From positions 8,575,998 to 8,639,997 of the forward strand of contig JASXTE010000017.1 in assembly GCA_030280995.1 (NCBI GenBank): a DNA stretch of 64,000 nt. The letters are read 5' to 3'. Below the pieces are notes generated by a model. That model worked only from the letters and a program-made list of their open reading frames with translations, did no database searches and was not told the DNA's origin. This stretch comes from Hemileia vastatrix (Eukaryota; Basidiomycota; Pucciniomycetes; Pucciniales; Zaghouaniaceae). Within the stretch, counting starts at the first letter, position 1. Each line of letters opens with the position of its first letter. Of this stretch, positions 1 through 64,000 are shown in pieces. Made by a program: the position numbers and the translations under genes.

Positions 1-468
1 TCCAAGAAAAGATTAGCAAAGATACCTGTATTCTGGAATAGGATCAAGGCTAAAACTAAACCACCATCTCCAACTTCATCTCTAATCCCTCCTTCTCAAG
101 ATCCTTCACCCATACTTCCAGTTTCTCCTTTCTCTTTTGCCCAGAATTTATTTCCTTGGTCCCAAAGTAAGCCTTTTAATAATTATTTATCTATTCCATT
201 CTAATCTCAACAATACCTTTTCCATCTTTTAGCTATTAACATCACCAACTCTGATGATGTAGGTCAAGTCCAAATGGACTATATAAATCATTATCCTAAA
301 TTTCGTAGATATCTTTTTCTTCACTTTACGGAAGATATAAAGAGAAATATTTTATTCTAATTCCAAGACACTCCCACCAATAATCATGAAGATCTAATGA
401 AGAGAAGATTGTTGAAGCAGAGTTTTGATGATGATGTAGAATTACTTCAGCAAAATTATTTGTTTTAA
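1..468 (+). pseudogene. Antisense Zn2Cys6-type gene relic of element B (3' part)
   Basis: The reading frame enters from the left window edge. It matches the two-exon gene of element D (58310-59002) segment by segment: a basic stretch (KIPVFWNRIKAK against KIPVFLKRIRSK), a Pro/Ser linker, then the C-terminal block DYINHY...NNHEDLMKRR...NYLF. A GTAAGC donor at 167 and TTTTAG acceptor ending at 232 give a 66-bp intron. Exon 2 (233-468) is 236 nt, exactly as in D, and the splice phase is the same. A TAA at 358-360 interrupts exon 2. The cysteine cluster itself would lie left of the window. The gene runs opposite to B and sits in B's 3' region, as in D. A nuclear DNA-binding role is inferred only from the D copy. 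Confidence 0.7.
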
Positions 469-636
469 TCTTATAGTTTAGTGCTTTAGTAAACATGAAT
501 CCTGATATTTTCTTCATATTAAATCATTTTAAATCGATTTATTCATAAATTTTCATTTTGAAAAAAAATCTATTTGTCTCATGATGTTTCCAACTACTGA
601 GAGCAAGGATTGAATCCCTTCAGACTCCCCTATACC

Positions 637-1440
637 TGTCAAGGGGTCTTTTGGTCTAGAAGATTTATTTGAGGTTTGTATGAGGAGTTTTAGTGGTTAA
701 ATAGATTTTCAAAATGCAGGTACATATTTCTTAATATCTTTGATTATTTTACTCAAGATATAAGAGGTAAAGTCAAATATTAATATAAATCATAGATTAG
801 AATTACGGTGATGTAAGTACTAATGTTATAAGATATAGAAATAAAGGATTTAATTTAATGTATTGTAAGATTTGTAAGTAGTAAGGAATGAATCAAAAGT
901 ACAAAAAGAAGGGCCTTTTATAGGCAAAATGTGAGACAATAAAACCACGTAATTAACATCTCCTAGTACAAGGGTGTGAGAGGAAAAAAACTAAACAAAG
1001 AGAGTATATGAAATAATAAGACTTATACTAAATGGTATGTCAAGAGAGATATCACTTTTATTTGAAATAAAACTTGAGTTCCCTTGGTTTGTCACATTTA
1101 ATACAAAGCAATTGATTTAAAATGTAGATTAAACGGAAATTTAAATTACTTAATAAAGGAATTTGAATTTTTTAGAATTTTATTATATTTTACTACTATT
1201 TTTATTCCCTCTCATCTGTATTATTGAGCACAGTGTTAGGGAGTAAAATATGTATGGGACAAGTACTTATTATTTTTATTAATTATCTACCTTACTTAGT
1301 GTACTTAGCTAGTTACTTGTAAGTAATATATAAGTAGTTTAATAATTAATTAATTTATTAATAAGGATTTAAAAGGCCTGGCTTCACCTCAGTAAGATAA
1401 TCAATTATTTTACTGAGTAAGTCTAGTAGCCTGGCTGACA
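637..1440 (-). mobile_element. Solo LTR (TGTCA...TGACA family) inserted in element B
   Basis: An 804-bp block starts TGTCAAGG and ends GGCTGACA, flanked by the identical 5-bp duplication ATACC (632-636 and 1441-1445). Removing it leaves element-B sequence collinear with A and D. It shares the terminal TAGCCTGGCTGACA and a 'ccctTATAtaggc'-like core with the solo LTR at 23015-24308. The strand is tentative, set from the TGTCAGCC end. It has no internal coding sequence. Confidence 0.8.
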
Positions 1441-1445
1441 ATACC

Positions 1446-1905
1446 AGTATCTTCTCATATGCATTAAGAGAGTATGCTCTACACCTACTGAGCTGAATAC
1501 TTGATTCCATTCTCATCAAATGAGCCTAATAATCCTGATTCCATTTTCTTTGATTGAGCCAAATACTTGATCCAATTCTTGCCATAAGGTCCTTCAAGTT
1601 TCATAACATTTAGCTTATTCAAGGCACACTACTTTTCCAACTACCATATCCTCCTTCAAAAATTTCATCATCACAACATTCAAATAGACCACTTTTTTAA
1701 TAACTCATCTTTTAAATAATAATAATCACCATATTTTCACCATGTTTAGAACCATAATTATCATTCTTCATCAATAATTTCATCATCCATCACCTCCACA
1801 ATATTAACCACTACATTTTCCAAATCAAACATGTGCCACTTTTCAAAATTTGAGTACCAGTGATAAATTAAATAATTTGTTGATTGTTAATTGAATAGCC
1901 TTCAT
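1446..1905 (-). other. Element B 3' segment
   Basis: This is non-coding sequence homologous to 12830-13230 of A and 57780-58190 of D. It contains repeated 'gattcca...gagcc' units (near 1494-1585; GGCTC...GGAATC in element sense). No reading frame is maintained. With the solo LTR removed, it joins 470-636 directly. Confidence 0.55.
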
Positions 1906-1919
1906 AGAAAAATTTTTGC

Positions 1920-2470
1920 TTTACCAGGTTAGACGTCTTGATGGACAGTGATAAATTAAAATGAGTGCATAGAGTTGCATAGAATATTCCAGTTTAAGGT
2001 CATGTGGGATTATCTTCTAAATCTCTTTCAAATTGGCCAAATAACAATTTAATTGCCAGTTTAATGTCATAGAGGACAAAGAATGAGTGATTATCCATTT
2101 TAGGGTCATAGTAGACCAACCATTTTAAACATAATCATCCATAAATCTTGAAAATTTCTTCTTGAATTCAGTTTAATGTCTTGATGGACTAACAGCTCCT
2201 TTATAACCTTTTGAACAAAAGTCTTGAAAAATCATCCAGTTTAAAGTCTTCGAGGACTAACAGATCCAGTAACGTGTAGAATCTTGAAAAATTAGCCAGT
2301 TTAAAGTCTTGGAGGACTAACAGAATATCAATATAGAATCTTTAACAACAGTCTTGAACATTAGCCAGTTTAAAGTCTTTGAGGACTAAAAGCTTGAATA
2401 TAACATCTTGAATGAGAGTCTTGAAAATTTAGCCAGTTTAAAGTCTTGGAGGACTAACAGTTATTGTGAA
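1920..2470 (-). repeat. Distal hairpin array of element B
   Basis: About ten copies of the stem-loop-tail unit lie on the minus strand and read CCAGTTTAAAGTC...GACT on the plus strand. The right part uses the AGTC/GACT stem with the tail TTTAAACTGG. The left part is more diverged, with GGTC-like stems. Spacing is irregular, about 55-85 bp. It corresponds to 11961-12785 of A. Confidence 0.8.
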
Positions 2471-2519
2471 ATAAGATCCAGTAGGTATCAAAATCCACTA
2501 GACCCTGTTTCCTACCTAA

Positions 2520-2810
2520 AATAAATGATTAAATAAAAAGAATGAAAACTGTAAAATCAAACTAAGATTTATAATAATTATTTATTTAAGTAATTTATTT
2601 TATTATTTTATTTCTTTTATTTTTATTTTTTTTATTTATATGTATTTTTATTTTATTTTATTTTATTATTTTTTTTATATTTATTATTATTATTATTTTT
2701 TCTTTTTTGTCTTTTTTTAATTTTTTATGAAGGAAAAGTTATAAAAGAATGTAACTTTAATTTTATGAAAAATAAATAAGGAATAAATTTATTTATTTAG
2801 ATAAAAGATG
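2520..2810. repeat. AT-rich low-complexity tract
   Basis: Runs of TTTTA, TTTAT and TTATTA form simple sequence. The same position in A (11610-11860), C (around 33000-36900) and D (56600-56810) is also a long A/T microsatellite, so it is a constitutive weak-complexity spacer of the family. It is also where foreign insertions land in C and D. Confidence 0.7.
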
Positions 2811-3542
2811 TCCCCCGGCCAATTGATGAGCCCTACCCTTGACATTAAACCCACATCCAAGTGAAACTTAATGTGGTTACACAATTTTGAGAAATTGAAA
2901 ATAAAAAATTAATAAATGAAAGTTTAGAAAAACAAAATTTTATGATAATGATCACTGGGGGGGCTCCCTTCAATTTTTAAAAATGATTAGAGACCACCAG
3001 TGAGCATCACCCTTAACAATATTTTATAGTATTATAAAAATTAAAATGAAAGAAAAATATATTTCATTATATAAAAATCTAACATAAAAAAATAACAAAT
3101 AAAAAATAAAAAAGAATCTTGAATCTGGCAGTGGGAGCATTGTTTCTTTGTTTGTACAAGTTTATAGTCTTAGCGGACTTCTTATAAATCAAAAACAAAG
3201 CTGGGATTCAACTAGAAAAAGGGAAAAATTGGTAACAAACATTGTGGGGTAATTGTGTAGAGAGCAGCCAGCCCATCAATTACCCCCAAACTTGCCAATA
3301 TATAATTCAGAAGGTTCCCCTGTGAACACTTCTACCAATAAATAAAATTTATCAATCCAACACATATCTTCTCCATAATTTTTGTTGTTGCTTTTAAGAG
3401 TTTTAAGAATTTTCAATCGAATGTATTCATAAATGTCATAAAATTTCATTAACAGTTTCATCTCCCATACCATAGTAAAACCACAGTAATATTTTTAATA
3501 GGAAAGTAGTTTATCCTCATTTCGGAGTTTCATTTAAAACGA
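2811..3542 (-). other. Structured 3' block and proximal array of element B
   Basis: On the minus strand it carries the conserved hairpins seen after pol in every family member: a GGGGTAATTG/CAATTACCCC stem (3245-3291 region), the GAAG...GTTC/GAAC...CTTC stem (near 3310-3335), and a TCACTGG/CCAGTGA stem. An AGTC/GACT unit with tail ATAAACTTG lies at 3160-3183. The proximal unit CTCCGAAATGAGGATAAA ends at about 3528 and is interrupted by A. The array continues at 14558. Confidence 0.65.
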
Positions 3543-4002
3543 TGTGGTAGCCTAAAGTTTAGTACGGAACCTAAGTATGTAAATGGAGTTATCACGGCAT
3601 GCAAGATTGGCGTTATTATTTTTTATAAAAGGGTTTTATTTAATTTATTTGAGTTTTAAATATGAAGAAATTGGTCACGAGCAAATGCCTACACGAAAAC
3701 AATTTATTTTACGGAGAAAACTTATTTTTACGGTCTGAAAAATTTTTAAGTATCAAGTCGAGTCACTCAAGAACCTTGGGAAATTTTCCCAGAATTTTTA
3801 CTATTTTTCTTATATTTTTAAATGAATTTTAAAGTTTTATAGAAATATTTACGTTTTCAAAAATTACTTAACTTTGATGAATTTTCACGGGGTAATTATA
3901 GCTGCGCAGACTACGAAAATTAGTTTGGTATGTAAAGGGAAAGTAGCTCTATTATGTGTAATTTTTCTAGATTTTTTATTATAGTTTTAAGGTTCTAAAT
4001 TG

Positions 4003-4050
4003 AGTCCGGAAGTCCGGACGGACTCCGTACGGACTCCGTTCCGGCTCCGG
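4003..4050 (+). promoter_or_regulatory. CGG/CCG cluster in LTR
   Basis: In otherwise AT-rich DNA, about 48 bp carries repeated TCCGGA, CCGTACGG and CGG-ACT-CCG arrangements. The box recurs in every A/D LTR (13912-13960, 47653-47690, and a doubled version at 59586-59675). CGG half-sites are the usual targets of fungal Zn2Cys6 proteins, so an upstream activating role is plausible but inferred. In the B LTR it is reduced to one TCCGGA. Confidence 0.45.
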
Positions 4051-4606
4051 ATTGACTCTGGAAGAGCTCTGGAGGGGAAAACTTAGGCACGTGACTAGGA
4101 ATACTTAAGCGCTTCTCAAACTCGAAATTGAGAAGGGGGGACACATCATACAGCTTAATCATTAACCACCACGGTCTCATTTTTTTATTACTCAACAAAT
4201 TAAATAAATTTGTAATACCCTTATAACTTTATATTTTATATATAACATTTTAGAAATACTACTCAACAATTAAAATAACACTTCATACAGGGTATCTTTA
4301 GAAAGGTCTTCATCTCTGGGACTTGATTATTGCTGTCTCATAAAAATTTAAAAAATATTATAAAAACATAAAAGTCAATCTTTTCAGATCTTTCACTGGT
4401 ACACCTTAATTGTTGTTATCAGTATTTCTTTATCAACAGCCACGATCATTTAATCTCAATAAGCGTTAATTATTTTAGAGTTTCATTATTTTTATCAATC
4501 AGATCCAAGTAGATTGGTTAGCTTAGTGATTTAGAACACCTACTTTGTTATTTTTATTGGAAGGACGGGGTTTTCAGCTAAATCCACATATCTCCTCCGG
4601 ATTCTG

Positions 4607-4636
4607 CTTACAGCAAGGCGACTGTAAGAGTTTACC
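4607..4636 (+). promoter_or_regulatory. U5 terminal hairpin and AGTTTACC
   Basis: Stem CTTACAG/CTGTAAG with loop CAAGGCGA is followed by AGTTTACC. B and C keep a CTTACA/TGTAAG stem with altered loops, so the structure rather than the sequence is kept. AGTTTACC is the exact complement of GGTAAACT, the tail of several hairpin units in pol. Confidence 0.6.
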
Positions 4637-4646
4637 TTACCATAGT

Positions 4647-4664
4647 TGGCGCCCAACATGGGGT
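4647..4664 (+). other. Primer-binding site of element A
   Basis: TGGCGCCCAACATGGGG begins two bases after the LTR, the standard position for a tRNA 3'-CCA complement. B (21403-21419) has the same 17 bases, and D (48285-48302) has one change in the core. The tRNA identity cannot be assigned without the host tRNA set. Confidence 0.8.
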
Positions 4665-4714
4665 TTGATTTCTCTAGCTTTCTTTAAAGACTTACTTGGA
4701 TCAAGAACGTTCTT

Positions 4715-4778
4715 AGCCTGCAAGAGGCTTATTTTCTGGAACTCTGATTGGATTTTTGTTATTGGCCTGCAAGAGGCT
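4715..4778 (+). promoter_or_regulatory. Paired leader hairpins
   Basis: Two stem-loops lie in the Gag leader: AGCCT/AGGCT with loop GCAAG at 4715-4729, and GCCT/AGGC at 4765-4777. Both are conserved in B (21290-21360, with altered loops) and D (48353-48420). The location between PBS and Gag start suits a packaging or translation signal (inference). Confidence 0.5.
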
Positions 4779-4818
4779 TGTTATTTTAACGGTTGTTAAT
4801 GCTTTCTTATGTTTTGGG

Positions 4819-6024
4819 ATGTCTTCTACTAGTGGAACTGCTGTGTTGGCTGCTGGTGTACCTGTTAGGGCATCAGTAAGGATTGTATCTTGGGTTGGGC
4901 CCAAGTTTTCTGGAGATGATTTAGAAGGATTTTTACATAGGTATGAATCTGCAGCTGTGATTGATGGTGCTTTACCTTTGGATATGGTGAAGCAGATTAG
5001 GTTCTTTATTTTGGACAGAGAGGTGGAGAAGGAGGTTATTTCTATGGATGGTTATAAATATCAAGATTGGAGAAAGCTCAAGATGGAAATGGAAAAAAGG
5101 TGGCCAAAAGTTTATTCATTGGAGGATCTAAAGGATATAGCTAGGAAATGGGAATCAAAAGGTGGTGTAACATCTCTGCATCAGTATCATCAGTTTATGG
5201 TTGAATTTCAGGTGGTTCTGGATTATTTGTTGGAGTATGAAATATTATTTCATGATAATGCATCAAAGTATATTTTTTGGGATGCTATGGGGGAAAAGGT
5301 TAAGAAAGATGTTTTGATGGTGCTTATTAATGTGAATTTAATGAAGGATTGCCCAGATGGAGAAACTAGGATTCCTGGTATGGAGGTGCTAAAGAAGGTT
5401 ATTTTGGAACATCTGGATACTCATAACTCTGTTGATTTGGACTCTGGAGAAGACACTGAGGTCGCTCAAGAGATAGAAGAGGATGGAGTAAAAGAACTAG
5501 TTACTGAAGAAATTTCGAATTCAGCCATTCCTGAAGATTTTTTCCAGCCTGAAGATATTATTTTTGTTGACTCTTCTATTTGGAAAGAAGAGGTTTCTGA
5601 AGATGAAGATATTATTGTCACTGATGAAGAAAATTTGGATGTTGGGGATAATTTTGTTTTGGATAATTTGGAATTTGATTTAGAGGAATATTTACCTCAG
5701 GTTTTGTCTTCAAAAGCGGAGACTGTCTGCAATTCAGATGTGGATATGGTTTATGAATCTGGTATATGTATGGTGGATTTGTTTCAATCTCAGGAAGAGA
5801 TTTTTATGGAGGATATGGTTTTCCCTGCACTAATAAAGAGTGTAGTGGCATTTGATAATAGGGTGCATAAAGTGGATGCACTCATATTTTGGAAAAAGGT
5901 AGTTTATTTTTTATGTCCTTTTATAGGACAAAATCTGGGAATTTATTTTTGGGTTTTATGGAATTGGTGGATAAGCCCTTGGGGCAAAATTATGGATTAT
6001 CTCCAGGGGATATCAAGAATTTAA
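4819..6024 (+). CDS. gag: Atypical Gag of element A (no zinc knuckle, no protease)
   Basis: A 401-aa frame opens at ATG 4819, chosen because MSS matches the starts of the B and D Gag. Residues 1-200 are homologous to D and B Gag (VRIVSW.GPKF, DMVKQ.RFF, DREVEKEVI). From about residue 210 it becomes a strongly acidic Glu/Asp segment with no counterpart in D. It ends in a hydrophobic, Trp-rich stretch (about 350-390) that could be membrane-associated. The CCHC knuckle and the DSG protease of relatives are absent. While Pol is nearly identical to D, this Gag is much more diverged, which suggests recombination. Gag would form the particle core. Whether this version packages RNA is unknown. Confidence 0.8.
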   Translation: MSSTSGTAVLAAGVPVRASVRIVSWVGPKFSGDDLEGFLHRYESAAVIDGALPLDMVKQIRFFILDREVEKEVISMDGYKYQDWRKLKMEMEKRWPKVYSLEDLKDIARKWESKGGVTSLHQYHQFMVEFQVVLDYLLEYEILFHDNASKYIFWDAMGEKVKKDVLMVLINVNLMKDCPDGETRIPGMEVLKKVILEHLDTHNSVDLDSGEDTEVAQEIEEDGVKELVTEEISNSAIPEDFFQPEDIIFVDSSIWKEEVSEDEDIIVTDEENLDVGDNFVLDNLEFDLEEYLPQVLSSKAETVCNSDVDMVYESGICMVDLFQSQEEIFMEDMVFPALIKSVVAFDNRVHKVDALIFWKKVVYFLCPFIGQNLGIYFWVLWNWWISPWGKIMDYLQGISRI

Positions 6025-6026
6025 TT

Positions 6027-6048
6027 CCTCCGAAATGAGGATAAACTA
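6027..6048 (+). repeat. Hairpin unit at the Gag-Pol junction of A
   Basis: CCTC/GAGG stem, loop CGAAAT and tail ATAAACTA, three bases after the Gag stop. This unit normally lies at the 3' end of pol. Here it sits where D and B have knuckle and protease coding sequence. Confidence 0.7.
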
Positions 6049-6114
6049 CCTAAACTCGGCTGAAATTTTTTTATTGTTATGTCTTCAATTTATTCAGGAT
6101 TCAAATTATTATGA

Positions 6115-9100
6115 ATGCCCTCATTTTTTGGGGTAGCAGGGGCTGATCGCTCAAATGTTGTAATCTCTCCTCAGGATGAGATCCCGGATTGCAATAGGTC
6201 AGCTCACTTGGAGATAATTCAAGTGGATTCTCAATTATTTTCTGTTAATATTACTTTGGAGTGCAAATACGTTTTGGACTTTTCTATATGTTTATTGGAT
6301 TTACCCGGTTTTTCTATTAAATTTAAAAATGGTGAAAAAGGCAAAATGGGCCAAATTAGGTTGGATAAAAATTGGAAGGGTATGTTTATGGACCTCCAGC
6401 AAGAGGGTAAACTGCAAATATAACATCAAAATCCGATTAAAAATCTTGGTATAATTAAAACACAAAAAAATAATTTATGTGAAAATGTTATTCCGGACCT
6501 CCAGCAAGAGGTTAAACTGCAATTATCTCCTTCTATTTTGGACCTCCAGCAAGAGGGTAAACTGCGAAAATCTCATCAAAATACGATTAAAAATCTTAGT
6601 ATAATTAAAACACAAAAAAATAATTTTTGTGAAAATGTTATTTCAGACCTCCAGCAAGAGGTTAAACTGCAATTATCTCCTTCTATTTTGGACCTCCAGC
6701 AAGAGGGTAAACTGCAATTATCACATCAAAATCAAATAAAAAATCTCGGTATAATTAAAACACAAAAAAATAATTTTTGTGAAAATTCAATTCCGGTTCT
6801 CCAGCAAGAGGTTAAACTGCCAACTTTCTTTACGGGTGATTTACTGTTGGATAAGGGAAGAAAAGGTGTTGGAAAATCTGTTTATAAATTAGACGAGGGA
6901 AAGGAGAAAAAGGTAAAATTTAAAAATGAAATAAAATATTTTTCTAATTTTTCTTATTCCGATTCTGACGATGAAGAAGATTCATTTGATGAAAGTTTTA
7001 ATGGCGATACAAAAGGAAATGTTTTACCTCAAGTTAATTTAGATGTGGACGCAGCCAAATATAAGAAAGTAGCAAATAAAGTTCGACCTATTAATGAACC
7101 GCTACCTGCTGAATTAAATCCACCTTTGAGAAGACCAAGGTTATCAAGAGATCCTTATGAAAGTCCCTTGGTAAAGAATCCGCCTGAATTTTCTGAGACG
7201 TCAAGAATCACTTTTAAGAGACTGGGTGTTGTTAATTTTGGACCTGATGGTTGGTTGTCTGGAGAAGAGAAGAAGTTGTTGTTGGATGTGATGGTCAAGC
7301 GAGAGAAGGCCATTGCTTTTGTAGAAGAGGAGAGGGGTGTGTTGAAGCATTCCTATGGGGAGCCTTACAAGATTCCTGTGGTATGTCATGAACCGTGGCA
7401 GCAGAAACCGATTCCTATTCCGGCTGCATTAAAAGAAGCCTATATTGAAGTTGTCAGAGAACGGATACGCACTGGACTTTATGAGCAATCAACGTCAAGT
7501 TATTCTAGTCCTGTATTTTGTATCAAGAAACCGAATGGCAAGCTTAGAGTTGTTCATGATCTTAGGGAATTTAATAGGGTTACAATAAAGGATGCTGGGA
7601 TACCACCTAGTGCTGAGGAGTTTGTTGAAGCGTTTGCAGGGAGAGTGTGCTATGGTTTGGGAGATATTATGGGTGGATATGATGAGAGAGAGTTACATCC
7701 GGACTCAAGGCCTCTCACTACATTTGATACGCCACTTGGACGTTTACAGTTAACAAGATTACCTCAAGGTGCAACAAATTCGGTTGCAGTTTATCAAGCT
7801 CAGATGGCTTGGATCCTTCAAGATGAAATTCCACAATATGCTGGAATCTTTATAGATGATGGAGGAATTAAGGGACCAACAACCGACTATGATAACCAGG
7901 TGTTGGAAGAGAATCCCGGGATACGCAAATTCATTTGGGAGTTTGCAATTACATTAGAAAGAATCTTGTTTCGAATTGAAGAGGCTGGTTTAACTATTTC
8001 AGGTTCAAAATTTTCATGTTGTGTGCCAGCCTTAGAAATATTAGGCCATGTGGTATGTAGAGAGGGTAGGATTATGTCCAAGAAGAAAGTTAACAAAATT
8101 CAGTCCTGGCCAAGACCCAAGAATACGACCGAAGTCAGAGGGTTTTTAGGCGTTTGCCTATATGTTAGAATGTTTATCAAGGACTTTTCTTCATTGGCAG
8201 CTCCATTGAGACAGTTAACGAGAAAGGATGCAGACTGGGAGTGGGATGAAGAGTGTGAGAAGGCGTTTGTGAAGTTGAAGGAGGTTGTGGGGAAGGATTT
8301 AGTCCTGCACAAGTTGGATTATGGAAAAGATGCTGGCAGAATTTATTTAGCAGTTGATTCAAGTCAGATTGCAGCTGGGGCGGTTTTGTCTCAGATGGAT
8401 AAAGCTGGTTACATCAGGCCAGTTAGGTATGAATCTGTAGTATTTACTGAGGTCGAATCAAGATATTCTCAACCAAAATTGGAATTATGTGGTGTGGCGA
8501 AAATACTGAAGAAACTTCAGCATATTTTGTGGGGGCAACATTTTGAGTTGCAAGTGGATGCGAAATCGTTAATCCAGATGATTAATTCCCCAAGTTTACC
8601 AAACGCACCCATGAGGAGATGGGTAGCTTTTATTCAACATTTTTCATTTGATTTAGTTCATAAGCCTGGCAAGACATTTACTATGCCAGATGGTTTATCA
8701 AGGAGACCACCCACTGAAGAAGATTCAGACTCAGAAGAGTTCGATGAAGATATACCTATTATCAAAGCCAGCACTAAAGGAGCTGAAGACTTTCCATACC
8801 TCCCCCATGAGGTTAAACTGGCAGGACTATTGTGTTTAGATTATGATGATGATGACCTCCACCAAGAGGATAAACTGGAAAATAGTTTATATGTTAATAA
8901 AGGTGTTGGAAAAGGTGTAGATAAATTCGGCAGAGAGGAGGTAGAAGAAGATGTGGTGTATGTAGAGGAAAATGGATTGGTAGTGTGGGATAGTAGTAAA
9001 TTAAGGAATGGTGTATATGTTGGAGAATTAGATAATTTAAATAAAAAGTTGGATAAAGAGAAAGAGGTATTTTCAAATACGGTTTTCGAAGGATCCAAAG

Positions 9101-10536
9101 GTTCAGAAGAAAAACGTCGACATAGCTCGATTAAAAATTTATTTAGGGGTCAACGATTATTGGCTCATTCATGTGCAGGTGATATTGGTGATAGAGAAGT
9201 CCCTATTGATGTTATATTAATTGATTTTCAAGATGAAGTCTGGGGTCAGACTGGTTTTTATTTTTTGTTAGTCAAATATTTGTTGACTTTAGAGAGGCCA
9301 GAAGATTGTGAAGACGATGAATGGGTGGCTATCAAGAGGAAGTCATCTACGTTTTACCTATCTGGTCGACGGTTAATGAGGAGGAGGTATCCAAATCCTC
9401 AAGTAGTTATAACTCAACAGAAGGGGCAAGAATTAGTTTTGAAATCACTGCATGAAGATCTCGGGCATAGAGGCGTTGGAGAAACATTTAGAAGAATTTC
9501 TGATCGATTTTGGTGGCCTGGCATGAAGATGGCTGTTAAACAGTGGGTTCAGTCATGCGAAGAATGTCAAAGACGAAGTTATTTAAGGCCAAAAGAACCT
9601 GGACGCGCGACCGGTGAATATACGCTCTTTGGAAGAGTTAGTTTAGATGCTGTTCATATAAAAGAGGGACGGTATAAATATTTAATTGTGGCCAGAGATG
9701 ATTTATCTGGTTGGGTAGAGGCAGCGCCTCTTATTAATTTAACTGCCAAAAATGTGGCAGAATTTTTTTTGAATAATTGGGTATATAGGTATGGGGTGAT
9801 GAAGTTGGTAACGGTAGATGGAGGTCCTGAATTTGGGACAGAGTTTAAAGAGGCCGTATTGAAAGTTGGATCAAAGGTTAGGGTAGCAACCCCATATTAT
9901 CCTGAAGCTGAAGGCATGGTTGAAAGAGGGCATCAAGTTATCAAGGATGCTTTAGTTAAAATGTGTGGGACAAGTGCCGAAAAATGGAGGCACTATTTAC
10001 CTTTAGTTTTATTTGCTGATCGAATCACTGCCAAAAGGACGACCGGATTTTCACCTTATGAACTTGTTTTTGGACAGATAGCAGTTTTACCGGTCGATTT
10101 AGAAGCTGAATCATATCTTGGAGTTGACTGGGACACGGTCAAAACTACTGAAGAATTATTGTGTGCAAGAATGATGCAGCTAGAAAAGAAAGAAGAATAT
10201 TTAGAAAAGGCATATTCGCAGATGATGAAGATCCGAAATCAATCAGTCAGATATTGGGATGAGCGGTTGGCACATCGATTAAGGAAACCTTTGAACCCAG
10301 GTGATATGGTCCTGGTGTATAATAGGAGTTTGGAAAGTCAGTGGGGAAAAATGTTTGCAGATAGGTGGAATGGACCGTATAAAATCAAGGAGCAAGTTTC
10401 CAGCGGTTCATATGTGCTAGAAGAGTTGGATGGAGTAGTATTGAAGAAGAGGGTAGCGGCCGATCAAGTGAAACGGTTCTATCCTAGAGGCACCAGGAGT
10501 GCCGAAGTCTTCCTCCGAAATGAGGATAAACTATGA
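6115..10536 (+). pseudogene. pol: Pol of element A: RT, RNase H, integrase (one in-frame stop)
   Basis: One frame from ATG 6115 to TGA 10536, broken only by TAA at 6421-6423. The rest, 6424-10536, is open. In order: hairpin-encoded repeats (6391-6815); RT with motif A region DIMGGYDERE and FIDD catalytic pair (about 7660-7870); RNase H with AVDSS, E and VDAKS acidic residues (8341-8560) and MPDGLSRR; a linker with two more hairpin units; integrase with HHCC (H..H near 9451, CEEC near 9556), D of LDAVH, D of VDGGPEFG and E of GMVERG; then a GPY/F-type module (RWNGPYKI, near 10365). No DSG protease and no chromodomain. The stop codon overlaps a hairpin tail. Readthrough or later initiation would be needed for full Pol. 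Confidence 0.9.
6391..6815 (+). repeat. Coding tandem repeat built on the hairpin unit
   Basis: Six units (near 6393, 6498, 6543, 6648, 6693, 6798) alternate about 105 and 45 bases apart, a 150-bp compound period. Each has stem CCTC/GAGG, loop CAGCAA and tail GTAAACTG or TTAAACTG, read in frame as LQQE-(G/V)-KL. The intervening 105-base spacer encodes IKNLGIIKTQKNN. D keeps a shorter version at 51320-51495. Confidence 0.85.
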
Positions 10537-10820
10537 TATTAATGAAACTTTATGGATTCCTCCGCAATGAGGATAAACTATGATATCAATGAAAATTTAT
10601 GGATCCTCCGCAATGAGGATAAACTATGAAACTTCTTAAATTTTATGGATCCTCCGCAATGAGGATAAACTATGATATCAATGAAACTTTATGGATTCCT
10701 CCGCAATGAGGATAAACTATGAAATTTCTTAAATTTTATCAACTCCGAAATGAGGATAAACTACAATTTTAATGACTTTTATTAAATTTATACCTCCGCA
10801 ACGAGTATAAACTATCTTCT
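10511..10820 (+). repeat. Proximal hairpin array of element A
   Basis: Seven units of CCTC/GAGG, loop CGCAAT or CGAAAT, and tail ATAAACTA, spaced about 45-50 bp. The first encodes the last residues of Pol and its stop. Spacers read 'tgatatcaatgaaactttatggat'-like and are also repeated. Confidence 0.85.
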
Positions 10821-10983
10821 TATTTTTATCAAAAATACTTTACTATCATTACACTGCATATGGGCGATGAAACTGTGATGAAACATAACGAAATGCAAGA
10901 AAACCTTCATTGAAAATTTTCAAAATTAAAATTTCTTAAAATATGGGTGAAGATAGTGTTGGAAAATTTTTTAAAATTTATTG

Positions 10984-11500
10984 GAAGAAGTGTTCACAGG
11001 GGAACCTTCTTAATTTAATATTGGCAAGTGTGGGGGTAATTGATGGGCTGGCTGCTCTATACACAATTACCCCATAATGTTCGTTTCCAAAATTTTCCCT
11101 GTTTCTAGTTGAATCCTGGCTTTGTCTTTTAATTTTAGGAAGTCCACTAAGACTATAAACTGGAACGAATCAAGAGACACCGCTCTCAACGCCGGATTCA
11201 AGATTCTTTTATTTTATTTTGTTTTTGATTTTTTTTTATGTTAGATTGTGATTTCTTTTCTTTAATATATATTATGAATTATTGTAAAGGTGATGCTCAC
11301 TGGTGGTCTCTAATCATTTTTATAAATTGGAGGGAGCCCACCCAGTGATCATCATTATAAAAATTATCTTCTAAAAACTTTCATTTATTTTCTTTTCTTT
11401 TCAATTTCTCAAAATTGTGTAACCACATCAAGTTGCACTTGGATGTGGGTATGATGTCGAGGGTACGGCTCATCAAATGGCCGGGGGGCATCTTTTAAAA
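10984..11500 (+). other. Conserved structured block of element A 3' region
   Basis: Successive stems: GAAG.GTTC/GAAC.CTTC (10987-11009), GGGGTAATTG/CAATTACCCC (11033-11073), an AGTC/GACT unit (11141-11163), TCACTGG/CCAGTGA (11298-11349) enclosing a copy of the polypurine core ATTGGAGGGAG, and CCACATC/GATGTGG (11423-11449). All recur in B, C (37020-37530) and D (55530-56040). No reading frame. Confidence 0.6.
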
Positions 11501-11609
11501 TTTTATTTTAAAATTTTTTTAAGTACTTTTTTTATCTTTCTTTTCACATTCATTTATCTTTCTTTAAAATTAAATTTTAACTTTTATTTCAAAACTATCT
11601 TTTCTAAAA

Positions 11610-11744
11610 TCTGTTATTTTAAATTTTAAAAAAAAAAAATATATAAAAAAAAAAAAAATTAAAAAAAAATAAAAATAAAAAAATAAAAAATAAAAATAAA
11701 TAAAAAAAAATAAATAAAAATAAAATAAAAATAATAAAAAAAAA

Positions 11745-11777
<33 letters not shown>

Positions 11778-11860
11778 AAAAAAAAAAAAAAAATAAATAA
11801 AATTAAAATTAAAATTTATTAATTAAATCAAAATCATTATTATATTTCTTAGTTTTATTT
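11610..11860. repeat. A-rich microsatellite of element A
   Basis: Long A runs broken by T or TAA repeats (for example TAATAATAATAA near 11745), with nothing coding. Confidence 0.8.
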
Positions 11861-11960
11861 TTTTTAGTTTTCATTCTTTTTAGTTTTATTCATTTAGTTT
11901 AGACAGGAAACAGGGTCTAGGAGAACTCAATACCAATGGAATTTTACTTCAAGATATCTG

Positions 11961-12785
11961 TTAGTCCTCCAAGACTTTAAACTGGCTACTGTTCAAGACG
12001 TTCTTTAAGGTTTTTTTTTACACGTATTTTGGATCTGTTAGTCCACCAAGACTTTAAACTGGCTACTGTTCAAGACATTCTTTAAGGTTTTTTTTACACG
12101 AATTTTGGAGCTGTTAGTCCTCCAAGACTTTAAACTGGCTAATTTTCAAGACTTTCATTAAAGATTTTATATTGGAGCTGTTAGTCCTTCAAGACTTTAA
12201 ACTGAATTTCAAGGATTTTCAAGATTTTATGGATATTTTTGGAGACGGATTTTTTTTATATAAATCAAATGTTAGGTCCACCATGACCTTAAACTGGAGT
12301 GTTATCAAATGTTAGGTCCACCAAGACCTTAAACTGGACTATTATCAAGTGTTGGGTCCACCATGACCTTAAACTGAACTTCTTATCGATTAAATGTTTG
12401 GTCCACCATGACTTTAAACTGGTAGTTCATTCATTGTTTAGTCCACTATGACTTTAAACTAGAAAATTAATATCTGCAGGATAATTCAACATTCATTGGA
12501 CCACTATGGCCTTATATTGGATTACTTGTCGATCAAATGTTTGGTCCACTATGACATTAAACTGGATTATCAAATTTATTCAATCTTTGGTCAAGCCTAG
12601 GCCTTACTTAGGAATATATCAAGACATTTATGCACTTAAACGATCTTTGGTCCACCAAGACCATAAACTGGCAATCGATTATATGTTTGGTCCACCAAGA
12701 CTTTAAACTGGAATGTCAATCTTGTTTGGATAACTCAATTCAATCTTTTAATTTATCACTGTCCACTAAGACTTTAAACTGGTTA
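11961..12785 (+). repeat. Distal hairpin array of element A
   Basis: At least 14 units. The first block (11963-12210) uses AGTC/GACT with loop CTCCAA or CACCAA. The second (12275 onward) uses GGTC/GACC with loop CACCAT, CACCAA or CACTAT. Both keep the tail TTAAACTGG. Some units have a G-U-compatible stem (GGTC with GACT). Spacing is 42-85 bp. Confidence 0.85.
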
Positions 12786-12829
12786 TTCAATTATTTCTGG
12801 AATTGGGTGTTGATAAGCTTTAGGAGGCT

Positions 12830-13437
12830 AAAATTTTAGGTGGTGATGATGCTAAAGAAAGCATAATGGTTAATTAGGTAAAATTTGTGGCGCTTTAACA
12901 TGGTCTAAAGTTAATATTATTATTGGAAGCCTGGCAAAAGTATTTTATGGGTTTGCTGTAAAGCAAAGTTTGAAAATTGTGATGAGGAATCAGAAGTTAG
13001 GATGGTAGTTGGATTTTAGGGAATGATTTTTTTTAGTGCCTCATAGTTAGGCCATTTTTTTTGGTGTGAAGCTTGGAGGACCTTATGGCGAGATTGGAAT
13101 CATAGAATTCGGCTCAGTGGGGGGCCCTATGAGGTTGGAATCAGGAGTATTCGGCTCATAGGAAGATCCACTCTCTCAATGCTGTGACAAGAAGGAAGAC
13201 TGGTATATGGGAGTCTGAAGGGATTCAAACCTTGCTCTCAGTAGTGGAATCATCACAAGATTTATATTATTTTATTTTATGTTATATCAAGCCAGAGAAG
13301 AAGAAAGAACGTTTTTATTATAAAGATTTATAAGAAGACCAGCTAAAACAAATTTATCAAATTATTTTATTAGATAAGATAATTCTTTTGGAATTTCTCA
13401 ACCACTTATGCAAAGTTATAAGAATGGGGACATTCTC
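12830..13437 (+). other. Element A 3' segment lacking the antisense gene
   Basis: Collinear with D 57780-58330. It then jumps, at about 13410, to the sequence that in D lies just before the PPT (from about 59068). Roughly 730 bp containing D's zinc-cluster gene are missing. No coding potential remains. Confidence 0.7.
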
Positions 13438-13451
13438 GATTGGAGGGAGGA
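13438..13451 (+). other. Polypurine tract of element A
   Basis: GATTGGAGGGAGGA directly abuts the TGTGG start of the 3' LTR, the expected plus-strand priming site. The preceding 'GAATGGGGACATTCTC' is shared with C, D and F. Confidence 0.85.
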
Positions 13452-14553
13452 TGTGGTAGCCTAAAGTTTAGTACGGCACCTAAGTATGTAAATGGAGTTA
13501 TCACGGCATGCAAGATTGGCGTTATTTTTTTTTATAAAAGGGTTTTATTTAATTTATTTGAGTTTTAAATATGAAGAAATTGGTCACGAGCGAATGCCTA
13601 CACGAAAACAATTTATTTTACGGAGAAAACTTATTTTTACGGTCTGAAAAATTTATAAGTATCAAGTCGAGTCACTTAAGAACCTTGGGAAATTTTCCCA
13701 GAATTTTTACTATTTTTCTTATATTTTTAAATGAATTTTAAAGTTTTATAGAAATATTTACGTTTTCAAAAATTACTTAACTTTGATGAATTTTCACGGG
13801 GTAATTAGAGCTGCGCAGACTACGAAAATTAGTTTGGTATGTAAAGGGGAAGTAGCTCTATTATGTGTAATTTTTCTAGATTTTTTATTATAGTTTTAAG
13901 GTTCTAAATTGAGTCCGGAAGTCCGGACGGACTCCGTACGGACTCCGTACGGGCTCCGGATTGACTCTGGAAGAGCTCTGGAGGGGAAAACTTAGGCACG
14001 TGACTAGGAATACTTAAGCGCTTCTCAAACTCGAAATTGAGAAGGGGGGACACATCATACAGCTTAATCATTAACCACCACGGTCTCATTTTTTTATTAC
14101 TCAACAAATTAAATAAATTTGTAATACCCTTATAACTTTATATTTTATATATAACATTTTAGAAATACTACTCAACAATTAAAATAACACTTCATACAGG
14201 GTATCTTTAGAAAGGTCTTCATCTCTGGGACTTGATTATTGCTGTCTCATAAAAATTTAAAAAATATTATAAAAACATAAAAGTCAATCTTTTCAGATCT
14301 TTCACTGGTACACCTTAATTGTTGTTATCAGTATTTCTTTATCAACAGCCACGATCATTTAATCTCAATAAGCGTTAATTATTTTAGAGTTTCATTATTT
14401 TTATCAATCAGATCCAAGTAGATTGGTTAGCTTAGTGATTTAGAACACCTACTTTGTTATTTTTATTGGAAGGACGGGGTTTTCAGCTAAATCCACATAT
14501 CTCCTCCAGATTCTGCTTACAGCAAGGCGACTGTAAGAGTTTACCTTACCATA
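13452..14553 (+). repeat. 3' LTR of element A
   Basis: 1102 bp, same length as the 5' LTR and differing at few sites (for example within the CGG box and one base of 'ctccGgat/ctccAgat'). It is followed by the target duplication and then element B. Confidence 0.9.
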
Positions 14554-14557
14554 ACGA

Positions 14558-14640
14558 TTGTTGAAATAGTTTACCCTCATTTCGGAGTTAACTTTCAAAT
14601 GATTGTAGCAAAAGTTGAACCCCATTTTGGAGTTAACTTT
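14558..14640 (-). repeat. Proximal array of element B (right of A)
   Basis: A minus-strand unit, CTCCGAAATGAGGGTAAACTA (14570-14590), and a decayed one near 14613-14635, just past the Pol stop (14633-14635). It continues at 3528 on the other side of A. Confidence 0.65.
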
Positions 14641-17600
14641 TGGCACTCCTGGTGCCCCTAGGATCGAATCGTTTGACTTGATCAGCCGCTATCCTCTTCT
14701 TTAGAACTACTACATCCAATTCTTCCAAAAAATATGAACTGCCAGACACCTGTTCTCTGACTTTATAAGGTCCATTCCACCTATCTGCAAACATCTTCCC
14801 CCACTAGCTTTTCAAACTCCTACTATACACCAAAACCATATCTCCAGTCTTCAAAGGTTTCCTGAGCCTGTGTGCTAATCTTTCATCCCAATACCTTACT
14901 GAATGATTTCTGATTTTAATCATTCTAGAATATGCTTTTTCTAAGTATTCTTCTTTCTTCTCCAGATGCATCATTCTTGCACATAACAATTCTTCAGTAG
15001 TGTTAGCAGCATCCCAATCTACTCCAAGATATGATTCAGCCTCTAAATCAACTGGTAAAACTTCTTTTTGTCCAAAAACTAGTTCTTAGGGTGAATATCC
15101 AGTCGTCCTTTTGACAGTGATTCTGTCAGCAAATAATACTAAGGGTAAATAGTGCCTCCATTTTTCAGAACTTGTTCCACACATTTTAACTAATGCATCC
15201 TTTATAACTTGATGCCCTCTTTCAACCATTCCTTCAGCTTCAGGATAATAAGGAGTTGCTACCCTAACCTTCAATCTAACCTTTGATATACCTTCCCTAA
15301 ATTCTGCCCCAAATTCAGGTCCTCCATCAACCGTTACCAATTTCATAACCCCATATCTATACACCCAATCCTTCAACGAGAAATCTGCCACATTTTTGGC
15401 ATTTAAATTAATAAGAGGTGCTGCCTCTACCCAACCAGATAAATCATCTATGGCTACAATTAAATATTTATATCTCTCTTCTTTTATATGAAAAGTATCC
15501 AAACTAACCCTACCAAAAAGAGTGTTTTCACCGGTTGCATGTCCAGGTTCTTTTGGCCTTAGATAACTCCTTCTTTGACATTCTTCACATGACTGAACCC
15601 ATTTCTTAACAGCCATCTTCATACCAGGCCACCAAAATCTATCAGTAATTTGTCTATATGTCTTGCCCATTCCCCTATGACTGAGATCTTCATGCAGTGC
15701 TTTCATAACCAACTCTTGCCCTTTATTTTGAGAAACTACTACTTGAGGATTTGGATACCTCCTTTTCATCAATCTTTCTCCAGATATATAAAATGCTGGG
15801 GTCTTTCTCTTAATAGCCATCCAGTCATCATCATCACATTCCTCTGGCCTTTCCAGAGTCAACAAATATTTTACCAAAACATAATAAAACCCAGTCTGTC
15901 CCCAGACCTCATCTTTAAAATCCAATAAAATAACATCCAAGGGCACTTCCCTATCACCTATATCACCTGCACTTGCATGAGCCATAAGCTTATTTGATTG
16001 AGTTTGATTGATAAACAAACAAAATTTTTCATCTTTAAATTTTGAAACTTCAAATCTCTTTTAAACCAAATTTTTATCAACCTCTTTACCACCCTTTTTA
16101 GTATCTCCTTCTTCATCATCATCATAAAATCTTTGCTTTACCGAATTTATATCTATACCCAACCTCTCTTTGACCAATTTTTCTAAACTTCCTACATATA
16201 CACCATTAACCAATCTACTACCATCCCATACTACCACATCATTCTCATCCACATATAAACTTTCCACACTTTCATTATCCTCATATCCCACATATTCATC
16301 CCACTTTATACAACCAGCCAGTTTAACCTCATGGGGCAGGTCTTCATCACAATCATCTATACACAATAGTCCTGCCAGTTTAACCTCATGGGGGAGGTAT
16401 GGAAATTATTCAGCTCCTTTAATGCTGGCTTTAATAAAAGGTATGTCTTCATCAAATTCTTCTGAGTCTGAATCTTCTTCAGTTGGTGGCCTTCTTGACA
16501 ATCCATCTGGCATAGTAAACGTTTTTCCAGGCTTATGAACCAAATCAAATGAGAAATGCTTAATAAAATCTAACCATCTAGTCATGGGAGCATTTGGTAA
16601 ACTTGGGGAATTGATCATCTGAATTAAGGACTTCGCGTCCACTTGAAGTTCAAAGTTTTGTCCCCATAAAACATTTTGCAATTTCCTCAAAAAATTTTCC
16701 ACACCACAGAGTTCTGATGTAGGTTGAGAATATCTTGATTCTACCTCAGTAAAAACTACAGATTCATACCTGACTGGTCTAATATAACCAGCTTTATCCA
16801 TCTGAGAAAAGACCGCCTCAGCAGCAATCAGACTTGAGTCAACTGCTAAATAAATTCTACCTGCATCTTTTCCATAATCCAACTTATGCAGAACAATATC
16901 TTTTCCCACAACATTCTTCAGCTTCACAAACGCCTTCTCGCACTCTTCATCCAGCTCCCAGTCTGCATCCTTTCTTTTTAACCTTCTCAATGGAGCTTCT
17001 AATGAAGAAAAGTCCTTGATAAGCATTCTAACGTAAACACAAACCCCTAAAAATCCTCTAACTTTGGTTGTATTCTTGGGTCTTGGCCAGGACTAAATTT
17101 TATTCACTTTCTTCTTGGACATAATCCTACCCTCATTACATACCACATGACCTAAAATCTCTAAAGCTTGCACACAACATAAAAATTTTGAACCCGAAAT
17201 AGTTAAACCAGCTTCTTCAATTCTAAAAAAGATCCTCTCTAAAGAAATTGCATACTCCCAGATGAATTTTTGTATCCCTGGGTTCTCCTTCAACACTTCG
17301 TTTTTGTAATCTGTTGAAGGTCCTTTAATTCCTCCATCTTCAATAAAGATTCCAGCATATTGAGGAATTTCATCTTGAAGACTCCAAGCCATCTGAGCAT
17401 GATATACGCCAACTGAATTTGTTGCTCCTTGAGGTAATCTTGTCAATGGTAATCGTCCTAGCGGTGTATCAAAAGTAGTGAGAAGCCTAGAGTCTGGATG
17501 CAACTCTCTCATCATATCCCACATAATATCTCCTAATCCATAACACACTCTCCCAGAAAACGCTTCCACACACTCCTCAGCACTAGGTGGTATACCAGCA

Positions 17601-18770
17601 TCCTTTATTGTAACCCTATTTAATTCCCTGAAATCATGAACTACTCTAAGTTTGCCATTCAATTTCTTGATACAGTATACCGGACTTGAATAACTTGATG
17701 ATGATTGCTCAAACAGTTCAGTGAAAATCTGTTCTCTGACAACTTCAATATAAGATTCTTTTAATGCAGCTGGAAATGGGATTGGTTTTGGCTGCCACGG
17801 TTCATGACATACCACAGGAATCTTGTAAGTCTCCCCATAGGAATACTTCAACACACCCCTCTCCTCTTCTACAAAAGCAATGGTCTTCTCTTGCTTGACC
17901 ATCACATCCAACAACAACTTCTTCTCTTCTCCAGACAACCAACCATCAGGTCCAAAATTAACAAAACCTAATCTATCAAAATGATTCTTGACATTTCAGA
18001 AAATTTGGGCAGATTCTTCACCAAGGGACATTCATAAGGATCTCTTGATAGCCTTGGTCTTCTCAAAGGTGGATTTAATTCAGCGGGTAGCGGTTCATTA
18101 ATTGGTTGTATTTTATTTGCTACCTTCTTATATTTTTCTGCTTCCACATCTACATAAGCTTGAGGTAAAATATTAATTTTTGTATCACCATTAAAAATTT
18201 CATCAAAGGAATTCCCTTCTTTTTCAGAATCAGAATAAGAATAAGCAGAAAAATATTTTATTTCATTTTTAAATTTAACCTTCTTCACTTATCCCTTGTC
18301 TAATTTTTCAACAAATTTTTCAAAACCTTTAAATTCCTTATCCATCATAAAATCCCCTGTAAAAAAAGTTGGCAGTTTATCCTCTTGCTGGAGGACCGGA
18401 ATTGAATTATCACAAAAATTATTTTTTGTGTTTTAATTATACTATGATTTTTTATAGAATTTTGATGAAATAATTGCAGTTTACCCTCTTGCTGGATTTC
18501 AGAAAATAAACCATTCCAATTTTTATTCAACATAATATTTCCCATCTTCCCTCTTGATCCATTCTTGAATGTGATCAAAAATCTTGACAGAGAAGTGAGA
18601 CAAACTGAAAATTTGAAAACATAATAACAATTTAACGTATTATTAACAGAAAATAATTGAGAATCCACTTGAATTACCTCCAAGTGAGCTGACCTGTTGC
18701 AATCTGGGATCTCATCCTTGGGAGAGATTTCAACATTAGAGTGATCAGCCCCTGCTACCCCAAAAAATGA
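14633..18770 (-). pseudogene. pol: Pol of element B, multiply interrupted
   Basis: Same domain order as A Pol: RT 17090-17940 with the catalytic FIDD changed to FIED (GIFIEDGG), RT/RNase H 16400-17030, spacer with LPHEVKLAG hairpin units near 16320-16400, integrase 15086-16018 with HHCC, LDTFH, VDGGPEFG and GMVERG, and the GPY/F region 14640-14990. Stops at several joints and frameshifts break it. Motif A is also altered (DIMWDMMREL). RT is probably inactive even ignoring the stops. Confidence 0.85.
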
Positions 18771-18883
18771 GGGTCTCTATAATTCCCCTCAAAACACAAT
18801 TCATTATAAGCCATTTGTTTAATACACCGCTTCTTGGTGCATACACAACATTGACACATAGTGGTCACCCCAAGCCTAATTTC

Positions 18884-21250
18884 TCAACCTTCATCTCCTA
18901 GGGGTGCTAGATGCATATAAAGCCTTCTCATATTGTCCCCTGTAATCTCCAAACTAATGCCCATACCAGCTTGATAACCAATCTTGGCTTCAAAATCCAT
19001 CAAAAAAGGACAACTAAGAACCGTTTTAACAGCTCCTCTGGCCACATTGAAATGAACCTTTCCAACCAATCCACCAACACATAATGTAACATGCTCTGCT
19101 GTGCCCATCAGCTCAGTTTCATGCCCTCCAATACCTCTGAGATTACCACCAGTGCCAGATTTAATTGGAAAGCCTATAATCATTGCTTGCTCTAAAGAAA
19201 TCAAATTAATTTGAGACCCAGAATCTACTAGGGCCTTAACCTCTCTACCATTGAGAGTAACCATCAAATAACCTAAAGATGCAGAAAAATGAGTTTCCAC
19301 CTCCTCACCAAACTTCTCCACATTTTCACATATATATTCCACCTCTCCAGTGGACACTCTTCTCCTTGTCAGATGCTTCTTCTGCTTTTTTGAAAGGGCT
19401 GGACTAATCGTAAATAATTCACCTAAGGATAAAGGAATTTGAAAATGATTCAATCTTCCTAAAACTGTTTCCATCGCATTCTCTTGTCCAGCAAAAATTG
19501 GCCTCTCATATTGAGCCCTAGATTTTGTTACCTTGGCCCTGGGCACCTCTTGGGGACCCACATTGCCATCTTCACTACTAACAACCCTAGCTCCATAACC
19601 AGCTACTTTCACTAATCCAGATCCATCACTGGTCCTCCTTACCTCTTCCATAGGAGTAGGACCACTAAAACTTGGTCTGGGAAGAGATGTCAAAGGTAAA
19701 TCCTCCTCAGAATCTGAATCTTTGTCCACCGGCATAGGCTCACCATTTAAATCCAACTTTCCAAAACTAGGAGGCCCCATATCAGCCATCCCCTTCTGCA
19801 TATTATAAATTTTGTCCTTAGAGTAAGGTTTCTTTTCCAACTTTTTAATTTCTGCCTTGCCTGGTTTAGCCCTTAATTGGCTCTGAATTCTACTCTTAGC
19901 TTTAGTAGCAGCTGCTCTTCTAGAAGCATTGACATCATATTCACCAGCCATACAACTTTCCTCTGCCCTTATCACAGAGGATAACTCCAAACCACCAAAT
20001 GAAGCTGAGTAAATTGCCTTTTTGACCTCTTTACCTTTTCCTTTATCTACCTTTTCCACATCTTTACCATCTTTAACCTTTTCTTCATCATCACCAGGTA
20101 ACTGTTCAAACCTGGTCCTTTTCCCCAAATACATATTCCTCCCCAACAAATCCAAGGGAGCTTGACCTTCACTGTACTTGATGAAAGATCCATCAGGGAT
20201 TTTATAAACCTTTCCATCAAATTTTACTCTACCAGAAATCTAGTCCCTATCCAAAAAATAACATTGTCCAGCCTTGTGTCCCCTCTTATTACAATAAGAG
20301 CACACCCTGGACTTGCCATATCCACCTCTAAAACCATTCCCAACATTACCATTAAATCTATAATTCCTCCTCTCATAACCTCTAGATTGGTAAGAAGAAG
20401 AAGTTGAAGTCGAAGCCACATGTGCTCTATTGGCTTTTTGAGTCTCTTAAACAAATATCTTTTATTGTTTAGTTAAATTGGCCAAGTGATTGAGCATCTT
20501 GTTGTCTAAATTTCCCTCAACTTTAGAAACAGGCTGTCCCATCTGAGCCTTCTTGGATTCTTGAGCTTGAATCATGATATTGTTGTTTTCAGCCAATACT
20601 TCACTAATTTTGCTAACATATTGAGTACATGATTCTTGATATTTTTCCAGTGCCATGAGTTTTAAGTAGCCTTGAATATTCTCCTTGATGATCTCCAAAG
20701 CTAGCAGTTTCTGTTCACCATTAGGCAGATCCTTCATCAAAATTTTCCTAGACAGTTCTTTTAAAACATCTATCCTAAATTCCCTACTAAAAGAAGACCA
20801 GAATAGATCCTTGGCCTGAATTTCATGGCCCAATTCCTCCACCAAAATCAGATATTCCACCACTTCATCAAACTGTCCCCCTAACTTTTGGAAGTCCACC
20901 ATATTACAAACACCACCTTTATCTTGCCAATTACTGACAATCTTATTGAGATCCACCATAGTATACCTGACACCCCATCTATCAAATATCTTATTTGACA
21001 GCCTTATTCAATCAAAACTTTTATAACCCTCCATAGAAATGACCTCCTTTTCCACCTCTCTGTTAACAATAAAAAACATGATCTGCTTTACCATATCCAG
21101 GTTAGTAGCTCCATCCACCAAAGCAGAAGCTTCATATCTGCTCAAAAACCATTTAACTTCTTCCCCATTAAACTTGGGTCCATCCCAAGAAACAATCCTA
21201 ACTGATGGTGTCATAGGAAGAGACACACCAGATCCAGCAGCAGAAGACAC
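18884..21250 (-). pseudogene. gag-pro: Gag-protease of element B, frameshifted
   Basis: Starts at ATG 21250 (MSSAAGSG). Capsid-like N-terminus matches D; segments lie at 21008-21250, 20462-20959 and 18884-20155 in shifting frames. A CCHC knuckle (CSYCNKRGHKAGQC) is readable near 20260-20310 in a frame different from its neighbours. An aspartic protease motif, VDSGSQINLIS, lies near 19190-19230, followed by GTGGNLRGIGG. This is the full Gag-Pro arrangement of the family that A has lost. The slip-site region (18755-18770) follows. Confidence 0.85.
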
Positions 21251-21402
21251 CCTAATAGATTAGATTAAAGATAAAGCGTTCCAATAAGTGAGCCTCTTTC
21301 AGGCTAAGATAAATAAATCAATAAGAGTTTCAGAAAGCAAGCCTCTTGAAGGCTAAAAGTCCAAGTATCAAGTAAATTCTTTTAAAAGCTAGAGAAATTG
21401 AA

Positions 21403-21419
21403 CCCCATGTTGGGCGCCA
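21403..21419 (-). other. Primer-binding site of element B
   Basis: Minus-strand TGGCGCCCAACATGGGG, identical to that of A, next to the LTR end. The leader (21251-21402) contains the paired AGCCT/AGGCT hairpins. Confidence 0.8.
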
Positions 21420-21422
21420 AAT

Positions 21423-22495
21423 ATGTATGTAGACTCTTACATTTGCCGTGCTGTAAGCAGAATCTGAAGGGGTTGGATAATCAGAGAAAACCCTGTCCCT
21501 CTAAATGAATTTGTGAGTTTTTTAGATCAATAAGCTTAAAATTCTACTTGATAATAATAAAGAATGAAACCCTGTTTAATTAACACTTGTTAGGATGATT
21601 GAGCGGCTCTTCTGTTCAAAACAACTGAAATGCAACATTAAAGTTACACCAGAAACAATATTTTAAAAGAAAGAAGTTTTAATGTTTTTATATTTTAATA
21701 ATTTTTGAAAACAGATACTATAAATAATTCCCTGGAGTTGAGACCTTTCTAAAGATACCCTATATGTTAATGTTTAAGAGTTCTTGAGTATAATATTTAA
21801 AGTGTTATGTAAAATTGTTATTTTATAAGGGTATTACAAATAATTAATTATTTTGTTGACAAAAGAAAAATATGAATAATGGTTGTTATAATAATGTATC
21901 TCTTGGTATGTGATCTATGTGATCTATGAGATCTATGAGATGCCCAATTTCGAGTCTGAGGTGTCCTTAAGAATACTTAGTCATGTGCCTAATTTTCCCT
22001 TCCAGAGCACAGCCAGAACTCATCCGGACCTCTGGACTCAATTAGAGCCTTAAAACTATAATAAAAAGTTGAGAAACATTACACATAATAGAGCTACTTT
22101 TCCTTGACATTCCTAACTATTTTTTGTAGTGTGTGTAGCTCTATTCACCCTGTGAAAAATTACCAAAGTTAAGTTATTTTTGAAAATTGTAAATAATTTA
22201 ATAAATCTTTAAAAATCAATTAAAAGTATAAGAAAAATAGTAAAAATTCAGGGAAAATTCCCAAAGGTTCTTGAGCTTCTTGAATTTTATTAAATTTAAT
22301 TTTACAGCCGTAAAAAATCATATTACACGTGAAATTAATAAATATGACTTAAAATTCATATTTTTTCTTTTTCAACTTTATTTTTTGTTAATAATAAAAT
22401 ATTTTAAACTAATACGGCTTCTCCAATAACCGTCCTATTCCCAATAAATATTCTAAATAGACTTTTAGGGTTGTACTAATATTTGCAATGCCACA
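21423..22495 (-). repeat. 5' LTR of element B
   Basis: Minus-strand start TGTGGCATTG at 22495. It ends near 21423 after the U5 hairpin (CTTACA/TGTAAG) and TCTACATACATA. It is related to, but clearly diverged from, the A/D LTR; the CGG box is nearly gone. A polypurine-like tract lies outside it (22496-22510), so it may also serve as the 3' LTR of element F. Confidence 0.8.
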
Positions 22496-25180
22496 TTATC
22501 CCTCCAATGAAGAATGTCCTCATTCTTTGAATTTTGTATTTTCAATCAAGTCCATCTAAAGCAAACAATAAAGGTTAACTTTTCCAAATTCAAAGTTGAA
22601 AACTGTTATTTAAAGATATATAAAATAGTGGTATATGGATCTTTGATTGTTAAAATTTTTAGGTATTTTGTTCACTTACAAATTATAAAAAACTAACTAT
22701 GATTAATATCCATAGGTAAAGATTTACATGTGGTTTTAGAGAGTATATTAAAACTTTACTTGAAAATTTTTTAGGTGAAATTTTATCTGCAGGGGAAGAT
22801 CAGAGTCCTTCATTGTATTTTGGCACTAATTGAAATAAATTTAGAGGTGTACACTGATCTTTATTGAATATCAGGGTCCACAAAGTATTTTTGCCTGCAA
22901 AAATGTGTTCAATGATATTTTTAGAGGTGAACCTTCATCTTTTGCTGAAGACCAGAGTACACCATTGTATTTTGGCTTTGATTAAAATTGTATGAAAGAT
23001 TTTGAGAAGTGTACTGTCGTTGAGTCATCTAGAAGAAGGAGAAGAAGAAGAAAAAATGAAGAGGAGGAGAAGGAAGAAATAAAGGAGGGATAAAAAAAGG
23101 TAGTAAAAAATGAAAATAATAAATACTTTAAAATTATTAAATCAAATAAGAAAGATGCAATGACAATATAAGAGGAATGACACGACAGTGAGGTTTGGCT
23201 TATTGGTAAATTTTTAATTAAGTAAGTTAAGATTTCTCTGCGCGGCTAACAATTATTTTTATTAATAAACTTAATGCAACCTGGGATTAATTATTGAGTA
23301 TTTATATTAGATTTTTAATTCTAATAAAAAATAATAATGTATTGTAAGTATAAAATATTTGTAATGTAATTGATGAGGCTACAGGGGGTTACCCAAGGCC
23401 CTTATATAGGCAAGGGGCCCTCTGAAGCGCCAAATTAAAGTATATACAACTAAAAATAAAATAAAAATAACATGTAACAAAAATTGAGTAAGTGCAAGGG
23501 AACCCCTGAAACAATTAACTAACACACATGAGTAAGAGCCTAAAACTCCCTAAATTAATACCAAACATGTAAAATAAAATTAGGAAGTAATTAAATAAGT
23601 TTGAGACGCAATAAAACAATTATATTAATTTAATTCATGTATGATTACTCTTTTAAAAGAAACCAATTTTAAGTGAAACATAAAAATGAAATTAGTTTAA
23701 CACATAAAAATAGTGTAATTAATTAATTTAGTTAAAACATGAGTAATTAATTATTTTAGTTACTTTTATTAGTGAAATAGTTATTTTAAGTGAAAACAAA
23801 TACTTATTATAACAAAATTACTAAACTTTAGAATAAAACATTAATAAAAAATTTTAATAAAGTGTTTTAACTTTTTTAATACTTTTATGACACAATTATG
23901 GATCAAAAAAGTGCCCAATATTATTTTTATATAAGATATGTAAGGTTTTATTTAATATATAAATTTAACTGATTAATTTAATTACATTATAAGTTAAATG
24001 TACACCTATAATAATAATATATGTTTATATTTAATTAATTAATAATTTATATTTATTAAATACAAAAAAATGTGCTGTAACTTATAGAATAAAAAATATA
24101 TTATGCTTAATTTAAATGTATAATTAAATTATATAATAATAAAATTAATATAACCCTTATTTTACTTATATTCAATAAGATACATATATAATTTTATTAT
24201 GCAATACAATATTAATTTATATACATACAATGCATACTTTTATTCCCTCTTTTAGATTCAGTAAATTGAAATAACATTTAATGGGCTCCTGGCATAGCCT
24301 GGCTGACATGTACCCTGATCTTTGTGCCAAGATCAGATTCCATAAATATGTTTTTGCTGTTATTCAAAAAGTACATGAAAATTGATGATGTGTACCCTGA
24401 TATTTGGGTGAAGATCAGGGCCCACCTTTGTATTTTTGCCTGGATTAACTTTTTTGTGAGCTGATTTGAGAAGTGTACCCTGATCTTTGAGCAAAGATCA
24501 CAGTCCACAAATGTGTTTTTGCTGTTATTCAAAAACTACATGAAAATTAATGATGTGTACCCTGATCTTTTGGAAAATATCAGGGTCCACCTTTCATTTT
24601 TGTGTGTATTCAAATTTTTCTTTACTTTGAAAATAAATTACCCCTGTTCTAACACCCTTCATCAGAATTATCCATTGAATTTTTACCTTTCCACACATTG
24701 TGCTTGAAAATTGAAGATTTGTACACTTATTTGAACACAAAAATCAGGGTACATATTTTTTTTCTCCTATTCAAATAATTCTTGAAATTTGAAGAGGTAT
24801 ACTCTGATCTTTGGCCAAAGATCATGGTATACCATGGTATTTTTTCCTGCAACCATGTGTTCAATGATATTTGTAGAGTTGGACCTTCATCTTCAGCCAA
24901 AGATCAGAGTCCACCATTGTACTTTGGCCTTGATTAAAATTGAATGAGAGATTTTGAGAAGTGTACCGTGATCTTTGGGAAAATTTCTGGGTGCACATAA
25001 GTGGGTTTACCATCATATTGTTTTGTGTCATCACATTGTACTTGAAAATTGAACAGGTGCACCTTGATCTAAAAGAAATGGTCAGGATAAAAATGTGTAT
25101 TTTTGCTTTAATTCTAAGTGTTTTTGAAATTTGAAGAGTTGTACCTTGACCAATGGCTGTTAATAAGTGTCCATCATGGT
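22496..25180 (-). mobile_element. 3' end of a further family member (F) with hairpin array
   Basis: Minus-strand 'GAATGAGGACATTCTTCATTGGAGGGATAA' (split here: GAATGAGGACATTC, TTCATTGGAGGGATAA) precedes TGTGG exactly as the PPT does in A, C and D. The rest is non-coding and dominated by an 80-83 bp tandem array whose units contain a long inverted repeat, ACCCTGATCTTTG...CAAAGATCAGGGT. Units start near 22848, 22927, 24308, 24390, 24473, 24556, 24797, 24883 and 24960; a solo LTR splits the array. No Pol is visible, so the element is partial or non-autonomous. Confidence 0.55.
23015..24308 (-). mobile_element. Solo LTR, same family as 637-1440
   Basis: 1294 bp from TGTCGTTG to GGCTGACA with 5-bp duplication TGTAC (23010-23014, 24309-24313), inserted inside an array unit (flanks rejoin as 'gaagTGTACcctg'). 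AT-rich, with a 'ccctTATATAggc' promoter-like segment near 23399. No coding sequence. Confidence 0.8.
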
Positions 25181-25925
25181 ATTTTTGCCCTCTGAAATGG
25201 TCCTATCCTTTAATCACATCAATATTAATATTTTCTTAATAATCAAATCTATATTAATATTGACATATTTTCAATCTCCTTTAAAATATATTAATTATTT
25301 ATAACCCTTTGATAATCATTTATATGTATCTACTTACTTGATCATCTTCATATTTTTTTTACTATATACTTCAACATCTACATAAGATTCTATTATATTT
25401 TCAAGTTTTATGTTACTGTGCTTGTGTTATCTATGTCATTCTTATTGGCTTCAATATCAACTACATATCTTTCCTTCGGTCTCAATACATCAATATAAAT
25501 TTTTAAAAAACCCTTTTACACAAGATTAATCCCTTTTTGTAAACTTCACTATCTATATTTATACTGCTTTTCTTTATTTAGTGGAACCTCTTTACTCAAT
25601 TTTTTACGGTTCTCTCACATAGATACTTATCTACATATAACTCCATAACCTTGTTTTATAAAATTCTTTACCCTCAATTTGTTCCTTCAACCCACAGCCA
25701 TAATTTTACTCCACCTTTTCACACTACTTTTCCAAAGTTTCAGAACCTACATTTTATATAATCAGTATTTTCATCTTTTAAAAAAATTGTTAATATTATT
25801 TTTATTAAATATTTTTCTTACCCTCTTTTTCATCTCTATTCTTCTTAAGCAATGTTTCAACACTATCTGTTAAGTTGTGAGTTTTTCATGATCCTTTTGC
25901 GCCAGATCTTCTTTTTTAGTGTTAT
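25181..25925. other. AT-rich non-coding stretch
   Basis: Long T-rich sequence without a supported frame, repeat or RNA gene. A short frame at 25679-25873 has low-complexity Leu/Phe composition and I do not accept it. Confidence 0.4.
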
Positions 25926-26990
25926 TTAAATTTTTTCTTTCAATAATTTTAGCTTTGTTGTTTTGTCTTTTGTTTCAATGTACTGTGGAATGTCTATTTC
26001 TAGAAGAGAAAAAATTCCAAGTCCTTTGAATAGCTTCTTGGAGAATTTAATTGATGATTCCAGACATGTGAACCCTTCTTCCTCATTACATTTTGACATG
26101 TAATGCACTACTTCATTTGATGGCCAAAGTATCAACCATAGTCCGTCACATTTGTTGAAGTTTTGAAGTTTATTTTAGTCTCCAATTCTGTGAAAATAAA
26201 CTCTCATCCTTCTCTCCGTGGTTTTTTCTCATTGTATGGGTGCTCATCAAGTTCATTTTTATATGTATTTTTGGGGTACCAAATCCCAAATGCATATTGA
26301 CTCCTATCCCTATTGCAGTAGGGAGTGTTACTGTATCTGTTACCATTAATCCCCAAGGTCCATGTCAGATTTCCAAAAAAGAGTCCTCTTCCTCTTTAAA
26401 ACACAGTATATTTAACTCTTTTACCAATACCTGTGCTTCCTCATATAACTTCTTGGAAAACAACTGAAAGAAAAAACTATAAAAAACAATAATTGTTTTC
26501 TTGCTTGATATTTTTCAGCTTTTGTAATGTTTTTATTCACATTTTGCCCTAATACAATCTATTAATGTTTTACTCATTGGAAAAAAAGAAAAAATATTTA
26601 CTTAGATCAAGAGGAATTGATCATCCCATCAAAATTCCATCAACAAACATTACTCCACTTTCTTGTGGTCTATTATATGAGACCAGATGCTCCAAAACCT
26701 GAAGATCTCTCACAGCCTTTCTTTTATCATCAAGTTTATTGACCTTTTCTTAATTCTTCAATGAAATTGATGATATAATGTTTGGTCATGCACCTCTTTT
26801 TTTGGGCTGGATAAAGTATGTTCCCTCATTCAGCTGCTTGAAATATTTTAGGTTTAATGCTCCATATTGTGTTTTGTGTATTGATTTTACTTTTAGTTGT
26901 CTACCATACATCAGATTTCCATCTATTATGCTAATTCCCAGCCCTTCTGCTTCTTTACTTCCATAATATTTCTTTTTCCATTTTTGTTTG
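25926..26990 (-). pseudogene. Decayed TET/JBP-like 2OG-Fe(II) dioxygenase gene (tentative)
   Basis: Minus-strand coding blocks, in order: KYYGSKEAEGLGISIIDG...YFIQPKKRG (about 26795-26985), a FSKKLYEEAQVLVKEL block (about 26370-26460), a block ending SQYAFGIWYPKN (about 26260-26365, different frame), and CDGLWLILWPSNEVVHYMS...PQYIE (about 25960-26150). The FGIW and DG..LIxW...H blocks resemble the relic at 34599-35138 in order and spacing. Rust and other basidiomycete genomes carry many transposon-linked TET/JBP-like genes (established knowledge). Family membership here is inference. The first metal-binding site looks degraded and there are stops and frameshifts. Confidence 0.4.
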
Positions 26991-27169
26991 TATGTTTTTT
27001 CTTCCCTGCCCTTTTCCCTTGATTTTATTCTTTACCATCCTTTCTCAACAAGTCTTCTTCTGAATCACACATTGGTTACTCTACTAAAACTTGGATTCAG
27101 ATATAAATTTATGGTCAGTATATGAAACTTCTCAATCACTTAACTAAAATTAATTAAATGTTTTAGTTG

Positions 27170-28230
27170 ATATAACATGATTCAGAGTCTAAGAGGGGCA
27201 ATAATGCCTCAACAACATGCTTGCTGCATTCAACTTCAATCATGTTATTTCTAATTAATCAAACACTAGATAATATTTTGTTCTAAAATGAAGATACTTT
27301 GACATACCTTGATTCATTTTAATCCAAAGATTTTCAACCTCCTATTTGGTAACCAAAAAAAACAAGAACCAAACATTAATTAAAATTCAAATGACATTTA
27401 ATAATTATAAGTTAACATTACATGAATGAGTGACTAAGAGGGGAAATAATTCTCTAACAACATTCTTGCTGAATTAGTCATCAATCACATAATATTTACT
27501 ATTCCCAAAACTTGAAGTGAATAATTACAAAAAAAAATCCACATACTTTCTATAATCGCCAAGTTCTTGTGTACAGAAAATAATCTTTAATAAAAAATAA
27601 AAATAAAATAAAAAGGTATTAGTACAAACAATTAATACATCTAATAAATCTCTTGTCTAAATGTTTTGTGATTGAATGACTATGAGCAACAATATTAAAT
27701 TCACATCACTATTGCTGCATCAGTCATCAATCATGTTATATATTACCCCAAATTACAAAATTAAATGTGAGCAAAACCTAAGATTAATTACCTAGTTTCT
27801 TAATATTTCTATTTTCCCTTACTAGAACTGAGCTTACATGAAACAAATTTCATGCAAAATTCAAAATGTTAGTAAAAATATCTATTATTTTATGAAAATC
27901 TATCTGGTAAAAATTACATGATTTAGGTTACTAAGAGGAGCAATAATGCTCTAACAAAATTCTTTCTGAATAAGCGCTCAATCATGTAATATTTTCCCAT
28001 TATGAAAATTATAAAATAATATTTTTAAAAATTATAAACATTTACATATCTTTTATACCATGCAGCTTCTGTTCTCAAATAAGACTATGTAAAAGAAAAT
28101 TCAAGAAAAATTAGCAGCATCTTTTATTTATTTAAAACATTTTTTGGTATATATTACTTTATTGAGTTACTAAGAGGGGAAATAATGCTCTAACAACATG
28201 CTTTTTTTATTAGAACTCAATCATGTAATA
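27170..28230. repeat. Five regularly spaced hairpin cores
   Basis: A core of about 75 bp, 'acatgatt...TAAGAGGGG.AATAATGCTCTAACAACATGC...caatcatgt', occurs near 27190, 27435, 27681, 27932 and 28171. The intervals are 245, 246, 251 and 239 bp. Each core is bounded by AACATGATT/AATCATGTT-type inverted repeats and has an inner AGAG/CTCT stem. The sequence between cores has diverged. No coding frame. Confidence 0.75.
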
Positions 28231-29375
28231 GTACAAAAAAATTTAAAGTAATATTTTTGATTGAAAAAAAATAATTTTAAAGACCTTTACTTATGCAATT
28301 ATACAATTTTGGATATATGAGCGCAAAAGAACCTGAAGAAAAAAATTTAAGTCAATATCAGAACCACTCATAATAAGTTTAATTTTTTTTAATGCAACAT
28401 CAATCCATTCATTCACTAAAATTATTTGTAATATTTACATACTTTATCAGGCCCCACAGAAAATCAGGGGTGAACTGCTAGCAATTCCCTCTCCTGAACT
28501 TTAGAGTGTCCCTTCATTATGCCAGGTTAATGAATACTTTTAAACATAAGTAAATTAGAGTTAAATTTACATTTATTCTCAGATTGGTCCAAAAATGAAC
28601 CTTAATTGATCTCAAGTTATTCATAAGTTGATCAACTATAACCATGATTTTATCCTTCGTTTAGGACACATTGAGCACATATTGATCCAAAATAAGCTTG
28701 TGAATATCCAATATGATTATCAATTTAGAGGATGAAAAGTATTCCTTAAAATACCAAAGCACTACTTTTCATCCAAAAGATAAAGCATAAAATTATGAAA
28801 GAAAATTAAATTTACAATAATGATATCTTTTACTACATAATTTCAACAATAGATAAGTTTAGCAAATTTTTTTATCACAAATATTAATAACTATAGTGAT
28901 TGAAATAACTAATTCCATTCCTATTTTCAAATTTTAAAAAGATTATAGTCTTTTCTCACTTCAAATCTATTAAGTGTTTGTGAAACTAAATTTTGTATAC
29001 CTTTTTTTTACCTAAAATATAAGACCTACAGGCAATTGAAAATCAAAGCTTCAGTTATTCAATTAGAAGAAATATTTATATTTAAATAAAATTAAAAATA
29101 GTCCTTAAAGTGTATAACTTGAAAGGTTTTTATGGAAATTAATATTCAAGTTTTCCTATTAAAATATTTAATGCTTATATAAATCACTTTCACAAGTTTT
29201 GGTATGAGTACATGTGAAATAGTAACTGCATTTAAAAGTGGAAACCAATATAATGAAAAAAATATTTACAAATTTTATTTCAATTTAATATTTATCTGTA
29301 AAAATTTTTGAAAGTAATATTTTATTTATCTTCTTAAGGATCTCTTCCTCCTCTTCTACCCATCTACTTTTTGAT
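28231..29375. other. AT-rich stretch, no feature recognised
   Basis: No supported gene. A weakly palindromic GC-richer patch (28449-28540, 'caggcccc...caggggtg') could be a transposon edge but has no partner that I can find. Confidence 0.3.
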
Positions 29376-30345
29376 AGGGAGTCTTAAACTTGAACAAATA
29401 TGCCTGGCAGATTTCATTTGAAAACTGCCTCAAAAACACACCATGAAACATGGCTGATTTGGTACCTGAAATTTCAAACATGGGGTCAAATAAATCCTAC
29501 CTTAGTGCAAATTTTTCAATCACAGATCAGCCCACTAATATAAAGATCCTCTCAATTCACCACACATGAAATCTTTCCCCTCCCACTTTTTTGATACAAA
29601 TTTTTACACACCATTCCCAAGTAAGTTTTTCAATTTTCATTCCTTTCTTTATAAACAATTCCTGATCAAGTTTATATCCTCAAAACTCAGTCATCATGCT
29701 TATCACACAACAAAATTCTTAACACATCCCTTTTAAATCCTTTTTTCATGCTCTCAAAATGATCAAGTTGCATGTAATTTCCACTTGGGTTTGTTATTTT
29801 ATTTTTGCATATTGACTTTGATTTTGAATTTTCACTGAAAGAATTTTTTTTCTCTTCCTTATTCATTTTGGTTCATCATCTCAACATGAAGTTGCATATT
29901 TTCAGAAATCGTATAATTTTTTATTCTTTCTGTTTTTCAATGATCCCTCATATCCTTTTATTCATTGTCTCTCACTTCCTTAACTCTTCTTCTATTTCTT
30001 TTATCCATCACTTCTTGAACTTCTATCTGATCCTTTTACATCTCTGAAGACATCTTATCAGGTAAGTCATTCTCCCACCATCTTTTTTCAATTTTAACTG
30101 ATTTTCTTTTTCTGAATTTGTGTTTTTTATTGTTTCTATTTCTTTTTTTTGTTTTCTCAAATAACATTTCCTTTTTTAGGAAGGTTCTTCAGAAGCCTGG
30201 CTCTCATATCCACCAAACAAAATCTGATTTGGCTTACTGGTTGTTGAGATATTTATCATCCACTTAGCTCAAACTTCCATAAACTTTTTTTCAATCTTCT
30301 TAGGTAGGTCTTACTCTGGAACAAATATAATACTTAAAATTAGCA
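29376..30345 (+). mobile_element. Fragment related to the right part of the TIR transposon
   Basis: 29780-29910 aligns with the reverse complement of 36190-36350 ('cacttgggtt', 'ttgcatatt', 'ctcaacatgaa.ttgc', 'gaaatcg.ata'). Both are followed by a splice-donor-like AGGTAAGTCA (30060; minus strand near 36105). A subterminal hairpin GGCAG/CTGCC lies at 29404-29430. This is probably an inverted, diverged copy of the 33110-36829 transposon's right part, or of a relative. Ends are not resolved. Confidence 0.45.
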
Positions 30346-30598
30346 AAGGTAGCTAAAATATATATTTTAAGCCCATTTATAATCCCTGGCTTTAATTTTT
30401 ATAACCCTTTTTTTATCTTTATTTTTTGTTAAGTCAAAAAAAGAGTCAGAAATAGAATTAGGGTTATTCAAATGATATATCACTACACACCAAGTAAGAT
30501 ATCCCTCATGGGGATATCCAGCACGGGTTATGGATATTTTATGGAGGTACATAAGGTCAAAAAATAACTATAAGAAAAGTAAGTGCGAGAAACGTTTT
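30346..30598. other. Spacer with a perfect short palindrome
   Basis: Contains GATATCCC/GGGATATC (30498-30518, 5-nt loop), 80 bp from element C's LTR. No gene seen. Confidence 0.35.
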
Positions 30599-31860
30599 TG
30601 GTAGACTCTTACACTTGCCTTGCTGTAAGCAGAATCCAAAGGAGTTGGATGAACCGTAGAAAAAACTGTCCTTCTTAGTAAAATAAAGGTTTCTCAAATA
30701 ACTAAGCTTACTAGTCTACTTGAATTGATTTAAAATATAGATGAAACTCTGATTTTATGAACACTTATTGAGATTTAGAATTAGCAGCTGTTGGAAAAGA
30801 AATACTGATAACAACAATTAAGGTGTACCAGTGAAAGATCTGAAAAGAGAGACTTATATATTTTTATAAATATTTTATTTTAATGAGTTAACAATAAAAA
30901 CAAGTCCTTGAGATGGAGAACTTTCCAATGATACCGTATATGTGATGAAAATATAATTGTTTTGTTGTATTTCAAAAGTGTTATAAAAATATAAATGTTA
31001 AAAGGGTATTATAATTTATTTAAATTTGTTGTTATATGTTAAATATTGTTATTAATCAAAAAATACTCTTATTATCGAAACTAAAAGACAAAAAACATGT
31101 AGATACTAAGATTCTCCCTTCTATCTAATTCTCCTACTCCAGACCTTTCCAACAATACCCTACATGCATAGGATCAACAATAGACTATTGATCTAACAAT
31201 CATAATAAATTCTAAAAAAATTTTACCACAATAGCCAAACTTTTTTGCAGTGACCAAACTTTGCACTGGTGATCAGACTTTTCTACAGTGACCAAACTTT
31301 GCACTGGTGATCAGACTTTTCTACAGTGACCAAACTTTACCACAGTGCCCAGACTTTTCTGAAGTAACCACACTTTTCCACAGTGCCCAGACTTTTCTGC
31401 AGTGACCAAATTTTGCACTGGTAATCAGACTTTCCCATTGTGAGAAAATTTTGCTACAATGAGCTCTTTTTTCCAAAATGAGCTAAATTTTCCACAGTGA
31501 GTTAATTTTTTCACCATGACCAAACTTGGCCAAAATGACAGAATTTTTCCAGTACACTTTGCTTTTGCACCAGAAAATCACCACAGCAAAGAAGAGCGCA
31601 CTGGAGCGCACCAGAGCGCACCAGAAAAAAAGTGTCCATTCCAAAAGCACACTTCATTCACCAAAAATACAAATCCATAAAACCATCAAATCACAAAAGA
31701 AATAACACATACAACCATTCCAAAACACCAAAAATCAACCCAAAAAAATCTAGTTAACTCCCTTCAACCAAATTAACACCTGGTAACACCATGGTTTTCT
31801 TCCAACCAAGTTCCAATCAAATTTTCACCTAAGTGGCCTTCCCAGATTTGGAATGCCACA
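30599..31860 (-). repeat. 3' LTR of element C
   Basis: Minus-strand TGTGGCATTCC (31860) to CTACCA (30599), 1262 bp, a clean TG...CA pair. It has the U5 hairpin (CTTACA/TGTAAG) at 30609-30630. The middle (31225-31500) is a degenerate tandem repeat of about 21 bp ('cagtgaccaaacttttctg'), and 31595-31622 repeats 'gagcgcacca'. Both are absent from A and D LTRs. Confidence 0.8.
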
Positions 31861-32470
31861 TCCTCCCTCCAATAAGAAATGTCCCCATTCCAACCAATTA
31901 TGCATTCTAATTAGTTTATTTTGATGAACATTTTTTTAGCTGGTCTTCTACAAATTTAAACTGTTTCTCTTCTTTTCCGGCTCTTGATATAAATCATAAT
32001 AATAATAAAAATAAATTTTTGTGATGATTCAACGGCTGAGAGATACTTTTTAATCCCTTCAGACTCCTATATACCAGTCTTCCCACTATGTCACATCATG
32101 AGAGAGTGGAACTCCCTAATGAGCTGAATACACTTGATTCCATTCTCATAGGTCCCCCACTGAGCCGAATTCTTTGATTCCAATCTCTCCATGAGGTCCT
32201 CCAAGCTTCCACCAAACATCCTAACTCTGAGGCTTTAAAATAGAACAATATTAAATCCAACTACCACCCCGACTTCTGAATCCTTCATCACAATTTTCAT
32301 CCATTTTCTATTCAGCAACCTTTACAAAATACTTTTAGCCAGGCTTCCAATATTTAATTTCAAACTTTTAGACCATGTTATAGCGCAACAAATTTCACCT
32401 AATTAAACCATTATGCCTTCTTAGCATCATTACCTCCTAAAATTTTATCCTCCTAAAGCTAAACAGTACC
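31861..32470 (-). other. PPT and 3' segment of element C
   Basis: The PPT reads TATTGGAGGGAGGA on the minus strand. The rest matches A 12830-13437, including the 'gattcca...gagcc' units, and lacks the antisense gene. Confidence 0.65.
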
Positions 32471-32485
32471 AAATAGATTAATATT

Positions 32486-32965
32486 CCAGTTTAAAGTCTT
32501 GGTGGACCAAACATTTAATCAATTTCCAGTTCCAACTATTATCCTGAACCTTTCTCCAAAAATATCCATAAAATATTGAATGTCTTGAAAATTAGCCAGT
32601 TTAAAGTCTTAGAGTACTAACAGCATATCTTGAAATAAAATCATAAACAGCCAGTTTAAAGTCTTAGAGGACTAAAGATCCAATGAGGAACCGAATTCTT
32701 GAAATAAAATCATAAAAACTATCCATTTTAAAGTGTTAGTGGACTAGCAGATTCAATGAGGAACCAAATTCTTGAAATAAAATCGTGAAAACTATCCAGT
32801 TTTAAGTCTTAGTGGACTAACAGATCAAATGAGGAACCAAATTATTGAAATAAAATTGTAAAAACTATCCAGTTAAAAGTCTTAGTGGACTAACAGATCA
32901 TGAATACAAATAAGACCTTAAAGGAAATCTTGAAAAGAAGCTAGTTTCAATTCTTTGAGGACTCA
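32486..32965 (-). repeat. Distal hairpin array of element C
   Basis: About seven units, mostly AGTC/GACT with loop CACTAA and tail TTTAAACTGG. The first (32486) is of GGTC type. Spacing is about 55-65 bp. Confidence 0.75.
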
Positions 32966-33381
32966 GCATTTTGAAGTAGGATCCAAATTTGCTCAAGCTC
33001 CTCTTGACCCTTTTTCCTATATAAATTATACTATAAAAAAATAAACCAAAAGAAAATCAAAAATTAAATTTATCAAAATTTGAAAAAAATAATTGTATGT
33101 TTATATATTAGGGGGTGTCAGTTCTGGCAAATCCGCACTTAAATAAGTGTGGATTTCAAAAACACACTAGCCCCAATAATGGTGGATTTCAAAATGAAAT
33201 AAGTCACTTATTTCACTCAAATCGGCACTTTCTCAACCAAAAGTGCTGATTTCACCATCAAGTCCCATTTTACTGATTTGTCAGCATTATCCCATTCATA
33301 CGCAGCACTCCGCAGCATAACACTTCATAACTCAAAACATCGTACATCACTTATATCTTCATATCATATCATATAAGAGTC

Positions 33382-34209
33382 ATGCCTTCCTCACTTTCAA
33401 ATCGTGATAAATTACATAAAGCAATGACTTTCATGGCTCTTGAACTGCTCTTGGACTCTGATTGCGATTCTGATTCTGATCTAGAAGAAGATTTTGTCTT
33501 TTTATCAAAAATGGCCACTAAAAGTTACCTTCTTCCCGGAAAGCCTCAAGTAATTTATACCCCCAAGTACACCATCCAAACACTTCTTAAACTATCTACA
33601 CCCAGTTTTAGACAGCTGTTCAGGACTTCTCAGGAATGTTTCCTTAAATTTCTTGAGCTTATTCAGGATCATCCCATATTTCACAATAATTATCAAAAAG
33701 AACAACAACATCCTTCAATTTAATTGGCCATCACACTATGTCATTTGGGTTCAAATGGTAATGGAGCCGCTTTGAAATGTTTAGAAAATGTCTTTGATTT
33801 AGGGTATGGTTCAGTTAACACTTATACCAAACAATGTATCACTGCCATTAACTCCTTGTAATCTCAACTTCTCACCTGGCCAACAAAAGAAGAGCGACTT
33901 CAATCATCTCAGGTTATGCAAGCAGAGGGCTTCCCAGGATGTATTGGTTTTGTTGATGGTACTGCTATTCCTTTGAGCCAGAAACCTGCTCAAGGTGGAA
34001 ACAATTACTTTCACATTCTCATCAAAAATTTTCACCAAAATATTTACAAGTCAAAAAAATTCTATATCTGTTTAAAAAATTGGCAATACTCTCCCCTGAA
34101 TTTTATTGAAGCAAGGGGTGGATATCACCAAAATTTTTCTAAGTCATCAATTTCACATGTCAGATTTAAAAATTTGGCAATACCCCCCCCCTGCATTTTA
34201 TTGAAGTAA
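33382..34209 (+). pseudogene. DDE transposase relic (DDE_Tnp_4 / Harbinger type)
   Basis: A single frame from ATG 33382 with TAA at 33721-33723 and another near 33859. An acidic N-terminus (DSDCDSDSDLEED), then FRQLFR...CFLKFLELI, LCHLGSNGNGAALKCL and GFPGCIGFVDGTAIPLSQKP. The FVDGT aspartate is the likely first catalytic residue. Homology ends soon after at about 34000, where low-complexity sequence containing a 70-bp near-duplicate ('ttggcaatac.c.cccctg', 34081 and 34175) takes over. The other two catalytic acids are not found. It would cut and paste its own ends; this copy is dead. Confidence 0.65.
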
Positions 34210-34219
34210 GTGGTGGAAG

Positions 34220-34440
34220 TCATCTAAATTTAATATAATTACATAAATTATTAAATAAATATCTAATATATATCACTTTCCCTAGTTTAAAGTAATGACA
34301 ATACCTTAAGCCAAAATGCAGATCAAATCTAGAAACAAAAGTTTGTGACTTTCCACAAGTATAGGCTATAGGAACCCCATGAAACAAATAAATGTTATCA
34401 TGATTACCATTTATACAACACAAGGTCGTGGGCCCATTAC
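34220..34440 (-). pseudogene. Unrecognised coding-like fragment in the TIR transposon
   Basis: A minus-strand frame with mixed composition (GPTTLCCINGNHDNIYLF, HGVPIAYTCGKSQTF) lies downstream of the dioxygenase relic, closed by a stop upstream. I do not recognise it. It could be a lost domain of either transposon gene. Confidence 0.3.
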
Positions 34441-34598
34441 TTTAGTTGAGGAAATTGATACATAAAAAATATTTATTAAAAATTTACAAAAAAATATAAA
34501 ATTTTTCGATGACAACTCTAATCCCCATACTTTTTGGATCTAAATAAAGTTTTTTTAAATCAATTAACTTTACCTTCTTTCATTACCTTATTGATTCT

Positions 34599-35138
34599 TT
34601 AAATCAACTTATTACTGATTTGAAATGAGCAACCAAAATGTGTTAAATCTTGACAGGATTCCAAACCAGGAGGAGCTTTGGTTGTTTGATGATTATCCTT
34701 AGAAGAATTCCAAATAGTTTTGATGATACCATTTCCCAAACCAAAATCAATGATGCACCGGTGGTCTGGAAAATATAAACCATGTCCTTTGATTTTAGCT
34801 GGAGATGGTATTGGTTGGCCAGTAATTGGTTTGATATATGAGAATATACCAAAAGTAAGAAAATTGGTGTCCTTGGTATCGGTGTCAATTTTATTGTGAA
34901 ATCAAGAGTGAGTGATAATAACATTAAAAAATAAAAGATATTCGTGGCTGATATCTTCCAATTCGGAGTCACACCAATTCGGTATTCCAACTTTGGTTGC
35001 AAGTTCATGATTTTTTTCAAATGCTTTATTACAGTGCTTTTTGAGTCGAAGAGCAAGAAAAGAGTTAAAGGAAGGTGGAGTGTCCCATAAGCAAAAATCT
35101 TCATCTTTTTGAGCTTTAGTGATATTCTTGAGCAACAA
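34599..35138 (-). pseudogene. TET/JBP-like 2OG-Fe(II) dioxygenase relic in the TIR transposon
   Basis: One minus-strand frame, start uncertain, with a single internal TGA (near 34909). Visible order: a KNHELATKVGIPNWCDSE block, FFNVIITHS, then HNKIDTDTKDTNFLTFGIF, then GHGLYFPDHRCIIDFG and NGIIKTIWNSS...NHQTT, ending THFGCSFQISNKL. This arrangement resembles the TET/JBP-like family expanded in basidiomycetes, where it oxidises 5-methylcytosine and is often transposon-linked (family knowledge; assignment is inference). The expected HxD iron site seems replaced (KIDTD), so it may be inactive regardless of the stop. It is transcribed toward the transposase. Confidence 0.5.
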
Positions 35139-36379
35139 ATATATGCCTATATAATTGAAATGCCTAGATAATAATCATATAAGAGTTTCAGAATCCTTAT
35201 CCTCTAAATATGCAATATAAAAATGTGAAATAAGACAAGTGAAATTTGGAAAAAAGGCTCAACTTCAAACGTCAAAATCTCAGCAACCACTGAACCTAAT
35301 TCAAACCTGTTTGTGGGAAATGAAAGATATGCTTTAGTAGAATCTTCAGTTAAAGGACATGCGATTAAATAAACCTAACCCTAATTTGTTACATAAAAAA
35401 ATGAAATGAAAATTTAAATTGGGAAAAAAAAGTCTCAACTTTAACGGTCAATATCTCAGCAACCACTGAATCAAATTCAAATCTGTTTGTGGGAAATGAA
35501 AGGTAGCCTTCAGGAGAATCTTCAGTAAAAATAACATTAGATTTGAATAAACCTAACCCTAATTCCGAGTCTGATTTTCAAAATTTTACAAAAACTTGAA
35601 AAGTGGTAATGAAGATGAGATCAAAAGGAGTTTTATAAGTTCACTGTTATCCAGATAAGAGTCATACATATATTTAAGTATGAAGTTTTCATAAAAGGAA
35701 TGAGATATCATATAGGCATGAAAAAAAGGAGATGAAACTTACCTTGATTGAAAAGTAGGAAAAATAGAGTGAGAAAGATTGATGTTGGAATTGTGGGGAA
35801 ATTGAATATGGAGTAAGTGAAATGCATAAAGGATGTGCAATGTATGTGTTTCAATGAAATGGAGCCAAAAAAAAGTGAAATAAGGGAAAGGGGGGATAAT
35901 GACCATGCCAAGGAGGGATGAAGAGTAGGGGTGATGGAGCTAAAAAAGAAAGTAAAGAGGGAGAGAAAAAAAAGGTTAATTATACCATTGAAATCCAAAA
36001 TAACCACTTACAAAAAAAATTTAGATAAAAAAAATAAAATAAACAGAAAAAAAAAATATAATTAGTAATCAAAAAATCAAAAAAAAAGAATAAAGTGACT
36101 TACCTGGAGAGATGAGATGACAAAATGAATGAAACCAAATTGTTTGAGGGATGTTGGAGGAGAATAGGAAAAGGATATGAGGGATGAATGAAAAAAAAAA
36201 TCACTGACAAAATATGCGATTTCAGAAAATAAGCAATTTCATGTTGAGCTGGTGAAAGAAAACCAATGAGCCATCCAAAAAAAAATTTTCACCGTAAATT
36301 CCAAAAAAAATGAATATGCAACAAACCAAAATACCAACCCAAGTGAATGAAGTACACAAAGAGGACATTTAGAGAGTAC
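35139..36379 (-). other. Upstream region of the dioxygenase relic
   Basis: Mostly non-coding. Two diverged direct repeats of about 180 bp ('aaatttggaaaaaaggctcaactt', split; near 35245 and 35415) each end 'aacctaaccctaatt'. Minus-strand donor-like AGGTAAGT sequences occur near 35745 and 36105, hinting at 5' untranslated exons. Confidence 0.35.
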
Positions 36380-36829
36380 AAAATGGTATGGGAAAGAAAG
36401 GGATGATGTGGCCAACATGTGGTTTTGAAAAAAAAATCATGAAAAAAGTGCTGATTTGAGGTCAGAACTGACACCCATAGAAAAAAGATTAAGAAGTAGA
36501 AGAAATAAGTAAAAAAGAATGTAAACATGCCTGTTCAAAATATTGAAAATTTCAGGAAGGGGTGTGTGCCGAGGATTGATGGGTAGGTAGCGAGGAAGGT
36601 CAGTGTGTCACATGTGACAGGGATGGGGTAAGAAAGGAAGGGATGTTTTGTGGCCAAAATGTGGTTGTGAAAAAAAACGGGAAAAAAGTGCTGATTTGAG
36701 GTCATAACTGACACCCTTTTTTGAAATAAGTGACTTTTTTGCAAAATTTAAGTGCTGATTTGTAAGTGCTGATTTGGTTTGAAATCCGCACTTAAGTTAT
36801 GTGCGGATTTGCCAGAACTGACACCCTCT
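36380..36829 (-). repeat. Tripled right end of the TIR transposon
   Basis: The segment 'ccaacatgtgg...aaaagtgctgatttgaggtcagaactgacaccc' occurs twice (ending 36476 and 36715), before the true end at 36829. Three successive TIR-like ACTGACACCC termini therefore lie on this side. Earlier end duplication is the simplest explanation. Confidence 0.55.
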
Positions 36830-36832
36830 ATT

Positions 36833-37798
36833 TATTTTATTTTTATTTTATTTATTTATTTATTTATTTTTTTTATTAGTTTTTTTTTTGATTTTTTAAC
36901 TATGAAAATAATAAAAGGTTATAAAAATTGTTATGAAATAAAATTTAAAATTTAATTTTTTTAAAAAAAATGATAAACAAATTTGAAATAAAAAATTTAT
37001 GAAATGTAAAATAAAATTTAAAAGATGCCCCCCGGCCAATTGATGAGCTGTACCCTTGACATCATACCCACATCCAAGTGCAATTTGATGTGGTTACACA
37101 ATTTTGAGAAATTGAAAATACAAAATTAATATATGAAAGTTTAGAAAACCAAAATTTTATTATAATGATCACTTGGTGGGCTCCCTCCAATATGTAAAAA
37201 TGATTAGAGACCACCAGTGAGCATCACCCTTAACAATATTCTATAGTATTATAAAAATTAAAATGAAAGAAAAAAATATTTCATTATATAAAAAATCTAA
37301 CATAAAAAAAATAACAAAAACAAAAATAAAAAAGAATCTTGAATACGGCAGTGAAAGCATTGTCTCATTGTACGTTCCAGTTTATAGTATTAGCAGACTT
37401 CCTATAGATCAAAAACAAGGCCAGGATTCAACTAGAAACAGGGAAAAATTGGTAACAAATATTGTGGGGTAATTGTGTATAGAGCAGCCAGCCCATCAAT
37501 TACCCCCAAACTTGCCAATATTTGATTCAGGAGGTTCCCCTGTGAACACTTCTACCAATATAAAAAATTTATCAATCCAACATATTTCTTCTCCATAATT
37601 TTTGTTGCTTTTAAGAGTTTTAAGAATTTTCAAACAAATGTCTTCTTAAATGTCATAAACTTGGTTAACAGTTTTGTCTCCAAACCATAGTAAAACGACT
37701 GTAATATTTTTAATAAGAAAGAAGTTTATCCTCATTCTGGAGTTAAACTTTGAAAAAATTTTATTTAATCAATTATGTAGTTTATCTTTTTTTCGGAG
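36833..37798 (-). other. AT spacer, structured block and proximal array of element C
   Basis: 36833-37020 is A/T microsatellite. 37021-37570 holds the conserved stems (CCACATC/GATGTGG, TCACTTGG-type, GGGGTAATTG/CAATTACCCC, GTTC/GAAC). Proximal hairpin units lie near 37722-37748 and 37778-37800 on the minus strand and are decayed. Confidence 0.6.
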
Positions 37799-40700
37799 TC
37801 AAACTTCAACACTCTGGGTGCCTCTAGGATAGAACTGCTTGACTTGATTGGCTGCTACCCTCTTCCTCAAAGCTACTCCATCCAACTCTTCTAGCACATA
37901 TGAACCACCAGATACTTGTTCCTTGACTTTATATGGTCCATTTCACCTATCTGAAAATATCTTTCCCCATTGGCTCTCCAAACTCCTATTATACACCAAA
38001 ACCATATCTCCAGTTTTCAAAGGTTTTCTAAGTTTATGTGCCAACTGCTCATCCCAATATCTTACTGACTGATTTCAGATCTTCATCATCCGCAAATATG
38101 CCTTTTCTAAGTACTCTTCTCTATTTTCTAGCTGCATCATTCTTCACATAATAACACTTCAGTAGTCTTGACCGTGTCCCAGTCAACTCCAATATATAAT
38201 TCAGCTTCCAAATCAACCTGTAAAACTGCTTTCTGTGCAAAAACAAGTTCATAGGGTGAAAATATGGTTGTCCTTTTGGCAGTAATTCAATCAGCAAATA
38301 AAACTAAAGGTAAATAATGCCTCCACTTTTCAGCTCTTGACCCACACATTTTGACTAAAGCATCCTTAATAACTTGATTTTCAGCTTCCAAATCAACTGG
38401 TAAAACTGCTTACTGTCCAAAAACACGTTCATAGGGTGGAAATCCGGTTGTCCTTTTGGCAGTAATTCAATAAGCAAATAAAACTAAAGGTAAATAATGC
38501 CTCCACTTTTCAGCACTTGACCCACACATTTTGACTAAATCATCCATAATAACTAGATTCCCTCTTTCAACCATACCTTCAGCTTCAGGATAATGAGGGG
38601 TTGCTAACCTAACCTTTGACACAACTTTTTATATAGCTTCTTTAAACTCTGTCCCAAACTCAGGACCTCCATCTACCATTACCAATTTGATAACTCCATA
38701 TTGATACACCCAATTTTTCAAAATAAATTCTGCCACATTTTTGGCAGTCAAATTAATAAGAGGCGCTGCCTCTACCCAACCAGATAAGTCATCTCTGGCT
38801 ACAATTAAATATTTATACCATCCTTTCTTAATATGAATAGCATCCAAGCTAACCCTTCCAAAAAGAGTATTTTTGCTGGTAGAATGTCCAGGTTATTTTG
38901 GCCTTAAATAAGTTCTTCTTTGACATTTTTTGCATGAATGAACCCACTCTTTAACAGCCATCTTCATGCCTGGCCACCAAAATTGATGAGCAATTTTTCA
39001 GAACATTTCTCCAACACCTCTATCCCCAAGATCTTCATGCAGTGACTTTAAAACTAATTCTTGCCCTTTCTTTTGAGTTAAAAATACTTGAGGATTTGGA
39101 TACCTCCTTTTCATTGATCGTCGACCAGATAAGTCAAATGTATCTGACTTCCTTTTTATAGCCACCCATTTATTGTCTTCACAATCTTCTGGCCTTTCTA
39201 AAGTCGATAAATATTTGACCAACAACAAATAAAATCCATTCTGACTCCAGACTTCATCTTGAAAAGTGATTAATATAATATCAATGGGCACTTCTCTATC
39301 ACCAATATCACCTGCACATGAATGAGCCAATAGATGTTGACCACAAATTTGATTCTTGATTGAACTATGTCGATATTCTTCTTCTAAACCTTTTGACATC
39401 TTAGAAACCAAATTTGAAAATACCTCTTTCTCTTCTTTGCCATTTATACACATAGACTTTTCCATCCTCTTTTTAACCAAATTCTCAAATTCTCCAACAT
39501 ATACACCCTTCCTTAACCTACTACTATCACAAACTACCACTCCATCTTCATCTATATACACAACATCTTCTTCTACCTATTTCTTACTGAATTTATTCAC
39601 ACCAATTTTGTCAACTTAAAAGTAATTTTCCAGTTTATCCTCTTGGTGGAGATCTTCATCACCATAATCTAAACACAATAGTCCTGCCAGTTTAACCTCA
39701 TGGGGGAGGTATGAAAAGTCTTCAGCTCCTTTAGTGCTGGCTTTAATCATAAGTATATCTTCATTGAACTCTTTTGGGTCTGAATCATCTTCAGGGGGTG
39801 GACTCCTTGACAAACCATCTGGAATATTAAAAGTTTTTCCAGGCTTATGAACTAAGTCAAAAGAAAAATGTTGGATGAATGCTACCCATCTAGTCATAGG
39901 TGCATTTGGTAAGCTTGGGGAATTAATCATTTGAATTAAAGATCTCACATCCACTTGCAATTTGAAGTGTTGACCCCACAAAACATTTTGTAGTTTATTT
40001 AAAAATTTTGCCACTCTATACAGTTCCAATTTCGGCTGAGAATATCTTGATTATACTTCGGTGAATACCACAGATTCATACCTTACTGGCCTAATGTAAC
40101 CAGCTTTATCCATCTGAGAAAAAAATGCCCCATCAGAAACCTGACTTGAGTCAACTGCTAAATAAATCCTACCAGCATCTTTTCCATAATCTAACTTATG
40201 CAGGACTAAATCCTTCCCCACAACCTTCTTCAATCTCTCAAATGCCCTTTCACACTCTTCATCCCACTCCCAGTCTGCATCCTTTCTTGTCAACCTTCTC
40301 AACGGAGCTGCCAATGAAGAAAATACCTTGATAAACATTTGAACATAAACACATATGCTTAAAAACCACCTTACTTTGGTTGTATTCTTGGTTCTTGGCC
40401 AGGCCCTTTTCTATTCACTTTCTTCTTGGACATTATCCTACCCTCTCTACATACCACATGACCTCAAATCTTTAAAGCTGGCACACAACATGAAAATTTT
40501 GAGCCCGAAATAGTTAAACCAGCTTCTTCGATTAAAAACATGATCCTCTCAAAAGTTATTGCATACTCCCAGATGAATTTTTGTATCCCTGGGTTCTCCT
40601 CCAACACTTCATTTTTGTAATATGTTGAAGGTCCTTTAATTCCTCCATCTTCAATAAAGATTCCAGCATATTGAAAAATTTTATCTTGAAGAATCCAAGC

Positions 40701-42083
40701 CATCGGAGCTTGATAAACGGAAACTGAATTAGTTTCTCCTTGAGGTAATCTTGTCAATTGTAACTGTCCTAGCAGTGTATCAAAAGTAGTGATCAGCCTA
40801 GAGTCTGGATGCAACTCTATCTCATCATATCCCCCCATAATATCTCTTAAACTATAACACACTCTCCCAGCAAATGCTTCCACAAACTCCTCAGCACTAG
40901 GTGGTATACCAGGATCTTTTATTGTAACCCTATTTAATTCCCTGAGATCATGAACTACTCTAAGTTTTCCATTTGGTTTCTTGATACAAAATACCGGACT
41001 AGAATAACTTAATGATGATTGCTCATACAGTCCAGTGTGAATCCGTTCTCTGACAACTTCAATATAAGCTTCTTTTAATGCAGCTGGAAATGGGATTGGT
41101 TTTTGCTGCCACGGTTCATGACATACCACAGGAATCTTGTAAGGATCCCCATAGGAATGCTATAACACACCCCTCTACTCTTTTACAAAAGAAATGGCCT
41201 TCTCTTGCTTGACCATCACATCCAACAACAACTTCTTCTGTTCTCGAGACAACCAACCATTAGGTCCAAAATTAAAAACACCTAATCTATCAAAAGTGAT
41301 TCTTGAAGTTTCAGTAAATTCAGGCAGACTCTTCACCAAAGGACATTCATAAGGATTTCTTGATAGCCTTGATCTTCTCAAAGGAGGATTTAATTCAGCA
41401 AGTGGTGGTTAATTAATCAGTCGGATTTTATTTGCTACCTTCTTATATTTTTCTGCTTCCACATCTACATAAGCTTGAGGTAAAATATTTATTTTTGTAT
41501 TGCCATTAAAAATTTCATCAAAGGAATTACCTTCTTTGTCAGAATCAGGATCAATATAAGTAGGAAAATATTTTATTTCATTTTTAAATTTAACCCTTTT
41601 CCTTTGTCTAATTTATCAACAAATTTTCAAACAACTTTAATTCCCTTATCCATCATAAAATCACGCATTAAAAAAGTTTGGCAGTTTATCCTCTTGCTGG
41701 AGGACCGGAATTGAATTATCACAAAAATTATTTTTTGTGTTTTAATTATACTATGATTTTTAATAGAATTTTGATGAAATAATTGCAGTTTACCCTCTTG
41801 CTGGAGGTCAGAAAATAAACCATTCCAATTTTTATTTAACATAATATTTCCCATTTTCCCTCCTGATCCATTTTTGAATGTGATTGAAAATCTTGACAGA
41901 GAAATGAGACAAACAAAAAAATTTGAAAAGATAATAACAATTTAACGTATTATTAACAGAAAATAATTGGGAGTCCACTTGAATTATCTCCAAGTGAGCT
42001 GAACGATTTCAATTTGGGATCTCATCCTGGGGAGAGATTGCAATATTAGTGTGATCAGCCCCTGCTACCCCAAAAAATGGGGG
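37799..42083 (-). pseudogene. pol: Pol of element C, heavily broken
   Basis: Fragments of RT (40464-41129; catalytic FIDD reads FIED), RNase H (39616-40338), hairpin-bearing spacer (39630-39710, LPHEVKLAG and LHQEDKLEN), integrase zinc and core (38629-39561), and the GPY/F region to the stop at 37799-37801. At least ten stops or frameshifts. A 180-bp tandem duplication lies in the integrase core. The N-terminal slip region CATTTTTTGGGG is kept near 42068-42082. Confidence 0.85.
38201..38560 (-). repeat. 180-bp tandem duplication within C integrase
   Basis: 38201-38380 and 38381-38560 are near-identical, both starting 'tcagcttccaaatcaac'. A few later substitutions separate them. Confidence 0.8.
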
Positions 42084-42109
42084 TTTCAATGATTTCCCTC
42101 CAAACATAT

Positions 42110-43160
42110 TTAACCAGAAGCAGTCCGTTTTATACGCCGATTCTTGGTGCAAGTACAACACTGGCACAGAGTAGTGATCCCTGGTTGTGTCTCCCAAGCT
42201 TCATCTCCAGGAGGTTCTAACCGCATATGTAGACACCTCATATATTTACCTGTTATCTCCAAACTAATACCCATTCCAGCTTGATAACCAATCCTGGCCT
42301 CAAAATCCATAAAAAAAGGACCACCAAGAAGAGTTTTAACTGCACCTCTGGCCACATAAAAGTGAACCTTACCAATAGATTCACCAATACCTAATTTAAC
42401 ATGCTCAGCTGTACCCATCAGCTCTGTTGCATGTCCTCCAATACCTCTGAGGTTTCCCCCAGTACCAGTTTTAATTGTCAAGCCTATAATTGTCGCTTGC
42501 TCTAAAGAAATTAAGTTAATTTGAGACCCTGAATCAACCAAGGCCTTCACTTCCTTATCATTTAGAGTTACCACCAGGTAGCCCAGGGGAGCAGAAAAAT
42601 GTATTTCTACATTCTCCCCAAACTTCTCAGAAAATTCACAAATATATTCCACCTCTCCAGCAGAAACCCATTGCCTCGTCAGATGCTTCTTTTCCTTCTC
42701 TGAAAGTGCTGGACTAATTGTAAATAGCTCTCCTAAAGATAAGGGAATCTAAAGTTGATTCACCCTATTTAAAACATTATCCATCGCATTCTATTGACCG
42801 GATACTACTGGCTGTTTGTACTGTACTTCAGATTTTATTACCTTGGCCCTGGGCACCTCTTGAGGACCCACATTTCAATCTTCACCCCCCATAATAACAT
42901 CTTCACTGCTGATAACCCTAGCTCCATCACCAGCTTCTTTCTCTAATCCTGATCCATTGCTAGTCCTTCTTACTCCCTCCATTGGGATGGGACTGCTAAA
43001 ACTAGGTCTGGGTAGTGAAGCCAAAGGTACGTCCTCCTCAGAATCCAAATCATCTTCTGGAATAGGCTCACCATTTAAATCAAATTTGCCATAACTAGGA
43101 GGCCCCATATCAGCCATCCCCTTCTGCATATTATAAATTTTGTCCTTAGAGTAAGGTCTT
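42110..43160 (-). pseudogene. gag-pro: Gag-protease fragment of element C
   Basis: 42875-43160 matches the linker of D (DKIYNMQKGMADMGPPSYGK). 42110-42652 is the protease with an intact ALVDSGSQINLIS and GTGGNLRGIGG. A break separates the two. Pol lies in the -1 frame relative to this protease frame. The segment ends abruptly at about 43160. Confidence 0.8.
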
Positions 43161-43949
43161 GTCACCGGACGACCTATGCACAAGGTTGAGGGTGTTCCTG
43201 AAAGTGAGATGAAGGGAGGAGTTCAGAAACTTCTTCAAAGCACAGAGGGAATGTTTGAGGAAGTGATTCAAAGATGACTCAAAGGAAGAGCTACTGCTTC
43301 AAGATATGTTCAATAAGAATCTTAATATAATTTAATGTAATACTAATATTCTTAGGATCTCACAAATGGTTGTAAACTCAACAATCGAAGATTAAACTTT
43401 TAGAAATGATTATTGAGAAAATAAGGAAATGTACAATAATAATGATTTAACTTGCAGTTTTACCACTATTAACTATAAATACATTTTATAATTTAGTTCT
43501 AAAGAAATATCAAACCAAAATCCAACCCCCTTTTATTTCTATTACTCCCCCTCGCATTGACCTCATACCCATCCATCGTTCTGCACACCACAGACCACCA
43601 AAATTACACCCGTTACACCTGTACCCTCCTCACTAACATCTGTTAACCCTTTAATCCTCCACTAACCATCCCGTCCATGCTCACCACCCCTTTTAATAAC
43701 CCACAGATACTTAATAAACCTTTTAGCGGAATATTGCATTGACTATTGTGCTGTGTGTCACTTATCAAAGAAGAGACTAAACACACTTTTGAGAAATTGA
43801 CTAATTTAGATTTAAAGTTTAGATTAGTGCGGTTGAATAGTGAGTACACAAAGGGAAGTCGCCGTTGCTATGTAGAATCACTTTCTGCGCTTCAAGGTTG
43901 GATTTAGACCTCTGTTTTATTGATTTAATGAGCTGCTTTTGCCTTGAGT
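43161..43949 (+). other. Unassigned sequence right of element C
   Basis: 43172-43315 on plus reads as a coding-like fragment (HKVEGVPESEMKGG...EEVIQR, then TGA) of unknown family. The rest is non-coding. 43550-43700 is C-rich and pyrimidine-biased ('ccaccactaaccatccc'-like). It adjoins the promoter below. Confidence 0.35.
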
Positions 43950-43984
43950 GTCACGTGGCACGTGACAGATGCCCAGGTATAAAA
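43950..43984 (+). promoter_or_regulatory. Twin E-box plus TATA promoter of the zinc-cluster gene
   Basis: Two CACGTG boxes (43952-43957, 43959-43964) in near-palindromic array, then TATAAAA at 43978-43984, 82 bp before the ATG at 44066. The 10-mer GGCACGTGAC (43957-43966) is identical to one in the A and D LTRs (4086-4095). Confidence 0.55.
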
Positions 43985-44065
43985 CGCAAGCTCTGTTGAG
44001 CGTGAGACATATCCTTCCCACACTACTTTCTCTCAACTCTTCATTTAAATTATTTTTTTTTGATT

Positions 44066-46068
44066 ATGTCGACTTGCCCTACCCCAACTCCCACGCCTCC
44101 ACACCCCAAAGCAGATGTTAGACTTGTTACTTGACAATACTCCCAAGCTTGCACGGCCTGCAAGTCAATGGAATATTCTTGTGTTGAAAGCATGGCTACA
44201 AGAGGTCCTCCAAAGAAATGCAATTTTTGCCGATGGAGACAGGTAACATGCGATGCCTTATCAAATAATGCTGACATTGAAAGATGGTTTACCAAAACCA
44301 AATACTGGGTAATACCAAAGACCAAAGAGGTGGTCAAAGATATCTGGGACGTGTCTGTCGGAGACAATCAGTCAGAAGAAGTTGAGAAGGAAGTCGAGGA
44401 TACCGTTGTAGACAATCCTATAGTACTAGCTATAGGCCTTGATCAAGGGAGTTGGAGAAAAACCAGAGAGAAAATCCCCTGTCCCTTTAGAAAAATAAGT
44501 GAGATTTACCTGCTACATTAAATTGGTTCCTGTTTTACCAAAGCCCCTTTTAAACACACTTGACTGCTTGAAGAGCCAAGAAAGTAGTCACCAGACACAC
44601 TACCAGACCAAAGACTGAAATGTAGTTCAAATTCCACACCAGAGACAGCAAAGATACTTGATGTGGGCTGAAAATCTACACCAGAGACAGCAATAATACT
44701 TGCTATAGCTTGCAAGACTATAACAGAGAAAACAGTTGTCAAAGTTAAGTTAAATGAAGAACTCACTTGCAACAAACACAGCCAATTGTGGCCAAAAACC
44801 AGTGAAAACTGAGTGAGGAACAGTGATATCACCTCCAGATGGTTGTATGATGATTAAGGTTGCCCCAAACTGTCTTATTCAGTATATACACACAGACCAC
44901 TATCTAAGAGCCCATGCGCACCCACCAATCTGGCGCCTGTACCCGCCAAATTGCATAAAAACCCTCCAGAAGCGCTCCCCAACCTCCTAAAACAGAGGCG
45001 GGCGGGCTGCCCGACGTCGGAGGTGCCGCCTGAAGCGGCCTGGCCTCCCTGAAGCCAGAAAACCACTAAAAACACCAAATCTACTTAGAAAAATACACTA
45101 CATCTACTAAAACCCTTAAAACACGCAATTTCACTATAACAACAATAAGACATGAAATGTAGAGAAAAATTAGCTCTATCCAACGGTACTAAGAACTTAA
45201 CCCTAAGACGTAAAGTTAGTCCGTAAAACACAAAAAACAAAATCAAACAGTTATCTTTTAGAATGAAAAATGAGGAAATGACCCCTTTAAACATAGACTA
45301 TGAAAAATGTCTTCAAGACATAAAATATAGAGAAAAACCGGGGCTATCCACTGATAGTACCCACGTACCTGCAGACCCAATTTCTACGGAGTAAAACCAG
45401 AAAAACACCTAATTCCTTAACACATGTCAATTAAGACATTTCCAAACAACACCAAATCACACAACAAAGGCCCCTGCCAATGTTGGAAGACCACACCGTG
45501 GCAACCTAGGTAACCCAGGCCACAGGTAAAAAACTAGGGGTGGAAGAGGAGGTGAATGAATTGGTTTAAAAAGATGAGGATAAAGTCCCCATCTCGAGGA
45601 AGACACCAAAGAAGCGGCAGATGGTCATAAAAGATGACAAAGAGGAGATGGAAGTGACAGTGGAGGTCACCCCAAATTTATTTTTAGAGGCTGACCCGGT
45701 TTTCGATGTAAATCTGTTTTCCTTTTTTTTTTAAATTTTGTTACTGATGACCGTATGTTTTTTAGAATTCAGATGTAATTGCAGAAGCTCCTATTGTGGA
45801 AGCGGCGCCATTGATACAAGTTGAAGAGAATCAACCAACAATTTATTCAAGGTAGGACAACGAGGAAACTCTTGACCAGGTATAGTTGAAGAAACCTCGG
45901 CAGGGTCAACAAGCTCAATTCATCAAAGATTTAAGTGGTGAAGTTGACAAGATTATTGATGCTGCCTCCTTCGACGTGGCTGAAGAATTACTGGAGATTG
46001 GAGAAGTGGTACCAGTAGGAGAGGAGGAGGTATTTGAGAAATGCTTGAAGGAAATAAGGGTGGTTTGA
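44066..46068 (+). pseudogene. Zn2Cys6-type gene lying opposite chromovirus E
   Basis: From ATG 44066 one frame reads MSTCPTPTPTPPHPKA, then a TGA at 44132-44134, then C-TA-C-KSMEYS-C, 12 residues, C-NF-C-RWRQVT-C, the same cysteine spacing as the gene in D. An acidic tail (EEVEKEVEDTVVD) runs to a stop at 44519. After about 1 kb of unrelated-looking sequence, coding resumes near 45540 (EVNELV, RKTPKKRQMV) with an intron-like GTAAAT...TTTTAG at about 45709-45765. It continues through GQQAQFIKDLSGEVDKIIDAA to a stop at 46066-46068. Stops at about 45577, 45874 and 45886 also break it. Inferred to be a transposon-linked DNA-binding or accessory protein. Confidence 0.55.
44522..45540. other. Probable insertion within the zinc-cluster gene
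   Basis: This segment separates the two coding parts. It contains a GC-rich, CpG-rich patch (44905-45060) unlike the surroundings, a direct repeat 'acaccagagacagcaa' (44636, 44680), and a repeat 'gaaatgtagagaaaaa' (45155, 45323). No clean terminal repeats or target duplication were found. It might be an LTR of another family or a long intron. Confidence 0.35.
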
Positions 46069-46079
46069 AAATAATGAAG

Positions 46080-46955
46080 AAATTGGTTTGGGAGAAAATA
46101 CAGGAGAAAATTTAAAATGGAAAAAAAAAGAAAGAAAGAAAGAGGGAAGAAAAGGTAGAAAGCAAATTTGGTATTTATTTATTTATTTTTATTTTGATGT
46201 TTTAATTGAAATTTTAATATATATTTTATAAGATTTTTAAAAGAAAAACAATATTTGAATGAAAGTTTTTTTTTTAATTTTGGAAGAAGAAAAGAAAAAA
46301 ATATTTAACTGAAAAAATTTTAGTTTTAAGTTTTGAAAAGAAAAAAAAATTTAAGTAAGAAAAAAGAATAGATGATTGAAAAAATTTTGTTTGAAATGAA
46401 ATTTTAATGAAAGAAAAATTTGTTATTCATGAAAGTTTATTTATTGAAATTTTTGAGGAATTTCGGTTATTTGAAAAGAAAGAGAAAAAATAATTTTGAA
46501 AAAAGAATTTGAAAGAAAGAAGTAATTTGTTCAAAGAATTTTAAAAGAGAGATTTAAAGGTTGAAGTGAAGTTTGAGAAAGATTGTCGTGTTGTGTTCAA
46601 GAAAAATTTTTATAGTTCAAAGAAAAAGAATTTAAGAAAAAATGTATATAAAAAATTGAAAAGAGAAGAAAGAAAAAATTTAAAGGAATTATTGATTTTT
46701 TACGGTTTTTTATGAATATTAAGTCTTTATATAATTTTAAATTTTATTAAATTTTATTTTATTTTATTTTATTATATTTTTATTTATTTATTTATTTTAA
46801 AGAAGGTTGAAAACTTTTGAAAAGAAGAAAGAAGAAAGAAGAAAAAAAAGAAAAAAAATAAGGATTTTTTAGAAGTAAAGAAGTTTTAGATTTTTAAGAA
46901 AAGAAAGAAAAGAGAAAGAAAAGAAAAAAGAGAAGAGAAAAAATAAAAGAAAGTT
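46080..46955. repeat. Purine-rich low-complexity tract
   Basis: Plus-strand GAAAGAAAAAG runs for nearly 900 bp without coding potential, between the zinc-cluster gene and the end of chromovirus E Pol. It is likely part of E's 3' region. Confidence 0.5.
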
Positions 46956-47192
46956 TTAAGGTTTTGGTTTTGAAGGATATTTAAGATGAAAAAATTTTAG
47001 GAGTTCAGAGGCATTAGAAACATTGATGGCTGGTTCCCAGGATGTTCTGTCTGAGTCATTGAAGAAGCCTTCCCATTCCACAAAGAATTGAAGTTTCCCC
47101 TTGCACATTCTTGAATCAAGGATACGGCTTACTTCCCACTCTAGATGGTCTTCTACTTCAACCAGTTCCGGAGGAGGTTGGTTCCTGCCTGG
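46956..47192 (-). pseudogene. Chromodomain end of chromovirus E Pol
   Basis: The minus-strand frame reads PPPELVEVEDHLEWEV, then ILDSRMCKGKLQFFVEWEGF, then RTSWEPAIN and a stop at 46956-46958. This is a classical chromodomain with aromatic positions in LEWEV and the VEWEGF strand. It would bind modified histone tails and direct integration to heterochromatin (family knowledge). The D insertion separates it from the integrase core at 60265. Confidence 0.85.
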
Positions 47193-48282
47193 TGTGGTAG
47201 CCTAAAGTTTAGTACGGCACTAAATTCGCAAATGGAGTTATTACGGCGTGCAAGATTGGTGTTATTATTTTTATATAAAAGGGTTTTATTTAATTTAATT
47301 GAGTTTTAAATATAAAGAAATTGGTCACGAGCGAATGCCTAATAAAAAACAATTTATTTTACAGAGAAAACTTATTTTTACGGTCTGAAAAGCTTATTAG
47401 TATCAATTCGAGTCACTCAAGAACCTTGGGAAATTTTTCCAGAATTTTTACTATTTTCTTATATTTTTAAATGAATTTCAAAGTTTTATAGAAATATTTA
47501 CGTTTTCAGAAAATTACTTAACTTTGATGAATTTTCACGGGGTAATTAGAGCTGCGCAGACTACAAAAATTAGTTTGGAAGATAAAGGGGAAGTAGCTCT
47601 ATCATGTGTAATTTTTCTAGATTTTTTATTATAGTTTTTAAGGTTCTAATTGAGTCCGGAAATCCGGACGGACTCCGTACGGGCTCCGGATTGACTCTGG
47701 AAGAGCTCTGGAGGGGAAAACTTAGGCACGTGACTAGGAATACTTAAGTGCATCTCAAACTCGAAATCGAAGGGGGGGAAACATTATACAGCTTAATCAT
47801 TAACCACCACGGTCTTATTTTTTATTACTCAACAAATTAAATAAATTTGTAATACCCTTATAACTTTATATTTTATATATAACATTTTAGAAATACTACT
47901 CAACAATTTAAATCACACTTCATACAGGGTATCTTTAGAAAGGTCTTCATTGCTGGGACTTGATTATTGCTGTCTCATAAAAATTCAAATTATTATAAAA
48001 ACATAAAATTCAATCTTTTCAGATCTTTCACTGGTACACCTTAATTGTTGTTATCAGTATTTCTTTTCTCAACAGCCACTTTTATTTAAATCTCAATAAG
48101 CGTTAAATATTTTAGAGTTTCATTATTTTTATCAATCAGATCCAAGTTGACTGGTTAGCTTAGTGATTTAGAATTCCCATTTTGTTATTTTTTATTGGAA
48201 GGACGGGGTTTTCAGCTAAATCCACATATCTCCTCTGGATTCTGCTTACAGCAAGGCGACTGTAAGAGTTTACCTTACCATA
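47193..48282 (+). repeat. 5' LTR of element D
   Basis: 1090 bp, TGTGGTAGCC to TTACCATA, collinear with the A LTR, with a shorter CGG box (47653-47690), the E-box and the U5 hairpin. Confidence 0.9.
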
Positions 48283-48284
48283 GT

Positions 48285-48458
48285 TGGCACCCAACGTGGG
48301 GTTCGATTTCTCTAGCTTTCTTTAAAGACTTATTTGGATCAAGAACATTCTTAGCCTGCAAGAGGCTTATTTTCTGGAGCTCTAATTGAATTTTTGTTAT
48401 TGGCCTGCAAGGGGCTTGTTATTTTATCGATTGTTAATGCTTTTTGTTACTTATTGGG
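48285..48458 (+). other. PBS and leader of element D
   Basis: PBS TGGCACCCAACGTGGGG (48285-48301), with one core change from A. The leader hairpins AGCCT/AGGCT at 48353-48367 and GGCCT/GGGCT near 48402-48416 follow, then Gag ATG 48459. Confidence 0.7.
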
Positions 48459-51066
48459 ATGTCTTCTTCTGCTGTTGCTTCTGGATCTTCTAACCCTCTT
48501 ACTCCCTCAGTTAGAATTGTTTCTTGGGATGGCCCAAAGTTTGATGGGGAGGAGGTTAAATGGTTCATTAGCAGGTATGAAGCTGCTGCTGCTGTTGATG
48601 GTGCTTCTCATGTGGATATGGTGAAGCAAGTTAGGTTTTTTATTGCTGATAGGGAGGTGGAAAAAGAGGTTATTGCTATGCAGGCATTCAAGGACAAGGA
48701 TTGGGTTAAGCTTTCTAAAGCTATGGTTGATAGATGGGGTGTTAGGTATACTATGATGGACCTCAATAAAATTGTTGGAGACTGGCAAGCAAAAGGTGGT
48801 GTTTCTTCTATGGAAGACTTCAAAAATCTGTGTGTTCAGTTTGATGAAGTAGTTGAATATCTTATTTTGGTGGACTAGTTAGTGCATGAGAACCAGGCAA
48901 AAGATTTTTTTGGTCAGCATGCAGCAGGGATATTCGAATGGACGTCTTGAAGGATCTTTCAAGAAAAGATTTGATGAAGGAACTGCCTAATGGTGAGCAG
49001 AAACTGCCGGCTCTGGAGATTATCAAGGACAACATTTAAGCCCATCTAAAGTTATTGGCGTTGGACAAATATCAAGAGTCCTGCCCTCAATATGTTAGCA
49101 AGGTTAGCGAAGTTTTGGCCAAAAACAACGATATTATGGTCAAAGCCCAGGAGGCCAAGAAGGCACAAATGGGATTACCTGCTGCTAAAGTGGAAGGCAA
49201 TGTAGATAATAAGATGGTCTATCATTTGGCCGATTTATCTAAACAGTTAAAAATATTTGTTCAAGAAACCCAGAAGGCTAACAAGGCCCCAATCGCTTCT
49301 TCGTCGACGTCAACTTCTTATCAATCCAGAGGTTATGAGCTTCAAAATTATAATGGCAATAATAATGGTAACCGCTTCCCAGGCAATGGGAGAAATGGTG
49401 GGAATGGTGGTAGTAGTTATAGAGGTGGCTATGATGAGCCAAAGGTGTGCTCCTATTGTAATAGGAGGGGGCACAGAGCAACAGTTTGTTTTGCTCTTGA
49501 TAAGGATATGGATGCTGGGCGAGTTTTATTTGATGGTAAAGTTTATAAATTTCCTGATGGTTCGTTCATCAAGCCCAGTGATGGACAGTCTCCTTCTGAT
49601 TTGGTCAGAAGAAGTTTAACGGCTGAAAGGAGAGCCAGATTTGAAGAGGTGACAGATGAAGATGTTAATGCCAAGGGTGGCAAAAATGGTAATGGTAATG
49701 GTGGAAAAGCTGACAAAGGTAAAGAGAAAGAGGTCAGTAAAGCCACATTTTCTACTTCTTTTGGTGGTTTAGAGCTGGCGACGGTTGCCCAGGTGGAGGG
49801 TAGCTGTATGGCTGGCCAATACGATGTTAATGCTGCTAGAAGAGCAGCTGCTACTAAGGCGAAGAGTAGCATTCAGAGCCAATTGAGGGCTAATCCTGGC
49901 AAGGCCAATAACAAAGTGAACCCTTACTCTAAGGACAAGAATTCTAGTTCTCAAACTGCCGCCAACAAATTGAACCCTTACTCTAAGGACGAGTTATATA
50001 AAATGCAGAAGGGGATTGCTGATATGGGGCCCCCTAGTTATGGCAAGTTTGATTTAAATGGTGAGCCTATTCCAGAGGATGATTCGGATTCTGAGGAGGA
50101 CGTACCGTTGGCGTCTCTACCCAGACCAAGTTTTAGTGGTCCTATCCCAATGGAGGGAGTAAGAAGGACTAGCGATGGATCAGGATTAGTGCAAGAAGCT
50201 GGTGAAAGAGTTAGGGTTATAGAAAGTGAAGATGTTATAATGGGGCATAAGATGGCTCGGTTGGACCTCAAGAGGTACCCAGGGCCAAGGTTGTTAAATC
50301 AAAGGTCCAGTATGAGCGGCCAGTAGTTTCTGGTCAAGCTAATGTGATGGACGCAGTTTTGAATAGGGTTAATCATCTGCAGATTCCCTTATCTTTGGGG
50401 GAGTTATTTACGATTAGTCCGGCGCTTGCTGAAAAGCAAAAGAAGCATTTGACGTAGCTTCGGGTTTCCACTGGAGAGGTGGAATATATTTGTAAAAATG
50501 CTGAAAAGTTTGGGGAAGATGTAGATACACATTTTTCCGCTCCCCTGGGTTACCTGGTGGTAACTCTTAACGGTAAAGAAGTAAAGGCCTTGGTCAATTC
50601 AGGGTCTTAAATTAATTTAATTTCATTGGAGCAAGCGACGAGTATAGGCTTGCCAATTAAAAGTGGAACTGGGGGAAACCTCAGAGGCATTGGAGGGCAT
50701 GCAACTGAGCTGATGGGTACAGCTGAGCATGTCAGGTTAGGCATTGGTGGATCTGTTGGTAAGGTTCACTTTTATGTGGCCAGAGGATCAGTCAAAACTG
50801 TTCTTGGTAGTCCTTTTTTGATGGATTTTGAGGCCAGGATAGGGTATCAAGCTGGCATGGAGATTAGTTTGGAAATCACTGGTGAAGATATGCAGAGGTT
50901 ACATATGCGGTTAGCGCCTCCTGGAGATGAAGGTTGGGAAACACGGCCAGGGATTACTACTCTGTGCCAGTGTTGTGTTTGCACCAAGAAGCGGCATATA
51001 AAACGGACGGCTTCTGGTGAATTATGTTTGTTTGAAAAGGATGAATGCCCTCATTTTTTGGGATAG
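48459..51066 (+). pseudogene. gag-pro: Gag-protease of element D, with stops and frameshifts
   Basis: N-terminal Gag 48459-48878 ends at a stop. The central part, 49055-50326, is in another frame with a CCHC knuckle (CSYCNRRGHRATVC, 49448-49489) after a Gly/Asn-rich stretch, and an alternating basic/acidic linker follows. The protease near 50590 has its catalytic DSG changed to NSG (50596-50604) and a stop at 50608-50610. The remaining 50626-51066 frame ends at the slip site. It shows the complete Gag-Pro plan that A lacks. Confidence 0.85.
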
Positions 51067-54000
51067 CAGGGGCTGATCACTCTAATGTTGTAATCTCTCC
51101 TCAGGATGAGATCCCAGATTGCAATAGGTCAGCTCACTTGGAGATAATTCAACTGGATTCTCAATTATTTTCTGTTAATATTACTTCGGAGTGCAAATAC
51201 GTTTTGGACTTTTCTATATGTTTGTTGGATTTACCCTGTTTTTCTATTAAATTTAAAAATGGTGAAAAAGGCAAAATGGGCCAAATTAGGTTTGATAAAA
51301 ATTGGAAGGGTATGTTTTATGACCTCCAGCAAGAGGTTAAAATGCAATTATCTCCTTCTATTATGGACCTCCGGCAAGAGGGTAAACTTGGAAAATCTTA
51401 TCAAAATTCGATTAAAAATCTCGGTATAATTAAAACACAAAAAAATAATTTATGTGAAAATTTTATTCCGGACCTCCAGCAAGAGGTTAAACTTCCAACT
51501 TTCTTTACAGGTGATTTACTGTTGGATAAGGGAAGCAAAGGTGTTGGAAAATCTGTTCATAAATTAGACGAGGGAAAGGAGAAAAGGATAAAATTTAAAA
51601 ATGAAATAAAATATTTTTCTAATTTTTCTTATTCCGATTCTGACGATGAAGAAGAAGATTCATTTAATGAAATTTTTAATAACGATACAAAATTAAATGC
51701 TTTACATCAAGTTTATTTAGATGTGGACGCAGCCAAATATAAGAAAGTAGCAAATAAAGTTCGACCTATTAATGAACCACTACCTGCTGAATTAAATCCA
51801 CCTTTGAGAAGACCAAGGTTATCAAGAGATCCTTATGAAAGTCCCTTGGTAAAGAATCCGCCTGAATTTTTTGAGACGTCAAGAATCACTTTTGAGAGAC
51901 TGGGTGTTGTTAATTTTGGACCTGATGGTTGGTTGTCTGGAGAAGAGAATAAGTTGTTGTTGGATGTGATGGTCAAGCGAGAGAAGGCCATTGCTTTTGT
52001 AGAAGAGGAGAGGGGTGTGTTGAAGCATTCCTATGGGGAGCCTTACAAGATTCCTGTGGTATGTCATGAACCATGGCAGCAGAAACCGATTCCTATTCCA
52101 GCTGCATTAAAAGAAGCCTATATTGAAGTTGTCAGAGAACGGATACGCACTTGACTGTATGAGCAATCAACGTCAAGTTATTCTAGTCCGGTATTTTGTA
52201 TCAAGAAATCAAATGGCAAGCTTAGAGCTGTTCATGATCTTAGGGAATTAAATAGGGTTACAATAAAGGATGCTGGGATACCACCTAGTGCTGAGGAGTT
52301 TGTTGAAGTGTTTGCAGGGAAAGTGTGTTATGGTTTGGGAGATATTATGGGTGGATATGATGAGAGAGAGTTACATCCGGACTCAAGGCCTCTCACTCCA
52401 TTCGAAACGCCACTTGGAGGTTTACAGTTAACAAGATTACCTCAAGGAGCCACAAATTCGGTTGCAGTTTATTAAGCTCAGATGGCTTGGATCCTTCAAG
52501 ACGAAATTCCACAATATGCTGGAATCTTTATAGATGATGGAGGAATTAAGGGACCAACAACCGACTATGATAACCAGGTGTTGGAAGAGAATCCCGGGAT
52601 ACGCAAATTCATTTGGGAGTTTGCAATTACTTTAGAAAGAATCTTGTTTCGAATTGAAGAGGCTGGTTTAACTATTTCAGGTTCAAAATTTTCATGTTGT
52701 GTGCCAGCCTTAGAAATATTAGTCCATGTGGTATGTAGAGAGGGTAGGATTATGTCCAAGAAGAATGTTAACAAAATTCAGTCCTGGCCAAGACCCAAGA
52801 ATACGACCAAAGTTAGAGGGTTTTTAGACGTTTGCGTATATGTTAGAATGTTTATCAAGGACTTTTCTTCATTGGCAGCTCCATTGAGATGGTTAACGAG
52901 AAAGGATGCAGACTGGGAGTGGGATGAAGAGTGTGAGAAGGCGTTTGTGAAGTTGAAGGAGGTTGTGGGGAAGGATTTAGTCCTGCACAAGTTGGATTAT
53001 GGAAAAGATGCTGGCAGAATTTATTTAGCAGTTGATTCAAGTCAGGTTGCAGCTGAGGCGGTTTTGTCTCAGATGGATAAAGCTGGTTACATCAGGCCAG
53101 TTAGGTATGAATCTGTAGTATTTACTGAGGTCGAATCAAGATATTCTCAACCAAAATTGGAATTATGTGGTGTGGCAAAAATACTGAAGAAACTTCAGCA
53201 TATTTTGTGGGGGCAACATTTTGAGTTGCAAGTGGATGCGAAATCGTTAATCCAGATGATTAATTCCCCAAGTTTACCAAATGCACCCATGACAAGATGG
53301 GTAGCTTTTATTCAACATTTTTCATTTGATTTAGTTCATAAGCCTGGCAAGAATTTTACTATGCCAGATGGTTTATCAAGGAGACCACCCACTGAAGAAG
53401 ATTCAGACTCAGAGGAGTTCGATGAAGATATACCTATTATCAAAGCCAGCACTAAAGGAGCTGAAGACTTTCCATACCTCCCCCATGAGGTTAAACTGGC
53501 AGGACTATTGTGTTTAGATTATGGTGATGATGACCTCCACCAAGAGGATAAACTGGAAAATAGTTTTTATGTTAATAAAGGTGTTGGAAAAGGTGTAGAT
53601 AAATTCGGTAGAAAGGAGGTAGAAGAAGATGTAGTGTATGTAGAGTAAGATGGATTGGTAGTGTGGGATAGTAGTAAATTAAGGAATGGTGTATATGTTG
53701 GAGAATTAGAGAATTTAAATAAAAGGGTGGATAAAGAGAAAGAGGTATTTTTGAATACGGTTTACAAAGGATCCAAAGGTTCAGAAGAAAAACGTTGACA
53801 TAGCTCGATTAAAGATTTATTTAGGGGTCAACTATTATTGGCTCATTCATGTGCAGGTGATATTGGTGATAGAGAAGTCCCTATTGATTTTATATTAATC
53901 GATTTTCAAGATGAAGTCTGGGGTCAGACTGGTTTTTATTTTTTGTTAGTCAAATATTTGTTGACTTTAGAGAGGCCAGAAGATTGTGAAGACAATGAAT

Positions 54001-55214
54001 GGGTGGCTATCAAGAGGAAGTCATCTACGTTTTACCTATCTGGTCGACGTTTAATGAGGAGAAGGTATCCAAATCCTCAAGTAGTTATAACTCAAGAGAA
54101 GGGGCAAGAATTAGTTTTGAAATCACTGCATGAAGATCTCGGGCATAGAGGCATTGGAGATACGTTTAGAAGAATTTCTGATTGATTTTGGTGGACTGGA
54201 ATGAAGATGGCTGTTAAACAGTGGGTTCAGTCATGCGAAGAATGTCAAAGACAAAGTTAATTAAGGCCAAAAGTACCTAGACGCGCGACCGGTGAATATA
54301 CACTCTTTGGAAGAGTTAGTTTAGATGCCGTTCATATAAAAGAGGGATGGTATAAATATTTAATTGTGGCCAGAGATGATTTATCTGGTTAGGTAGAGGC
54401 AGCGCCTCTTATTAATTTAACTGCCAAAAATGTGGCAGAATTTTTTTTAAATAATTGGGTATATAGGTATGGGGTGATGAAGTTGGTAACGGTAGATGGA
54501 GGTCCTGAATTTGGGACAGAGTTTAAAGAGGCCATATTGAAAGTTGGATCAAAGGTTAGGGTAGCAACCCCATATTATCCTGAAGCTGAAGGTATGGTTG
54601 AAAGAGGGAATCTAGTTATTATGGATGCTTTAGTCAAAATGTGTGGGTCAAGTGCCGAAAAGTGGAGGCACTATTTACCTTTAGTTTTATTTGCTGATCG
54701 AATCACTTCCAAAAGGACGACCTGATTTTCACCTTATGAACTTGTTTTTGGATAGAAAGCAGTTTTACCGGTTGATTTAGAAGCTGAATCATATCTTGGA
54801 GTTGACTGGGATACGGTCAAAACTACTGAAGAATTATTGTGTGCAAGAATGATGCAGCTAGAAAAGAAAGAAGAATATTTTGAAAAGGCATATTTGCAGA
54901 TGATGAAGATCCAAAATCAATCAGTTAGATATTGTGATGAGCGGTTGGCACATCGATTAAGGAAACCTTTGAACCCAGGTGATATGGTCCTGGTGTATAA
55001 TAGGAGTTTGGAAAGTCAGTGGGGAAAAATGTTTGCAGATAGGTGGAATGGACCGTATAAAGTTAAGGAGCAAGTTGCTGGCGGTTCATATGTGCTAGAA
55101 GAGTTGGATGGAGTAGTATTGAAGAAGAGGGTAGCGGCCAATCAAGTGAAACGGTTCTATCCTAGAGGCACCAGGAGTGCCGAAGTCTACCTCCGCAATG
55201 AGAATAAACTATGA
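51045..55214 (+). pseudogene. pol: Pol of element D
   Basis: Same layout as A Pol. RT FIDD is intact (52520-52545), as are the RNase H acidic residues, the integrase HHCC and VDGGPEFG/GMVERG, and the GPY/F module. Stops occur near 52154, 52473, 53646, 53796, 54183, 54260, 54391, 54721 and 54753. Several are simple C-to-T or G-to-A changes of codons intact in A. It ends with the hairpin-coded LRNENKL. Confidence 0.9.
51054..51060 (+). promoter_or_regulatory. Candidate -1 frameshift site, TTTTTTG
   Basis: In the protease frame the codons are CAT TTT TTG GGA TAG. Slipping back one base gives the Pol frame (SFFG.AGAD). T TTT TTG fits the X-XXY-YYZ pattern. The segment is kept in A (6121-6135), B (18755-18770) and C (42068-42082). 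An ATG in the Pol frame (51045) lies just upstream as an alternative. Confidence 0.55.
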
Positions 55215-55370
55215 AATTTCTTAATTTTTATGGATCCTCCGCAATGAGGATAAACTAGGATGTTTTTTTTAAAAAAAAAAAATCTTATTGATTCCTCCAC
55301 AATGAGGATAAAGTATGATATCTACGAAATTTTATGGATTCCTCCGCAACGAGGATAAACTATCTTTTTG
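55190..55370 (+). repeat. Proximal hairpin array of element D
   Basis: Four CCTC/GAGG units with ATAAACTA-type tails, about 45-60 bp apart, the first overlapping the Pol stop. Confidence 0.8.
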
Positions 55371-55529
55371 TTTTTATCAAAAATACTTTACTATCGTTAC
55401 ACTGCATATGGGTGACGAAACTGTGATGGAACATAACAAAATGCGAGAAAACCTTCTTTGAAAATTTTCAAAATTTAAAATTCTTAAAATATGGGTGAAG
55501 ATAGTGTTGGAAAATTTTAAAAATTTATT

Positions 55530-56045
55530 GGAAGAAGTGTTCACAGGGGAACCTTCTTAATTTAATATTGGCAAGTGTGGGGGTAATTGATGGTCTGGCT
55601 GCTCTATAGACAATTACCCCATAATGTTTGTTTCCAAAATTTTCCCTGTTTGTAGTTGAATCCTGGCTTTGTCTTTTAATTATAGGAAGTCCACTAAGAC
55701 TATAAACTGGAACGAATCAAGAGACACTGCTCTCAACGCTGGATTCAAGATTCTTTTTATTTTATTTTGTTTTTGATTTTTTATGATAGATTGTGATTTC
55801 TTTTCTTTAATATATATTATGAATAATTGTAAGGGTGATGATCACTGGTGGTCTCTAATCATTTTTATAAATTGGAGGGAGCCCACCCAGTGATCATCAT
55901 TATAAAAATTATCTTCTAAAAACTTTCATTTATTTTCTTTTCTTTTCAATTTCTCAAAATTGTGTAACCACATCATGTTGCATTTGGATGTGGGTATGAT
56001 GTCGAGGGTATGGCTCATCAAATGGCTGGGGGGCATCTTTAAAAA
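55530..56045 (+). other. Structured block of element D
   Basis: Contains the same stems as A 10984-11500, including GGGGTAATTG/CAATTACCCC (55582-55622) and the ATTGGAGGGAG duplicate of the PPT (55871-55881). The stems are strongly conserved although the region is non-coding. Confidence 0.6.
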
Positions 56046-56222
56046 AAAAAATTATTACTTTTTTTATCTTTCTTTTCACATTCGTTTATCTTTCTTTAAA
56101 AATTAAATTTTAACTTTTATTTCAAAACTATCTCTTCTAAAATCTTTTATTTTATATTAAAAACAAAATAAAAATTCAAAATAAATAAAAAATAAAATAA
56201 ATAAAATCAAAAAAAAAAAAAA

Positions 56223-56620
56223 ATTATCAGGAGATTTCATGGAAGGAGTTTTTAATTTAGATCCCTCTGAAGACGTTGAATTGGAGAGGTTTTTCATGAA
56301 AAGTCTCATGAAGTCCTCCAGAAAATTAGATGGTCCAGGTTCCGAAGGTTGACCAGAAGGGTGAGTAGCAGGGGCGGATGGTTCCTCATGCATCGTATCC
56401 TCTCCTTCTTCTTCCTTGCTAGAATCATCAAAATCCTGGGGTATGTCTTCTAAAGATTGGACGGAATGTCCCCGTTCCCTAAGGTTGAGAGGTTCCAAGG
56501 AGTGAGTGTGGGAAACAGGCTGTGTAGCTGTTGGCCTGCCTCTGGCGCGAGCTCTAGTAGTAGCACCCGCAGGAGGAGTGTTTGAACAGGTGCCATTTTA
56601 AGAATTTAGAAAACACCTGA
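56223..56620 (-). pseudogene. Gag N-terminal fragment of a chromovirus, inserted in D's AT tract
   Basis: The minus-strand frame reads TTRARARGRPTAT, LEPLNLRERGHSVQSL, then an acidic stretch (SSKEEEGED), a Pro-rich segment and KTPSMKSPDN before AT-rich sequence. The Arg-rich start and the TPSMK.PD motif suggest the beginning of Gag of an E-like chromovirus (from general familiarity). No upstream or downstream parts are present. Flanking A-rich runs hide its junctions. Confidence 0.4.
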
Positions 56621-56639
56621 AAAGGGACGTAGTAGTGCA

Positions 56640-56830
56640 AAGAATGAGAAATATGGAGAATTAAATTATACTGTATAAAATAAAATAAAATAAAAATTAA
56701 AAAAAAATTAAAAATTAAAAAAAAATAAAATGAAATAAAAATAAAATAAATAAAAATAATATAAAAATAAAATAAAATAAAATAATAAAATAATAAAAAA
56801 ATTAATTAATTAAATCAAAATTATTATTAT
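56640..56830. repeat. A/T microsatellite of element D
   Basis: AAATAAAAT-type simple sequence at the position of the A-rich spacer in A. Confidence 0.7.
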
Positions 56831-56940
56831 ATTTCTTAGTTTATTTTTCAGTCTTCATTCTTTTTAGTTTATTCATTTAGTTTAGACAGGAAACAGGGTC
56901 TAGGGGAACTCAAACCTATGGGATTTTACTTCAAGATATC

Positions 56941-57735
56941 TGTTAGTCCTCCAAGACTTTAAACTGGCTACTGTTCAAGACGTTCTTTAAGGTTTTTTAT
57001 ACATATTTTGGATCTTTTAGTCCTCCAAGACTTTAAACTGGCTACTCTTCAAGACGTTCTTTAAGGTTTTTTACATGTATTTTGGATCTGTTAGTCCTCC
57101 AAGACTTTAAACTGGCTAATTTACAAGACTGTCATTAAATATTTTATATTGGAGCTTTTAGTCCTTCAAGACTTTAAACTGAATTTCAAGGATGATTCAA
57201 GATTTTATGGATATTTTTGGAGACAGATTTTTTTTTATTTTTTTTATTAATCGAATGTTAGGTCCACCAAGACCTTAAACTGGAGTGTTATCAAATGTTA
57301 GGTCCACCAAGACCCTAAACTGGACTTTTATCAAGCTGTTGGGTCCACCATGACCTTAAACTGGATTTCTTATCGATCAAATGTTTGGTCCATCATGACT
57401 TTAAACTGGAAAATTAATATCTGCAGGATAACTCAAAATTTATTGGTCCACTATGGCCTTATACTGGATTACTTGTCAATCAAATGTTTGGTCCACTATG
57501 ACATTAAACTGGATTATCAAATTTATTCAATCTTTGGTCAAGCCAAGGCCTTACTTAGGAATTTATCAAGTTATTTATGCACCTAAACGATCTTTGGTCC
57601 ACCAAGACCAAAAACTGGCAATAGATTATATGTTTGGTCCACCAAGACTTTAAACTGGAATGTCAATATTGTTTGGATAACTCAATTCAATCTTTTAATT
57701 TATCACTGTCCACTAAGACTCTAAACTGGTTATTC
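56941..57735 (+). repeat. Distal hairpin array of element D
   Basis: About 14 units with the same order of stem types as A: AGTC/GACT, then GGTC/GACC, then mixed, all with TTAAACTGG tails. Confidence 0.8.
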
Positions 57736-58309
57736 AATTATTTCTGGAATTGGGTGCTGATAAGCTTTAGGATGTTAAACTTTTAGGTGGTGATGATGCT
57801 AAGGAAAGCATAATGGTTAATTAGGAGAAATTTGTGGCGCTTTAACATGGTCTAAAGTTAATATTATTATTGGAAGCCTGGCAAAAGTATTTTATGGGTT
57901 TGCTGTATAGCAAAGTTTGAAAATTGTGATGAAGGAATCAGAAGTTAGGATGGTAGTTGGATTTTAGGGAATGATTTTTTTAGTGCCTCAGTGTTAGGCC
58001 ATTTTTGGTGTGAAGCTTGGAGGACCTTATGGCGAGATTGGAATCATAGAATTCGGCTCAGTGGGGGGCCCTATGAGGTTGGAATCAGGAGTATTCGGCT
58101 CATAGGAAGATCCACTCTCTCAATGCTGTGAAAAGAAGGAAGATTGGTATATGGGAGTCTGAAGGGATTCAAACCTTGCTCTCAGTAGTGGAATCATCAC
58201 AAGATTTATTATTTATTATTTTATGTTAAGCCAGAGAAGAAAGAAAACATCATTTATGTTGAAAGTTTAAGAAGACCAAGCAAAAACAAAATTTTATCAA
58301 GTTATACTG
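57736..58309 (+). other. Element D 3' segment
   Basis: Non-coding, collinear with A 12790-13410 (GGAATC.GGCTC-type units near 58040-58110). Immediately followed by the 3' end of the antisense gene. Confidence 0.6.
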
Positions 58310-59002
58310 TTAGAAAAGATAATTTCTTTGAAATTGTTCAACATCATTATCAAAGCTTTGCATTAAAATTCTTCTTTTCATGAGGTCTTCATGGTTATTA
58401 GCTGGAGTTTCTTGAAAATAGGCCAGCATTTTTCGTTTCAACTCATTAGTAAAGTCAAGAAAAAGATAGCGATGAAAATTTGAATAATGATTGATATAGT
58501 CTGTCTTCACTCTACCAACATCATCAGTGTTGGTTATTTTGACAGCTAGAAGTTCAAATATGTTATTAAGTCATAGGTTTAGTCAATTTTGATTAAAAGT
58601 TTTTTTTAGTAAGATAAATAGGGTCTTACATTTAGAGCCAGGAAACATAGTCTCAGCAAAGTTAGTTGGGGGCACTGGCGTTATAGGATTAAGATCTTGT
58701 GAAGGCAAAATTAGGCCGGGATCCGCTGATGAATATTGAAATTTTGAAGCTGTTTTTGATCTTATTCGTTTTAAGAAGACAGGAATTTTGGATCGCTTTT
58801 TAGAAGTTGAGGGATCAGGGAGAGCTGCTGTTCCTAAATATACGTTTGTTTTAGAAGGAACTAATGGCCGGTTACATTTGACTTTTTTCACACGGCATAT
58901 GTGGCAAGCTGTCCTGCCAGGAAGATTAGGGTTGGACATTAAACAAGGTACCTGGTATTGAGAGCAGAGTTCACATGGAGCGACAAGTTCTTTGGAAGAC
59001 AT
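58310..59002 (-). CDS. Antisense Zn2Cys6-type protein gene of element D (two exons)
   Basis: Exon 1 is 59002-58630 and exon 2 is 58545-58310. The 84-bp intron (58546-58629) runs GTAAGA to TTCTAG with a CTATGAC-like branch region. Together they encode 202 aa with no stop. Cysteines 10, 13, 20, 33, 36 and 43 give CX2CX6CX12CX2CX6C. The basic hexamer (RVKKVK) sits in the second half, whereas canonical fungal Zn2Cys6 domains carry it in the first. A basic segment (KKRSKIPVFLKRIRSK), a Pro-rich linker and the conserved C-terminal block DYINHY...NHEDLMKRR follow. The start lies 124 bp from the 3' LTR, which may supply an antisense promoter. A relic with the same intron sits in B (1-468). The likely role is a nuclear DNA-binding regulator or accessory factor of the element (inference). 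Confidence 0.75.
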
Positions 59003-59111
59003 ATTGATGAAGATGAATTTTATAGTTGATTAAAGAAGATGGTGGTTGAAGGTTAAAGATGAATATTGTGTTCGACCACTTATGCAAAGTTATAAGAATG
59101 GGGACATTCTC

Positions 59112-59125
59112 AATTGGAGGGAGGA
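59112..59125 (+). other. Polypurine tract of element D
   Basis: AATTGGAGGGAGGA directly before the TGTGG of the 3' LTR. Confidence 0.85.
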
Positions 59126-60264
59126 TGTGGTAGCCTAAAGTTTAGTACAGAACCTAAATACGTAAATGGAGTTATTACGGCGTGCAAGATTGGTGTTATT
59201 ATTTTTATATAAAAGGGTTTTATTTAATTTATTTGAGTTTTAAATATGAAGAAATTGGTCACGAGCGAATGCCTACACAAAAACAATTTATTTTAGGGAG
59301 AAAACTTATTTTTACGGTCTGAAAAGCTTATTAGTATCAATTCGAGTCACTCAAGAACCTTGGGAAATTTTTCCAGAATTTTTACTATTTTTCTTATATT
59401 TTTAAATGAATTTTAAAGTTTTATAGAAATATTTACGTTTTCAGAAAATTACTTAACATTGATGAATATTCACGGGGTAATTAGAGCTGCGCAGACTACG
59501 AAAATTAGTTTGAAAGATAAAGGGGAAGTAGCTCTATCATGTATTATTTTTCTAGATTTTTTATTATAGTTTTTAAGGTTCTAATTGAGTCCGGAAGTCC
59601 GGACGGACTCCGTACGGGCTCTTGAGTCCAGAAGTCTGGACAGACTCCGTACGGACTCCGTACGGGATCCGGATTGACTCTGGAAGAGCTCTGGAGGGGA
59701 AAACTTAGGCACGTGACTAGGAATACTTAAGCGCATCTCAAACTCGAAATTGAAGGGGGGATACATTATACAGCTTAATCATTAACCACCACGGTCTTAT
59801 TTTTTATTACTCAACAAATTAAATAAATTTGTAATACCCTTATAACTTTATATTTTATATATAACATTTTAGAAATACTACTCAAAAATTTAAATCACAC
59901 TTCATACAGAGTATTTTTAGAAAGGTCTTCATTGCTGGGACTTGATTATTGCTGTCTCATAAAAATTCAAATTATTATAAAAACATAAAAGTCAATATTT
60001 TCAGATCTTTCACTGGTACTCCTTAATTGTTGTTATCAGTATTTCTTTTCTCAACAGCCACTTTTATTTAAATCTCAATAAGCGTTAAATATTTTAGAGT
60101 TTCATTATTTTTATCAATCAGATCCAAGTAGACTGGTTAGCTTAGTGATTTAGAAGTCCCATTTTGTTATTTTTTATTGGAAGGACGGGGTTTTCAGCTA
60201 AATCCACATATCTCCTCCGGATTCTGCTTACAGCAAGACAACTGTAAGAGTTTACCTTACCATA
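59126..60264 (+). repeat. 3' LTR of element D
   Basis: 1139 bp, about 50 bp longer than the 5' LTR because the CGG/CCG box is duplicated (59586-59675, the second copy partly decayed to CCAGA and CTGGA). The E-box is at about 59709-59718. Confidence 0.9.
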
Positions 60265-61210
60265 CCGGGTATGTTTCTCGAGCCAGTTCCAGGAGAGATA
60301 CATGAAAAAAAGGGTGAATATCCTACCATTTAGGAGGTAGCTTGAGTCGAAATGCAGTTTTAGAGACTTGGGAGTCAATTTCAAATGGTCCCAAGCGCCT
60401 TTCGGCTAATTTCTTTGATGGTCAAGTTGTTCGAATGTTTTGTGTTTTGAGCCATACTTTGTCGCCTGGTTTAAAGGGAGGAGCAGATTGTTGATGTTTT
60501 TTGGCCTGTTCCTTGTATCTTCAAATCGCCAATTCCAAGTTTGATTTGATTTCTTCTTGGAGTCATGATATTTTTTGAATATAATGTTCCGCAGGATGAC
60601 TAGTTCCTACATGGATTGAGTTGAATCGAGGATGTCTTCCATAAACAGTTTCAAAAGAAGATTGTCGTGTCAAAGAATGAGTCGAGTTATTATAAGCAAA
60701 TTTGGCCATTGGTAACCATGTGGTCCAATTGTCTTGTTGGTAACTGACATACATTTGAAGGTATTGTTTGAGGATTAGGTTGAACCTTTCTGTTTGCCCA
60801 TTGGTTTCAGGATGATAGGCCGTGGAGAGCTTCCTGGTGATATTGAGTTGTCGGCACAATTGAGTCCAGATTGTGGATACAAACAATGAGCCTCTATCTG
60901 AAATAATATCATTAGGTAAGCCATGTTTGGAAAGTACATATTCTAGAAACAATTTTGACAAATCTTCTGCTGTAGCAGTAGTAGTGGTTTTAATAAAAAT
61001 AGACATTTTTGAAAATCTATCTACTATTACTAATATAGCATCAAAATTATTAGAGATAGGAAATTGAGAAATAAAATCCATTGATAAAGATTCCCAAGGT
61101 TTAGAGGGAATAGGAAGTGGTTGAAGCAACCCATCCTTCCGGTGACGGGAAGCCTTATTCCTATTACATTCATAACAAGATCTTATATAGGCCTTGATTT
61201 CTCTGGTCAT
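60265..61210 (-). pseudogene. Integrase of chromovirus E
   Basis: Zinc finger end CYECNRNKA, then catalytic core with D of MDFI (about 61080), D of SDRGSLF (about 60890) and E of NGQTERF (about 60790), all three present. The C-terminal AERRLGPFEI module is readable in 60300-60430 with frame changes. In the same frame as RNase H, broken by TGA at 61211-61213 (WP*MT). The chromodomain lies across element D. Confidence 0.85.
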
Positions 61211-62803
61211 TCATGGCCAGAAGAAATCCCTCGCTATTAACTGGTAGATTTCATCAACATCAAAATGATCAGCTAATGGAGTATCATGTTGACTATTGAA
61301 AATCCATAATTTTATTTCATTGTTGTAGGGTATGACTACTCTATCTTTGAAAACTAATAGACCTGATTCAATACTAAATCTTTTGGCCCCTTGCTTCAAG
61401 ATTATTTTCTCTTTTAATCCTAAACAATAATTGTCCTTTGACTGAGCTTTGAGGATGTTTGATAGTTGATTTTGAAAAGATTGAATTGTCATCAAATTAA
61501 GTTGATGAGTCGTTAAAATTGATTTGTTGAAAATTGATTTCACATTCGCTGGGTTCTTGTCAGCAAATGTGTCCCCCCGCTGTGGATAAATGTCGTCCTG
61601 ACGTGACAGGATATCTGGGACAATGCAGTTCTTATCTGGGCAATAGGAAATAGAAAAAGGAAATTCAGACAGAAATTCAGCCCACCTGGCTTGACGCCTG
61701 GTTAACACTTTGGAAGATATTAAGTATTTCAAAGCATTATGGTCTGTTAGAATTTTAAAAGGACTATCTAGGCTGAGAAGAAAAGAGAACCATTTTTTAA
61801 GACAATGAATAATAGCTAAAAGCTTTTTGTCATGAATTTCATAATTTAATTCTGCCGCAATGAGTTTGCGTGACTCAAAAGCAACAGTATTAAACAATTT
61901 TATTTCAGGATTTAAGTGAGAAATGACCCCTGCAATAGCATAATTTCTAGCGTCTGTCTCTACTATTGTAAAAGCAGAAGGATCAAAATGTTGAAGAATT
62001 GGAGCTGTGTTGAATGCAGTCTTAAATGCTTTAAATTCATTTTGTGCTGTAGAAGTAAAAACAAAAGGAAGATCTTTTCTAAGAATAGAAGTAAGATTGG
62101 AAATAGTTTTAGAGTAATCTTTAATAAATATTCTATAGAAATTGGCAAAACCCAAAAATCCTTGAAGGGATTTAACGGTTTTGGGCTCAGGCCATTTCAG
62201 AACTTTTTGGACCTTTTTGTCGTCCATGACTAAACCATCAGTGGACAATGTAAACACCAAAAAATCAATAGATTTAAGATGGAATTTGCATTTATTGTGC
62301 TTGGCGTAGTGAACGTGATCTCAAAGGCGATTTAGAACATGTCAAACATGATGAATATGTTCATCTAGTGTCTTTGAGAAAATTAAAATATTGTCTATAT
62401 AGACGACAAAAAATTTTTCGACAACCTCTTGAAAGATGTCATTAACAAATGTTTGAAAAGTAGATGGTGCGTTACACAATCCAAAAGGCATAACTAAATA
62501 TTCAAAACTTCCAAATCTAGTGCACATTGCAGTCAGTGGCTCATGACTTTCCACAATGTGAATCAGATTATAAGTGCCTCTAAGATCAATTTTAGAAAAG
62601 AAATTAGCACCATTAAAAAGGGTAAGAAGCAATGACATAGGAGGAATAGGATATGCATTCTTCTTAGTGACTGTGCTGAGCTTTCTATAGTCAACACACA
62701 ACCTAAGGCTACCATCCTTTTTCTTTACAAATAGAACAGGGAAGCCGGTTGGAGATTTACTGGTTCTGATGAAACCTTTAGCTACATTCTCAGCAATGTA
62801 GTC
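61211..62803 (-). pseudogene. RT and RNase H of chromovirus E
   Basis: RT fingers [32 protein letters not shown] (motif A), [18 protein letters not shown], and catalytic YIDN where YIDD is expected (near 62405), a G-to-A change that should inactivate RT. RNase H: VETDARNYAIAGV, ESRKL..AELNYEIHDKKLLAI, LTDHNALKYL, and VPDILSR. In-frame TGA codons at 62342-62344 and 62321-62323. Confidence 0.85.
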
Positions 62804-63605
62804 TCAAAGAACTTGAGATTTGTCCTTCAACAAAGAATAGACAGGACCTACCGGAGGTACTGGACCTATTAACTCTATTTGATGGTTGTAGGGTCGATGA
62901 GGTGGTAACTTAGGGGCCTTGCGGATTGAGAAAACATTGAGGAAATTGTGATAGATTTCCGGTAGAGTTGATTTCATGGCTTCAATGTTGATTTGGTTGT
63001 TCTCATCATTTTTGAGAGAATCTGTCGAGGGAAGACCAGAATTGAGAGAGCATAATTCGAATTCTTTGAGGCAATTTAAATCCTCTTCGAGTGAAGTGTT
63101 TGAACTAGAAGGGCTAGAAACTTGCTCATTCAGATAAAAATCAGATGCTTGCAAGTGATCTGGAAGAGATTTATCCTCTAGCAGGACATTGTCAGGCGGG
63201 TTGTTTAACTCCCTATAGACCTGCATTAAAGAATCAGAAATATACTTAGTGCATAGGGTGATCAATTGCCGTGTCCAATCAATATCTGGATTCCTATGTG
63301 TTAAAAAGTCATGGCCAAGAATGGTATCGTCCATCCTTGGGGTGTATAAGACTGATAATTCCCACTCAAAGGAGGGAAAGTTCAGAAAGTTGAAAACCCA
63401 TAAAACTTTCTTACTTACCCAATATTTGGGTACCTCTTATTTGACCAAATAAATCGGATTTTAATCAATATCTGTAAATGTCAGCTTTAATTTCTCGGCA
63501 AAGGATAAACAGACAAAAGAAATTGAAGCTCCAGAGTCTATAAGACAACTGAAGGGGGTATCCTCCTTAAAAAGAATGAATCCCAAGTGGTTTAAGGCGA
63601 CTCCA
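62804..63605 (-). pseudogene. Protease and pre-RT segment of chromovirus E
   Basis: Aspartic protease with LIDSGASISFV (near 63525-63560), then stops, and MDDTILGHDFLTHRNPDIDW (ILG.DF is the second protease signature). A variable acidic linker and HRPYNHQIEL lead into RT after a TGA at 62804-62806. Confidence 0.75.
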
Positions 63606-64000
63606 GTCCTTAAGACATGGAGGTTCTTTGCACTGGGAGAGATAAGATAGTTTGGTTTGCAAACAAGTAAACTATCTACTAGTTTTTTGACCTTGAACTA
63701 GTACCTTCTCTATCCTTCAATTTTACACAATCTTCTAGGTTGTGCTTACCCCCACAATACATACATAACCCATTATCTGCTCTTCTCTTCCTCTCAGCTT
63801 CTTTAAGTTCCCCTTTTGGATCCAATACCTTACTGATATCACCTGATGCGAGCTTTTTGGTTGAGTTTCGTCCTTTCTCTTATTGGGTTTGGATTGAGTT
63901 TGCCGTGGGTGTGAAGAAGGTCCCAATTTAAAATTTAGGCCTTGAGATTTGTTGGCGTATCAACAATGTTGTAGTTGTCCTTGGTAAATGTGGTCAAGTT
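63606..64000 (-). pseudogene. Gag C-terminus of chromovirus E
   Basis: Knuckle GLCMYCGGKHNLEDC (near 63745-63785), spacing CX2CX3HX4C, one residue shorter than the usual CCHC. It is preceded by a Lys/Arg-rich stretch (63790-63930) in another frame. Gag continues beyond the right edge. Confidence 0.6.

Follow-up and report, generated by a model that had tools for sequence, protein, structure and literature searches.

In the 64,000-nt window of the Hemileia vastatrix genome analyzed here, a short repeated unit recurs within four LTR retrotransposons (A–D): its nucleotides are constrained in coding as well as in non-coding places, its stem stays paired through changes of letters, it keeps the sense orientation, and it stands at a fixed spacing behind two covarying hairpins, H1 and H2. 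These features point, with slightly better than even confidence, to a cis-acting RNA element that binds a protein and controls the processing, export or packaging of the genomic transcript. A broader and more tentative proposal is that a modular RNA code organizes this fungal Ty3/gypsy clade, in which a covarying module (H1, H2, a splice-acceptor-like tract and a unit) and dispersed units, entered in frame in pol linkers, might form a multivalent protein-binding platform deciding whether the genomic RNA remains unspliced and is exported and packaged, in about 75,000 copies in one genome. Coordinates are those of the window and refer to the forward strand unless the reverse strand is indicated.

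Carrier Retrotransposons

The elements A–D that carry the units are Ty3/gypsy LTR retrotransposons, as shown by paired LTRs, compared in A and B, and by matches to RVT_1, RT_RNaseH and Integrase_H2C2 in that order. In element A, the 5′ LTR (3541–4644) and the 3′ LTR (13450–14553) are 99.1% identical over 1104 bp, and the pol reading frame (6538–10536; reverse transcriptase, RNase H and integrase) matches the three Pfam families, with rve below the cut-off; the LTRs of B are approximately 96–97% identical. An aspartic protease was found in the D reading frame at 18884–20155, and a CX2CX4HX4C motif was recognized by eye, with no Pfam zinc-knuckle match, in the B reading frame at 49055–50326. The unit-bearing families share approximately 75–85% identity in pol DNA, and pol homologs exist in Puccinia. 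No tRNA genes were found in the window.

The stretch between pol and the 3′ LTR of A covers approximately 2.9 kb. An antisense reading frame occupies this region in the loci L092, L096 and L098, families F and G being those seen with an antisense gene, while none of at least 45 aa was found there in A and none of at least 70 aa in 2 kb of E. The Pfam scan of two L096 antisense reading frames for a TRP28 domain gave only Zn_clus, below the cut-off, and none of the 7,987 candidates scored for the L092 antisense reading frame reached an E value of 0.01.

Architecture and Abundance of the Unit

The unit was initially annotated as a 23-nt repeat with a 4-bp stem, a hexaloop and the tail WTAAACTGG, in three stem classes. 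Such a unit is real and far above chance, but its tail varies, being NTAAACTGC in units early in pol and ATAAACTA in the block following pol. Extraction of WTAAACTGG from the window, a check proposed with that annotation, returned 38 occurrences against 2.41 (sd 1.31) expected. When the stem was ignored, the loop CNNNAW followed by TAAACT matched 73 times, and four standard pairs were present in 55 of these; in 30 first-order random sequences the corresponding means were 2.8 and 0.07, and the maxima 9 and 1. All 55 fully paired units lie in the sense orientation of their element, and each of the four elements contains between 9 and 29 loop-and-tail units. The example units at 6393, 11963 and 12275 are present as cited, and elements A, B and C follow the proposed class order from CCTC through AGTC to GGTC, as does D if the GGTC unit at 2102, whose tail has one mismatch, is included. 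The three classes themselves were recovered, together with further stem types (ACTC/GAGG, GGTC/GACT, TCTC/GAGG and TGTC/GACA); of these, ACTC/GAGG carries an outer A·G mismatch and is usual just 3′ of pol in other sampled families, and the outer pair is the loosest position of the stem.

Across the 748-Mb genome, the pattern with the GG tail occurs at 56,961 places, against 234 for the reversed-pattern control, and the class with the ACTA tail, which is that of the block following pol, at 18,037 places, against 0. Since the two tail patterns cannot overlap, the counts add to approximately 75,000 units. The TGTC/GACA form occurs at 126 places.

Units Inside pol

The initial annotation considered the units non-coding, which is wrong for those of pol, since units starting at 6543, 6648, 6693, 6798, 8799, 8856 and 10512 lie in frame within the pol reading frame of A. 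A CCTC/GAGG unit (6027–6049) stands just past the stop of the gag-side reading frame (6024); six units form part of a 150-bp tandem repeat preceding the reverse transcriptase (6393–6820), four of them within pol and the other two immediately before it, in frame with it; two in-frame units occupy the linker between RNase H and integrase (8799–8878); and the first unit of a block with CCTC or ACTC paired to GAGG (10512–10820) ends pol. The pol units of B span 51323–53556. In the units of the pol stretches, chosen without regard to the stem, CTC is present in 21 of 23 and GAG in 22 of 23, in a reading frame that, for A, uses CTC for 11 of 130 leucines and GAG for 44 of 115 glutamates, indicating a constraint on the nucleotides themselves. 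A coding role for the non-coding arrays is excluded by the stops in CNCTAA loops and by spacings not divisible by three.

Pairing within the Stem

From the outer to the inner pair, the Watson-Crick rates are 0.75, 0.93, 0.97 and 0.94 in 224 distinct contexts selected without regard to the stem, and at the second pair 131 of them have G-C and 77 have C-G (208 together), while none has C·C or G·G. The initial reading of compensatory change as selection on structure stands in part: standard pairing occupies 83.7% of the cells in the unit alignment, against 63.2% after shuffling (0 of 500) and 28–49% when the partner is slid, and paired cells, cells changed on both sides and the covariation score were each reached in 0 of 500 shuffles, but the number of pairs with double changes shows no excess (4 versus 2.9 in shuffles; 107 of 500), the switches are few and old, and the lone hairpin is weak, seven unit stretches folded alone giving z values from −1.4 to +1.2, so that the isolated hairpin is marginal. 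The small number of independent stem-switch events reflects stem classes that are old and tied to position. One such event is seen at a homologous unit that is GGTC/GACC in A (12649–12671) and TGTC/GACA in D (2056–2078, reverse strand), where G-C has become T-A on both sides; the counterpart in B is GGTC/GACC with a damaged tail. In the genome, the G·U stem GGTC/GACT occurs 5,293 times and the mirror A·C stem AGTC/GACC 249 times, the polarity expected of a sense RNA. Two positions in the family A arrays, copied by the thousand, account for most of this excess; the inner pair shows little difference (1,374 U·G versus 1,075 C·A). Taken together, selection on the pairing of the unit stem is supported.

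The H1–H2–Unit Module and the Arrays

Downstream of pol in A, hairpin H1 (10985–11011; 10 pairs, covarying between families) is followed by hairpin H2 (11033–11073; a 10-bp stem and an apical stem) and by a module unit of the AGTC/GACT class (11141–11163). The AG of a YAG, a candidate 3′-splice-site-like signal, lies 2 nt 5′ of this unit (11137–11138); a YAG precedes the unit in 16 of 18 modules aligned and judged by eye, and no splice donor for this candidate acceptor was found. Farther downstream are a stable hairpin, H3 (11289–11356; z −4.5, 0 of 200 shuffles, its L096 counterpart having z −4.3), a four-unit AGTC/GACT array (11963–12205) and an array of mostly GGTC/GACC or GGTC/GACT units (12275–12782). 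H1–H2 was also located in B (55526–55639), with the unit starting 48 nt further and unit arrays at 56945–57658, and, on the reverse strand, in C (37447–37560), followed by a unit with one damaged base, and in D (3227–3340), with the unit 47 nt on.

The unit lies 47–53 nt downstream of H2 in 36 of 39 sampled modules, and conservation in the 18 aligned modules is 0.91 in the unit, 0.73 in the spacer and 0.38 downstream. Pairing in H1 reaches 92%, against 80% in shuffled alignments (0 of 2000), with both sides changed in 5 of 10 pairs; its number of double-change pairs was reached in 40 of 2000 shuffles, on an alignment in which one gap column had been moved by hand. H1 was recovered unprompted during model building, and H1 and H2 together pair at 95.9%, against 91.2% shuffled (0 of 500). 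RNAalifold predicted no structure, H1 included, on the 54-row module alignment and paired H1 differently on a 12-row alignment, and the H1–H2 stretch of A has a folding z of only −1.28. Two other arrangements noticed by eye were dropped because they are not kept across all families: Pol III A and B boxes in the module, and base-pairing between unit tail and spacer.

Functional Interpretation

In the favored reading, the unit would be a small cis-acting element in the full-length sense transcript of the clade, combining the 4-bp stem, the hexaloop C-NNN-A-W and the conserved tail TAAACTGG. Hairpin and tail may dock an RNA-binding protein, either the Gag/nucleocapsid of the element or a host protein, and the many units would provide a multivalent platform that tags unspliced genomic RNA, restrains splicing and favors the export and packaging of the full-length molecule; that the tagging would act on processing is suggested by the splice-acceptor-like YAG directly before the module unit. 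Action at the RNA level is moderately supported, and a role in RNA control is inferred.

A serious rival, with a considerably lower probability, assigns the unit to double-stranded DNA. It would then be a palindromic site with an interruption (for example GTC-N6-GAC) and a constant flank, recognized by a protein that is dimeric or has multiple fingers, and the arrays would serve as enhancer or insulator, or as promoter sites of the antisense gene of families F and G. The RNA stem is weak, and both sides of a palindromic DNA site could likewise change together, a dimer site being able to switch both half-sites jointly; in L092, L096 and L098 the antisense ATG has a unit array upstream, the two L096 antisense reading frames show faint similarity to Zn2Cys6 (E 0.12 and 0.0013, both below the Pfam cut-off), and 12 Su(Hw) sites are reported in Drosophila gypsy (PMC6911044). 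Nevertheless, the loop and tail are asymmetric and the orientation in the window is uniform, units also fall within pol codons far from any promoter, and element A keeps its arrays with no antisense reading frame of the size given above; neither the G·U over A·C polarity nor the neighboring RNA-type covariation is predicted by a DNA site.

It is rather improbable that the units are functionless by-products of reverse transcription, spread and homogenized by template switching and unequal exchange, in which case copying would explain their common orientation and shared letters, and the stem classes would be three old founders. The tandem arrays of variable copy number agree with this, as do the three stem classes, the D linker unit at 16340, which looks like a copy of its neighbor, and a gag-side segment of A (approximately 5046–6111), with no B match among those listed, that ends near the unit at 6027–6049. 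Against it, separate, non-tandem units are conserved across families with diverged pol, the spacing to H2 and the pol codons are fixed, the second pair is never mixed, and TGTC/GACA arose at a homologous unit. Least probable by a wide margin is a constraint on a peptide L-x-x-E-x-K-L, for instance a protease site between pol domains, with the non-coding copies as relics. The units are indeed located between pol domains, and the Puccinia coronata pol proteins P0006 and P0018 show DLCNEVKL, VLRDEGKL and LLRNERKL before the reverse transcriptase; however, the L, E and K codons are nearly invariant while the middle residues vary, non-coding units are conserved despite the in-frame stop that CNCTAA loops introduce, and the 38 aligned homologs have no close match in the RNase H–integrase linker, with a loose LDVERRL in two.

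Comparison with Known Systems

Rfam 15 gave no match at the gathering score in the window, and only sub-gathering matches of E 0.3 or more in 10500–13500. Neither viral contigs, searched with pol, nor bacterial and archaeal contigs yielded a confirmed relative; a degenerate unit pattern matched 52 viral stretches once each, which was taken as chance. No description of the motif appeared in the titles and abstract openings that searches of open-licence papers listed.

Retroviral cis-acting RNA elements serve export (CTE, RRE), the control of splicing, stability and, as packaging hairpins, encapsidation. Like the unit, they are hairpins of the genomic RNA that expose single-stranded bases for recognition, and some lie near the 3′ end or splice sites; the known ones occur in one or few copies at a single place, in contrast to the many units of each window element. 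Mobile hairpins and palindromes, such as bacterial REP and fungal mitochondrial hairpin elements, are, like the unit, short palindromes repeated at thousands of sites, whereas the fungal units sit in LTR elements and move with them, with no sign of independent spread in the sampled loci.

Retand-like plant elements have in common a long stretch between pol and the 3′ LTR, tandem repeats and, in some families, antisense reading frames with a possible DNA-binding domain. In the relevant passages of the Retand paper, the origin and possible function of these repeats are given as unknown, the repeats are called family-specific, and hairpins or secondary structure are not mentioned; the fungal unit, in contrast, recurs in diverged families, is found within pol as well and is linked to covarying hairpins. 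The Drosophila gypsy insulator likewise combines a Ty3/gypsy element with roughly a dozen internal copies of a short protein-binding motif, but its Su(Hw) motifs are sites in DNA and form a single 460-bp block (PMC6911044), while the fungal units are hairpin-shaped, always in sense, distributed over several zones and adjacent to RNA structures. In large LTR elements, repeats in the region from pol to the 3′ LTR are usually unexplained, and here they contain one constrained motif shared across families at the pol divergence given above; because this motif also lies inside codons and at a fixed distance from covarying hairpins, the function of such repeats becomes directly testable. With the same motif, element fragments numbering in the tens of thousands can be traced through an inflated fungal genome.

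Occurrence and placement of the unit

The unit, a motif of about 23 nt comprising a four-pair stem, a hexaloop CNNNAW and a tail containing TAAACT, with tail classes GG and ACTA, is real: selection by loop and TAAACT alone, the stem being ignored, gave 73 matches in the window, 55 with a four-pair stem, against means of 2.8 and 0.07, respectively, in 30 first-order random sequences. The window is crowded with Ty3/gypsy elements. The plus strand carries A (3541-14553) and B (47193-60264); the related C and D, whose ends are less certain, lie on the minus strand, D being interrupted by A. Within the assumed element spans, 69 matches are in sense and three in antisense orientation, none of the latter with a four-pair stem, and one further match lies just outside the D span. 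Across the assembly (747.6 Mb, 791 contigs), the general unit with tail GG occurs at 56,961 places and the reversed control pattern at 234; for the class with tail ACTA, the figures are 18,037 and 0.

In element A, plus-strand units lie at 6027, after the gag-side ORF; at 6393-6820, in a 150-bp tandem repeat preceding the reverse transcriptase (RT); at 8799-8878, in the RNase H-integrase linker; at 10512-10820, at the pol stop and beyond; at 11141-11163, as a single copy; and at 11963-12205 and 12275-12782, as two arrays. The initial annotation regarded the units as non-coding, a description contradicted by seven that are in frame within the A pol ORF; the common order of stem-class blocks that it described for A-D is found in the first three, and in D only if one accepts a unit whose tail carries one mismatch. 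On the gag side of A, the segment 5046-6111 has no listed match in B, which carries 48680-51041 there instead; this segment terminates near the unit at 6027-6049 and may be a replacement through template switching. A Pfam scan found no protease in the A ORF at 4756-6024.

Pairing and covariation of the stem

Covariation of the unit, first proposed from three stem classes, is real, though based on few independent events. In 92 distinct units, 83.7% of the stem cells are standard-paired, against 63.2% after shuffling (sd 1.9, 0/500) and 28-49% after sliding, and 77 stem cells are changed on both sides against 36.8 (0/500), whereas the number of stem pairs with a double change is near that of the shuffles (4 against 2.9, 107/500). 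The second pair, over 224 contexts, is G-C in 131 and C-G in 77, and never C.C or G.G. The G.U form GGTC/GACT occurs at 5,293 places and its mirror AGTC/GACC at 249, an imbalance that pairing in the sense RNA would produce; most of the G.U places listed derive from two positions per family-A element. For the inner pair, the imbalance is slight (U.G 1,374, C.A 1,075). At one homologous position, the unit is GGTC/GACC in both A and B (the B tail being damaged) and TGTC/GACA in D, and since this last form recurs at 126 places, with roughly two thirds of the listed ones carrying exactly the letters of D, the double change is inherited and not the flaw of a single copy. As counter-evidence, the unit after pol shows an outer A.G mismatch in most other sampled families, and seven unit stretches folded alone gave z values from -1.4 to +1.2.

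The composite module between pol and the 3'LTR

Upstream of the 11141 unit, the plus strand of A carries the hairpins H1 (10985-11011) and H2 (11033-11073), which form a module with a spacer and the unit. In 15 modules, aligned with one gap column moved by hand, H1 is 92% paired against 80% after shuffling (0/2000), with both-side changes in 5 of 10 pairs against 2.35 (40/2000), and H2 is 95.7% paired against 94.2% (2/2000), with one both-side-changed pair. Both hairpins were returned unprompted by RNAalifold during model building; in 39 distinct rows aligned on the model, and hence biased towards structure, 95.9% of the cells are paired against 91.2% (0/500), with 7 both-side-changed pairs against 3.9 (8/500). 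As counter-evidence to the module, RNAalifold predicted no structure for the 54-row model-aligned set, fragments included, and on 12 rows it retained H2 and paired H1 differently; the 196-nt H1-H2 stretch of A gave a folding z of -1.28, 17 of 200 shuffles being equally good. Model matches indicate one module in each of the elements A-D and at least two in the majority of sampled pieces from families E, F and G. The unit follows 47-53 nt downstream in 36 of the 39 module places; by eye, two of the remaining three hold a one-base-damaged unit and the third nothing. At its 3' end, the spacer has a pyrimidine-rich tract followed by YAG, 2-7 nt upstream of the unit (16/18, by eye).

A further, conserved hairpin, H3, is very stable in A (11289-11356, z -4.5) and in family F (locus L096:724-796, z -4.3), with 0/200 shuffles in each case; a fourth candidate is not stable (z -1.0 and -0.2). 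Similar stretches with inverted repeats CCACATC...GATGTGG, at 11428-11500, L096:955-1050 and L096:1135-1216, fold no better than shuffles, and display, by eye only, an AAG/CTT to AGG/CCT change. An A-rich tract of 130-175 bp separates the module from the arrays in A (11628-11802) and B (56675-56805).

Nature of the constraint and possible role

The constraint acts on nucleotides. In the 23 pol-stretch units of A-D, picked regardless of stem, CTC is found in 21 and GAG in 22, the three exceptions comprising, in D, an ATC and a CTG and, in C, a unit located where pol ends. Because the 23 derive from roughly ten sites as related copies, their count is not a probability. In the A pol ORF, CTC encodes 11 of 130 Leu and GAG 44 of 115 Glu, and the middle residues of in-frame units vary (Q, P, H, R, N). 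Conservation, taken as the mean majority fraction in 18 modules drawn from several families, is 0.91 within the unit, 0.73 in the preceding spacer and 0.38 downstream. The pol proteins P0006 and P0018, among 44 of 120 listed homologs inspected, have DLCNEVKL, VLRDEGKL and LLRNERKL before RT, peptides that would fit the unit at the protein level only; for the RNase H-integrase linker, no close peptide match was found in 38 homologs. Peptide constraint as the explanation of the units is highly improbable, and their origin as by-products of template switching is unlikely; both are less likely than an RNA element or a DNA site.

That the unit is an RNA element is given slightly better than even credence, favored by its sense orientation, the polarity of the wobble pairs, the asymmetric loop and tail, the constant distance from a covarying hairpin and its presence in codons. 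The favored reading is a protein-bound cis-element that would control the processing, export or packaging of the genomic RNA, and the weak stem suggests that its fold would be completed by a protein. A DNA site is a less probable yet serious alternative, since a palindromic site may also change in step and since, in certain families, an antisense gene is bordered by unit arrays.

Families, antisense ORFs and related elements

Units are present in every sampled family, the loci being taken from a single contig, with pol DNA identities to A of about 85% (C/D), 80% (E) and 75% (F and G). Between pol and the 3'LTR, families F and G carry minus-strand ORFs with paired CX2CX6C-like motifs, at L092:2049-3176 (375 aa), L096:1558-2070 and 3050-3433, and L098:2409-3290, and in all three loci a unit array lies upstream of the ATG of the antisense ORF. 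The two L096 ORFs matched Zn_clus with E values of 0.12 and 0.0013, both under the Pfam cut-off, and no homolog of the L092 ORF was found among 7,987 scored candidates. No antisense ORF of at least 45 aa was found from pol to the LTR in A, nor one of 70 aa in 2 kb of E.

In PMC11963269, plant Retand elements are described with long pol-3'LTR regions, tandem repeats, considered of unknown origin and function, and antisense ORFs, to which those of F and G are similar in layout. Such regions are already known; for the repeated hairpin-tail unit with its composite module, no precedent was found in the literature searched or in Rfam.

Among pol homologs above 70% identity with a species name, the closest belong to Puccinia striiformis and P. 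coronata, with the exception of two, P0021 and P0038, labelled Sphingobacteriaceae bacterium MAG, which probably reflect eukaryotic contamination of that bin; the best matches overall, outside this named set, reach 76%. The Puccinia homologs point to a rust fungus as host. Amid parts of element C, short foreign-looking plus-strand ORFs at 33382-34209 are perhaps an inserted DNA transposon, and the minus strand at 61211-62260 holds part of a further pol that includes RNase H and integrase zinc-binding domains.
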